This document shows, piece after piece, positions 1-64,000 of a DNA stretch of 64,000 bases; within the stretch, counting starts at the first letter, position 1; each line of letters opens with the position of its first letter. Source of the stretch: Diphasiastrum complanatum (Eukaryota > Streptophyta > Lycopodiopsida > Lycopodiales > Lycopodiaceae); contig CM055103.1 in NCBI GenBank assembly GCA_029204225.1, forward strand, positions 54,765,426-54,829,425, in the 5' to 3' direction. The notes below the pieces were generated by a model. It was not told the origin of the DNA and made no database searches. It worked only from the letters and a program-made list of their open reading frames with translations. A program made the position numbers and the translations under genes.

Positions 1-1455
1 AAATATTGAAATTATATACAATGATGCCGTTTTGACGTGTGTTGAGGTGGAAGAAGATTGAAGTCTAAATTACATCAGGCGGGAACTATTGCTCCTACAA
101 GATGATGTACTTTTATACTTCAGATTCATTTTCAATGATAAACTTGTAACTTACTTGAAGTGATCTGGGTTTTTTCGGAATTCTTTCTTTGAAAATTTTC
201 AGTCATTCTTGTGCATCTGGTATGACCTAGATTTTCTGGCTTTCACCGCATCTCGGATCTCCAATTTGCGGTAGTTCATAATGTCTCCCATGCAGCCCAC
301 CATCCATTTTCGATCAAACTTCATATCAGACGAGGGGACTAAAATTTTGCTATACAACTGGTCAACAACATGAGGAAGTGGTCGGAATTAGGGAAGTTCC
401 TACACCAGGAGAAGTTTGGAGAGGATTTTGAAGGAGAGAAGGTTGGGGAGAGGTCTAAAGAGGAGGAGGTTAGGGAGGAGTTTGAACAGGAGTGTAACCA
501 ACAAGGGTTTGAATGAGAGAAAAAATGGGTGGAGTGGGCTGGCAAGAGGGATCATGATGCCATGGAGTCCCATAGGAGAAATGAGGTCTTGGGATGTGGG
601 TGCCGAAGACGGAAAAATGTGAGGGGTGAGTATGAGGGTGCCGAGATACTCAGGTGTGACAGATGCAGGAGTCGTAGTATCACATGCCATGCATGTTGCT
701 TCCTGAGTTAGTGTATTTCGAAGTAAGAAATTTGTACAACAAGGCCTACTAGAAGGATGTGCTAGACTCAAGGCCGCATGAGGCACAACATCATCGTCAC
801 AACTGCCACAACAGGAGCTGCCACTGAGGTGGCTCCTCCTACGATCTCTCTTCTCCCAGGAATGTTAGGAAGAGGCACTGGCGTTATCATATGGGGGGGA
901 GGGAATCTTGTCAGAGAGACCCTCGTTGGAAGGGAAAACACCTTGGTTGGAGGGTTGTGGGGACTGGATCCCCTCAGAATGAGAGGATGTTGACGGGTAG
1001 TCGACCATCCTTGCCTCCCAATGAGCTTGTGGTCTCTCCGTGATTTTTCTTGCACGTGAGGGAGACATCTCATCCATATAGCTGAGGACCTCATCGTCAC
1101 TTATGGACAAAAAATGGGACGACTCACGACTACGGCTAGATCTCTGACTGGGAGACGTGTCATGAGACATAAGGAAAACATGTGTGAGATAATTGCTGCT
1201 ACCAACTAGAAATAGTTCTAAAAATTGCAATCCTATTTAATTTAGTGCAAGAAATAAGTTCACGTTAGTGGAGTTCTCAATATCAAAAAAATCCTTTAAG
1301 GAATGCCATGTAGGATGAAGAAAAATATCAAAATAAAAAAAACAATATTGCTTATTTGCTTGGCCCCACCACTCTCGAGGCCACCCCAACTCCCAATGAT
1401 CTAACCATAGTGTCTACAGTCACAATTAACAACTCTAAGTTGTTCACAGTCTAAC
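1..1455. other. Unassigned stretch, no gene recognised
   Basis: This part is richer in GC than most of the window. It contains a purine-rich block (about 410-500) built from loosely repeated AGGAGG/GAGGTT units. Open frames on the minus strand (about 1230-865 and 786-400) encode Ser/Pro/Thr-rich, low-complexity peptides that match no family I know. I see no splice-linked coding structure, so I do not call a gene. Confidence 0.4.
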
Positions 1456-1727
1456 GTGTCAAAATTTGAAAATATGACAGCCATCCACAAATTCAAACCA
1501 GGGAAAAAAGCATCCCTCCACTGGAATGAAAATTTGAGCGCCATCTCCAAATATGACCACCATCTTCACATTCGACTGAGATTATGGGCACTATCTCCAC
1601 ATCAAACTGAAATTATGAGCGTCATCTCCACATCAGACTGAAAATATGAAGGACAGAGTATATAATATAATTAAAGATAAGTACTTTGTTTTGTTTTGTA
1701 CTATATTGTTTTGTCTTGCTTTATCTG

Positions 1728-2075
1728 ATGACGACATTGTATCATCTACATTTGGATATTCCTAATGATTTGGCACCCATACAAAGACGAGGAGGCAAAG
1801 GAGTTCCAATATCTGCTGCTGATCGTTCCCATTATAGGGCAGAAGGAAAAACGAACTTGGATTTGTGGACTGACGTATCATTGTATCCTCAAGATCCTAG
1901 CACATTGACTCATCCCACATTCTCTTCAATAACTAATCTAGTAATATGGATATGCAATGGGCATAATGGATTATTAGGATATCGTGAGAGATTGCAAAAC
2001 TATGGAAATCAGTTTTCAATGAAAAAAATTCACTTTTTAGAATGTGAGTTGATACGCAAGTTGAAATTCTGTTAG
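1728..2075 (+). other. Orphan open frame, possible exon of the downstream transposon gene
   Basis: An ATG-initiated frame of about 115 codons, mixed in composition (it includes DLWTDVSLYPQDPST), ends with TAG at 2073-2075. It precedes the coiled-coil exon at 2590 and the transposase exons from 3021, so it could be an upstream exon of the same decayed gene. I recognise no domain, and it may be chance coding in AT-rich DNA. Confidence 0.15.
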
Positions 2076-2097
2076 GATCTAGTGCAGTATGCAGACC

Positions 2098-2200
2098 ACA
2101 TCACACAATCACCATAGCCACTCCTCACAAGCTCTCAAAGATGTTGTATCACATCACACAATTGCCATAGCCACTCCTCACAAGCTCTCAAAGATGGCAC
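2098..2200. repeat. 54-bp tandem duplication
   Basis: Two head-to-tail copies of a unit containing CCATAGCCACTCCTCACAAG, starting near 2098 and 2152, differ at only a few positions. It is a recent small tandem duplication with no evident function. Confidence 0.8.
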
Positions 2201-2589
2201 AACAAAAGTTATTAGATTACAAAGAAACATTGTGCATATAGAGTATTCGCAAACTACATGAAAAGGCAGGTGTCCTAAAATTGGCCTACCACCTGTCAAA
2301 CTAAGGTCGGGCCCAATATGGCCAAATTCAACTGACAAACTTGGGACATGCCCCCAAGTATATCAAGTACGATAAATAACTATGTACAGACTAATTCTTC
2401 CTATGTGTGGCTACCCGGCTAACCTAACTAGCCGTCTATGAGATCAGTGCTCGATCAATATATCCTAACGGGTCATGTCCCGATCACAACCATATACAGT
2501 AAACCAAATAAACTATACACTAATTACATCATCACATTTAGAGCTTATACTAATGAATCAGATCACAAGCTGATTTCTAACTACACATA

Positions 2590-2878
2590 TCCTCTTTTAT
2601 CAAAAAAGAGATTGTCATGTATAAAAGACTTTAGATGAAAATGAACAACTTAAAAGAAATAATGAATCATTATAGAAGAATAATGAATCATTACAGAAGA
2701 ATAATGATTCATTACAAAAGATAGCGTTCGATATCAAATCAGAACTAGATCGAATGCAAGCAATCTTACAATCTATTCATATGGAAAACTTGCAATTACT
2801 GAAGGATGTGGAAGAGGCTAAGAATAAGGAGGCTAGGACTAAGAAGCGAAAGCGGGAAAGTTGCAAGGATATTTAGAC
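2590..2878 (+). pseudogene. Coiled-coil exon with short internal repeats, basic tail
   Basis: The + frame ending at TAG 2876-2878 encodes a helical, coiled-coil-like segment. It begins with three copies of an eight-residue unit close to NNESLQK (24-bp repeats at about 2655-2720) and ends in a basic, nuclear-signal-like stretch (KKRKRES). The first repeat boundary carries one in-frame TAG. It sits 140 bp upstream of the first transposase-like exon at 3021 on the same strand, so it may be the DNA-binding or oligomerising N-terminal part of that gene, or a separate accessory protein. I recognise no family. The link to the exon at 3021 is inferred from position only. Confidence 0.35.
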
Positions 2879-3020
2879 CCTTTCAAAAGGAGGTTATCGA
2901 AATAGAAGAATTCAAGCATTCAAATAAGCATACTCTGATTTTTTTGTAACTTGATTAGTGACATATGGTTTTATTTCTACTACTATGTTGTTCTGCTAAC
3001 TATCTGGTTTTTTTTTGCAG

Positions 3021-4932
3021 ATATGCATTAGTATCTCATTAGAATATAAAGGACAATGCATTTATTGGAATGTCGTTGGGCTCAATATTGACATGATGAA
3101 CAATGAGAGTTCCAATGTAAAGTCCAAAATTGCAGACTCTTTGATGCTAGACATTTAGAAAATTTTAGATAAAACTATAGTTCAGGGTGCCTGTGATTTT
3201 GCTGGTATTAGCAGAGAAGCATATTCAACAATATTTCAACTTATTAGGGATGCCTTTAAGCCAATTCGAATTAGAAAAGTCCCTATCCCTAAGTCATATC
3301 ACTTGAAGACAGAGAGGAATACATTGAACTTAAGTATACATAAAATCATTTGTACCCCATTTCATATAGAGGAAGTGTATGAAATTGATGGAAGATCCAT
3401 GTCATATAATTCATCAAACAACTTCTTTGTTGATCTAAATCACTTGTTAACATACATGGTCACATTTTATGATATAACCTTAGAAAAGGTGAATGGTAAA
3501 ATAATCATAGCACTTAAGTTAGATGAGTCAGAGATTGTGAAAGGGCAGAAGATGGAGAGAATTAGTATAACTCTCATGAATGGTGCACTATCACAAACAG
3601 TGGACCAAGGAGACTTCAAATTTAGTGTCCAGTCCGAAAATGATATATGATGGTTGGCAGCTTTTCAGGTAATTATTTCATTTATTAACTAAGTTTACTT
3701 CCGTACCCTGGTTCATAATTCATATTTAACTATATTGGTTTTATGCATTGGACAGAAACTGAAGGAGAATCACGATATATTATCATGGATATTCTCTAGG
3801 ACATCTTACTCTCGGATCATCAAGGACCATATGGAAGGAGGATTTCTCAGAGTTTCAGGATTTGGAGACTTCCAAGTTGAATGGCACTTAGCAGGTAATT
3901 TAAAATCACTGAAATGCATGTATAGTGTGTCTCACGGTGCTACATCTAAACATCCTTGTTTATACTATCTGAAAATGGCAAAAGATGTATCTAGAAGTAC
4001 ATGAATTACTAGAGAAAATACAAATCCAAACTAGAAGCCAATATTGCCTATTCCCTTGAAAAATGTGCATGTTTGCAATCCTCATGCAAAAGTTAGGATA
4101 ATAGAAAAGCTCGTTTATCTTCATATAGTTTTTGCATGGAATAGTAAGCCAGCATGAGTTGCGAAAGAAGCTATTTGTCGGTTAGAAGATGTTTTATCAA
4201 AAGCAGGACTGCATACGGGACATGTCAAAATACAAAAAGATGAAAAGCTTTTTGGAAAGTCAGAAAATATGCCAACTAAGCCAAGCATCGGAGGAGCAAA
4301 AGCACGTCAATTCCTATCAAACCATACTGGTAAGAATTCAAAAATTCAACACTCAGTCTGGAAAGAAATTGTTGCTGCCACTGAAGACTTGGGAGTGACC
4401 GACAAATCAAGATTATTGAAAGTTGATGTATGGAGAAAGCTTGACAATATGATTAAGATATTAAAAAAAGACAAATTTTCTGATACTAATAAGAGAGCTT
4501 TACAAAAAACTTGCGTCGATTTTGTTGATGCAGTATCAAAAGCATGGGGAGAAGATCACATCACTCATTACATGGTTAGTATGCATGCTCAGAGCAGCTA
4601 TCAATTAAATTATATATTTTGATCCAAGCATAAGACTGACATTATGATTTTGACATGTGCAGCAAATACTAAGAGATCATACAACATCTTTTGCAAACAC
4701 ATATGGAAGCCTAAGTGTCTGGTCATCACAAGGGATGGAGAAGTCACATTGGCAATCACGGGCAGCATTTCATCGAAATACATAGCATGGAGGAACCAAT
4801 GAAAAAAACAACTATATTTGCCAATTATTTCAGTGGTTCTACCGTAGAGTTCAAATTCGACAGATCACAAAATCTTTAAATTACGACAAATTTAGAAAAG
4901 CTTGCAAATTTATTGAGCAACATAGAAGCTAA
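3021..4932 (+). pseudogene. Decayed spliced DDE/D-like transposase gene
   Basis: Three exons share one frame and join at phase 0: 3021-3668, 3756-4574 and 4663-4932. Introns start GT and end CAG. In-frame stops (TAG 3156, TGA 3648, TGA 4002 and others, TAG in exon 3) show that it is dead. Exon 1 has a LKLDESEI motif after a beta-rich stretch, which could hold the first catalytic Asp. Exon 2 has GNLKSLKCMYSVSHGATSK followed by a Cys, the pattern of the second Asp region in RAG/KDZ-like and related cut-and-paste transposases. It continues with HVCNPHAKVRIIEKL, then a helical region. Exon 3 has GMEKSHWQSRAAFHRNT, a stop, HGGT and then LFQWFYRRVQ. I infer a DDE/D transposase of a family I cannot name. 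A convergent gene follows on the minus strand. Confidence 0.55.
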
Positions 4933-4998
4933 AAATTCAGAGATACAAAGTTGCTACAAATGTAAATTGTATTCACAATTTTCAATATATACAAATCA

Positions 4999-6471
4999 TC
5001 ATTCAGAGGTATCTGATTCATCCTCTTGTCCAATTGTTGTGCTATCATGTAGTAATTCTCTACTTGCATATGCATCCAGAAGATGCGCATTGTTTTTGTT
5101 ACCACTCAATTCTATATATGTTGCATACAATGAATAATGGGAACTCCTTAATGGTACATTCCCATCTACAAATCCTAATATGTTCAAAACATAAGATCTC
5201 TTCACAAAAATTATTTTACACAGCCATTATCATTGTCTCTCCAATTGGACTGAATTTGGAATGAGCAATGCAAATTTCATTATTTTGAAAGTGCCTCAAG
5301 TAGTGGCCGTGGCCACTATCTCTGTGGAAAGATGATGAATGTTGTCTGAAGCCCCCTTGACGAGTAGCAAAGTCATTGATGAAAAGTGTATTCTGCAATT
5401 ACAAAATTGGAGTTTTTAGCACAGTTTGAATTCTGCAAAACACATACATCAGATAAACAAACGTACAGTAAAACTTTTAAGCTTACACATTCATCATCAT
5501 CTGTTGCAACTAGATCAAGATGATCTATATTGTGACCACCAATTGAAGTAGAGTAATCAACAAGTTTCATAACTGATGGACGAGGGAATCCTAGTTGGGC
5601 TTGGAATCTAATGAATTCCTCATCAAAAGGCAAACTTCGTCCATGAGCACTAACATTTGCCATAGCCCAGGACAAACATTCCTCACTAGTCAGAATTCCC
5701 TCCTCACCATCATGTCAATGCCCGACACTAAGTCTTTGGTTTCAAAATCAACAATGTCAGAGAACTCAATATTGGTGCTTGACAATAAACAAAGCACCTC
5801 ATCCTCACGATAATAAAAAAAAACACATAAATATGTCATTGAGGGTTTGAACTACCGTCAAACTTGGGTAGATCTAGCTTGGGTGTTCTCTTCTCAAAAT
5901 GAGATCCATTAGACCCAATGAAAGCATCCCTCAACATATCAGTATCTACATTCAAATATTCAGTCTCTTTATCAGGAGTATCAATCAAGAAATGACTGAT
6001 ATCCTTTATGGAATGTTCAGTAGTGGAGGATGAAGGGATCTCAGTATCAGGAATCAAAGTATCTGACTATATTGGGATTTGTACCAAAAAGAAAAAAACA
6101 AATCTGGTCTGATACTCTAGAAAACAACATTTCAAATTACAAACATTACATTCATTGGAATTCTTGAATTGATCAAAAAGTTTAGTGTACATCTTGTCTA
6201 GCCACTGCTTATAATGAGGAAAAGTATATACAAGATCAGTGAAATGCATAAATGACAAATTGGATGCAGAGATTGGAAGGATACTAACTATATCCCTGAA
6301 TCTGATATACTGGTCATAAAAAACATCATGACTCCGTTGTGCCATACTGAACACATTTAGAAAAGGCTGGAAGAGGGACTTGAAGTGCTCTAGGCGCTTG
6401 GTTATACCGAACTTAGAAGAGAGAAAGTTAGACAATAAATGCTCACAATAAGGATTAGTGGAGGAAGCCAT
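4999..6471 (-). pseudogene. Unrecognised multi-exon gene convergent with the transposase
   Basis: Minus-strand coding blocks start at an ATG at 6471. The blocks are about 6471-6130 (helical, beginning MASSTNPYCEHLL), about 6064-5836 (acidic/Ser-rich linker ending in LDLPKFDGSS), about 5790-5475 (includes EECLSWAMANVSAHGRS and a run ending in DDDEC before a GT donor), about 5400-5216 (His/Gly-rich, RDSGHGHYLRH) and about 5205-4999 (acidic C-terminus ending EDESDTSE). Frame changes near 5700 and 5215 look like indels or unrecognised splices. The two genes end about 65 bp apart tail to tail, the layout of a two-gene DNA transposon. No domain is recognised. The protein could be the element's accessory factor. 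Confidence 0.4.
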
Positions 6472-6540
6472 TGAATAGTATCAGATCTGTGCGAGAGGGG
6501 AGTAATTGATGATGAAGGGAGAACACTATGCACGCACAGA

Positions 6541-6567
6541 AGCGATATGTATGAACGACATATCGCT
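6541..6567. repeat. Hairpin of the GCGATATG motif
   Basis: AGCGATATGT (6541-6550) and its exact reverse complement (6558-6567) are separated by 7 bases. The same core recurs near 6622, 6670 (as CCGATATG), 7088 (inverted) and 7215 (as GCGATACG), always next to a GCGCACAAG/A-like string. They all lie between the divergent genes that start at 6471 and 7562. Confidence 0.7.
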
Positions 6568-6689
6568 CTTGTGCGCGTAAAGAAATAGGCACAATAAGGG
6601 AACAAACAAGGCGCGCACAGAAGCGATATGTGACAAAAATAGATATAAAATATGCGCGCAAAGAACCGATATGTGAGTCAATGGTCAAC

Positions 6690-6990
6690 TGCCCACATGT
6701 TGTACGATGATTCGCTGAAAATTGTCCACACGTGTGCAGCCGTACAGGATGCATGTGTCACATTCTGATTCGTTGTTGCTTGACACATGTCGTAGGATGA
6801 TTCGATAAAAATATTCCACACATGTGAATCCGTACAAGAGGCATGTCTCACATTCTGATTCGTTGTCGCTTGACACGTGTCGTAAGATGATTCGAAAAAA
6901 TATACCACACGTGTAAAGCCATGTGTCACATTCTGATTGGATGCATTGTGACATGTGTCGATGGCTGATTCGTTACTTTTCAGACACGTT
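6690..6990. repeat. 90-bp tandem repeats carrying G-box palindromes
   Basis: About three and a half head-to-tail units of 90 bp are present, each containing a GTGTCACATTCTGATTCG-like core. Each unit holds two near-perfect palindromes of the CACGTG (G-box/ABRE) type, such as CACACGTGTG and GACACGTGTC. The block lies 0.2-0.5 kb upstream of the minus-strand gene starting at 6471 and about 0.6 kb upstream of the plus-strand protease gene. It may act as a shared enhancer or as a transposase-binding array. The long open frame across it (7058-6678, -) is only a product of the 90-bp period. Confidence 0.75.
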
Positions 6991-7561
6991 CGGACAACAC
7001 GTGTGACTACACACATGAAAAAAAATTGTTTACACATGTTCACGAGCTCGAAGTCCATTCACTTGTTTTCTTCCGTTTTTTGTGCCATATCGCTTCTATG
7101 TGTGTGCTCTTTCCTCCGTTATCTCCGTCTCCTTCTGCGTGCGCACAAGAGTGATATTATTGTCGTACATATCATTTTTTGTCTCGTTGTTTTTGTTTTC
7201 CACACTCGCACAAGAGCGATACGTCCTAGACTGCCCTCATGTCTAGGGTCAAATAGAACCGAAGGAATTTCTTCTATCCTGGGGCTGTATCCACTAGTAC
7301 CCCTTCTGTTAATTCTCCATGGTAGACCAGGCGTAACAAGAGCAGATGGCTCTCTGAGATTAAGAAATATGAAAGATCCACCTTGCTCCTGATACCCAGG
7401 GCTACAGAAATATCCGTCTGATTACCCGAGATAATCTGCAGAGTGCTATCAGGTTCACACTTGGAGTATTGGAGTGTTTGCAAGAGTTCACAAAAGACTA
7501 TTTGGCTCTTTTTTTTGAGGATTGTTTTTTGCTTTTCATCCATGCCAAGTGAGTGATCATA

Positions 7562-8759
7562 ATGCCCAAATATTTTCAAATCCTATATAGAATGAGGGAG
7601 AGATTTTGTAGACTTCACAAGGGTGAATCCGATGCTCCCCGGGACAAACCCCTTGATGTCAAACTTGTAGCATATTTAGATTCTGATGATTATTTAAAGT
7701 TTGAGAAAGATATTTCAAATGTGATAGATAGTAACGGCATGCCAATCCTCTTCCAAATAGAAGAGATTGGTTATACTCTTAATTTTAGAATTTCAGATTG
7801 CTTGCAAACGAAGGATAGAAGGGCCTCTATTAGCAATCCAGTGATTGAGGCTGGTCTCCCCTTGTTGCAATATGATATAGCAAGGGATTCCATGAAAGAA
7901 GTGGTGCTTCTCAGCAATTTTTTTCCTGCAAGGCATAAAGGACAACAACGACACTTTGTTGCACTGTATTTTTGGTGCTTGCTCACCTACTGTGAAGTTT
8001 TTGTTGATGCCATATCATACCAAGTATGTCTATCTCTTTACTTGTCAAATTCATTACTTGTCTAATTCTTTACTTTTAATTATTGTATCGTTTATCTACT
8101 GAAATTCTTCATGATTTTTTGTAGCAATCACTGGAGCTTAATTGTAATTTCTATAAAAATCACGGATAATAATATCGTAAATCTTTTTTGTGTAAAGATG
8201 AATTCTGCCAGCAACACACATAAGGATATTGACTCGTTGCTGCCGAAGATATGTAAATATTTTCCAATAGAGAATCCCACGGCAGGGTAATGTGAAATTG
8301 TGAGCATTGAGGTGATCATTGAACATTTTTGGTGTATTTTTGTTTATCGTCATTGTTAAGCATCAATATCTTCATCCCATTATTAATCAATTGAATGTAT
8401 TGTAGACAAAATGACTCATTTAGTTGTGCGTGGTATACTCTATACAATGCAAAGTTATTTTTCTAGTGTTACAATCTTCAGGAGGATGTTGATATTTCAA
8501 ATGTGAGTTATTAGCCCTTTCTATTTCATCTTTATGTAAACTATGGTTTGTTATTAATATTCATCTAATACAATGTTTATTGCAATTTGCCCTCGGTGAT
8601 TATACTGCTGGCAAAGTGTACAGATTTCGACAAGAGATCATTCCCAGACTATTGGCCAGGTCGACTGCTGGACCAAAGACTGATGCTCGGTTGTCTAAGC
8701 CAGACGATGTTCAGATTTTAAATGAGGTTGGGCAATTTGTAAATATCCAAGCTGAATAG
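7562..8759 (+). pseudogene. C48/Ulp1-like cysteine protease gene, transposon-type
   Basis: The ATG at 7562 follows an in-frame stop. Exon 1 (7562-8023) is followed by GTATG. Exon 2 (8125-8289) contains NHWSLIVISIK, the His-Trp box of Ulp1/SENP-type peptidases, then VKMNSASNTHKD where the family usually has a catalytic Asp (..DS..sHk). Exon 3 (8406 on) has RQNDSFSCAWYTLY, the Gln and catalytic Cys box. The last block ends in a basic tail at TAG 8759. The enzyme family cleaves SUMO or ubiquitin-like modifiers, and plant transposons often carry copies. Exon 1 ends at phase 0 but exon 2 needs another phase, and exon 3 runs into TAG, so the copy is probably inactive. Asn seems to replace the usual Asp. 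Confidence 0.6.
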
Positions 8760-10340
8760 ATAGACATATAAACATTGAAATAGAATACAGAAACAAAATC
8801 ATTTGAATAGATGTACAAATTCGGGTGAACTTTTAATGATAGCATGTACAAAATTCCCAAATTTGAATACAATTACCAATTTGTACAATTGATTGTATGG
8901 ATTTTCATTGTTCTTCTACAATGTTAATATTTGTTGGAAGATCCTTGCAAATTGTTGTGTCTTCTTGTCTTTTTTGTATCTGCATGAAAGATAAGCAACT
9001 TGTTAATTTCTCTATTCTCTGATAAAGTTACATATCTTCTCTCTATTTTTTTGCTAAAAATTTGAAATGGCAAAGGTGGTGGTGACTTATGAGTTAGATT
9101 ATTTGTCAATCATTGAAAATTAGATTTTAGTTATTCATTATGTGTTTAAATCGTTTTAGAAGACTTATATAATGTGTGTCTAATAGTTAATGTAAGGAAA
9201 TATCAATATTTGAAATTTTGATGATTTGTTGATCAACATTTTAGCATTTGTGAGTTGCAATTTGATGTTGAGCACATCGTTTGATTTCAATCCACCTGTT
9301 TTTTATGAGTTTAGATAAGTCTAATAGGCACAAATAGATTGCATCAAATTATATTTGAGGTTGATCAAGTTTTTCATGGATTCACTCAAAGCTTTGCATA
9401 ATGGTCTTGAAAAGTGAGTAGGGTTATGCATGTGAATATTTTGTCAATCATTAAGATCAAAAATCATCTATTGATCTTTGGTTTGAAAGACAACACAATT
9501 TACACCACTTGCAATGTAGATAATCAACATCTACTTAATGAAAGAGATTATTTGTCAATCATTGAGAATCAGATTTTAGTTATTTATTAGGTGTTTAAAT
9601 CGTCTTAGAAGACTTATATAATGTGTTTCTAATAGTTAATGTAAGGAAATATCAATTTTAAAAATTTTGATGATTTGTTGATCAACATTTTAGCATTTGT
9701 GAGTTGCAGTTTGATGTTGAGAACATCATTCAATTTCAATCTCACCTGTTTTTTATGAGTTTAGATAAGTCCTGGTTGTATCAAATTATAATTGAGGTTG
9801 ATCAAGTTTTTCATGGATTCACTCAAAGCTTTGCATAATGGTCTTGAAAAGTGAGTAGGGTTATGCATGTGAACATTTTGTCAATCATTAAGATCCAGTC
9901 ATATATTGATCAAGATTTTTTGAAGGAGGAGCTACATCAAGGAGGAGAAAGCCTCGGGATCAATTACCTTTTCAAGCATGCAAAGGATTGTGTGTTTGGA
10001 AGAAAGCTATTCATGACTTGGAAGTTGATTTTCATCAAATAAGTCTTATCTTGATTGTGGTAAGCATGTATGATGTTAGATTAGCTAAGTTGAATTGAGG
10101 GAGGATGTAAAAGATTATTGAAATGACAACTTAGACCAGTGAGTTATTGTTAAAGATTTGCAAATGGCAACTTAGGCCAACATTGCAAATGTTAACTTAC
10201 GCCAATGTGGCACTATTTACATTATGGGAGTATGTGCACATGGTATTGTATAATGTCAAATTAGGCCAGTATACGAGGCCATACTAGCTAAGACGCATGC
10301 AATAACATAGTGCATGTAAATCCTATCCCATACTAAGATG
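8760..10340. other. Non-coding AT-rich stretch with a direct duplication
   Basis: No supported gene. Two copies of a block of about 350-380 bp lie at 9097-9475 and 9546-9897 (period about 449 bp), starting with GATTATTTGTCAATCATT and ending with a TTTTGTCAATCATTAAGATC-like string. They differ by scattered substitutions and a 30-bp deletion in the second copy, so the duplication is not recent. Confidence 0.6.
9097..9897. repeat. Tandem direct duplication, period about 449 bp
   Basis: The two copies at 9097-9475 and 9546-9897 are similar nearly end to end by eye. Between them is a 70-bp spacer. I find no TIR or LTR at the edges. Confidence 0.75.
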
Positions 10341-10645
10341 CAACACATGCTAGGGAATGACAATTCGATAATTCAAATTCTGTGAATGAACTACCAAGTG
10401 TAGCGGAATAAGCCTTCTTTCCTAATGCATGACTATGCCTACCAATAATTGAACAAAGCTATAATGAAAGAAGTCACATTATTTTAGCAACTAACTTTGA
10501 AATCATTAGCACAAAAGTGATTTTGTAGCCAAACAATGATGTATTGGATATTGCAACATTGAAGTGTTCAACAGATTAGACGAAACAATGAGAGATTTAT
10601 CAGTTACAAATAACTACAGAGAAGCATACATTCTGACATGATCTT
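10341..10645 (-). mobile_element. Truncated LTR fragment of the minus-strand Copia family
   Basis: This block matches the inner end of the LTRs at 11964-12882 and 17139 onward, with shared strings such as GTAGCGGAATAAGCCTTCTT and a run ending in ATTCTGACATGAT. It lacks the terminal TTCTTCCA end, the PBS and the outer half of the LTR. It is a solo remnant truncated on both sides. Confidence 0.7.
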
Positions 10646-11176
10646 GAATGCAAATGTTGATTCGGAGTTACAAAATGAGCATGTTGTTTTACAAAACTCA
10701 TGTTCTAAGTCTGATATGAATCTTGAATGTCTCATTTTTGTTGAATCTTCTTTTCTTGCTTTGTCCTCTGATTCCATTATGCAATGCAATATCAATAGAG
10801 GTCAACTTGAGTGTGATATTGGAGAATCTCATCAATGCATGTTGGATCAATGTATTTTGATACATGATGAAGATATTGATGACAATGTTGTTATGAAAAC
10901 TAACAATGATAATGATAGCAACAACAATGACGATGACGAGAATGATTCTTACGTTGATGACAATGTCCAGGTGTCTCTACCAAGGAGGGGATATCTTGTT
11001 GATTGAAGATTTTCAAGCTGTGGACGTAGGAGGAAAGGCTTTTTATTGTTATTATCTCAACTGAAGCTTAGAATTAAGGTCGCATGTTGTAGTAATAGTT
11101 ACATAAAAAAGTTTTGGAATTTTCACATTAAAGTCATTAAGATCTTAGTACTTAGCTCTATGAAAAAGAGCAAGAG

Positions 11177-11963
11177 GTGTATCTTACTTCTGCACTGAAG
11201 CTGGACATTAAAGATCAAATCAAATACAACTTGGGACATTACATTGTTTATAAAAGTGCATTCAAACATGTTCATTCTATTGGAAATCTAGAATGGGTAT
11301 ACCGTATGGTTGGTCCAGTTGAAAATTTGTCGATTTCCTGGATGGAGAGCTATTTTGGTTCTCAATCCAAGATTATGCCAATTACTGGGAGGTGGCATCT
11401 AACAAACAACTTTACAAGGCATGATGTATACAATATTTATAGGGTGGAAACAGTTCGAGGAAATGAGCAATTTACTAGCTATACTCATTTTAGGAGGCTT
11501 TGGAAACACTATTTTAACAACGTATTTCGTATGCACTATATGTGTATTGGTCAAGGTTCAAAGGCAAAGTTTGAAGTCAAGTATAGATTGGAATTTTTAA
11601 ATATGTAGGCAAGGTGAATAAAGCCCTTAGAGTGCATCAAGAACAACAACTCGAAGAAAGAGCAAAGTTAACAAAGCATAGAAAAAAATATTTGAAGAAT
11701 CATGAAAAGTATGTTGGAATTGATTTTGATGGCATGGATAAAAAAAAGACTTACCATCTGCTCTTTGTAAGAGTTCTGAAGGATATCAAAGAAGATACAT
11801 TTGTTCAAATGCATGTCTTGGGGTCTCTTATATACCATCGAGCAATTCAGGCTCGTGTCTTCTTGACCTATCCAAATGTTCATATTGATCCTAACTTGAC
11901 AATTATTATTTTGCATCATATAATTATAAACTGGAAATATTTTTTTCCCCAAGTACTATATGT
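11177..11963 (+). pseudogene. DUF7869-type gene fragment cut by a Copia LTR
   Basis: Frame 11177-11608 has the layout seen upstream of DUF7869 in plant and protist proteins: a WMESYFG box, then a WHL...DVYNIY segment and FTSYTHFRRLWKHYF. A frame change follows. The frame from 11614 then has KYVGIDFDGMDKKKT, a conserved His-containing strand (FVQMHVLGSLIYH), VFLTYPNVHIDPNLTI and FFPQVLY. Here the family would go on with YLQLDN, but the sequence enters the LTR at 11964. The DUF7869 domain has an RNase H-like transposase look in these proteins (family knowledge; the function is inferred). An acidic Asp/Asn-rich frame at 10656-11006 may be its N-terminal part. It is truncated and frameshifted, hence dead. 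Confidence 0.65.
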
Positions 11964-12882
11964 TGGAAGAAGGATTGAAGATTCGATAATTCTAAACCTA
12001 TGGACGACCTAATGATCGTAGCAAAATGAGCCTTCTCCTACTAGATCAGCTTAAACTGCTTTGGTATAAATAGCTGATTGTCAAAGATTTCAAAGAAAAA
12101 AAAAGTCTCAAAAAGGTTTTCGTAGATCTATTGGAGTATTGCTATTAGCGCTTACTGCTTACTAACGGAAGTGCATCAAACAGAGTTTTCAATTACTTAG
12201 AGATAGTTTAGAGTATGTAATTTTCATCCGCTATTGCTTTGTGCTCTCATCATCTAATTTGTACATGCTACTTATTGAATCAATCTATCTTCTTATTGCT
12301 TTCAGTATCATGTCAGAATGTGTGCTTCTCTGTAGTCATTTGTAGCTAGTAAATCTCTTATTGTTTTGTCAGATCTGTTGAATACTTCAATGCTGCAATA
12401 TTCTATACATCACTTCGCCAATATTTGGGTATGAAATCAGTTTAGTACTAATGATTTTAAATTTAGTTGCTATAAGATTGAACATGACTTATGTCATTAT
12501 AGCTTTGTTCAGTTATTGCTAGGCATAGTCATGCACTAGGAAAGAACGTAGATCGCAATTGGCAGTTAGCTATAATGTGTTGTCATCCATCAAGTTAGGA
12601 CTTTTCGAAAATTTACTTGCAAAGTAGTTAGAGAAAGTCTTTAGCTTCATATGAACAATAACTATCACCCTTTGCCATGTTTGATTTTGTCTACTTTCAT
12701 CGAAGTCATCCGATATGTCGGGGGTTGTTCGATATGTCAGAGCCATCTGTTGAGCAATGCCCAAGTATTTCTACAGACTGTGTAGAAACATGAATAAAAC
12801 TATAGAACTAGATAATGAAATGTATGTAGATTAAAGATCGATTATTCGGATGAGTCACTTCCGTAAGTAGAATAATCCAACA
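11964..12882 (-). mobile_element. 3' LTR of a minus-strand Copia element
   Basis: On the minus strand the LTR begins TGTTGGATTATTCTAC at 12882 and ends CCTTCTTCCA at 11964, so it has TG..CA ends and is about 919 bp. A TATA-like TATAAATAG string lies inside on the minus strand. It is collinear with the two halves 17139-17721 and 24668-24892. A purine tract precedes it on the minus strand (12893-12883). The flank at 11959-11963 is TATGT. Confidence 0.8.
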
Positions 12883-12893
12883 CTCTCCCTTAA
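12883..12893 (-). other. Polypurine tract of the minus-strand Copia
   Basis: On the minus strand TTAAGGGAGAG immediately precedes the LTR start TGTTGG, the position and composition of a plus-strand primer site for reverse transcription. Confidence 0.75.
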
Positions 12894-13740
12894 TTTGAAT
12901 CCATGAATGCCTTGACCTTCAAACTTACTTCTGCATAAAACTTTATGTGTGCATCCAAGCTGAGTGCCTTAGTAAAAACATCAGCTATCATATCTTGCGT
13001 TTGACATACCGCAAATTTATCTCTTTGTCAAGAACTTAGCTTTGTGATACTTGATTTCAATGTGCTTACTGCTAGAATGAAATATAGGATTCGCTAATAA
13101 AGTTGTAGCACTTTGATTATCACAAAATAAAGTTGTTGGAGCGTATTGTTTCAGACAAACATCTGAAAGTAAGTTTCTCAACCATACTGCTTGCTTTGTA
13201 GCTTAAGAGCCTATGATATAATCAGATTCAGTAGAAGATAGAGTTATCAAAGTTTGTTTGCGACTGTTCCATGAAATAGGACCATTGTTGAGGAAGAATG
13301 TAAATCCAGAAGTGGATTTATGAGTGTCTACATCTCCAGCCCAACTTGCATCTGAATAACCACTGAGAATATTGAGTTTTTTGTTGTCGACTGCTCCATA
13401 ACAAATGCATAAGTCCATAGTAGCTTGAAAATATCCCAAAACTCTAATAATAGCCTTCCAATGTGTAATACCAGAATTAGTCATAAACTAACTTAAGGAA
13501 ATGACTACAAAAGCTATGTCTGGTCTGATGCAGATCATCGCATACATAAGAGATCCTATTATGAAATGATAAAGATACTCACACATCTGCTCCTTCTTTT
13601 CGATCGTCTGAGGACATTGGTCCTTCGACAATTCGAGTCCTGGGTCCAACGGTGAGTGAGCTAATATGCAATTCATCAGATCATTTTTTATCAACATATT
13701 ATGAATGTATCTTTGTTCAGTAATGTAAATAATCTTTTGT
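12894..13740 (-). pseudogene. Copia RT C-terminus and RNase H remnant
   Basis: The minus-strand frame 13697-13488 carries the end of the Copia RT domain (SLMYAMICIRPDIAF, equivalent to the usual LMYL..TRPDI). The frame 13484-13203 has the linker and RNase H start: YSDASWAGDVDTHKSTSGF (catalytic Asp region) and SSTESDYI (the usual SSTEAEY). It continues past a stop at about 13203 with a CDNQSA box and SSKHIEIKYH near 13080, which end the RNase H domain. Stops and frameshifts inactivate it. Gag, integrase and most of RT are missing here: the element interior beyond about 13.8 kb is replaced by the plus-strand Copia. Confidence 0.85.
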
Positions 13741-13839
13741 TTTATATTTTTTTGGATTTGAATTCATAGACCGTTAGGATCTTCGCCCAGATTGGTCATG
13801 TCGAATTATGAAAATAGCACTTGAAGATCAAGAGCAAGT

Positions 13840-15122
13840 GTGCTCTGATAATAATTTGATACTATGAAAAGTATCTATCATCTAATAATAGGTATCACTT
13901 TGATACCATGAAGGGTATCTGATATTAGTAGAGCTTGTGAGAAATTGTCAACTAGTTTGATCTAGTTCATTTGGTAATTTAGGCCAATATGCATTTCATA
14001 CCTAAAGGTAAACTTTATGAAGTTATTTTTAGTCTAAGTTCATTTGAATTACCACTTTTAGAAATTGTGGGAAAAGAAAGTAGGTCGAGTTTGAGAAGAT
14101 TTAAATTTGAATGTTTGGTACATTGACTTTAGTCCATTTACATCTAAGGCTTGGAATAGTTCTAGAAGTTTTCTATTGTTGATAAGCTTGGAGAAGGACA
14201 TCCAAATAGTCAAGGACATGTTATAAATAGTATACAAACATGGGAAGAGGGTATCTATCCCTCTCTCATCTCAATCGTGCTTATATATGAGTTCTTTTTG
14301 GGTTCATATATCCATTTTTGCATTATAGTGTTGATATCTTGCAATCTTGTGTGTAGAATGATTTGTAAGTTGAGTATTGGATCCACCCGTGTAAAATATA
14401 GTACCTTACTGTTATTGTACGGACAAAAACTTCATTTTATCATGTATTTGATGTTTGATCAAGATGTTATTGAGTTTACATCACTTATGTGTAGTTCATG
14501 TTAGATATGTACATTGTCAATGGTGCTAGGTTATTGAAGGAACAACCATCTTTAGCAAGGATTTGGAGGAGTTACCAATTATAGAGTGTTCTAGATTGAT
14601 TTCTACTATAAAATCAAGCATTTTTCATTTGTAGAATTGATTTTTTGTAAATCAAAACTCGATTTAGGTTTATGAACTTGAAGTAGGCCAATTTCACACT
14701 ACACTTATTGGATTTGGGGGACTTTAATTGCATTACGGTAGGTTCATTGAAGACTACAAGATTCTATATCAAGTTTGTAGCATTTAATTTGCATACAAAA
14801 AATGGATGATTCAATTTTTTGAACTTTTTTCAAAACCTTAAATTTGTTTGGATCTCTTGTTTTTGAGGTTGTTGGACTTCTCAAGAGTGTGTTTCAAGTT
14901 TAGGAAGCATAAAAGTTCATGAGATTCTAGGTTGATCATGTGTTGATCATGTGTTGATCAAGTATCTTCCATTCTATGTGTTGATTTTGCTAGGTTTGGT
15001 GCAAGAAAGAGATTTGAGAGGTTCCATACCTTTGTGATTTCTTCTTGAGTTCATTTGTTGAAATTCAAGAGAGTGGTTTGTGCATTGGAACAGGTTGAAA
15101 GAGAGGATCAATTCATTGAAAC
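13840..15122 (+). mobile_element. LTR/leader-like region of a degenerate plus-strand Copia
   Basis: This region upstream of the gag frame has a TATA box (TATAAATAG at 14222-14230) about 890 bp before the gag ATG and no coding potential of its own. It contains one member of a 118-bp direct repeat whose partner follows the coding part (14417-14533 and 16958-17074). I infer the 5' LTR and leader, but I could not fix LTR ends or a convincing PBS. Near 13898 the string CTTTGATACCATGAA is also a reverse-strand PBS look-alike. Confidence 0.45.
14417..14533 (+). repeat. 118-bp direct repeat, left copy
   Basis: The block from ACGGACAAAAA to ATGGTGCTAG is repeated at 16958-17074 with about ten differences. 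The pair flanks the plus-strand Copia coding remnant, so they are probably matching parts of its two LTRs. Confidence 0.75.
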
Positions 15123-16977
15123 ATGGCTATAAATGGAGGCTTTATGTTGGAAAGCAATGATAGGCTTACGTCAAGCAACTATTCTATTTGGAAGGTGAGA
15201 ATGGAGTCTCTCCTTGAGATGAATGAGTTGTCGGACATTGTTGTAGGAGTGGAAGAAAGGCCCTTGGCACAACAAGATCAACGGAGGTATGATAAGAGAG
15301 CTAAAAGAGCTCTACACATGATAAAGATGAATGTTAATGAGCTTCTAAAGGAAGTTGGTAATTGCACGTCGTCTTTTGAGGCTTGGAAAGCTTTGAAAAA
15401 AGGTTTATGAATCCAAGTCTACGTCAAGATTACTTACTCTTAAAAGGCAAATCTTTCAAAGTATTCAAAATAAGGAAGAGAGTGCTCTTATACTTAATGG
15501 CTAACTTGATGATCATGATAACCTTGTTCGAAGCTTCGCTATTCAAGTAACCTTGCCAAGCATAATGGACTTGCAAGAGATTTTGGTGAATAAGTAGTTT
15601 AGGATTCAAGCAAGAGGTGTATCTACATCAACATCTCATTATGAAGAGGAGGCCATGTTCATCAAAGGAAAATTCAAGGTGAAAGGTAAAAGCAAATGGT
15701 CTAAAGGGCCAAATCAAGGTGAGACTTCATCTTTTGGCAAGAATAAAGATAGATCCATTTTGCTAATGAATGTTTGAAGAAGCAAAGAGATGAAGGTAGC
15801 AAGCAGATCAACTTTACTACTAATGATGAAGATCTAGGTGTATGGGATTATCTTTTGATGTGTTCTTCAAATCCAATATCAAGTGAAAGGTGACAAAGAT
15901 TCACGGTGGATTGATAGTGGAGCTAGTTCAGACATTACTAGTCACAAGGGGTTCTTTACTTCTTTGATCACTTATGATGGAGCCAAGAAAGTGATTCACA
16001 TGGCCAATGGTGGTGAGTGTGTGATTGAAGGTATTGGTTCAATTCCTATTTGTCTTTCTACTAATAGGAAAGCAAGACTTGATGATGTTCTTTACATTCC
16101 GTCACTTTCAAAGAATTTGCTAAGTGTTGGTCAAATGATAGAGAAAGGATATATGGTGAGATGTTTATATTTGTGCTAACCTATGAGGATAATGATGGTT
16201 CTTCAATGGTTATTCATGGAAAGTGCAAGCATGCAAAAGGTAAGGAAAGAGCTAACTTCATCAATGGAGGTGATGAGGTTCTTCCTTGGAAAAGGTTGTT
16301 GCTAATGATTTCCTTGATCATATGGGACAAAATGTTTCTATGTGCATGCACGAAGGAGATGGTTCTTCTACATTTCTTTGTTATGATTCCAAGAAAGTCA
16401 TTTGTGCAATAAGTGGTGTCACATGTCTTCATAAATAGAGTAGATCAAATGGTTTTATCATGAGACTTGGCAAGGGAGATAGTCACAAGAAGAAGAGAAG
16501 TATGTGAAGTATTTAAAGTAGGATGTACTTTGAATGATGTCATTGTGAATGATAGTCAGGGAGAATCATTATCATATGATTCATTACCTAAATCATTGAG
16601 TAGAAGTTCTTGTTTGAAAAAAGAGAGTACTTCAATCATCCTTATGTTCAAAGTATTAATGATTTTTTTCATGGCTTCTAGTGTTTTTGAGGTTTCTACT
16701 TCTTATGATTCAATCATTAAGAGGGAGGCTTGTGAAGAAAAGGGCAATGGATCTCACATCTCTTCATCAACTCAAAGATATTCATATCTTTTATGTTCAA
16801 GAGGAAGATCAAAAGGTTGGTCTCAAAGGGCTTCGACAACACAATGGGAAAGGTGACAATTTGGAGCTAGTCAAGAACATCAAAGGAGAGTCAAATGGCA
16901 AAGATCTTTTGGATCTGTTTTTGCAGTTGTTTGAAGACCCAAGCAAGGTCCTAACGGACAAAAATTTAATTTTATGA
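15123..16977 (+). pseudogene. Degenerate Copia gag-protease remnant
   Basis: From ATG 15123 the frame shows the Copia gag start (SNYSIWKVRMESLL, UBN2/DUF4219-type). It breaks after 95 codons at TGA 15408-15410. Gag-like pieces go on in other frames to about 15860, including VRSFAIQVTLPSIMDLQ. The frame at 15883-16179 has the protease box WIDSGASSDITS and the LYIPSLSKNLLSVGQMIEKG strand, so the catalytic Asp is kept. The tail to 16977 is low in recognisable domains (..LEDPSKV). Integrase, RT and RNase H are absent. The element lies within the interior of the minus-strand Copia, so it inserted later, or the two were joined by deletion. Confidence 0.75.
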
Positions 16978-17074
16978 TATATTTGATGTTTGATCAAGAT
17001 GTTATTGAGTTTACATCACTTATGTGTAGTTGATGTTAGATTTCTACATTGTCAATGGTGCTAGATGTGTTGTC
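16958..17074 (+). repeat. 118-bp direct repeat, right copy
   Basis: This is the partner of 14417-14533 in the same orientation. It starts right after the end of the Copia remnant frame, as expected for a truncated 3' LTR. Both copies end ATGGTGCTAG. Confidence 0.75.
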
Positions 17075-17124
17075 ATTCATAACCAAAGAATTTGGATCTT
17101 AGTGATCTAATATTTCTTCATAGA

Positions 17125-17136
17125 GCTCTGATACCA
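17125..17136 (-). other. tRNA-Met-type primer binding site
   Basis: On the minus strand TGGTATCAGAGC occurs two bases after the LTR end, the standard PBS of plant Copia elements (initiator tRNA-Met). It marks the LTR that starts at 17139 as a 5' LTR read on the minus strand. Confidence 0.8.
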
Positions 17137-17721
17137 TTTGGAAGAAGGCATGACAATTTGATAATTCGAAGCCTATGGAAGAAGTATCAAGCGTAGCGGA
17201 ATGAGCCTTCTTGCATGACTACACGTATCAATAATTGCTATAACGATAGAAGTCACGTTCAATCTTTTTGCAACTAACTTTGAAATCATTAGTACCAAAG
17301 TGATTTTGTAGAAAAACATTTGCGAAGTGATGTATAAAATATTGTAGCATTGAAGTATTCAATATCAGACGAAACAATAAGAGATTTATTAGTTACAAAT
17401 GACATGTACTCAACACTATCTTTGAGTAACTGAAAACTCTTTCTGATGCACTTCCTCTAGTAAGCAGTAAGTGCTAATAGCAATACTCTAATAGATCTCT
17501 GAAAACTTTTTAGAGACGTTTTTGTTTTTTGCTTAATAAGTCTTTAACGATTGGCTATTTATACTAAAGCAGTTTAAGCTCATCTGGTAGGACAACTAAT
17601 CAGGTTGTAGATTGCAATTGGCAGTTAGCCGTAATGTGTTGTCATCCATCCAGTTAGGACTTTCCAAAACTTTACTTGCATAGTAGTTAGGGCAAGTCTT
17701 TAGCTTCGGGCGGAACAATAT

Positions 17722-17744
17722 CACTACAAGAAAAGGTGGCAAAA
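17722..17744 (+). repeat. Left TIR of CACTA 1
   Basis: CACTACAAGAAAAGGTGG followed by CAAAA. It pairs with 24645-24667 with two mismatches. Confidence 0.9.
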
Positions 17745-18380
17745 TTTGTAGCAAAAAATGGCAAAAATTGCAGAAATTTCCGCAATTTTTGCCTTTTTTT
17801 GCCAAAAAAATTACGATAACGGTTACCGCAATTGTTTTTTGGCAAATCCGCAATTTCGGTCCCAGAATTGTTTTGGCTAATTTTTCGCAATTTTTATGGC
17901 TAAATTAACAATAAAAAAAATTGTGGAAACCCACCCACAATTTCTTGGCATAATAATTGTGGATTTATTTCCGCAATTTGTTTGGCTAATATTTTTTGCC
18001 AAATTTTTTGGGCAAAAATTGTCAACAAAGTTGCGTTTATTTTTGCAATTGTTGTGGCAACAATTGCGAATATATTTTCGCAATTCTTTTGCATAGATTT
18101 CGAAAAAAATTGTGGAGAATAAATCCGCAATAGAAAATAAAAATTGCGAAAAACGGATTTATTTTTCGCAATTTTTATACACTATTTTGAAAAAAAAATG
18201 CAGAAATAAATTTCCGCAATTGTTTTGGCAATTTTTGCCAAAAATTTTTTTGAAAAAATATCACCAATACAATTGCAAAAATGTTCCAAAGTTTTTGTCC
18301 AGAATTGCAGATTTGTTTTGCAATTTTTGGACAATCTCGACTATTTTAGAGACAAATTTTGGCTAAAATTATGGAAATAA
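17745..18380. repeat. Left subterminal repeat region of CACTA 1
   Basis: About 640 bp of AT-rich sequence is dominated by short units such as GCAATTTTTGCC, TTTCCGCAATTTG and AATTGCGGAA in both orientations. The right end (about 24560-24644) has the same vocabulary. In CACTA elements such repeats bind the TnpA-type protein. Open frames here are artefacts of the repeats. Confidence 0.75.
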
Positions 18381-19849
<1,469 letters not shown>

Positions 19850-19850
<1 letters not shown>

Positions 19851-20834
19851 AGAGCCCACCTTCGAGCATAAAGTTGACTCTCTACTTCTCTTAGAAGAGA
19901 GGCTCTTTCTGGTTGGCATCTTTTTGCTATTCCATTTCGCAAGTAGTGCGCAAAAGTTTTGAATATCATCGCGATTGAAAATTTGCAGATTAAGCTAAAA
20001 ACAAAGCAAACCTCAAATTCATTAGTTGGATAAGTGACACACGAGGCCAAATTGTAACAAAAAAACAATAAATCGAAGGTTATTTTATCGAATGCATAAA
20101 CTTACATGGGCCACTTGTGAATCAAAACTTTCGATATTTTGGACCATCAGGCCGAACAAATATAACATGGACCAAGCGCGACTATAACAGTCTCTCTGTT
20201 GCGGCACCTACAAAATGCACAAGAACAACTTTTTAGTTATATGCAAAATAAAAAGATCATTCTGTAAAATACAAAAAATAAAATTACCTGAGGTTGCTTC
20301 CAAGTCATCTTGGCCAGTTTTTCTTTCTCTGGATGAGCACCGTGCCACGGTGCATTTTCTGTTGGCCTATAATTTAAGTAAATCAAACTTACCCTTAGAT
20401 AATGTACGAACATGTCCATTTGAAACATATATTTGTTCATTTTAGAATGTTAAAAATGAAAAAAAATAAACAAATACAAGAACAAAACCTTTTGATTGTG
20501 GAATGCAATCCAGGTTTTGAATCCATATGGACCACTATGAAAGAAGTCATCTCAATTTTTACCAAGCTCCACTGATTACTTTATCAAAAGCACATGTAAG
20601 TAAAGATTGATTGTAGTAAGAGCATGAATCAAGAAAACAAACATGGCTTTAAAATAGTTAATTTGATACATACTAGGCAACAACGGGAATGAAAATGTGA
20701 CTGATATCTGTCTAGCTATTATGAATAAAAAATTTCTCCATTGATTCCCGATTTGTCAAATCATCTTTATTTTCCGTAGCTCTATGGTAAAATAGTGGAT
20801 TGACGATGCATGTTCGATCTTTTTCATTGATCTG
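19850..20834 (-). pseudogene. C48/Ulp1-like protease exons in CACTA 1
   Basis: Minus-strand blocks in order: about 20834-20670, with NPLFYHRATENKDD and DISHIFIPVV (the strand before the His box) and one internal TAG; about 20576-20491, with WSLVKIEMTSFIVVHMDSKPG, where HMDS holds the expected catalytic Asp; about 20362-20289, with APWHGAHPEKEKLAKMTW; about 20214-20104, with VPQQRDCYSRAWSMLY, the Cys box; and a basic tail to about 19860. Compared with QNDSFSCAWYTLY in the copy at 8406, the catalytic Cys is replaced by Arg (SCAW to SRAW). The His position falls at an exon edge and is not seen. It is probably the C-terminal domain of the transposase-like gene upstream, as in many plant CACTA ORF2 proteins. 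Enzyme activity is unlikely. Confidence 0.65.
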
Positions 20835-21789
20835 CTCTAAACATAGTATGCAAAAATGTAATTCTCTTATATAAGTATATAATGAAATTTAAGATTTATA
20901 GACATGACTATAACCAAATATAAACAACAAGTGTATATGTAGTTCTTACTCCATGCACATTTGCACAAGACCATCTATTGCCCAATCGCTCCCAAGAAGT
21001 TGCGGCAACATGAACCTATGAAACTCATAGGTATCATAATGGCAGCTTATTTTTTCCTTTTCCTCCAAATTCAATAAACTACTAAACAAAATTTACAATT
21101 GGTTAATAATGTTACAAAAACTTTGTTAATAAACATGCACTTTTGAACAATATTTCATGATGTACAGGAACGTAAAAAATTGGAATATAGTAACATCCTC
21201 TTTACCTCAATATGGTAGCATCGTCATGAAAAGAGAATTGTAGAGCTACAATCTTGGAGGATAAAGAATCTTTTTTATTTTTGGACGTTGAAACAAGTTC
21301 CACCTACTCTCCAAATAGAACAATGATTATTTACAACAAACCTCTTTTCATTTTGAATAAAAGACAAACTTAAGAACTAACAAAAAACAATGATAACTAG
21401 ATTCGAAACTTGAAATTGTTAGAAAACTTATCTCTATCTCTCTAATGAGGTCCATACTTTTTATAAGGCTTTCACAATTTAGAGTATGACATCCCATGCA
21501 TTGTCTTGTGTCTCAAAGTACATGTGTAATAATTAGACTCTTAGAAAGAAGTGAGGTTAAATCTCTTTAACTATAGATAACGGCTGAGCTAAACTCAACT
21601 GCTGTAGCGTTGGATCCTCCTCTACAGCAACATGCTTCATGATCAAACCTGAAATAAGGAATATATCTTATTCTCTCTCTCTTTGTCTCTCTCTTTGTCT
21701 CTCTCCCTCCCTCTCTCTCTTTATGTAGATAGCTAGGACTGTACCAAGTTTCAAAAGAAAGAGATGGAGAGAGAAAAAGAAGAAATGAG

Positions 21790-23749
21790 AAAGCGAACTA
21801 ACATGGGATAAACTTTTCATCATCTTCATCTGCATCTGTACAGTCTTTCGGGGTTCTTCCATTTCTTCACTTTGTCTCTCTATCTCCTTCCTCATTTCAT
21901 CTACTTGGGAAGAATACTACATCTCTTTTCTATAGACACTTAGGCCTCTTACTCTCTTTCGTCCTCGACTATTTTCTTCTAAAATCTTCATTACTTTCTC
22001 ATCAGGGTTTGTTCCTGGCGTATTAAAATCTTTGTTCTTCACAAAAAAGAGAACATAGCTAATCAAATTTACATGTAGAATCATATACATGTTCATCATT
22101 ACATTTTATAAGATTAAATGCATTTAAACCATTCAAAAAATATATGTAAACATATCTCATGTTGGGTGTTACGTTCAAAGTCTCAGCCAGGTCAGGATCC
22201 AACTCGGCTGCTTTTAGTTTGCCAAAACCCTTACTGGTATGAGCATCCACAAATATCTCGGCAACAGTTGAAGCCCTATTTTTTTCTTGTGCCTGGAATT
22301 TGGCACTCAACAATAGACAAAAACAAATGACATCATGAAAAAAGAGGTTTCACATATTGGAGTATACAAATGCACATTTTGTTGTGTACACACATACCAG
22401 TCTCATATTCATGCCCGCATATCTAGCTCGACCAACATTCGGCAGCTTTTGTTGTTTTGCTCTGTTGATCTTGTTTTGTTGACTCAATTTCTAAGCAAAT
22501 TATTGTATGCATATGAAGCAAATGAATAATAAGTCAGTAGTTGGATAAATAAATCATGCACTAACTAGAGATGACAAAGTGTTCAAGTCAAATTATGGTT
22601 TCAAAATACATAGATAAAACAAAAAAGTAGAATACAACTTGGAAAGTATCGCTTTTTAAGTATTGACGTAGAAGCTGCCATCTCTCCTTTTCCATCCACT
22701 CAGGACATTTTGGCGTCAAATTTTTTGCCTCTAATTTATCAATGTCGTTCTTGAGTCTCTGTCTCAATGAACGAAAACTGGACAACAATTTGTCTTGGAA
22801 GTACTATGATGAAAACTGGCAATCATATTCTGCCTGTGATATGAAATAAAATTCATCAAACTATCTCTTTCACTCTTTCTCTCTCTCACAGACACACCCT
22901 CTCTTTTACTTGAAACTCACACACACATACACATGATCTATATAAGATTCAAATTAAAGGGGAGTAATACCAGCAATGCTTGATGAATAGCCTCAATTTG
23001 CACCTTTGGCACATCTCTAATTATTAGATAATGTAGATCCAACTTGGCCTTCATCAAAGAGCCAAATGACTGTGCAAATCTATCATTATGTATTCCGGTA
23101 GGGTGTCCATCAATAACCTCAACAAAAATGGAACCTTCATTAAGATTTTGAGCACGTCTAATCAATCTTCTCTCTCGTTTGCTAGCATTGTACTTTTTTT
23201 TTCTGGAGGCTAGCATCTCGATATTTGGCTCACCGGCATTAGCGGCCATGTCAACTACTTTTTCCATGGGGCAATCATCCAAGGTGGCGTTACCAGCCAT
23301 GTCAATTGCTTCTTCCCTGGGGCAATCATCCAAGGTTGTGTCAACGACCTTATCAATTGCATCTTCCCTGGCGTAATCATTTAGGGTGGGATTAGCACAA
23401 AAATTGTTTCGTTTTCTCGTCGTTGCTTTTGTCCCTCTTTTATTTTTTAATCTCTTTAGCACAATGGGGAACTCAATGGACTCCCCATCATTGGAGTTAT
23501 ATTCTGATTTTTCAGTAGTATCACCTAAAATAAATATGAACACGTAAGAAGTTATGATATGTTGTATGATAATCAAACACCATGAGTGTCATAAACTTAT
23601 CTACTAGGATTACCTGTGCTAGGACTACTCTGCTCATAATTTGTAGTGGTTTTCAGCTGCATACTCATTTTCCTCTCTTTTCTCATTATTACATTCAACG
23701 TTGATTGATACTCTCTTATTAGAGAGCGGGAAAATCCTGAGAATGACAT
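21790..23749 (-). pseudogene. En/Spm plant transposase-like gene (PF03004 type) of CACTA 1
   Basis: The start is ATG at 23749-23747. Exon 1 is 23749-23614 (45 codons plus one base). Exon 2, 23524-22971, joins in phase and encodes an acidic/basic N-terminal region with two and a half repeats of a ..DDCP.EEAIDMA.. unit. Exon 3, 22833-22639, has CPEWMEKERWQLLRQYL, the PEW..W box of the family. Exon 4, 22490-22398, has QQNKINRAKQQKL (the usual N+NR.KQ box). Exon 5, from about 22293, has AQEKNRASTVAEIFVDAHTS and KGFGKLKAAEL (the E-[IL]F..[TA]HT..KG box). A coiled-coil C-terminus follows (about 22005-21790). One TAG in exon 3 (22806-22804) and one TAG in the last block suggest recent loss of function. 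Such proteins bind CACTA subterminal repeats. Confidence 0.8.
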
Positions 23750-24644
23750 CTAAGCAAAGATTTAGTTTCTAATGCATGAAAGCTAAAAATATTACCATAA
23801 TAAAACTAGCAAGTATTAAAAATATATGGCTTATCTTCAAAAATAAAATACTGTTTTGGCAAAAAATGACATAAAAACAAACTTTTGTGAAAACTTCAAG
23901 CATTTATTGTGTGTACCCAAACAACAAATAAAACAATGAGCCAAAATCGTCATTATAAAAAAAAATTTGCAAGTTTTTCTGTTCTTAAGATTTCGGGTGA
24001 AAGATTTTAATTTCCAAAATTAATTTGAGATTTGGTAAGCGAGAGTTATCCTCATCCAACTTCCTCGCGATAAGAGAAACAATGGAAGCTAATGTCTACT
24101 CCCTTGCAGGTGCTTAAAGACTCACTTTGGCAGCATGGCAAGAGAGGGGAGGGCGGGTCGGGTAGGAGGGAGGTAGGGAAGAAGGGTAGGAGAGGGAGGG
24201 TAGGGAAGGTGAGAGGTATGATCATTTTATTTTTACTTGCTTGGTGAATAAGCTCGACTGCAAAAAAAAAAACTTAGATTAACAATTTAAACTATCTATA
24301 ATCAACAATACATATCCACATCATTATTATTATCGCTATTCCATCAAAAAATATTTGCTTTCCTGAAATGGTAATGGATCTAAACATTTGCAGTTACATT
24401 CCAATCATGAGTTTAAATAATGTCTCTAATTTATATTTTGCACAGAAGCACATTGAATACATATCTTGCATGTTGTCATTATAAGCGCACATACTTAATA
24501 ACTCTATCTATGACTCCTATTTCTCCTAAGTGGTTGCTTTTGCCGTGCCGAACGAGTCGAAAAAAATTTCGCAATTTTTTGGCTTTTCACAATTTCGACC
24601 AAAAAAAATTGCAGGAAATTTCTTTTTGCAATTTTTTCCACAAT

Positions 24645-24667
24645 TTTTGCCATCTTTTCTTGTAGTA
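24645..24667 (-). repeat. Right TIR of CACTA 1
   Basis: Reads TTTTGCCATCTTTTCTTGT then AGTA. The reverse complement matches the left TIR at 21 of 23 bases. The terminal base is A instead of the expected G. Confidence 0.9.
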
Positions 24668-24892
24668 AATAACTGTCATTATTCGACAAGTTAGACTTTT
24701 TAGACTTTCATCGGAGTCATCCGATATGTTGAAGGTTGTTCGATATGTCGGAGCCACCTGTTGAGAGATTTCTGAGTGTTTTTGCAAACTATGTAGAAAC
24801 ACGAATACAAAGCAGAACTAGATAATGACATGGATGTAGATTAAAGATCAATTATTCGGATGAATCACTCTCGTTAGTAGAATAATCCAACA

Positions 24893-25418
24893 CTGTATCT
24901 GCAACTTGATAATACGACTAGGAAATAAAAATCAAACCTTGCTTGCTTATCATCTTACACCAGAGTATGGTCCACTTAGGACAATGAATTAAAAAGAAAC
25001 AAAATTGTCAAATTATGATATGATCCATTATAGGAAAGAAAAACTAAAGCGTTTGGATTTATGATCACTAGAACACTGTATCTTATTGATCCACGTTCAT
25101 GATAATATTATGGGCCAAGCCTACATTCTTTTGGAAAGCTGAACCGGGCAGAATGGCCTGTGCCCGGCTCATTCCATTGCGTAATGGAGTCTTTGACTTT
25201 TCCACATGCCATTTACAAAGCATAATCAGCAGTGTGGGTTTTGTTGGACCAATGAGAAACTGCCACGTGGTAGTCTGACACGCACAGTCTGACGCAGACT
25301 GACGCGCGTTTGGAATGTGCTTCAAAATTTTGAAATGTTTTTAAAGAAATCCAATGACATTTTATGCTTTTTAAAAAGCCCAAAAATCGGGCTTAATCAG
25401 CAAAAAGAATGCATTACT
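24893..25418. other. Non-coding spacer with a G-box and small inverted repeats
   Basis: No gene is supported. It holds GCCACGTGGT (near 25261), a CAGTCT..AGACTG inverted pair near 25285-25301, and AAGCCC..GGGCTT near 25376-25395. It lies just before the first copy of the inverted duplication. Confidence 0.4.
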
Positions 25419-26789
25419 TAAATTGACTGATCACAATTATCTGGATCCCGAAGTAAGGAAGGCGTATTTGGAGAGGCTGCAAGCAGCAAAAGTAGCTTTA
25501 TGCTGCATAAGTAGCCTGCGCTTGAGCAAAAGATCTAGAGAAGGATCTGCGCAATGTCCAGGGCAGCTGCATGGAGACCTGACTAGCACCTTCCTCTTCA
25601 GCAACCGTGTCTGTTTGTGAAGCCGGGGACCTCGCTTCAACATTGATCTACTAGTGCTTGAATGTAACAGCCATGTCGTTACCGAACAGTGAAGTCTAAA
25701 AAACTGGATGATCAGTACTCATCTCTCTCTATCAATTTGGAAGAGCCTACAAGCGCCAGCTAAGGCGTCGACGACAATCCAAGTCCCATCGTTGGCTGCG
25801 ATTCCTGCTGAATAGACGGTGCTTCGTGCAATTTTTTGAGCGTCATCAAGTATTGTCTATCTTATCTTTAGAAATTATAGTAGCTCTTCTCCTTTACTCT
25901 CACAAGGCATTGACCTCCTGTTGCATCCATCATTTTAGTATTCCAGTTTGTTTTTAAGGACGCACATCCCATCATTAATTTGCAGCATATGACCTCCTAT
26001 TGTTCCAATGATGCTGAGCTCTGAATTGATCGTGCCACAAGTTAAAACTAGTGCAAATTAAAATAGTTTTCTCCTAGTTTCAGGCATGATAGTTTTTCCT
26101 TTTAAGAAAATGAGCGATACGATGTACAGTGTCAAGTAATAGCGTAATGATTGTTAACTTAGGATATAGATTCTAAACAACGGTTAGGAACTGACTTAAA
26201 ACATTCAATCCAATATACATCAAATAGGCCTAATATGCAAAAGGATAAGCGCCCACAACTTTTGTATGACCCACGAGTCCTGGGTATATGAAATATGATT
26301 GACGATATAATCATTTCTTTTGGGTAAATAACATTTTATATAAATCTTTTCCAAGGATATTATTTTGTTTTTTGTGTATGTCTTATTGTGATTAGTAAAG
26401 GTTAAGAATTTTCAGATTTGTTTTACCCTCAAATTATAGAAATAGTCTTTATCAAGTTGCATGTCATAAGGCATGCGCTACTATTTTTTTCATCATTGCC
26501 CATTGTGTGGAGGATGTCACACATGTTGTTTTACCTTATATTCACATTATAATTTTGATATTGACTGAATGAAAGAAACATTTATGATTAGTAGTTTCAA
26601 TGTGAGATCACACAAAAGGGACATAATGTATTATAGAATTCAATTTTAGTTGTGAAAAAAATGTAAGTAAACATTATGTTTTTTATCTCTCTGTTATAGA
26701 TTATGAATTTTGTACTTGTTATAAATTTAAATCTTAGTTGATTTTTAGTTACTTTTATGTTATAACGTTTGCTCTAAAATATAATAAAC
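25419..26789 (+). repeat. Inverted duplication, copy 1 (1.37 kb)
   Basis: It matches 48134-49431 in reverse orientation along its whole length, with many small indels and substitutions. Copy edges are a TAAATTGACTGATCAC string at 25419 and TATAATAAA at 26789. Both copies keep a 65-codon frame without ATG (25423-25617 here). Parts of 25740-26040 resemble the 5' flank of the dehydratase gene at 28130-28390 (AGAGCCTACAAG, AGCATATGAC, CT.TTGTTCCA, GA.TTGATC in the same order). No TIR or LTR is found at the edges. It probably arose by segmental duplication of a promoter/leader region. Confidence 0.85.
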
Positions 26790-28130
26790 TCAGTGTTGTT
26801 ATAGCCATCTATTAACCGACAGACAAATGTACGTAGAGACTTGAGAAGAATTTTTCTTTGGTCGTCCATATTTTCTGCGAAAAAATTTAATGAGTTACTA
26901 ATGCTAGAAAATTGAATTTACTAGATATTACAATAACAAATTTCATTTGATAGCAAATGTTAAAATAACAAATATTACCTGGTAAAAAATTATGTTTACT
27001 AGATGTTAAGAATAAAAAATCTTGCCTCATAATAAATCTTAGCTCATAATCAAGTTAATAAGTGACTTATCCTAAAAATATCAAATGTTAGAATAACAAA
27101 TATCTTTTGATAACAATTGAAATATCAATCATTAACCATATCATGAAGCAACTATGATTTGAAATATCACAGTCATATTGTAAGCATGTGTTGTAATTAC
27201 AAAATTGAAATCTACTGTATCAAAAATATAAATGCATACTAAAAATTTTGAAATTAAAATATTTATGCATTAATCTTAATTCTTCACCAATAAACATAAA
27301 ATGCACACAATTCTTAAATAATAAGCACGCAACAAACAACAATAATAGTTATAGATTAATCAATAGCACCTAGCCAAGTGAATACCCGTGCACCAAAAAT
27401 GAATCTAAAAGAACCTCTCTAGACTTAAACTTTAAGGATATTGTATTGCAGCTGAAGTATGAACTTGGGTGGTCAATCTCAAAGAAGAACCCTCTACCAC
27501 CACATCACGTATAGTTTATTTATTTTTTTGGACAACACTCATGTGGTTTGACCTTGCGTTGTTAAAAACCCTATATCACCACACCGCCCACAAGGTTTTT
27601 TTTTTTTTAGACAATGCCATATGGCCGAGGTTTGAAGTTGAATGAACTTGGTGTTCTATCTCACACCAAAAACCCCCTATCATCATGGTTTTTTTTTCTT
27701 CTTTGGACAGTGCTCATGTCACAGGCAAATTACAGATGGTTTTCTTTTTGAAGACCACACACATGTTTTTAAAAGAACTCCGCTTCATCTGGATTTTGCC
27801 ATTTTAAATGCCATTCCTTTCTGTCCGAATACCTATCATACGAGCCTGACCTAATGCTATCTTCCATTATTCTGGGGAGTACGAATGCAAGGTGTCACAA
27901 AGAGAGAGCTTCGTGTGCCACGCATGAAGAAAGGGAAGGAGCCTTCCACCTTCCAGCGAAGGTGCATGACACTCAGCTCGCTCCTTCGCCTTCAGCAACC
28001 ACGCAGCACTGTGCAGCTGAACTATGAACTTATGGTCCCAAAAATAACAGCAATCTGCTTGTCAATTCATCCTCCTAGAAAACAAAAAAAGATCAGTCCA
28101 ATAATTACTGTAGTTTTTTAAATTCTACTG
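26790..28130. other. AT-rich non-coding stretch with a short dispersed repeat
   Basis: No gene is supported. Three diverged copies of a unit lie at about 27490-27730: CTACCACCACATCACG or similar, a T-rich run, then GGACAACACTCATGTGG or similar. A further copy begins at 63951 at the window end. From about 27880 the GC content rises toward the dehydratase promoter. Confidence 0.45.
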
Positions 28131-28170
28131 AAGGAGCCTACAAGTTGGCCAAATTATTGTTGTGGCTGAA

Positions 28171-28177
28171 TATATAG
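28171..28177 (+). promoter_or_regulatory. Candidate TATA box of the dehydratase gene
   Basis: TATATAG at 28171-28177 lies about 300 bp before the ATG in a GC-balanced flank. Start of transcription about 30 bp further would give a leader of about 275 bp. It is position-based only. Confidence 0.4.
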
Positions 28178-28479
28178 CTGGACCTTTTTCCTGACTATCT
28201 CGCATTACTTGCAGTCTCAGAAGCTCCTCTCTTTTCTTCTCATAAACCATCAATCATCTACATGTATCCAGAGTTCGAGTAATCTGCAATCTCCTTTGGT
28301 TTTTAGGATCACATTACATTAACTATTTGTAAGCATATGACGCTACTGTTCCATTTACGCCCTTCTACTGAGAACTAGATTGATCTTCCTGCATCTTATT
28401 AGTATTGCAAAAGCTCCAACTTCCTCTTGGTCTTTCGCAATTTCTATCTAGGCTAGTTCGCTTGCTGTTCATTTTTAGC

Positions 28480-29853
28480 ATGGCTTTAAGCTGTACTCCC
28501 ATTGCAAGCATGGCATCTGCAGAATCTATCCTTTTTCGTGGGCATTCGAGGTTTCAGCTTGGCGCGGAAAATCTCCTTGATGCACATTTCAAGAACGGCT
28601 TTCGTAAAAGTAATCTACTGGTAGCTGCAACTTGTACGTCTACGCGAGAAGCCCAATTTTCTGCGCGCAGAGAAAGTGTTGCCACTACTGGTGAAGCAAT
28701 ACATCCAGTGAGGAGAGGTTTTGCTGACTGGAAGAGTGCATCTTCGACCCTGACAAGTCAATGGGTAAAGCAATTGGAGATTGAGAGCATTTTCAGAAAT
28801 TTGCAGCCTCCAAATGCAGTACGCTCATCTTCATTAGAGCAATTGTCAAAGACCCGGTCGGGTGGATTCATCGAGAATACGGCCTTGCCAATTTCCAGGC
28901 GCTTGTCTAATCTTCCCCAGCCCCTCTCGATCAATGGTCTGACTGCATCAAGGGATAGAAGGTCCACGGTTCTGAGAGTAGCGCATCCTGGTGCCGCAGG
29001 AGCTCACAGCGAGGCAGCAGCCATCAAAGCTTATCCTGACTGCGAATCACTGCCATGTGGCAAGTTTGAAGTTCCCTTCGATGCTGTCGAGCTTTGTCTT
29101 GCAGATAGAGCTGTTCTACCAATAGAAAACTCTCTTGGGGGAAGTATTCATAAAAATTACGATCTTCTTTTACAACATCGATTGCATATAGTTGGCGAGG
29201 TGCAGCTTCCTGTTCGTCACTGCCTGCTCGCACTTCCTGGGACGACAAAGAAGGAGCTCAAGCGAGTCCTAAGTCATCCGCAGGCTCTATCACAATGCGA
29301 GCACAAATTGTCAAGTTTAGGAATGATACCAGAGGCTGTCAGTGACACGGCTACTGCAGCTCGATTAGTTGCTGCCAACAATCTTCGTGATACTGGCGCC
29401 ATTGCTAGCTCAAGAGCGGCAAGCCTATATGGTCTGGATATTGTTCAGAATGACTTTCAGGATTATTCTGGCAACACAACTCGATTCCTCATGGTAGCAC
29501 GAGAGCCGGTTATTCCCAGAACGGATAGGAAATTCAAGACAAGCATTGTAATCGCTCTGGAAAATGAGAGTGAAGGTCTCTTCAGAGCCCTTGCGGTATT
29601 TGCATTGCGAAATATGAATCTGACGAAGATCGAAAGTAGACCACAGATGAGAAAGCCTCTCCATGTCGTGGACAAAGATAGCAATGTCGGCCACTGTATG
29701 ACATCAAAATGTTTTGAATACCTTTTTTATATCGATTTCGAGGGATCGATGGCAGAGCGACAAGCCCAAAATGCACTTAAGGAATTAGAAGAGGTTGCTA
29801 GCTTCTTAAGAGTATTGGGTTGTTATCCAATGGACGTTCCTGAAATATCATAA
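28480..29853 (+). CDS. ADT: Arogenate/prephenate dehydratase, plastid type, single exon
   Basis: The 457-residue protein decarboxylates and dehydrates arogenate (and possibly prephenate) in the last step of phenylalanine synthesis in plastids. I chose ATG 28480 (MALSCTPIASM..) because the open frame before it has no ATG. Residues 1 to about 160 are Ser/Arg-rich and transit-peptide-like, longer than usual. The catalytic domain spans about 160-350: VAHPGAAGAHSEAAA, AVLPIENSLGGSIHKNYDLL (216-221 ENSLGG), LSHPQALSQCE, SDTATAAR and the catalytic TRF motif at 334-336. The ACT regulatory domain (about 351-457) has the ESRP phenylalanine-binding motif at 385-388 and ends FLRVLGCYPMD. There is no intron, as in some plant ADT genes. 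Most plant enzymes read VAYQGVPGAYSEAAA where this one has three or four changes. It looks intact and is the only clear host gene here. Confidence 0.93.
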   Translation: MALSCTPIASMASAESILFRGHSRFQLGAENLLDAHFKNGFRKSNLLVAATCTSTREAQFSARRESVATTGEAIHPVRRGFADWKSASSTLTSQWVKQLEIESIFRNLQPPNAVRSSSLEQLSKTRSGGFIENTALPISRRLSNLPQPLSINGLTASRDRRSTVLRVAHPGAAGAHSEAAAIKAYPDCESLPCGKFEVPFDAVELCLADRAVLPIENSLGGSIHKNYDLLLQHRLHIVGEVQLPVRHCLLALPGTTKKELKRVLSHPQALSQCEHKLSSLGMIPEAVSDTATAARLVAANNLRDTGAIASSRAASLYGLDIVQNDFQDYSGNTTRFLMVAREPVIPRTDRKFKTSIVIALENESEGLFRALAVFALRNMNLTKIESRPQMRKPLHVVDKDSNVGHCMTSKCFEYLFYIDFEGSMAERQAQNALKELEEVASFLRVLGCYPMDVPEIS

Positions 29854-31304
29854 ATCTTCAAGCGATCTTTATGTTTTGACTTTTGATATGCTACAATCTT
29901 TATGTTTTGACTTTTATTATTCTGCAATTGTACACTCGCCTGAAAGACTGATCCATATCTGGTAGCTCGAATCGAATCACTCCTTGGATGAGACATTTAA
30001 TTTCTTTCAGCAAACTCCAAAGCGTCGATTCTTTGAAGCAGGATCAAGTTTGCACCAAAACCTTGCAGTTTAATTTTGAACGAGCAAGAAGAATTCTCTA
30101 GTAACCCTAGAACAAGAGGGGCCACCTCGTTCCACCTCAAAATATGTAGGCAATAATAGTATACTGCAGTACAGAACACCTATAGCATTATCCTTAGTGG
30201 ATATTTTTGACGGAAAGCAACATTCCGAAGTCCCCGCATGGCTCTAAGGAACAATGTTACTGTTCATAGTACATGCTCACGTGTCTATACATTTGTGTTG
30301 TAGTTTAGTTCGATGTGAAATATTGAGCCTTCTCTTATTGCAATTGCAACAAGAAATTAACAAATTCCACTGAATATGACTACGAGTCTGCATCATGATT
30401 GATCAGCCATTGAAAGTACACCATGAATATGGCTTTCAATGCAAAGAATATGTATGTGGAGCATAATATCTGATTAAAGTTTAATAATAATATGATCTGC
30501 TTGAGCAACAATGATGTGCTCGAACAACTATTTCCTGATCGCCAACTATATTTAGTATCTTGGCATAAAATTGACTATCTGGCTTTTAGTGCCCAACTCA
30601 CGGCCACCAAATCACAACACATCCAACACCCTTTGTGTCATCTCGATTCTCATCACTCTACCGTAGCTACCGTAGCTATCTCACATCAGAATCAATGACA
30701 TCTTTATCAGTGTATACTAATAAAGCATACTTTCATTAATGGAAGATGCGAAATCATCATCAATGTACAAAAAGATGAAATTATATAAAATGACAATGCC
30801 AAACATCTAAGATAAATTAAGTTGAAAAGTTTAATAAAATTTAAGCCATTCAATTAATTGCTTGACGTAAATCAATAACTAGAATAGTATTGTCACTAAT
30901 AGGTAATGCATGAAGCTTTGAAGGAGCCGCTTATGTAAATTGAGCTCGTCAAGAATTGAAAGCGCTTGTGAACGTTGCAAGGCCATACAAATACGTGGAC
31001 CGAATGACGGATGGTAACGTAACATTTTGTCTCTGGTGTTTCACAACAACATTTGCACATAATGAAAAAAAATCATTAAATATCTTGTGAGTGAAGACAT
31101 CCACTGCGTGAGATGCAACAGCCCCTTGCGTGGTGGAAGAACGATGAAGAAGGTCTTGACTAGAGGGATCATCGATAACATCTCCAAGAGTGTGAATTCC
31201 CTCACAAGGTCAACTTGTCAACGAAATGATTGTGAAGCAAGCCATAGTAAAATGTGTGTTTGCAAACCACTATCATAAGCAATAGCAGAAAGAACATCAC
31301 GAAT
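29854..31304. other. 3' flank of the dehydratase, no further gene seen
   Basis: Right after the stop, a TCTTTATGTTTTGACTTTT unit occurs twice (about 29868 and 29889). The rest has only short chance frames. A Cys/Arg-containing frame at about 31087-31275 is not recognised. Confidence 0.4.
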
Positions 31305-31800
31305 CACTACAACACCCGGTACGATTTGCGATGTGTTTTGCGACGTGAATCACGAGCTGAAATTTTTTTTAATTCGTCGCAAACGTCGAAAAAACACGTC
31401 GCTATAAAGTCATCGGAATCCGACGTCCCTAAAACACGTCGCAATCCGACAAACACAACCTGCCGGAATCCGAAAACAAAAACTCCGATGATTGAAAGGC
31501 AATCCGACGTGGATGTCGCAAGACGTCGCTTCTGATCTAACGTGGACGTCGCATTGCGACGTCCAAAAATCCAGTCGGGTTTCGACGTCTGTAGATATAG
31601 AATGATGCATAAAATTGTCCGACGGATGTCTGACGTCCATCCGACGTCTACTTGGATGTCGGATTCCGATGTCTCAAAAACACGTCAGAATCCGACATCT
31701 GTTAACGGAATGATAAAAAAGAAGGTCCGACGTGTGTCTGACGTCTATCCGACGCGTTTGGATGTTGGATTCCGACGTCCCAAATTAGGTAAAACTAAAA
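31305..31800. repeat. Subterminal repeats of CACTA 2
   Basis: Many copies of CACGTCG, TCCGACGTC and GTCGGATTCCGAC-like units in both orientations are present within 500 bp of the TIR. They resemble the TnpA-binding arrays of CACTA elements, but with a GC-rich core unlike the AT-rich one of CACTA 1. Open frames here are repeat artefacts. Confidence 0.8.
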
Positions 31801-32460
31801 ATAAAAAATGCGTAAAAAATAGGGCGCGCATTTTTATCGAGCTGTTCTTGGAGTTGAGTTCTTGGAGAAGAGATGTTCGTGAATTGTTTTTGAAACAAGA
31901 TTTTTGAGTTGCATTCAACATTTGGATCAAACAACAAACTAAGCATGAGGTACTTTTCATTCTTAAATTACTTTTCATTTACTATTTTATTGCATTACTT
32001 CATGTCCATTTTGAATGACAATACTTTATTGCATTGCTTTATGCACATCATAAATTTCATTTAGATTTTTATATATGATATTGATTGTTGTTTTGAAATC
32101 CGACATTGCACATGGTTTAAATTCTTAGTTGGTTATTACGTCAATCCACATCTCGAAATTCGACATTGCAATTTTTAAAAAAAGAACATTGCGCATATAA
32201 AAGTAATAACAATATAGCACGATCATTTGCAATAATAATATTTTCATAATATCAATCAATGTATTACAAAATTGATGTTTTAATGTCGCATGAGTCTTTC
32301 TAGATCTAACATCAATTATAAACCTAATCTACTCGTCGTCGTCGTGACGTCCAGTCTGCATGAACACAAGCAAACAAACTACATTAATATTTAATGCTTG
32401 ATCGTATTAAATTAAATAAGATTGACGTCGGAATACAAACCACATTAGTATGAATACAGA

Positions 32461-33621
32461 AACTAGTACTTACATTTGGAGGATGACTCTCGCTCTTTAG
32501 TTTGTTGACTAATGCGTCGTATTATTCCCTAAAGGCAAATTCGTATTCCTCCTTAGTTGGCAGACGTCCATAGTCCGCCAACTATCCATGCATGCAATTT
32601 AAGTTGAAATTAATTTAGGGCTACATTGGGAATGGAAGTTATAAATTGGAGTTGAAGAAATATCTTGGATGTTTATAAAGAATTATGTCAGAAAGTAGTG
32701 CCAGACTTGAGCGGTTAGAGCATTATCAAAAGATACATGAAATTCAAGGGAATTCAAGAAGCAATTCAGAGTTCATAACAAAAAGATAAAAAAATTTGTA
32801 GTAGTTTTGACAATCCTTATTCAAATCTTCCTTTACAATTGTTTCAAATATATCTAAACCAAAACTTCCTTTGCCAGATGTGGAGGCTCCTGCACCAATA
32901 TTTACTTCTATTTCGAAGATTATATATGGTAGCTAGTCATAATGCATATTAAAAAATAAAAGCATATGAAATCAAAGATAAACTATAAGAGTAGTGTAAG
33001 TTCACTTACCATGCTTGCTTGCAATCCTGCCTTTCCGCTCGAGCCCAACCTAGGATTGCCTATCCCATGCATCGTAGCGACCCCAACATCTTTCTGAATC
33101 TTGTATTTATCTGGTGTTCGTTCATCCACTTTTACACGGTGTCAATCATTTCTTGAACACCAAGAGGGCTTGGATTGCCCGTCCCTATAAGCTCGTCGTG
33201 CCATATCATGATGATGCCTAATCCATAAGCTCATATGCTTATGAATTTCCTTCTCCTCGAATTCTTCTTCTTGTTGGAATTCGTCACGAAGGGTATCAAT
33301 AACCTGTCGTTTATCGGTGGCAGGTTGTTCAGACCAATTACTAAACAATCTGTCGCCAAAATGGCATTGGCATAAAGAATAGAGCCGGTCCAAAACCACC
33401 TTTTCTTTTCTATTGGCAATTATATTACCTTGAGGATCCACGTCATAATAAGAATTTGTGGATAACTCTTCGGTGGGGGCGGGAGCCGCGGCCGCTTGTG
33501 AGGGACCACCCTCATCTTGGCTAAACATACTTTGAAGTTGTTCTTTTTGCCCAAAAGTTAATGATTCATATAAATTTTTAACATAGTCTCTCGAGCTTTC
33601 ACCACTGCCTGACCCCGACAT
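32461..33621 (-). pseudogene. CACTA ORF2 / En-Spm transposase-like gene, copy in CACTA 2
   Basis: The start is ATG 33621 (MSGSGSGESSRDYV). Exon 1 runs to 33010 before GTAAGTG. It has an acidic/Ala-rich linker, the DVDPQGNIIANRK strand, an Arg/His-rich helical block with HHHDMARRAYRDG, SKPSWCSRND followed by TGA (33144-33142) where Trp is expected, and RLGSSGKAGLQAS. Exon 2 (about 32582-32461) has LADYGRLPTKEEYEFAFRE, a stop, and YDALVNKL. The protein is homologous throughout to the gene at 53021-52144 and of PF03004 type. Two single-base stops are the main lesions I see. It is transcribed away from the TNP2 gene at 34072. Confidence 0.75.
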
Positions 33622-34071
33622 GATTACTACATTCATAAACATACAATACATTACAATAAACCCTAATATATTGAAATGAAGGACAAAAAAAAAATTGACT
33701 ACAAAACTTTAATGCATATTGGAGTGGGACTTTCATAACTGTGATAACAAAAGAAGAGAGATATGCGTTTAGAGCCTGCACCAAGATGCAAAAGAATCAT
33801 ATAAGCGACAACATATAAGAATAGTACTATCTAAAAATTAAAATATTAGAAACATACAATAACTATATGCTAGTTGTGTTTTGTACTTGTGCATATATGC
33901 AGTTTATCACAATGAGATGAATTAAATTCAGATCAGTGTAGCAATGAAGACACTACTCAAGTTAACTGGGTAAGTAATAAACATGCATGTTTTCTTGTTC
34001 ATAAAAACTTTGTTATTATAACTTAAACTATTTTGCTAAAGTGACATGTACTTGATTTTTGTTTCTCGTAG

Positions 34072-35154
34072 AGAATTATTTTCAAAATAAAATATGGTGG
34101 ACATGCCTCAAGTGTGATGGACAAAAGATGCGTGAAATACGCGTTGTTGAAAATCATTTGTGAAAGTTTGGACGAAAAGAAAAAGGTCAACCATCGAATT
34201 TGGAAGACGTTGAGGTTTGTTAACTTTATATGATTGTTTTTTATTATAATCTTCATCAATCTATATATGTCACTTATGGAATTTGTTTCATGTGTGTAGC
34301 CAATATATCAAATGTCATTCCACAGAGTTGATCCATCCGTGTTTAGTTACAATCAACGTCAAGTTTTGATAGACATGAGAAAACAAAGAACGAAACAAAT
34401 TGAAGAGGCAAACACAATTGGAAAAAAGAGTAATCAACTTGATTCTAATGATTATGATGATGAGGTGCAACACGATGAAGCAATGCACAACATGTTTGAA
34501 TCTTACTTTGAAACAAATGAGAATGATGATATGCATGCATCTTCTAATGAAAACGGAGATCACAAACAATTTGAGATGGATGAAGACGATATTCTATTGC
34601 GCAAGGAGGCAGACACTCCTCTATATCCTGGAGCATCCATTTCGAGACTAGCTACGTCAATTCTTATTCTAAACCTTCAAGCAACATACAAATGGAGTGG
34701 TCGTAGCATGACATCTTCATTCGGATACTTAATGCATAACACAACTATTATACTTTATAGCGAATTTACATTAAGTTAAAAAAATTTTCTTTTCTAACAA
34801 CTCACATTGCTCTTTTTTTAGGTTGTTGCATCGAATACTTTCGAAAGAAAATGTGATACCTAAAACGTAAAAAGAAGCACGAAAGATGATGATCGTGCTT
34901 GAAATGGATTATGACACAATACATGCATGTCCAGAAGACCATGTTCTATATAGAGGTGAGCATTCAGAAAAGCTTCAATGTCCAATGTGTAACACTTCAC
35001 GTTTTCGAGATGACGTACAAGGGGATAAAGTGCCACGAAAAGTGTTACGAAATTTTCCAATTATCCCACGATTGTAACGTTTATTTCGGTGTAAATCTTT
35101 GGCACAACTAATGGATTGGCATGTCAAAAATCGATCTACGGATGATGTGATGTG
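34072..35154 (+). pseudogene. TNP2-type CACTA transposase, 5' part
   Basis: Exon 34072-34214 encodes the TNP2 N-terminal zinc region (KIWWTCLKCDGQ, then VENHL, stop, KFGRKEKG). The next exon starts after the AG at about 34300 and runs to 34779: an acidic linker, then EADTPLYPGASISRLAT and ATYKWSGRSM, the A..PLYPG.. and ..WS..S boxes of TNP2. The frame 34886-35077 has MDYDTIHACPEDHVLYRGEH, CPMCNTSRFRDD and VPRKVLRNFPIIPRL, the L.YE.IHACP..C and CP.C..SR..., K.LRYFPLIPRL boxes. It continues after a frame change to MDWHVKNRSTDDVM and ends at the breakpoint at 35154. The catalytic core is missing. Confidence 0.85.
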
Positions 35155-35358
35155 AGTACTAAGTGATTCACTTGCCCACCTCCACTCCTCGTTAGATGCA
35201 TATCGCTACCATGCGCCCAAGGACCCACATACTAGTACAGCTTCCCCCCCCGCGCGTCGTGGCAATACGCCATCTCTCATATTGCCATCACGCACCTCCC
35301 CTGTCGGATACCTACTTTTTCTTCTCGTTGGTGCATCATATCGATACCCTAGCTTGAA

Positions 35359-35913
35359 ATGGCCCGTACGAAGCAGACAACACGCCTTACCACATTTGCC
35401 CCCCCTCCTAGCCCTCTTGTATAAAGGGCAGTGGGCACTGGTAGGAGAGTAGGTTGACCCAAAAGACCATGGTTAAGGGATATCAGGAGACTTCTGAGGA
35501 AAACGAATCTTCTGATTCCCCGTGCTCCTTTTTACAGGTCTGTGAGATTAGTAACAAGGTCACTCTCAGATGATGTTCGCTGGAACATAACATCTTTGGA
35601 AGCCCTCCATACTGCCTATGAGGACTTTCAAGTCAAATTCTTTCAGGATTCCATGCTTTGCACAGTGCACGCTAAGAGAGTTACCCTCATGCCTCAAGAC
35701 ATGCACCTTGTCATGAAGCTGAGGAGTACATACGATCAGGTCTTTAAGAGTGGCTTCACCTCTAGGCCACCACCTACAGAGAGAGGTCATATTCCTCAAC
35801 AAAGAAGGAGGAAGCAGACCAAGCCCACCAGGCCTGCCAAGCAAAGGGTGGTACTCCGTGAATCACCACCCCCCCCTCATATCTCTCGTCCTTTGGTTGG
35901 ACCATCACACTAG
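35359..35913 (+). pseudogene. Histone H3/CENH3-like intronless gene with C-terminal extension
   Basis: From ATG 35359 one frame reads MARTKQT (exact H3 start), TRLTT.., then TAA (35422), TAA-free sequence, TGA (35455), and a complete H3 histone fold: WLRDIRRLLRK (alpha N), LLIPRAPFYR (alpha 1), SDDVRWNITSLEALHTAYED (loop 1 and alpha 2) and DSMLCTVHAKRVTLMPQD (alpha 2 end, loop 2, alpha 3). By my hand alignment about 34 of 83 fold residues match canonical H3. Trp in VRW, EDF, DSMLC and RVTLM are closer to plant CENH3 than to H3, but loop 1 has no CENH3-type insertion. A Pro/Arg/Lys-rich tail of about 55 residues follows (not found in H3) to TAG 35913. There are no introns. It is probably a retro-copied or captured gene beside CACTA 2. 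The two stops in the tail suggest a pseudogene. Confidence 0.75.
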
Positions 35914-36431
35914 TCTGCAATGCCTTCTTCTCCTCCCACCACCCCTAACTATTCAAGTAGTTCCTCTTCCATTCCCTCTATTCCATCCCACAATAACGAG
36001 GATATGAACTCGGTTGTAGATAAAATAATATCGGATCTAGATTTAAGTTTAATAGGTGATTTTTATAAGGATCTTTGTGTAAGATTTTCTGTTGATCCCA
36101 ATCTGTTTAAAGATGAACTCCTTAAAGTCTACCCATGCCGAAATGGACGTGATGTACAACAGAATGTTGCCATTTTTGCCAAGGCTAGATGGGGCCACTA
36201 TAAATAGCCACCTGGAGATTGTTGATGCAGAAGTAAGTATTTCTCATCAAGTATCTGATAGGTAATATGATCTGTTTTTTTCAAAGTGCACAACTAACCT
36301 ATTATACATTTTGTGATTGAAGTCAGCTCAGCAACATGATGGACATAGCTGTGGATGGTTCTCCATCCGCAATGTACAGGACTTCTTAGAGTGGTACATC
36401 ATGCAATCCAGGGATCCAGATATACGAAAGG
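35914..36431 (+). pseudogene. Continuation of the H3-like frame and a C48-like Cys-box exon
   Basis: After TAG 35911-35913 the same frame stays open to TAG 36205-36207 (Ser/Pro linker, then an acidic helical block with LIGDFYKDLCVRFSVDPN). A GTAAGT follows near 36231. After an AG near 36324 an exon reads AQQHDGHSCGWFSIRNVQDF to a GTAAAT donor near 36432. QQ.D..SCGW resembles the Gln/Cys box of C48-like proteases and matches the copies at 8406 and 20214. The His box is not seen. It may be a captured chimera or two unrelated remnants. Confidence 0.4.
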
Positions 36432-36486
36432 TAAATAGACTAGTGAATGGCCTAACTGAGTTATTTTCAATTTAGTTTCCAATAAG

Positions 36487-36504
36487 CCGAGTCAATTGAC
36501 TCGG
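36487..36504. repeat. Perfect 18-bp palindrome
   Basis: CCGAGTCAATTGACTCGG reads the same on both strands, in otherwise non-coding DNA just after the C48-like exon. No function is known. Confidence 0.9.
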
Positions 36505-36889
36505 TTCTTTTGGATTTGCAATATAAATGTTGAGCATTTTCAATGAATGAGATATATGAGTTTCGTCAATAGATGTTGATGAACTTATTATCTCATGCAA
36601 CACCAAGTTGAGCTACGAAAACGGGAGGCCAATCAAGTCCACATCTGACACTAGTGCAGGGTGGAGATAATCCATATTACTTTGAGCTGTAAATAATAGA
36701 ATAAATAGAGATATACATTTTTCTATGTAATGCCCTGTGAATAATTATGGCCATATAGAAAGATAGAGACAATGAGAAAAAAACATCCATTTTCAAATAC
36801 AGGACACACATGTACATTCTCAGAAAATGAGAAATATATTGATATTTATAAGAGCTTTTACAGATCTTGTATCATGGTTGCTCTATTAT

Positions 36890-38596
36890 CTAAACAATTC
36901 CACCCAAATCTTTGCATTTGATTTTCTCTTCATGTCTTTTAGGTATCTGCACAAACATACATTAATCAGATTACAGTTAGTGATCCGAATATTGACAAAA
37001 AGGATAATGAATACAAATTCATGGATTTCACATACCAATTTTCCATCCAATATAAAGCTGAAATATTCGAGGATATCTTGCTGTAAAAGTGTCAATTCCG
37101 TTCTAATATAGAATAAGGTCCAGTCTTGCTAAACCTCAATAGTAATAAGTAAATCCCCATTTGCCATGATATCAATGCATATACGATTAGTGTGTCCAAT
37201 GTTGTCTAGATCTTGATCTAATTGGGCCCGAGTACCATTGTGTTCTTTCCATCTCTGATAATGAAACACCATACTAAGCATTTTCTTTTCTATATTGTAT
37301 CTAAATGATATGGATGAATGTTTGATTCTACAAGAAATATCTTCAGTGGATCTTATATCCCAACCTTTGTTCATGAATTTGAATAAAAAATCATCTGATA
37401 GATTTTTGCAAACAAACAATGTGGGAGTTTAATGCACTTCCGTGTTTGAAAAAGAGCTGACAAACAATGACATTGGAAAAAACCAGCTTAAGCGCACATT
37501 TCTTGATCCAGTATTAGTTATGAGTGACTTTTGTACATCATTATATAGCTTGGAACGGAAGCATTTTATTATATTGTTGTTGACTGCAATCCACCACATG
37601 TTATCTTGAAAATTAGGTAAAGGTATATACTCTAGTTTTCTCATTCCTCCATTTGTGTCTGGAATATACATAGCATCACAAAAAATAATTTCAGAATCTA
37701 CAAGTTCTTTTGTCGTTCGTCCTTTGTATTGCAATTTGCCAATTTCTGAATGGATGACATCTATAATACCTTTCAACACAAGACAAGTAACCTATAGTAG
37801 AAAACTCACTTCCCAACCATCATTGCCCATTAATATTCCTCCTGCATACCTTAACCAACCATACATGCCCACGACCCATAAAATTTTTTAGTGAACAAGA
37901 CTTATAAATAATTCAACATGATTAGAAACCAACAACAATTTTCAAAATTATTAGAAACCTAAACGAGCAACTACTACTAGAAACTTTAGCCAACAACTAC
38001 TATTTATAATCACAAAATTTGGAACTGAAATCTTTACACAACATAATGCTATGCAACATGCACTAAAGAATATCCCTAAAATGTACAAAAATGTTAATTG
38101 TTCATGTAATCCCATGAATATGACAACAAACTCTATTTATGCATATCCATCAAAAATTCTGAAGCAACATGAGGGCTACAATGTAATATTGCAATTTATG
38201 AGGTTATGAAATTGGTGTCCGATATGTGAAACATGACTAGTATTACCCGTGGGCAAGCTTTCTGAGATCTTTCCTTGCAACTTTTCATGACATCTTATAA
38301 TTGCATCATCAACAGCATTGATAAAAGCAGCACTGCCCCAAACATCATCATCATCCATCAAATTGATTTTCCTTAATATTGCATGTCTTGAAGTGGTTTC
38401 TGCATTATAATTTGTCAAGCACACATTTTTTGGGCATTGCATTCCGACCTCCAAAACATTCCTATCACCTGCTAAAATATTCTTTGGAGAAATTGCATCA
38501 GAAGCTGTGACACATTTATTCCCTTGTTCCTGTGATGCTATTTCAATTGAATCAGGTGCAGAAGGAAGCTCACAAAGACCAACTATAGGAGTTTTG
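36890..38596 (-). pseudogene. Unrecognised spliced gene, interrupted by the composite Copia
   Basis: Three minus-strand blocks are seen. At 38596-38176 a frame enters from the Copia junction (KTPIVGLCELPSAPDS..) and includes MDDDDVWGSAAFINAVDDAI. At 37779-37036 one frame has two stops (TAA 37431, TAG 37131), with NFQDNMWWIAVNNN, RLSWFFPMSLFVSS and FHYQRWKEHNGTRAQ, and ends at a GTATGTG donor. At 36946-36890 a short exon after TGCAG (IPKRHEEKIKCKD) ends in TAG. Exon-intron borders are good. I do not recognise the family. The sequence reads like a nuclear protein gene with one lost exon-intron context beyond 46425. The Copia landed at its TTTTG and the 3' part was left to decay. Confidence 0.45.
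38592..38596. repeat. Target site duplication TTTTG, left
   Basis: TTTTG directly precedes the first LTR (TGTGAAGAATTG). The same five bases follow the last LTR at 46425-46429. Confidence 0.85.
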
Positions 38597-39297
38597 TGTG
38601 AAGAATTGCCAAAAGTTGGCAAATCTAGCTTGATCAAAAACCATGTAGAATAGTGTAAATTGTGTACACAAGTGGGTCCCGCACATGTGAGGCCATGATG
38701 CCACATGGAAAACCCATCCTAATGTAGGTTAGGTCAATTCAAGAGAGTTGATCATGTCTATTTGGTGGTCATCCCTATTTTATAGGACCTACACCTAAGT
38801 TTAAGGTGAAAATTTGACCAACTAGCTACCTACCAAGCATAACTCTAGGATCTAGGCTAGGGTTTCATTTTAGGGCAAGAAGGGTGAGTTAACTACCTTA
38901 TTACATGCTGGAAATCCACCTAACTTCAAGAAGGAAGTCGAATTTGCTATGTATTCCAAGCTCCCATAGTGAGAAGATAGAAACTTTTTGGAGCTCATTG
39001 GCAATCTCAAGCTAGTTCACTATGTACATTGAGTTTTTGTGATCCAAATGAAACCAAATCAATTTCTACTTGTTTCTCAAATTGAAGGCCGTACTACAGC
39101 CTATAGTACACATGTGTGGGCTCGGATTTCAATTTTTATCAATGCTTTTGATTGTTAATGCTTGTTGTTTGTCAAATTACCAATCTAGATCAACTTTTTT
39201 GTGTCTAGTGTTTTGATAGATTGTTAAGCAAGCATCCAATCACTCTTGTGGATCTTTTGTAGATCCATTTATGGTCCTAAAGTACAGTACTTTCACA
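38597..39297 (+). repeat. LTR A of the composite Copia, 701 bp
   Basis: Starts TGTGAAGAATTGCC and ends AGTACTTTCACA. The primer site TGGTATCAGAGCC follows at once (39298-39310). Confidence 0.93.
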
Positions 39298-39310
39298 TGG
39301 TATCAGAGCC
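39298..39310 (+). other. Primer binding site, first internal region
   Basis: TGGTATCAGAGCC is the usual initiator-tRNA-Met PBS of plant Copia elements, directly after LTR A. The equivalent site after LTR B (42864) reads TGGTATCAAAGCC, with one change. Confidence 0.9.
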
Positions 39311-40102
39311 AAGTACAAGAGCATAAGCCATTGATCTAATGCAAATCCATTTTTAGCAAGTTTTGGTTCTAAAAGCTAGTATTGAGAGGGCAAGCTAGAA
39401 TCTTGATTTTGGTGAGGATATTTGATCCCAAACTTGGTAGGGGTCCAAATCCGTACTGTCCACATGTGTGGGCACCTCTGAACCTGCATTTAATGCATGG
39501 TATTCATTTGATCCAAAAAAATTCAATTTGTGAGCTGTTCGTGTAATTTTTGGTGGAGATCCTAGGATAATCTACCAAGATCATTTGCCATTGATTAGAT
39601 TTGACTTTGTTTCATGGAATCTAATTAGTCTAGGTTGAGTTCAAGTCCTATTAAGGTTAAAAACAGGTCTTGAAAGTACACCAAGAAGGAAGAAAGAGAT
39701 TAAGTCATTTTTTTGTCCAAAAATAGCCAAAATTGGCAAGATTTGATTGTAAGTAGATTTCACATCATCTTATCTTCATTCCAACTTTGTGAGGGAGTGC
39801 TAGAACTGAGATTATAAGTCCAATTTTTGGATTAGAAATCTAATTTGAGTGAAAAACTACAAGAGAGAGACCTTAGTGAGTTTCTAGAGACAATCAAATC
39901 CATTTCTTGGCAAGATTTGTTTGAAAGTAATTTTCACTTCATCTTATCTTCATTCCAGCTTTGTGAGGGAGTGATAGAACTGTGATTATAAGTCCATTTG
40001 TTGGTTTAGAAATCAAATTTGAGTGAAACACTGCAAGTGTGAGACCTTTGTGAGTTTCAAGTCAATCAAATCTATTTTTTGTTTGTAGAAGTCACTAGTA
40101 AG

Positions 40103-41972
40103 ATGGGATCTGCTGGAGCATACCTTCTATAAGCTAGTGAGAGATTGAAATCTACAAATTATGCTATTTGGAAGGTTAGTATGGAGTCACTCTTGGTGCT
40201 CCAAGACCTTTATGAGTTCTTGATTGAAGATGAAGATGAACCTCTAGGTGCACAAGAGTTAGCTAGATACAAGAAGAGATCTAGGCTTGCACTTCATTGT
40301 GTGAAGATGAATGTGAGCAATGATTTGTTGAGAGAAGTATCAGCATGTACTAGTGCTAAGGAGGCTTGGGAGTCTTTAAAATCAATCTATGAGTCTAGCA
40401 ACACTTCTAGAGTTCTTATGCTTAGAAATCAGATTTTGCAAAGCATGAAGAGAAGTGAGGAGAGTGCACATGATTATGTACTTATAATCAAGTCTCTAAA
40501 TAGGGAGTTGGCTTCCATTGGAGAGAAGATTCATGATGGAGAGCTTGTACAAATTGTTCTTAGGTCTAGGAGATGACTTTGCAAATTTGGTCCAAAGGTT
40601 TGCCATCCAAGACACTTTGCCAACTATAGAAAAACTTCACAGTGTATTAGTGGCTGAAGAGTGTAGGATGCTCCATGCAAAACCTAGGATGAGTTCCTTG
40701 TCTTTGCAGGATGGTGATGAGAAAGCCAATTTCTCATTCAAGGGCAAAAAGAAGACCAATGGAAATAAGAAGCATCCAAAGGAGGCCAACAAATAGAATG
40801 ATGCATCAAGCTCAAAGGACAAGTCAAAGCAAAAATGCTTCTTTTGTGGAAAGAAGGGGCATTATGCATCTGAATGTTACAAGAGGCTAAGAGCACAAGT
40901 GGAGGACAAACAAGGAAACCTTGCAAAGGAGGAGGAGGAGGAGGATAAAGTAGATGTATTCTTGATGGCATCTACATCCTCACCAACAAGCAATAGCAAT
41001 TCAAGAGACAATTGGTGGATCGACAGTGGGGCTAGCTCCCACATGTCTTGTGAGAAGGAATTTTTCTCAACCTTATACTCTTTCAATGATGCTAAAAAGT
41101 TTGTCTTTACTGCAAATGATGAAGAGTGTAGGATAGATGGTGTTGGCACCATCTCTTTGTATCTAGAATCCTCAAAATTCATGGATCTAAAAAATGTCCT
41201 TTATGTACCATCAATCACCAAGAATATGCTTAGTGTTGGTCTACTCTTAGAAAGTGGTTTGGATGTCCACTTTAAGCATGTTGTTTGCTTCATCTTGAAG
41301 AATGATGTTTGCATTGCAAAGGGATTTAAACATGGAAGATTGTTTAAGTTGGAAGCTAGTGTTTCTTTTGAAAGAATGAGCTTGGCAAAGGAGGAGATCT
41401 TGGCAAAGTGTGACCTTGCTTGCATTGAGGAGGAGCATCAAAAGGAGGAAGATCTTGAGGATCAGCCTCAAAGCATGAGAGTTCCAAGGGAGTCCTCAAT
41501 GACAATGGCCGAGTCATCAAATTGCATGCAAATTATCCATTCAAGCGTGCATCTTGCAAGGGTGGTGAGCATTGGAGAGTCTACTATCTTTGAATACTTT
41601 TTGGAAAGTAGTAGCAGACATGAGGTGACTTGTTTCTTATCTTTAAGATTCATAGTGTTTATTACTTTGTATGACAAGACAATGAAATGGGATGCTTTGA
41701 AATCTACATTTGTTGTTGATAAAGCAATTTCATTGGATAACTATTTTTGTAATAGTTTGAATAGAGTCATAAAAGATGAAACATCATTTTCTTTGGAAAT
41801 CTTTGTGTCCACATGCTTTGTGCATGATCATTCCAATGTAAGGTCCAAAGATTATCCTATTTCAATGACAGGAATAATGGTAGTGTTTTGCTCTTCAGGT
41901 AGAGATTGTAAAATCTACTTGTTTTCAACCAAAGAATTTGTCAATGGTGGAAATGTGATCTTTCAAGAGTGA
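40103..41972 (+). pseudogene. Copia gag-protease polyprotein, first internal copy
   Basis: From ATG 40103 the frame has TAA at 40130-40132, then the UBN2-type gag (STNYAIWKVSMESLL, ..NTSRVLMLRNQILQSM). A one-base loss near 40563 shifts the frame. Gag goes on from 40518 to TAG 40796 and past it to a CCHC knuckle (CFFCGKKGHYASEC, about 40832-40873). The frame at 40899-41972 has the intact protease box WWIDSGASSHMS and VLYVPSITKNMLSVG. The remaining 230 residues match no pol domain except perhaps a weak STKEFVNGGNVIFQE, like the end of the Copia integrase region. Its lesions differ from those of the second copy. Confidence 0.85.
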
Positions 41973-42162
41973 AAGATTTGTAAACTTGAAGAAGCACCTT
42001 TGGATCAACACCTTATTCAATTCATTGATGTTTTGGAGTCAAGTCAAGTGGAGGATCGAGCTCAAGACCCGAGGACTCCAAGAAGAATTTTGAGTATCAA
42101 GATGGAGCCATCAAGGCTCAATCATATGGATCAAGCAAGGCAAGTTGTCTTTGGCAACATTA

Positions 42163-42863
42163 TGTGAAGAATTGCCAAAAATTGGCAAATCTAGCTTGAT
42201 CAAAAACCATGTAGAATAGTGTAAATTGTGTACACAAGTGGGTCCCACACATGTGAGGCAATGATGCCACATGGGAAACCCATCCTAATGTAGGTTAGGT
42301 CAAGTCAAGAGAGTTGGTCATGTCTATTTGGTGGTCATCCCTACTCTATAGGACCTACACCTAAGTTTAAGGTGAAAATTTGACCAACTAGCTACCTACC
42401 AAGCATAACTCTACGAAATAGACTAGGGTTTCATTTTAGGTCAAGGAGAGTGAGTTAACTTCCTTATTACATGCTGGAAATCCACCTAACATCAAGAAGG
42501 AAGTCAAATTTGCTATGTATTCCCTCTCTCCATAGTGAGAAGATAGAAAATTTTTGGAGCTCATTGGCAATCTCAAGCTAGTTCACTATGTACATTGAGT
42601 TTTTGTGATCCAAATGAAACCAAATAAATTTCTATTTGTTTATCAGGTTGAAGGCCGTACTACAGCCTGTAGTACACACGTGTGGGCTCGAATTTCAATG
42701 TTTAGTAATGCTTTTGATAGTTAATGCTTGTTGTTTGTCAAATTGCCAATCTAGATCAACTTTTTTGTGTCTAGTTTTTTGATAGATTGTTAAGCAAGCA
42801 TCCAATCACTCTTGTGGATCTTTTGTAGATCCATTTATGGTCCTAAAGTACAGTACTTTCACA
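42163..42863 (+). repeat. LTR B of the composite Copia, 701 bp
   Basis: Same length and ends as LTR A, very similar. It abuts truncated internal sequence (..GGCAACATTA) with no polypurine tract before it. Confidence 0.92.
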
Positions 42864-43668
42864 TGGTATCAAAGCCAAGTACAAGAGCATAAGCCATTGA
42901 TCCAATGCAAATCTATTTTTAGCAAGTTTTGGTGCTAAGAGCTAGTATGGAGAGGGCAAGCTAGAATCTTGATTCTGGTGAAGAGATTTGATCCCAAACT
43001 TGGTAGGGGTCCAAATCCGTACTGTCCACATGTGTGGGCACCTCTGAACCTGCATTTAATGCAAGGTATTCATTTGATCCAAAAAAATTCAATTTGTGAG
43101 CTATTGGTGTAATTTTTGGTGGAGATCCTAGGATAATCTACCAAGATCATTTGCCATTGATTAGATTTGAATTTGTTTCATGGAATCTAATTAATCTAGG
43201 CTGAGTTCAAGTCCTATTAAGTTTAGAAACAGGTCTTGAAAGTACACCAAGAAGGAAAAAAGAGATTAAGTCATTTTTTTGTCCAAAAATAGCCAAAATT
43301 GGCAAGATTTGATTGTAAGTAGATTTCACATCATCTTATCTTCATTCCAACTTTGTGAGGGAGTTCTAGAACTGAGATTATAAGTCCAATTTTTGGATTA
43401 GAAATCTAATTTGAGTGAAAAACTACAAGAGAGAGACCTTGGTGAGTTTCTAGAGACAATCAAATCCATTTCTTGGCAAGATTTGTTTGAAAGTAATTTT
43501 CACTTCATCTTATCTTCATTCCAGCTTTGTGAGGGAGTGATAGAACTGTGATTATAAGTCCATTTGTTGGATTAGAAATCAAATTTGAGTGAAACACTGC
43601 AAGTGTGAGACCTTTGTGAGTTTCAAGTCAATCAAATTTATTTCTTGTTTGTAGAAGTCACTAGTAAG

Positions 43669-45825
43669 ATGGGATCTGCTGGAGCATACCTTCTAGAAGC
43701 TAGTGAGAGGTTGAATTCTACAAATTATGCTATTTGGAAGGTTTGAATGGATTCACTCTTAGTGCTCCAAGACCTTTATGAGTTCTTGATTGAAGATGAA
43801 GATTGACCTCTAGGTGCACAGGAGTTAGCTAGATACAAGAAGAGATCTAGGCTTGCACTTCATTGTGTGAAGATGAATGTGAGCAATGATTTGTTGAGAG
43901 AAGTATCAACTTGTACTAATGCTAAAGAGGCTTGGGAGTCTTTAAAATCAATCTATGAGTCTAGCAACACTTCTAGAGTTCTTATGCTTAGAATTCAAAT
44001 TTTGCAAAGCATGAGGAGAAGTGAGGAGAGTGCACAGGATTATGTACTCAGAACCAAGTCTCTAAATAAGGAGTTGGCTTCCATTGGAGAGAAGATTCAT
44101 GATGGAGAGCTTGTACAAATTGTCCTTAATGTTCTAGGAGATGACTTTGCAAATTTGGTCCAAAGTTTTGCCATCCAAGACACTTTGCCAACTATAGAAA
44201 AACTTCACAGTGTATTAGTGGCTGAAGAGTGTAGGATGCTCCATGCAAAATCTAGGATGAGTTCCTTGTCTTTGCAGGATGGTGATGAGAAAGCCAATTT
44301 CTCATTCAAGGGCAAAAAGAAGACCAATGGAAAGAAGAAGCATCCAAAGGAGGCCAAAGAAGAGGATGATGCATCAAGCTCAAAGGAAAAGTCAAAGCAG
44401 AAATGCTTCTTTTGTGGAAGGAAGGGGCATTATGCATCTGAATGCTAAAAGAGGCTAAGAGCACAAGTGGAGGAGGACAAACAAGGAAACCTTGCAAAGG
44501 ACGAGGAGGAGGATGAAGTAGATGTATTCTTGATGGCATCTACATCCTCACGAACAAGCAATAGCAATACAAGAGACAATTGGTGGATCGACAATGGGTC
44601 TAGCTCCCACGTGTCTTGTGAAAAGGACTTTTTCTCAACCTTACACTCATTCAATGATGCTAAAAAGTTTGTCTTTACTGCAAATGATGAAGAGTGTAGG
44701 ATAGATGGTGTTGGCACCATCTCTTTGTGTCTAGAATCCTCAAAATGCATGGATCTAGAAAATGTCCTTTATGTACCATCAATCACCAAGAATATGCTTA
44801 GTGTTGGTCTACTTTTAGAAAGTGGTTTGGATGTCCACTTTAAGCATGGTGTTTGCTTCATCTTGAAGAATGATTTTTGCATTGTAAAGGGATTTAAACA
44901 TGGAAGATTGTTTAAGTTGGAAGCTAGTGTTGCTTTTGAAAGAATGAGCTTGGCAAAGGAGGAGATCACTCAAGAGGAGATATTGGCAAAGTGTGATCTT
45001 GCTTGCATTGAGGAGGAGCATCAAAAGGAGGAAGATCTTGAGGATCAGCCTCAAAGCATGAGAGTTCCAAGGGAGTCCTCAATGACAATGTCCGAGTCAT
45101 CAAATTGCATGCAAATTGTCCATTCAAGTGTGCATCTTGCAAGGGTGGTGAGCATTGGAGAGTCTACTATCTTTGAATACTTTTTGGAAAGTATTAGTAG
45201 ACATGAGGTGACTTGTTTCTTACCTTTAAGATTCATGGTGTTTATTACTTTGTATGACAAGACAATGAAATAGGATGCTTTGAAATCTACATTTGTTGTT
45301 GATAAAGCAATTTCATTGGATAACTATTTTTGTAATAGTTTGAATAGTGTCATAAAAGATGAAACATCATTTGTATTGGAAATCTTTGGGTCCACATGCT
45401 TTGAGCATGATCATTCCAATGTAAGGACCAAAGATTATCCTATTTCAATGATAGGAATAATGGTAGTGTTTTGCTCTTCAAGTAGAGATTGTAGAATCTA
45501 CTTGTTTTCAACCAAAGAATTTGTCAATGGTGGAAATGTGATCTTTCAAGAGTGGAAGATTTGTAAACTTGAAGAAGCACCTTTGGATCAACACATTATT
45601 CAATTCATTGATGTTTTGGAGTCAAGTCGAGTGGAGGAGCAAGCTCAAGACCCGAGGACTCCAAGAAGAACCTTGAGTATCAAGATGGAGCCATCTAGGC
45701 TCAATCATATGGATCAAGCAAGACAAGTTGTCTTTGGCAACATTATTTATGCACTTAATATTTTAATTGATGTATCTTCAAGTGCACAAAATGCCTTGGA
45801 ATCCATGGCTTGGCATGATGTTTAG
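43669..45825 (+). pseudogene. Copia gag-protease polyprotein, second internal copy
   Basis: One frame of 719 codons runs from ATG 43669 to TAG 45825 and is broken only by stops at 43744 (TGA), 43804 (TGA), 44446 (TAA, directly after the CCHC knuckle CFFCGRKGHYASEC) and 45271 (TAG). So the ancestral product was a single chain of about 718 residues: gag, knuckle, protease and a C-terminal region of unknown role. The protease box reads WWIDNGSSSHVS, so the active-site DSG has become DNG. It shows directly that the short coding region is the family's normal form and not a private deletion of one copy. Confidence 0.88.
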
Positions 45826-46020
45826 TTTTGAAGTGTGCTACATGTATATAGACACATTTATGGAACATCTTGTAAGGGATCCTCTAAGAGGTGGTGAAAG
45901 ATCCTTCATGGACATCATTCTCTATTGGAATCTCAAAAGTTCCTTGTTTGTAGCTGGATTTTTTAGACACTTCTAAAAGCATTCATTCATCTAGCAAGAG
46001 AGTTGTAGATAGGTCAAGCT

Positions 46021-46035
46021 AAATCTGAGGAGGAG
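46021..46035 (+). other. Polypurine tract before LTR C
   Basis: AAATCTGAGGAGGAG directly precedes the LTR start TGTGAAG, as expected for the 3' end of a Copia internal region. Confidence 0.8.
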
Positions 46036-46424
46036 TGTGAAGAATTGCCAAAAATTGGCAAAACTAGCTTGATCAAAAACCATGTAGAATAGGGTGAGTT
46101 AACTTCCTTATTACATGCTGGAAATCCACCTAACTTCAAGAAGGAAGTCGAATTTGCTATGTATTCCAAGCTCCCATATTGAGAAGATAGAAAATTTTTG
46201 GAGCTCACTGGCAATCTCAAGCTAGTTCACTATGTACATTGAGTTTTTGTGATCCAAATGAAACCAAATCAATTTATACTTGTTTCTCAGATTGAAGGCC
46301 GTACTACAGCCTATAGTACACACGTGTGTATCTAGTTTTTTAATAGATTGTTAAGCAAGCATCCAATCACTCTTGTGGATCTTTTGTAGATCCATTTATG
46401 GTCCTAAAGTACAGTACTTTCACA
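46036..46424 (+). repeat. LTR C of the composite Copia, internally deleted (389 bp)
   Basis: Same ends as LTRs A and B (TGTGAAG..TTTCACA) but it lacks two inner segments of roughly 230 and 80 bp. It is followed by the target duplication TTTTG (46425-46429). Confidence 0.9.
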
Positions 46425-48133
46425 TTTTGCCCTAGATATGAATGTAAACATACATAAATTTAGAAAAAATTCTATAAAAAAGTAAGCTACGAATCTATGC
46501 AACCTACAATTAAACTATTTCACAAATTGAAAAGCCCTTTGTTTGTAGAAGTAGCAAAGACAACATACACCTATCACATAAAAAAAAACTTCCACTACAG
46601 AATAAAAAAAAAACCTAATTTCTTCATAACAAATAATAAATTTACATGTAAAACACATCATCTTAAGTTTGTTATATCGATCAATTTCCTCCGCAAAAGC
46701 ATCCTCGTAACATAAAGGTTCCTCGTTCCACACCTCACCTGCTCATTTTGAATTTTTTTTTATTATTCAAATGTGTATGCAAGTACTAAAAGAAATTTTT
46801 TGTTTTCGGTTTTGTAGATTTGTATCCATCAAACATAATTAAATGGCAACTAATATCATCTCTTGTTGGCATCATAGGTATCATTCATTCTGATATTGGT
46901 CTAGTTTAATATAAGAATTGCTCCATAAAATTAATTTTGCATTCTTCTACTTTTATTCATGATTCATCATACATAACGTACATGAACCGTATCAGTGAAA
47001 GATTGGAGGCGATATTGTCATTAGAGGAGTTCTAAATCCATAAAAAACCCTTTGTAAAGATTCTTTTTATTATTTTTTCAAATTTTTCTTACACATGGAC
47101 CAATCAAAACACTCAAATTTGAAATCTACATAACGTAACATTTTGAGTCCACATTTTGATTCCATACTAAAAATGGCATAACTTTTTAGTGGTAAGTTTG
47201 AATTTAGCAAAGTTTAGTGCATTGGAAAGCGCTCAACAAGGGCTTTCCAATGATACGATTAAAAAGTTATGGCAAGTCAAAGTATTAGTGTTATATTAAT
47301 TTAAATAATAAAAAAGGCATCTTGCACGAATTCTTAAAGGGTCTTTTTGGAACTCAAAACTCCACTATTGTATCATCTTTTTCTAACAAAGAATGGATTC
47401 CTTCAAGTTCTACTATAGTAGACAGCTTCCAATCACAATTTTCTTATGGACATTCATAATTTATGAAATATAATATGGATTTAAAAACTAATAGATTACA
47501 ATGATTTTTTTTTTCAATAAATTTGTGAGTTATTATTTTTTTATTTTTTTGGAAAATAGCGAGAATGTTTATTTCTAGTGATTTAACAAATGGAATGTTG
47601 TGATACCTCTTACATAAAAAGCTAGTATATAGCTGATCAATCGTCAATGAAATTTGGTCGTCATATAGAGAAACAAATTATATCTTTCATATGTTATTAT
47701 AGAAGATGGATTAGAGCTAACCATTAATGGAAAGTATTGGATCAAGACTTTGCATTGAACCATCCAGATTAAGTAGAAATTTATGTGAAGCAAAATGTTG
47801 TTGTTATTACAACAATTGAGGCGAAAGAGAATTCGAATTAATTGAATCACATCCAATCAAAGCTTATGTTGTTGTAGTATGCTATTTCTCAATGCTTTTG
47901 TGTTCGATTGAGTGAGTGGCACAACACCATTGCATATCAAATGGTAATGTTGTAGATCACCCAAAAAAGATTCCCAATAAAATTTAACACTTTTAAGACC
48001 ATTTTATAATTTAAAGCATATTATTTTTTTATCCTCAAAACTTTATGTACCAAATATATACAAATAATTTCTATTTTACTTAATCGTGTACAAGAAATAA
48101 TTGTTTTAAAGTCCATTGAAACACATTTAAAGG
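46425..48133. other. AT-rich non-coding stretch
   Basis: It holds the displaced upstream side of the gene cut by the Copia, possibly within an intron (TATCTAG before the rejoined exon on the minus strand). No coding block is supported. At 47220-47252 an 11-bp perfect inverted repeat, CATTGGAAAGC with a 11-base loop, could fold into a hairpin. Confidence 0.4.
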
Positions 48134-49431
48134 TTTTATTATATTCTAGAGCAAACATTATAACATAAAATTAATTGAAAGTCAACTAAGATTCAATATT
48201 ATAACAAGTACAAAATTCACAATCTAAAACACAGAGATAAAAAACAATTCTATGATACATCATGTCCCTTTTGTGTTATCTCACATTGAAACTACTAATT
48301 ATAAAAGTGTCATTCATTTAGTTAATATCAAAATTATAATGTGAATATAAGGTAAAACAACATGTGTGACGTCCTCCAATTCAATGGGCAATGATAAAAA
48401 AAATAGTAGCGCATGCATGATGACATGCAACGTGATAAAGACTATTTCTATAATTTGAGGGTAAAACAAATCTGAAAACTGTTTTAAATCTATTGTGTCT
48501 TAACCCTTACTAATCACAATAAAAACAAAATAATATCCTTGGGAAAGATATATTTTAACAATTTTGAAATAAAGAAACAAGTCAAAATGGCTTGCCAAAG
48601 CCTATTTAATTACCCAAAAGAAATGATTATACCGCTGTTTAGAATCTAAATCCTAAGTTAACAATCATTACGCTATTAGTTGACACTGTACATCGAACTG
48701 TTCATTTTCTTAAAAGAAAAACTATCATGCCTGAAACTAGGAGAAAACTATTTTAATTTGCACTAGTTTTAACTTGTGGCAAGATCGATTCAGAGCTCAG
48801 CATCATTGGAACAATAGGAGGTCACGTGCTTCAAATTAATGATGGGATGCGCGTCCTTAAAAACAAACTGCAATACTAAAATGATCGATGCAACAGGTGG
48901 TCAATGCCTTGTGAGAGTAAAGGAGAAGAGTTACTACCAATTAGTAGGATATAATTTCTAAAGATAAGATAGACAATACTTGATGACGCTCGAGAAATTG
49001 CACGAAGCACCGTCTATTCAGCAGGAATCGCAGCCAACGATGGGACTTGGATTGTCGTCGACGCCTTAGCTGGCGCTTGTAGGCTCCTCCAAATTGATAG
49101 AGAGGAATGAGTACTGAAAATCCAGTTTGTAGTAGTAATGAGCAGTTTTTTAGACTTCACTGTTCGGTAACGACATGGCTGTTACATTCAAGCACTAGGA
49201 GATCAAAGTTGAAGCGAGGCCCCCAGCTTCACAAACAGACACGGTTGCTGAAGAGGAAGGTGCTAGTCAGGTCTCCATGCAGCTTCCCTGGACATTGCGC
49301 AGATCCTTCTCTAGATCTTTTGCTCAAGCACAGGCTACTTATGCAGCATAAAGCTACTTTTGCTGCTTGCAGCCTCTCCAAATACGCCTTCCTTCCTTCG
49401 GGATCCAGATATTTGTGATCAGTCAATTTAC
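48134..49431 (-). repeat. Inverted duplication, copy 2 (1.30 kb)
   Basis: Reverse-orientation match of 25419-26789, including the ATG-less 65-codon frame (49426-49229, -) with only a few residue changes. Scattered indels show that both copies have diverged independently. The 21.3 kb between the copies includes the dehydratase gene. Confidence 0.85.
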
Positions 49432-49618
49432 AATATGTATCACGTAGCTCATCGCTATGGAATGATGAAGATGTCTAACGGCATAGATGCACGACAATTG
49501 TTGGCCCCTCTTAGAATTGTTGGGCTTTCTTTAGGACCTTTGAGAGTCAGTATTGAGAATATGGAATTTGTCACGTGACTTCCAATGCATAATATAATGT
49601 ATATGGCTTAATCTCACA

Positions 49619-50298
49619 TGTGACCACCATGAAACAGAATAGCATCCACATTATTAAATAGAATACGCATGTGTATTTTTGTGGGGCGGAAGGCCCTGCC
49701 CCGAGGGCCTTCCATGCTGGGAGGTCCTGTTGTAAAGCTACCGCACCAAGGTGCCCCGTAAGACTCTAAGCGGTGACATTCCCTAAAGGTCACAGAGCGA
49801 GTTAGGAAGTCAAGGACTGAGCCTCCGACCTGTCGTGAGTCAGCCAAGTAGTTACAAGTCATGAGCTAGCTCTGGAGCTCAAGTCATGGCCTAGTCAGGA
49901 GCCAAGTTGATTTTGTCGTCAAGACGGCTCTCGGGACCCATGTCCGGGAGCCAAACTGATTCTGCTAGGCTTAAGTCCTAAAAAGCGTGCTTTACTAGAA
50001 AGCACTATATTCCAGGACAGAGGAGGCGCGCCGGATCACACCAGAATTATAGGGGGAGTCCACGGCAGACATAAACTTGGGCAGCTCGACCAGCGCCAGG
50101 AATCCAGTCACCAGGTCTCAGCTCCCTCTACCAGCGCGAGCCAAGCACAATGCCCAACACGTGTTGGTGGCCCCGAGACCAATTAGTCTGTGTATGAATG
50201 TAACCTCTTCCAAATTTAATAAAGTTGATCCTTGGGGATGATTACCATTTCGGTTTCACCCCCGGGACTGGTCCAAGTGGAAGGAATCTTACTACAAC
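49619..50298 (+). mobile_element. Probable Gypsy LTR
   Basis: A GC-richer block starts TGTGACCACCATG and ends near TTACTACA, with AATAAA at about 50217. It is followed after a few bases by TTGGCGTCGCCGGTGCC, which resembles a plant Gypsy primer site. It precedes a Gypsy RT fragment by 160 bp. LTR ends are inferred; no second copy is present in the window. Confidence 0.45.
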
Positions 50299-50461
50299 TT
50301 TTTTGGCGTCGCCGGTGCCTAAGGGTCCACATCACCGACGTGTGGCTCGCACTACGCCATTTGGTCAGTTTGGCGACCACTATGCCTTGGGTTTCATGCG
50401 TGGCTTGTCTTGGTTACCTTTTGGGAATGAGTTCTAAGTTGGCTTTTATGTAAGTGCATGA

Positions 50462-50653
50462 TGGATGAATGTTAGACTTAAGTGTGTGGATTACCGCATG
50501 CTCAACAAGAGTACCATAAAGAACAAGTATCTAATGCCTAGAATTGATGACCTGTTCGACCAGCTCAAACATGCCAAATATTTTACCCGAATAAATCTCA
50601 GATCAAAATATCATCAAATTCAAATAGCTAAAAGTGATGTCATCAATTTTTAA
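50462..50653 (+). pseudogene. Gypsy (Ty3) reverse transcriptase fragment
   Basis: The frame encodes [20 protein letters not shown], then [11 protein letters not shown] and [16 protein letters not shown], the RT fingers and first palm motif of Ty3 elements. The usual DLRSGYHQIR reads [10 protein letters not shown], so the first catalytic Asp is lost. The frame ends in TAA before the FADD box. It is a short, dead remnant. Confidence 0.88.
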
Positions 50654-50734
50654 TGATGACATGGCATTTTCCAAGAAGGTGTATATTGGGGTCTTTTGAC
50701 TGATGTCGCACCATACCGTCTACACGATGTCTCT

Positions 50735-50845
50735 CTCTCTCTCTCTCTCGCGTCTAGCTCTCCCTCGCTGCTCTCTATCTCTCTCGCGCGTCTCTCTCTC
50801 TCTCTCTCTCGCTAACTCTCCCTCGCCGCTCTCTCTCTCTCTCCT
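50735..50845. repeat. Interrupted (CT)n microsatellite
   Basis: Two or three CT runs are split by CGCGTCTAGCTC-like inserts, itself a partial tandem repeat. Confidence 0.9.
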
Positions 50846-51810
50846 TACCTCTGTTCAGGTTGGGACACGGCCTACCTCTTGAGCAAGCGAACGAGCTAAC
50901 TAGCTTTGGCGATAGCGAGGGACGATGCCCATAGGCATGGATACAGATCAGACAGTGGTGACAATATCAGATGGTGTGAGCGCAGCAGGAGGAGGTTAAG
51001 ATATGAGGTCGATGATACGCCCTATCGGGCGAGAATAAGACCAATAGGTTGTTTAGTAGCAGAGAACAAAGCAGGCTCCATTATGGAGGCCAGATAGACA
51101 ACAACGAAGATGGGCGCCTTTCACATTTCACTTTGATCGAGAGAAAAATCATGCATCAAGAGATGTTATGACATCAGTTGTGATCACAAACACATAATCA
51201 CTAGATTTTCAAAGGAAAAGCAGACATTCTCACCATTCAGCCACATTTGTATGAATGGTTTGCCATTGGTAGTGCACAACAAGAGAGGGCAGAACGTCAC
51301 GGCTGCCACAATGATCATCCGTTATTCCTGACTCCGAAGCCACTATAGTACAGAATATAAAGTTTGCCAGTTGCAAACTGCCACTGCTAGACCTTAATTT
51401 GTCCCTTTGCCCTGATGCATTGGATATGTTGCAGAGTTCTAGCCGTATACTTTGCCATCTATGATCTGTTTGGACTGAATGCAAAAAATGTGAAACATAC
51501 TTCATTTATGTGATCAATCGTGAGCTCTAGAAGACGGTCAGCCTTAGATTGGAATCCTATATCAATAATAATAAAAATCTAAGCCCAGTACACATTTTTC
51601 TCACTCTTGATTTTATTTTATGTGGATCATCCGGGTGCTATCATGCTTCACGCGATCCATGAAGACACCATTATTACATAGATGGAGCTGTCAAGCCTTT
51701 ATTGTAGATTGGCACTATACATCAATAGTACCTTGGAAATAGAGAAGGTGGGGGCCTTGACTGTATTTGCAAATTGATTTCGTGAAGAGAAGCTTTTACA
51801 AGAAAAGCTT

Positions 51811-51845
<35 letters not shown>

Positions 51846-52143
51846 GATAGTTTTGTTTGTTAGTTTTTCATGGTTTATTGGTTGGTTAATGAATGATTGT
51901 TCATTGGTGGCTTTTGTAAAAGAAAGCTATGCAATTTTGAAGGAAAGGAGACAATCCAAACAAATGCATAAGGTATGTTATGCATTCTAAATTTTGAAGA
52001 AAAGCTTTTGAGAGAGAGAAAGAGGTGAGATAGTTTTGTTTGTCAGTTTTTCATTGTTTATTAGTTGGTTAATGAATGATTGTTCATTGTTGGCTTTTGT
52101 GTATAAAAAATATGAGAAATAAAAATTATGTAACAAAATTTTA
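50846..52143. other. No supported gene; tandem duplication near the end
   Basis: A minus-strand frame at 51505-51230 is not recognised. At 51812-51930 and about 52007-52115 two copies of a block containing TTAATGAATGATTGTTCATT follow GA-rich runs, a direct duplication with a period of about 190 bp. Confidence 0.4.
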
Positions 52144-53021
52144 CCCTTGGATGTACGCCTTGTGCCGCAAGATGATCAACCAAGGCACTATAGCCTTGGC
52201 GATATCCAATATTATACTCGGCATTTGTATACTTACGCCCATAATCTTCAACCTACATCAACACAAATTGATGACTAGAAAAAAGCAAAAAATTATGGGT
52301 AAACAATAAATTTATGAAATGCAATTAACTAAAAGAGAATTGCTTACAAATTGGGCATGCATATTAGCCTTGCCTCCCGATCCAAGGTGAGATTGGCCTA
52401 AAAGATGAAGTCTTAATTTTGTTGCCTCTCTTTGTTGCTTAAAGCGCTCGGGATTAGGATGCTTGGATTTGTAAACAGCTTTTCCCCAATCTTTTTTAGA
52501 TGCCCATTCCGGCCTCTTCTTGCCTTTACTACATAATCGTCTTAATGATTGGTGCTTATGACGAATAGGTGTACACATACTCGTCTTTGCCCATTTTTCG
52601 TTAAATCGATTTGGTTGTGGAAACTCACGGTACAATATATCAAGTATCTTGTCTTTGTCCCCTTGGTCTTGTTGCTCCCAAGGGTTAAACAAATCGTGAC
52701 CAAAGTATTTAAGAGTAAGGTTATGCAATCTATTGATGATGACCGTACCCCTAATGTCCATGATGATGGAACCGTCCTCATCAAGGTCATAAAAAATATT
52801 CATGGATTCTTTCGACGGCATCTCCGTCAAATGAATCCATGATCTTGTTGATCAGATTCTCCTTCGGAAAGACAAAGGGCTTTCATCCTTTGCCTTTCCT
52901 CAGGAGATAGCATAGTACAAAAATCTCGCACTCGCTCGGAATCTGATCCCGAGACTTGTCCTCTTTCGCCGGAAGAGGATCTTGGCCTCCTACTTGATGC
53001 TCCGCTACCACTAGTAGACAT
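52144..53021 (-). pseudogene. CACTA ORF2 / En-Spm transposase-like gene (CACTA 3)
   Basis: The start is ATG 53021 (MSTSGSGASSRRPRSSS). The frame changes at about 52830, then runs to 52348 before GTAAGC: FYDLDEDGSIIMDIRG, a His/Arg helical block, KKRPEWASKKDWGKAVY (PEW..DW box) and HLGSGGKANMHAQF. Exon 2 (52255-52144) has VEDYGRKYTNAEYNIGYRQ and joins in frame. It is a clear paralogue of the gene at 33621-32461, which shares the order of every box. It has fewer stops than that copy (one frame change). TIRs of this element are not identified. The TGCCACGCGTGGCA cluster at 53565 could be its subterminal region. Confidence 0.75.
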
Positions 53022-53084
53022 GACTATTGAGAGAAAGATATGAAGTTGTGAAAAGAACTTGGAAAAATATCAAATGTGAAAAAT

Positions 53085-53220
53085 GAAATTGTGTGTGTGT
53101 GTGTGTGATGTGTGAGAGAGTGAGAAAGAGAAGCAAACTTTTAAATGTGTGAAAAATGAAAAGGAGATATGAAAGAGTGTGTGAAAGAGAAAGAGAGATT
53201 GGAAATTGGAGAGTGAAAGA

Positions 53221-53255
<35 letters not shown>

Positions 53256-53281
53256 AAGAGATACTGGAGAGTGAAAGATGT

Positions 53282-53330
<49 letters not shown>

Positions 53331-53402
53331 TAGAGTAGAGTGGAGAGATTGAGAAAAGAGTGGAGAAGAGTGAAAAGAAATGAAAGATTGAGAGTGTGAG
53401 AG

Positions 53403-53438
<36 letters not shown>

Positions 53439-53440
53439 GA
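53085..53440. repeat. (GT)n and (GA)n microsatellite cluster
   Basis: GT runs at about 53088-53108, 53220-53236 and 53278-53305 and GA runs at about 53237-53256, 53305-53330 and 53407-53433 are embedded in GA-rich DNA. They sit just upstream of the CACTA 3 gene start. Frames across them are artefacts. Confidence 0.9.
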
Positions 53441-53564
53441 GAGATTGAAAGCTTGAGAGTGAGATGTGAGAGCTTGAGTGTGATAGTGAGCCTCAAGAAA
53501 TCTACAAAAAAGCGTGGAAAAATATTGAATGAGGGCATTTTTATACACTTTTCAGATTTTAAGT

Positions 53565-53630
53565 TTTACGTGGCACTGCCACGCATTTTTTTGCCACGCG
53601 TGGCACTGTCACGCAATTTTTTTTTTGCCT
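53565..53630. repeat. TGCCACGCGTGGCA palindromes, left cluster
   Basis: CGTGGCACTGCCACG, then GCCACGCGTGGC, then GGCACTGTCACGC lie within 65 bp. The same vocabulary recurs at 56138-56620. Confidence 0.8.
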
Positions 53631-54242
53631 AGAGATACGTGACCATGGCTTGGAAGGTGTCATATAGCGAGTGTTTGTCAAAAAGACAAATTATGAAACT
53701 AAAAAAGTGATTTGACTCTTATATTATAAATTTTTTTGAGGACAAAAGCATGTGAGTGATATGACATATGTTTAAGCATGAATTTTTAAGGACAAAAACA
53801 TGTAATTGATATGACATATTTTGTGTACAAGAGGACCATGTTTTCTTTGAAGATTTTGATGATTTTTTAAATGAGTATTAATTATATTTTGATTTGATAT
53901 AAGACAAGTAGATGATTTAATATGGTTGGTACAAAATGACCATGTGTTTAAGATAATTTTGTGATTTATAAAAACTGACAAATGTAAATATGTGGTTTGA
54001 TGCCGCATATGAGCTCTGGACATTATTTAGTTTATAAAGTATTAATTAATTTGTTATATATGTGTCCCTTAGAAACTCGTTCCGACCCTTTTGGGTCATA
54101 ACGTATTGGGTCGAAACATTTTTTTAAAAATAAAAAAACATGTGTTAAGTTAGGCGCAATCTTCCTTCTTCTTCTTTGTAATACACTGAGGGACACTAGA
54201 TATACTACTACTGTATTCGAAAATGCATATGTTGAGAATAAA

Positions 54243-54428
54243 ATGGAAGATCTAAATTTGGACAACACAAGTATATTTGATGAAGATGTACATATATCTT
54301 CGAGTTTCATAAATATTGAAAACCTGAGAATTGATTCTCATGATTCCGATGACTCGGATGATGAAGAGGACAACAATGATTCTTTGCATGAGGACAATAT
54401 TGAGAGAGGTTTTGATTTCAATCATTAG
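54243..54428 (+). other. Small acidic open frame
   Basis: An ATG-started frame of 61 codons is rich in Asp/Glu/Ser (SDDSDDEEDNNDS) and ends in TAG. The composition resembles the acidic linker of TNP2-type transposases (compare about 34440-34600), so it could be a remnant of a TNP2 gene of CACTA 3. Nothing else of TNP2 is seen nearby. Confidence 0.25.
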
Positions 54429-54612
54429 GGCCCTTTTTGAGCTCAAAAAGGGCCTCTTCCTTGCCTAAACATGTTTGCTAATTAGGATTAACTAACTCAT
54501 TAGTCATCCTATGTGGCAGTTCACCTTGGGTTTATCATGGGTTAACTTTTATTTTAGTAGGCTTCACTTAGGCCTAACATTATATAGCAAGGACACCTAA
54601 TTTTTCATGTAG

Positions 54613-55455
<843 letters not shown>

Positions 55456-56137
55456 CCATTGTGGTCAATATATATTGTTTTCAAATTAAAATTATTATAT
55501 TTTCTACGACGTTGCATTTCTAAAGTTTCATTTCAAACGCATCTCGCAATCACTTAGAATTAAAAAAAATTATTAATATTAATAGATGTGTGGACTAATT
55601 AAGAGATATATGTGTTGATTATTTATATATTATAATTAAAAAGCATCTTCTTTGAGATAATAATACACTTTGCCACAATATTGTTCAACTATTCATTGAT
55701 CTTTACAACACACACAAAGGTGTATAACATTGCAATTTTTTTATCATCAAATTAGCTTAACAAGCTACCACATGGCTTTCAATTGTAAGGTACTTAGCAT
55801 ATTCTCAAATGCATATTAACCTCATGCTTATATTTTTATCTATTAATATCATATTGAAATTAGTCAAATTTTGATGATAGAATTTTCTCAATATAGAAAC
55901 ACATCATAATGTCAATAAATACATAAGATAACATGTAATATTCAACTGATAATAACTTCAATTCATCAAAGCATAATAATTTGACACAATGATCATTTGT
56001 ATTATAGTTTACATTTTATTATAAGTATACACTTATCCAAAATCTAAAGAAAATCTTATTTGCTTTTAAATTAATCATAAAGTTGTTGTTATTATTCATA
56101 ATAGCTAAAAAAGAAAAAATTATAACAAACTAATTTT
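55456..56137. other. AT-rich stretch without gene
   Basis: Nothing beyond short AT-rich frames is seen. Confidence 0.5.
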
Positions 56138-56620
56138 GCCATGCATGGCACTGCCACGCGTGGCAAATTTTCAAAGCAAAATTTCTTTAAGTATTGTGTT
56201 TTGATATTGCTACGTGTGACATCTTTTGTCACGCGTGACAAATTTTTTGACAAATTTTGTCACACGTGACAATAAAAAAATCCATCGCTCTGGAATTCTC
56301 TGAAAATTTGCCACGTGTGGCAAATCCCAAAAGAATCATGTAAGATGACAATTGGTTAAATAACAATTGTACATGGCACTTTCACTTGTGGATGTGCCAT
56401 GCCGACATATTTTGGCGCTCATATTTTAAGTTTTGAGTTTAAAAAAATTTGCGTGGGGTCCGGCAAAAAAAATTTAATTTTGCGTGGCACTACTGGGCAG
56501 AATTAAAATTTCCTGTCAGACCTCACCTCAGGCCTGGAATTCACGGGTAGGATCCTCAAAAAAGTTTTGGCGTGGATGTGCCACGCGTGGCAATGCCACG
56601 CATAAGAAAAATGTCAAAAT
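56138..56620. repeat. TGCCACGCGTGGCA palindromes, right cluster
   Basis: Palindromes or near-palindromes of the GCCACGCGTGGC and GTCACGCGTGAC type lie at about 56138-56166, 56212-56273, 56308-56325, 56480-56492 and 56571-56602. The mixture of exact and diverged copies in both orientations is like a subterminal transposon array. Confidence 0.75.
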
Positions 56621-56744
56621 TTTGACTAGGTACCCATAATCAATATTGGAAAGTGACTAAAAGGAACATAAGTACAAATAAAATCTCTTTGAGAAATAAT
56701 AATTTTTTTTTAAAAAAATGGATATTGAAATTTTATTAGGAGGA

Positions 56745-58095
56745 CGCCATCCGCTGCAGCGGATGTTTTTCACATTTCTCGTGATTTTTTCGGGTTTTCT
56801 CGTTACTTTGGGAGTTTTCGGGATTTACGGTTTTTTGATTTTCGAGGATTCGGATTTTTGGGATTTTCGGGTTTTCAAGATTTTTCGAAAATATATTCGC
56901 GAAATTTTTGGGATTTTTGAGATTTTTATTTTTTGGCAAAAAAAATGTGGAGGAAGCCATCCGTCGTGGCGGATAGTTTGCCACATTTATCGGATTTTTT
57001 CGAGTTTTCTCGTGATTTTTGGGATATCTTAGGGATTTTTGGGGTTTAGGATTTTTTTACTTTCAAGTATTCGGATTTTCAGGATTTATTCGGGATTTTT
57101 GGGTTCTCGAAATTTTTTGAAATATATTTGGGATATATTCGAGATTTATTTGCGCTTTTTTTGGGATTTTCATTTTTTTTTTTTAAAAATGTGGAGGAAG
57201 CCATCCGTCACAACGGATGGTTTTCTACATTATCGAGTTTTTTTTTGTGATTTTTGAGATTTTTTTGGGGTTTAGGAATCTATTCGAAATTTATTTGAGA
57301 TTTTCGAGTTTTCGGGAATTTTTGAAATATATTCGCAATTTTTTCGAAATTTCTTCTTTTTTGAAAAAATAAATGCGGAGGAAGCCATCCGCGGCGGCGG
57401 ATGGATTTTCACATTTTCAGGATTTTTCGGATTTTCGGATTTTTTATTTTGGAATTTTTTTTTTCGATTTTACTTAGAAATAAAGTTTGATTTTTCATTA
57501 ATTTCAATCATCTACTGATGTTTACTCTTCAAAAAATCATAAAAAGTTTCAGTACTATATTTTTAAAAAAAAAAAAAAATTTAAAAAAACAAATTTTTTT
57601 TTGGAGAAAGCCAACTTTTTTGTTTTTTTAAAAAAAACCACATTCTGGATGACATTGGCCATCTTAAGAGATTCTCAAGTGATTTTCTCACTAGATCATT
57701 CTTTTCTCACTACATGAAGTTGTTATTTATTTAGGGGCCATATTTTATTCAAGCTTAGCTGCAAAATTAAAGTTACACCTCAAATTTAGTTCTTACTCCT
57801 CTCTCCCTTCCCAGCTTATTCCAACTATCAGACTTTATCTAAGAGACAACTATCTACATAGTCTGATTGAGAAATAATAATTTTTTTTGAAGAAAAAATT
57901 GGAATTTGAAATTTTTTTAGGAGTTGTCCATCCACCGCAACGGATGACCTCAATCCAAATTTGTTTTTCTACAAATTAATTTTTAATGTTTTTCTTATAA
58001 ATAAAGTTTGTTTGAGAAATAATAAATGTTTTGAAAAAAAAAACTTACATTGAATTTTTTTGAGGGGGGTCTATCTATCGCGGCGGATGGAACTT
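56745..58095. repeat. CCATCCG..CGGATGG palindrome array, left block
   Basis: Six copies of a roughly 36-bp palindromic unit (consensus GTGGAGGAAGCCATCC, GYCGYGGC, GGATGGNTTNCCAC) lie at about 56748, 56958, 57201, 57386, 57927 and 58071. The first has a perfect core, CATCCGCTGCAGCGGATG. Spacers of about 150-500 bp are low-complexity TTTTCGGGATTTTTGAG-like runs or a TTGAGAAATAATAATTTT unit. Open frames here reflect these spacers. Confidence 0.85.
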
Positions 58096-58283
58096 TCTCC
58101 AATTTCATTTTTTGTGAATTTTGTTTTTTAAGATTTTTTTTTAGAGATAATATTCGATTCATTATAAATTTCATTCATTCACTGATGTTTACTCTTTACA
58201 AAATTGTAAAAAGTTTCGGTTCTACATTTTTTTTTAAACAAACAAGATTTTTTTAAGAAGAAGCAAAGAACAATTATGGAGAA

Positions 58284-58292
58284 AGTCATTCG

Positions 58293-58368
<76 letters not shown>
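58284..58368. repeat. (CT)n microsatellite
   Basis: About 40 CT units, starting inside what reads like a broken palindrome unit (GTCATTCGCC). Confidence 0.95.
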
Positions 58369-58369
<1 letters not shown>

Positions 58370-58829
58370 GTTTATTCTAGCTATCAAAGTTTATCTAAGA
58401 AGAGACGGCAAATGGACCTCCATCCAAAATATTTCTTAATAAATTTTGTTCAAAACTTATGAATGTTAGAAACTAATTGAGATTAAAAATTTAATTGAAA
58501 CTTTTTTTTGAAAAGTTGTAAAAAGCTTTCAACATTTCTTTTGAAGATCCTTAAATCCCCTTCCTAAGTTGCCATTATTGGAGGGTCTGAAAGTCTTTGG
58601 GGGACTTAAATCCCCTTCCAAGCTGCCCTAATCTCATGGCTACTCCTTCCTGAACACATTTTCAAAAATACACATACATCAGGTAAACAAGAATAAAAAT
58701 GACCTCTAAAAATAATATGTAACTACTTGAACAAAAGCCTCTCAAATACAAGTTTGGATTAAAATAACATGGATTGAAATAGCTCAGCTTATATAGTATT
58801 CCTAAGTTGTGTACAACTCATCAATTATT

Positions 58830-59215
58830 GACTGCGTTTCTCAGTTCTATACAACTCATCAAGCCATGCTACATTTTTCATTTTTCTCTTGTTTGTGTAC
58901 AGCTCATCAATCCTTGTCTGCGATTCTCAGTTTGTGACAACTCATGAATCCATGTCTTCATTTCTTATTTCAATACAGTTCACAAAGCCAAGTTACGTTT
59001 TTCATTTTTCTCTTGTTTGTGTACAGCTCATCAATCCTTGCCTACGATTCTCAGTTTGTGACAACTTATGAATCCATGTCTTCATTTCTTATTTCAATAC
59101 AGTTCACAAAGCCATTTTACGTTTTTCATTTTTCTCTTGTTTGTGTACAACTCATCAATCCATGACTGCGATTCTCAATTTGTGTACATCTCATCAATCC
59201 ATGCCATAGGTTTCT
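58830..59215. repeat. 124-bp minisatellite, about three units
   Basis: The string GTTTGTGTACAGCTCATCAA begins at 58891, recurs at 59015 and, with one change, at 59139, an exact 124-bp period. Units keep the same order of strings (GATTCTCAGTTTGTGACAAC, ATACAGTTCACAAAGCCA). Open frames across it are repeat artefacts. Confidence 0.9.
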
Positions 59216-59639
59216 CATTTGTTTCATTGTTTAAGTCCTATTGTTATTCTGAATAAACTCCATAAATACTGCATGGTTGCTTAGCTCTCATTTTAAACTT
59301 TGTATTTTAGAAGTACAAGACTCAATTGTCTTAATTCTCTAAAGATCTCTCGATTTTTTAGCCTCCTTCTTTGTCTGATAGAAGAGAGGCTTATGGCATC
59401 GTCAACTGTTGCTACTGTGAGAAGATTCTTTTGTGCTCCTCAGCTCAAGTGACAATGGCGATCATGCCGTATCCTTCAACATGAAAGCTGATGATCTCTC
59501 AAGGAGCAATAGCAGCAGGTGATGGACTGACAGACTCCACCAGATAATAATAAACAAACAAGCAATTTAGTTCCGTCAAAGTTGCTTGATAGACAGTCCC
59601 CGCATATACTAAAAAAGCTTAATAGGCATCCCCGGATAT

Positions 59640-60425
59640 ATTCGAGATTTTTTCGAAATATATTCGCGATTTTTTCGAAATCTTCGTAGATTTTTGAGAT
59701 CTTCGTGGATTTTTGAAATCTTCGTGGATTTTTGAAATCTTCGCGGCTTTTCGAAATAATTTCGGAGATTTTATTAAAGTCTTTCGCGCGGCGGATGGCT
59801 TTATCTAGACTTTGAAGTTATTTTTGAAATTTTCGAAATCTTTTGGAAATTTGTTTGGGATCTTCACGGATTTTAAGTTCGTTTCGAGAATTTTCAGAAA
59901 GTCATCCGTCGCGGCGGATGGCTTCCTCCAGAATTTTTAAATTGTTTTCAAATTTTTTGAGATTTTTTTGGTCTTCGCGAAGTTTTTCAAAATCTTCACG
60001 AGTTTTCGGGATCTTCGCGGATTTTTGAGATCTTCGCGAATTTTCAAGATTTTTTTGAGGACTTTCGAGAAGCCATCCATTGCGGCGGATAACTTCGTCC
60101 AGAATTTTTGTTCCAAAATAAACAAAAAAAAAAGTATAGGAATGTTTCCGAATTTTTTGGATTTTCGGAATTTTTTTTCGAGATTTTATTTTTGCATTTT
60201 TTTTTGGATATTCGAGATTTTCGCGGATTTTTAAAATTTGCGGGGATTTTCGGGGATTTTTGAGAAGCCATCCGCCGCGACGAATGGCTTCTTCCACAAT
60301 TTTTGTTTCCAATTTTTTTTTTTAAAAAAATAAAAAAAAAGTAAAAACATTTTCGTCAACAAAATCTTTTTTTTAAAAATCAAAAAAAAAGTGTAGGAAG
60401 CCATCCGCTACGGCAGATGGCTTCT
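59640..60425. repeat. CCATCCG..CGGATGG palindrome array, right block
   Basis: Five further palindrome units lie at about 59783, 59901, 60071, 60267 and 60398, with spacers of 120-195 bp of TTCGCGGATTTTTGAGATC type. The last ends 50 bp before the ATG of the coding region at 60475. It matches the left block in unit and spacer vocabulary. Confidence 0.85.
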
Positions 60426-60474
60426 TCCACAATTTTTTTAATGAAAAAACAAAAGAAAATGTAGGAACCAACTC

Positions 60475-63078
60475 ATGCATTTCACTGTCCCGCCTCAAAC
60501 TCAAGATGAAAATATGGCTTGTTTGAATTTTGAAGGACAGCTGGCGAGTGGCATGTTTCTTCTAGCTAGCAAATATGAGAGCTTGGAGGCTAGCACAATG
60601 GTCTCTTCAATTATCTCAACTTTGGGTACGTCGCCAAAATTACATGACAAATTGGAGGATCTTTCATTGGATGAAGACAAGGAAGTCAAAGAGGTCGTTG
60701 GTCGAAGCTGGTCCATTGGAAATAGACATGGAAGTCGAAGAAGTCACTTGCCTCAATATTTTACTTTTTGTGTCAGAACAAAATCCATGCTCATCAAGGA
60801 GAAAAGTCAAGGCTACAAAATGAAGACCATCTGTACGCAGGGAAAGTGTAGATATTCAACATGGGCAAAAAGCAGCAAGACATATTGGAAGGGCAGGGAA
60901 GCAACTGTTGGAGCCCCATGTTATAGTGTTTCCGAGGACGGGTGATGTAATCTCTGAATCAGATTAGGAACATGTCGACATGGACGAATTTGAAGGTGAC
61001 ACAAATGTCTACTTAGACTGCAATTCTATAGATGATATTGGATATGTTTGCGGTAGACATCAGTTTCATGTGGAGACAAAAAACATTCACCGAGCCTCGC
61101 TCTTCACAAACCAACATGCATTGGATTATAATTTTGCTGAACAATTTTTCCAATCTGTGAGTACACCTCAAGATTCACCACCAGCCTTCATCGACATTAC
61201 TTTGAGGCCCATATATTACCAGGAAAGTGCCGAAACAACCGTTCAATTTGACAATCCTGAAGATTTTGAGAAGGCCTTTAAAACTTTTCAAGCATGGGAT
61301 ATGGAGAATAATAAAGAGGTATATGTTGATAGATATCCGAAGGAAGATGATTTAGCACCAAACTTGAAGTTAGATGGTCTATCTAAAAATTGGTTTCTAA
61401 AAAACTATCGCTTTGAACCAATTGACGGTCAACACTTTTGTTGTGCTTGCAACGAGGTTGTTGTTGAAGCATTAAGAACACGAAGATTGTTACCAACTAC
61501 TTTTGAGTCGCGGTTTAGATTTGTCCATGCAAGAATCTGTATTTTTCGATATCAGAGTCGCTATTTTTGGAATCTGACATATTGAATTTTGAACCAGAAA
61601 ATAAGAGAAAGAAGAGCACCTTGGCGGAGATCATGGAACGTGGATGCGCTCTTTGGGTCGAATGTGAACGACCAAGATATATAAAGGGCCTCAAACTCTC
61701 TCCTGAACAAAGAAAGAGAATGTGCAGATTCTATTTTGGATTGAGAGGAGTACTTGGCAGTGAGATAGCTGGGACACTGTTAGGAAAGGTGGCCCCTAAA
61801 AGCTTGTCTAACAAGTTTGAGGAATACACGTGAATTCTCCTACGATCTGATGAGGCATTCAAAAACTTTTTGGATGTTATGAAATTTTACTGTGCACTCC
61901 AAATTTCTTATGAAGAATCGGCAATTATATTTGGTAAAAGAGTGAAAATGATTTCGATGACAATTAGATTCTTTAGAAGCTTGAGATATGTGCCAAACCA
62001 TCTTTGTGATCGCATATGTAAAAAGTTAATAAATGGGAAGCTGTATTTCGGGAAAAAAAATAAAGAGAAGCACATCGAGGAGGGCGTGACTTCACTTGTA
62101 CGTGAAAGTTATGCTCTCAATAATGTAAAATATCTAATCTCTTTGGAAAATGACCTGCCGCCAAATGTGGAGTATCACAAAGAAAATATTAAATTGCTTT
62201 CTAAATCTATCAATAAAAGGTTTGCCAACGATTGGATCCGTGGAACGACTGGTGCGAGCAATAGAACCATGTCCACCTTGGTTGGTGATATTATTTCATC
62301 CTTAAGATTAATTGTAAATAAATTTAAGGAAAGATATTTGGCCGCAAATATTTCTGAAGTAGGTGCCAACACCTTCAGTACAGGATGGAGGTTTTTTTGT
62401 AAAGTTAGGAATTCTAAAGTCGAAGAAGCCATTTGCTGCGGTGTAGAAGAATATAATTTTATGAGTGTTCCATATTCCTCATGGGAACGACCAACCTTGT
62501 ATATATTTGATAATATAGATTCTTTGGATTTTTCCTATATTGTGTCAATGGTGCGACATTGCATGGCGACCCTCATGACACAACATAAACTTTGTGTTGT
62601 AATTTTGTTCTTGGAACAAGGTATGAAAGAGGGAATAAAGACAAGCCTTCACAAAATGAAACATTTAAGATGCAAGGTTTTTGAAGGTTATTACGAGCTC
62701 GCAGATCCATTGAAGCAGGGCAATTTGTTTGTTCAAAACCTACAGCCAGTTTTGTTTGTCTTATATAACTCAGATTCTCCGCATGATGTTGCTGGATGTG
62801 TGCATAGCAAACTTAAATTGTTAACCCTATGCTTCGATGACAGTCGAAAATCTTCTAAAAGTTTTGTGACTTGTAAACTAGTTCACAAAAAGAGAGCAAA
62901 ACATTGGCAAGATGTCAACAATATTATTGAATCATTCTCTGCTCCAAGTTGGTCTGTGTGTCTTTATAGGATGTCTTACTGTGTAGCACTGCTCCTGAAC
63001 AACATTGGAAGAAATTTAATAGTTATCAACACTGCAAAAAATGTAAAACAAATGAAAGCGTACTTGGAGGTGGCATAA
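60475..63078 (+). pseudogene. Unrecognised long coding region, possible degenerate methyltransferase-like fold
   Basis: Three coding blocks are seen: 60475-60945, 60980-61585 and 61516-63078. The last is one frame broken only by TGA at 61831-61833. Frame changes near 60960 and 61540 are indels or unseen introns. Block 1 is helical then basic (KEKSQGYKMKTICTQGKC). Block 2 is acidic with a CxxC (HFCCACNEVV). Block 3 begins basic (PENKRKKSTLAEIMERG), has long helices, then RPTLYIFDNIDSLDFSYIV (residues 208-225 counted from 61870), CVVILFL, QNLQPVLFVLYN and GRNLIVINTAKNVKQM (380-395). The strand order with a GRN..I terminal helix-strand recalls class beta amino-methyltransferases, but DPPY and the SAM motif are not visible. 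The codon pattern and long frames suggest a recently active gene. I cannot name it. It starts 50 bp after the palindrome array. Confidence 0.5.
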
Positions 63079-64000
63079 CACCTTGGAATCACCCCCAAAC
63101 ACAGATTCTTCATATTCTTCAAAAGAAGAAGATCTTGATCTAGATAAATCTGAGGGGGTGACGAATATGTAGAGTTAGATATCTAAACAGGTTTACATGC
63201 ATAGTTAAGTTTGTAATGACGGTTATGCCTAAACCAAAATGGCAAATATATAGTTATCACCTCAAGCGGTAGGGGTTGTTACCACTCTTTTTCAATAAAT
63301 AATAGATACATATATTTTGAAAACTATCTTTACACATTTCTTATTTAATTAAGAAGCATTGATTTCAATATATGATATGTATATGTGATGTTTGATGGCA
63401 TTTTGTGAATCCTTCATCTACGCAGAGTGGTTGTCAAAGTTTTCAGTGATTTTGTGATTAAATTCTATTTTGAAATTCTCTCGTCCAATTTTGAAAAATG
63501 GATTTTGAGAAAGTCCAAAATTAATTGAGACAGTGTTCCATCGAGTTAAGTAGTTTAGGCGTAGTTTAGGGAAATCGTATGTTTTTCACTAACACCTTTT
63601 TGGTTCCTTTGGCGGTTTGAGTTCTAGATAATATTCATTGTATATTTTGGATCACAAATTTTTTTATTTGTGGATTAAATTAGTGCATTTTCAAATTAAT
63701 AATTCTAAAATGTAGAATCAAGCTAGTACTTCCAATTCAAGTCACTTGCTTTGGCTACAAGTACTCAAGATTTTGAACCCAAATTAGCAAGTAAAAATTA
63801 AGTAGCAGTTTTTCAAAAATCTAGGTAATTTGATTCTATTTACATTTGGTTATCCCAAGGTACTGAGTAGCTAATTGATTAACCTATCATTCCTAGCCAA
63901 GATAGATCTAACATTTGGAATTACTAAGCTGGATTTGAAATTTTCACACCCTCTACCACCACACCACATATGTTAATTTATTTTTGGGACTATGCCATGT
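63079..64000. other. 3' flank without gene; dispersed repeat at the window end
   Basis: No coding block is seen. A Ser/Asp-rich frame follows the stop at 63078 only briefly. The last 50 bases (ACCCTCTACCACCACACCAC, then a T-rich run and GGGACTATGCCATG) match the repeat at about 27490-27730. Confidence 0.4.

Follow-up and report, generated by a model that had tools for sequence, protein, structure and literature searches.

Introduction

Ulp1 domains in plant transposons have long been known, yet they are unexplained. According to one review (PMC13317346), these domains accompany the anti-silencing genes of VANDAL and Kaonashi elements, and the KIUs are described as VANC genes with a transduplicated Ulp1 domain. 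The word 'histone' is absent from the main text of this review and of a grapevine paper on such elements. Neither an H3-Ulp1 fusion nor a transposon-encoded H3 was found among the matches listed for the openly licensed literature.

We looked at a stretch of 64,000 nucleotides from Diphasiastrum complanatum (contig C12, positions 54765426-54829425, hereafter the window) and at the genome around it (1,744,706,496 bases in 5176 contigs). The window contains an H3-like gene at 35359-35913 (copy 1), which an earlier note suggested could be a captured or retro-copied centromeric histone. What we describe here is no such one-off event but an intron-bearing gene of a multi-copy element, in which the histone is fused to an Ulp1/C48 domain.

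Results

Copy 1 contains an H3-type histone fold

The copy 1 frame opens with an exact MARTKQT start, is interrupted by two in-frame stops and then stays open for 151 codons, up to the TAG at 35911 (Table 1). Pfam recognized PF00125 on residues 5-89 of this open block (2.7e-22), and the best PDB relatives shown by phmmer were H3 chains, the first of them giving an ungapped alignment of 86 residues (5.7e-19). Together, the PF00125 match and the ungapped H3-type alignment place the domain within the histone H3 fold. It is not a canonical H3, since K4 is kept, K9 is replaced and the protein runs on past alpha-3. The earlier note had correctly read the start, the two stops, a fold that is diverged yet H3-type, and the basic tail. 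Its end of the gene at 35913 was too early, as the gene runs on beyond this point, and the C-terminal extension, which is real, is no foreign tail but a linker to a fused protease-like domain. Structure prediction gave mean pLDDT values of 48.9 for copy 1 alone and 41.0 with a 7-row alignment, both of low confidence. The helices of the 7-row model (42-54, 60-73, 82-110 and 117-134) follow the order expected for H3, and in this model they weakly favour the H3 fold.

When the genome was searched with the copy 1 block, all 150 scored places matched with an E value of 1.9e-54 or better (best 150 of 6842 candidates). This is therefore far beyond chance. Besides the window itself, these best 150 places were 68-92% identical to copy 1 and lay on each of contigs C1-C23. 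A chance ORF is ruled out by the PDB H3 match, the PF00125 match and these 150 matching places.

Table 1. Features of the window, with positions counted from its first nucleotide
Feature	Position	Strand	Basis or remark
Transposase-like gene remnants, copy-2 element	3159..4913	+	67% identical in DNA to the C10 copy gene at the same relative place (1774 bases aligned, from 3178)
Divergent gene, copy-2 element	5714..6324	-	tblastn with the C10 minus gene, 4.8e-9 and 4.4e-6
Copy 2, diverged family B	7239..8502	+	tblastn 2e-11; GT-AG introns in phase
Copy 2, MSRVK tail start	7239	+	H3-like start
Copy 2, fold with frameshift at ~7403 and one stop	7338-7621	+	tblastn, copy 1 block against the window, 2e-11
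Copy 2, exon 1	ends 8023	+	second change of frame inside
Copy 2, exon 2 (NHWSLIVIS)	8125-8286	+	GT-AG introns in fitting phase
Copy 2, exon 3 (QNDSFSCAW), one stop	from 8406	+	GT-AG introns in fitting phase
Presumed TNP2-like remnant	~34560-35155		outside the element fragment
Family-A element fragment (copy 1)	35177..37770	+	blastn against the oriented C10 locus
Copy 1, H3-like N-terminal tail, MARTKQTTRLTT...	35359..35457	+	translation of 35359-35913; in-frame TAA 35422, TGA 35455
Copy 1, H3-type histone fold, 97 aa	35458..35748	+	PF00125, PDB H3, pN/pS 0.23 within family
Copy 1, linker, Pro/Arg/Lys-rich then Ser/Pro-rich, TAG at 35911	35749..36082	+	weaker constraint, pN/pS 0.58 (residues 98-151)
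Copy 1, protease exon 2 remains (CLKMNS..TH..MD...IVDAE), then donor GTAAGT	36083..36232	+	similarity to copy 2
Copy 1, protease exon 3, Cys box SAQQHDGHSCGWFSIRN, then donor	36323..36430	+	similarity to copy 2
Part of the element's convergent gene	37009..37776	-	tblastn with C4 copy ORF, 85% over 256 residues, 5.5e-146

Copy 1 is a fragment of an element with terminal inverted repeats

The element was compared from six 8-kb loci and three upstream stretches. In a copy on contig C10 both ends were seen, about 9.06 kb apart, and the element ends are CATTAGAGGAG, with the inverted ends CATTAGAGGAGTT and CATTACAGGAGTT. The left end of the C10 copy is CATTAGAGGAGTTACAAACATCAAAAGGGCCGT and its right end, read inwards, is CATTACAAGGGTTCTCAAACTTAGAAGGGCCGT; the right end of a C7 copy, read the same way, is CATTACAGGAGTTCTC. 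Between its ends the C10 copy carries, in this order, a broken transposase-like gene (+), a gene (-), the H3-C48 gene (+) and another gene (-). The transposase-like gene is conserved and stands at a fitting place in the element; it matched no Pfam family, and nothing in the PDB significantly. At locus L035, read in gene orientation, the transposase part (first 1883 bases) runs the opposite way from that of the C10 and C7 copies. Two pieces of the window align with the complete C10 copy, 35177-36101 (88.6% over 925 aligned bases by blastn) and 36092-37770 (92.8% over 1691), and about 0.48 kb of the C10 copy is missing between them. The His stretch of the copy 1 protease is gone because it lay inside this internal deletion. 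Copy 1 is a decayed, internally deleted fragment of the ~9.06-kb terminal-inverted-repeat element. The convergent gene at its end has no Pfam match.

Queries of 200 bp from the left and right ends matched at 40 of 40 scored places each (best 40 of 867 and best 40 of 670 candidates, respectively). Twelve left ends had unrelated flanks, and at least 17 of the 40 scored left ends were followed, counted by eye, by an H3 or His-exon match on the same strand no more than 7 kb downstream. The element thus resembles a TIR DNA transposon in its inverted terminal repeats and in its dispersed copies, whose flanks are unrelated; the target-site duplication of such elements was not visible in the five copies with both ends seen (C10, C7 at 16 Mb, C7 at 63 Mb, C2 and a rearranged copy on C6). 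With a family-C query (see below), all 150 scored places matched as well (best 150 of 6480 candidates). These numbers suggest that the genome holds thousands of copies, an estimate, since only part of the first-look candidates were confirmed and different queries may have picked up some of the same ones.

The earlier note was right about a transposon context, and its link to the adjoining CACTA-type remnant did not hold. The termini CATTAGAGG are not those of a CACTA transposon, and the 3-bp duplication typical of these was not seen either. The remnant, presumed to be TNP2-like following that note, consists of pieces without Pfam recognition. Copy 1 as a passenger of a CACTA element is rejected, as the remnant breaks off at ~35155 and the element fragment begins at 35177. 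In the whole window, CACTA-type end pairs (at least 9 of 13 matches plus matching 3-bp flanks) were at chance level, with two pairs against a mean of 3.3 in 30 block shuffles; one of the two, 30894-37192, spans copy 1. A CENH3 retro-copied within a CACTA element is likewise ruled out by the introns and by the borders and ends of the element.

The window holds other remains of such elements. Copy 2 lies in one of them, together with the remnants of a putative transposase gene, which has no Pfam match. The divergent gene next to it has the place and orientation seen in the C10 copy, lies among minus-strand ORFs that span 5373-6480, and has no Pfam match either. Between the two divergent genes of this element, short direct and inverted repeats occur at 6515-7225, possibly as binding sites of an element protein. 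Pieces of the second minus gene were also found at 46805-47898 and 5-148 (1.6e-10, 2.1e-9 and 1.2e-9), so that the window contains remains of more than two such elements, and a TIR-like CATTAGAGGAGTTCTAAAT stands at 47019. Elsewhere in the window, 38594-45825 contains a probably copia-like repeat with a Pol_BBD match, in two copies that are 95-97% alike and lie ~3.57 kb from each other, and an intronless prephenate/arogenate dehydratase-like ORF lies at 28384-29853 (PF00800, 2.3e-54).

The histone is fused to an Ulp1/C48 domain

A copy on contig C4 (L033) gave a model of three exons (2902-3992, 4080-4272 and 4361-4467 of that locus) that encodes 463 aa without a stop. In this protein Pfam recognized Histone at 22-122 (8.8e-21) and Peptidase_C48 (PF02902) at 347-447 (24.7 bits, 2.4e-5). 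In copy 2 the scores, obtained from pieces joined with X, were 4.6e-10 for Histone and 21.6 bits for Peptidase_C48. The C48 scores of both copies are just above the curated cut-off of 20.7 bits, which places the domain in the Ulp1/C48 peptidases. The C4 tail reads MARTKQIAHL and not MARTKQT, and neither the final exon of the gene nor its stop codon was located in the C4 model; in a second copy modelled (C15), the exons contain many stops. In the element gene, an H3-like histone and an Ulp1/C48 domain are joined into one protein, with a basic linker between them.

The His-to-Cys stretch of the C4 C-terminal part aligned weakly to yeast Ulp1 (1euv, phmmer, E 0.23); His, Gln and Cys line up there, and Asn stands at the Ulp1 Asp. 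Since the families have Asn or Thr at this catalytic position, the His-Asp-Cys triad of Ulp1/C48 is incomplete. The protease also matched an Ulp1-family model weakly in NCBIfam (0.013). In PHROGs nothing was found for the histone, and the protease matched families of unknown function (0.0035 and 0.06); a PDB search with the copy 2 protease found nothing, and two scans of viral contigs with short peptide patterns found no viral relatives.

The fusion recurs from copy to copy. In 24 of 30 family-A loci, both the His and the Cys exon lie downstream of H3, and the middle part was found in 24; the two exons are absent from the other six (L007, L010, L011, L016, L022 and L025, where L010/L011 and L022/L025 are near-identical pairs). 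The 151-aa block was stop-free in 14 of the 30 fetched copies. Families A-D share the Cys box Q-x-D-x-[FH]-SC[GA]W, and families A and B have a common intron phase before the NxHW motif. As for the window, the copy 1 protease blocks resemble those of copy 2 to a degree reached by 0 of 5000 shuffles for each similarity, in stretches chosen by eye beforehand.

The fold is kept by selection and the tail lacks K9

Within family A, pN/pS was 0.23 in the fold and 0.58 in the linker (residues 98-151), for 16 non-redundant copies of the 20 gap-free among 30 loci. Between A and C or D, pS was 0.77-0.87 and pN 0.20-0.23. The fold is under purifying selection, with a ratio away from the neutral one, and it is better preserved than the C-terminal tail, as the earlier note had seen. 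The protease middle points in the same direction more weakly than the fold, with 57, 68 and 41 of 105 positions in agreement between A and D. Copies 1 and 2 agree at 30, 43 and 22 of 72 aligned codons for codon positions 1, 2 and 3; agreement at third positions is close to chance and second positions are conserved, a pattern expected when proteins diverge under selection.

By tblastn, the N-terminal tail matched in all 30 family-A loci, with its start in frame in 22; the count omits eight rows in which the tail is out of frame or replaced, and three pairs among the 22 are near-duplicates. Half of the in-frame tails (11) read exactly MARTKQT. The lysine at H3 position 4 is present in 21 of 22 rows. 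K9 is present in none, with 20 Leu, 1 Ile and 1 Phe in its place; position 9 is also Leu in two C loci and Pro in the D locus. ARTKQT is common to A, C and D through synonymous codons (GCC CGT ACC AAG CAG ACA; GCT CGG ACG AAG CAA ACC; GCA AGG ACT AAA CAG ACC).

Families of the H3-like gene and their relation to CENH3

Twenty further loci, picked for diversity from the H3-like matches, were examined. Families A-D keep histone and protease domains, and the fold is followed by the middle, His and Cys protease pieces in all four loci concerned (one B, two C and one D). The remaining family, E, comprises 16 loci (L050-L052, L054-L059, L061, L063, L064 and L066-L069) and consists of H3/CENH3-like genes repeated in the genome. 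No protease piece was found within 2 kb of them; a stop comes right after the fold in 15 of the 16, and in most loci the tail is Pro- or Ser/Thr-rich. Judging from sequence, family E may be either multiplied CENH3-like copies or another element. Among the best 150 of 6480 family-C matches, at least 36 crowd into C3:18.5-21.7 Mb and at least five more lie near 30 Mb, in what may be either a pericentromere or a local amplification.

In a tree of 16 short sequences, families A-D came together with an ultrafast bootstrap of 95, and A, C and D with 99, apart from any grouping with H3 pseudogenes; the split that sets A-D with CENH3 against H3 had a support of 39. Supports were taken from the Newick string, as a rerooted drawing shifts the labels. 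By comparison with Arabidopsis reference sequences, the identity to CENH3 is 48% for copy 1 and 40% for copy 2, and that to H3 is 42% and 44%, respectively. Loop 1 of plant CENH3 is two residues longer than that of H3. Here, loop 1 has the H3 length in A and is one residue longer in B and four longer in C, and the two-residue extension of plant CENH3 was not found. Some CENH3-like residues are present in the fold, as first noted; with these identities, an H3-length loop 1 in copy 1 and a support of 39, the centromeric origin suggested with them is no more than possible. The H3-like genome matches listed (13 with the canonical H3 pattern, five of which read through, then 137 others) did not let us identify the host CENH3 gene. 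Among those listed, the 13 canonical-pattern matches lie on C11 (nine), C5 (three) and C23 (one).

Discussion

That an element-borne gene joins an H3-like histone to a C48 domain is, to us, practically certain, and the whole explanation, a transposon H3-C48 fusion with an anti-silencing role, we consider fairly probable. Our best guess for the protein is a chromatin-tethered anti-silencing isopeptidase, although the mechanism is put forward tentatively. KRVT and two H3-type arginines are invariant in seven ORFs of families A-D; presumably these residues contact DNA. Because the fold keeps them, it could plausibly pair with host H4 and enter nucleosomes, above all on element DNA. The histone part would then tether a SUMO- or ubiquitin-like isopeptidase to element chromatin, and a tail without K9 could not take H3K9 methylation. 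Such a protein would be an anti-silencing factor with a role comparable to that of VANC and KIU proteins. We prefer anti-silencing as the best single guess because of the K4-type start, the lack of K9 and the Ulp1 domains that accompany VANDAL and Kaonashi anti-silencing genes. As the triad is incomplete, a binding role, unusual catalysis or self-processing would also be possible. Under a wider reading, which we regard as doubtful, a whole superfamily of transposons would make chromatin of its own, with an H3 variant that enters nucleosomes on element DNA, retains the H3K4 tail and lacks a methylatable K9, and with a built-in ubiquitin-like isopeptidase stripping silencing complexes. If true, this would be the first case of a cellular mobile element that counters silencing by means of a histone.

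The self-processing just mentioned leads to another explanation, in which C48 is a processing protease that cuts the fusion and the freed H3-like histone packages or marks element DNA or steers integration. One reading frame for histone and protease, the long linker, and the presence of the cysteine peptidase residues His, Gln and Cys would all fit; the catalytic Asp, however, is not conserved, and C48 enzymes usually act on ubiquitin-like proteins. We think this unlikely. It is very improbable that the element captured a CENH3 or H3 gene of the host and carries it as a passenger that does nothing for it. The fold is indeed 36-48% identical to plant H3 and CENH3 references, and its LLIP.A stretch resembles plant CENH3, but passenger DNA would drift, and here the fold is retained between diverged families, with pN well under pS, and the tail codons changed synonymously. 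Least probable of all is that segmental duplication spread a family of host genes, CENH3-like or SUMO-protease-like, amid incidental repeats. The open copies and the family-C cluster on C3 could be cited for it; against it stand the precise inverted ends, with unrelated flanks at 12 left ends, the 867 left and 670 right first-look candidates for ends, and copies on all of C1-C23.

Returning to the element-borne fusion with an anti-silencing role, a core-histone fold is here kept by selection inside a mobile element, and such element histones may have given rise to variant histones of the host or may compete with them. The joining of an Ulp1 domain to a histone points to chromatin as its working place and makes the anti-silencing idea directly testable.

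The histone part has LLIP.A, DSMLC and RVTLM residues in common with plant CENH3, and differs from it by the lack of the loop-1 insertion in family A, by the long C-terminal fusion and by the ARTKQT tail. Viral histones (PMC9145170) are likewise encoded by a non-cellular replicator, whereas here the gene is that of a transposon, with introns and a peptidase fusion. VANC (PMC5735166, PMC10398659) has a comparable proposed role, to relieve silencing of the element's own copies; it is described as sequence-specific, while we propose that targeting here would go by nucleosome assembly. Finally, the non-TIR MULEs of the Kaonashi (KIU)/VANDAL type and the CACTA-ULPs are also multi-copy plant DNA transposons with Ulp1/C48 (PMC13317346, PMC2528002, PMC6117577). 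In contrast to these, the element described here has its Ulp1/C48 domain fused to an H3-like histone, a transposase-like gene without a Pfam class, and ends that read CATTA and not CACTA.
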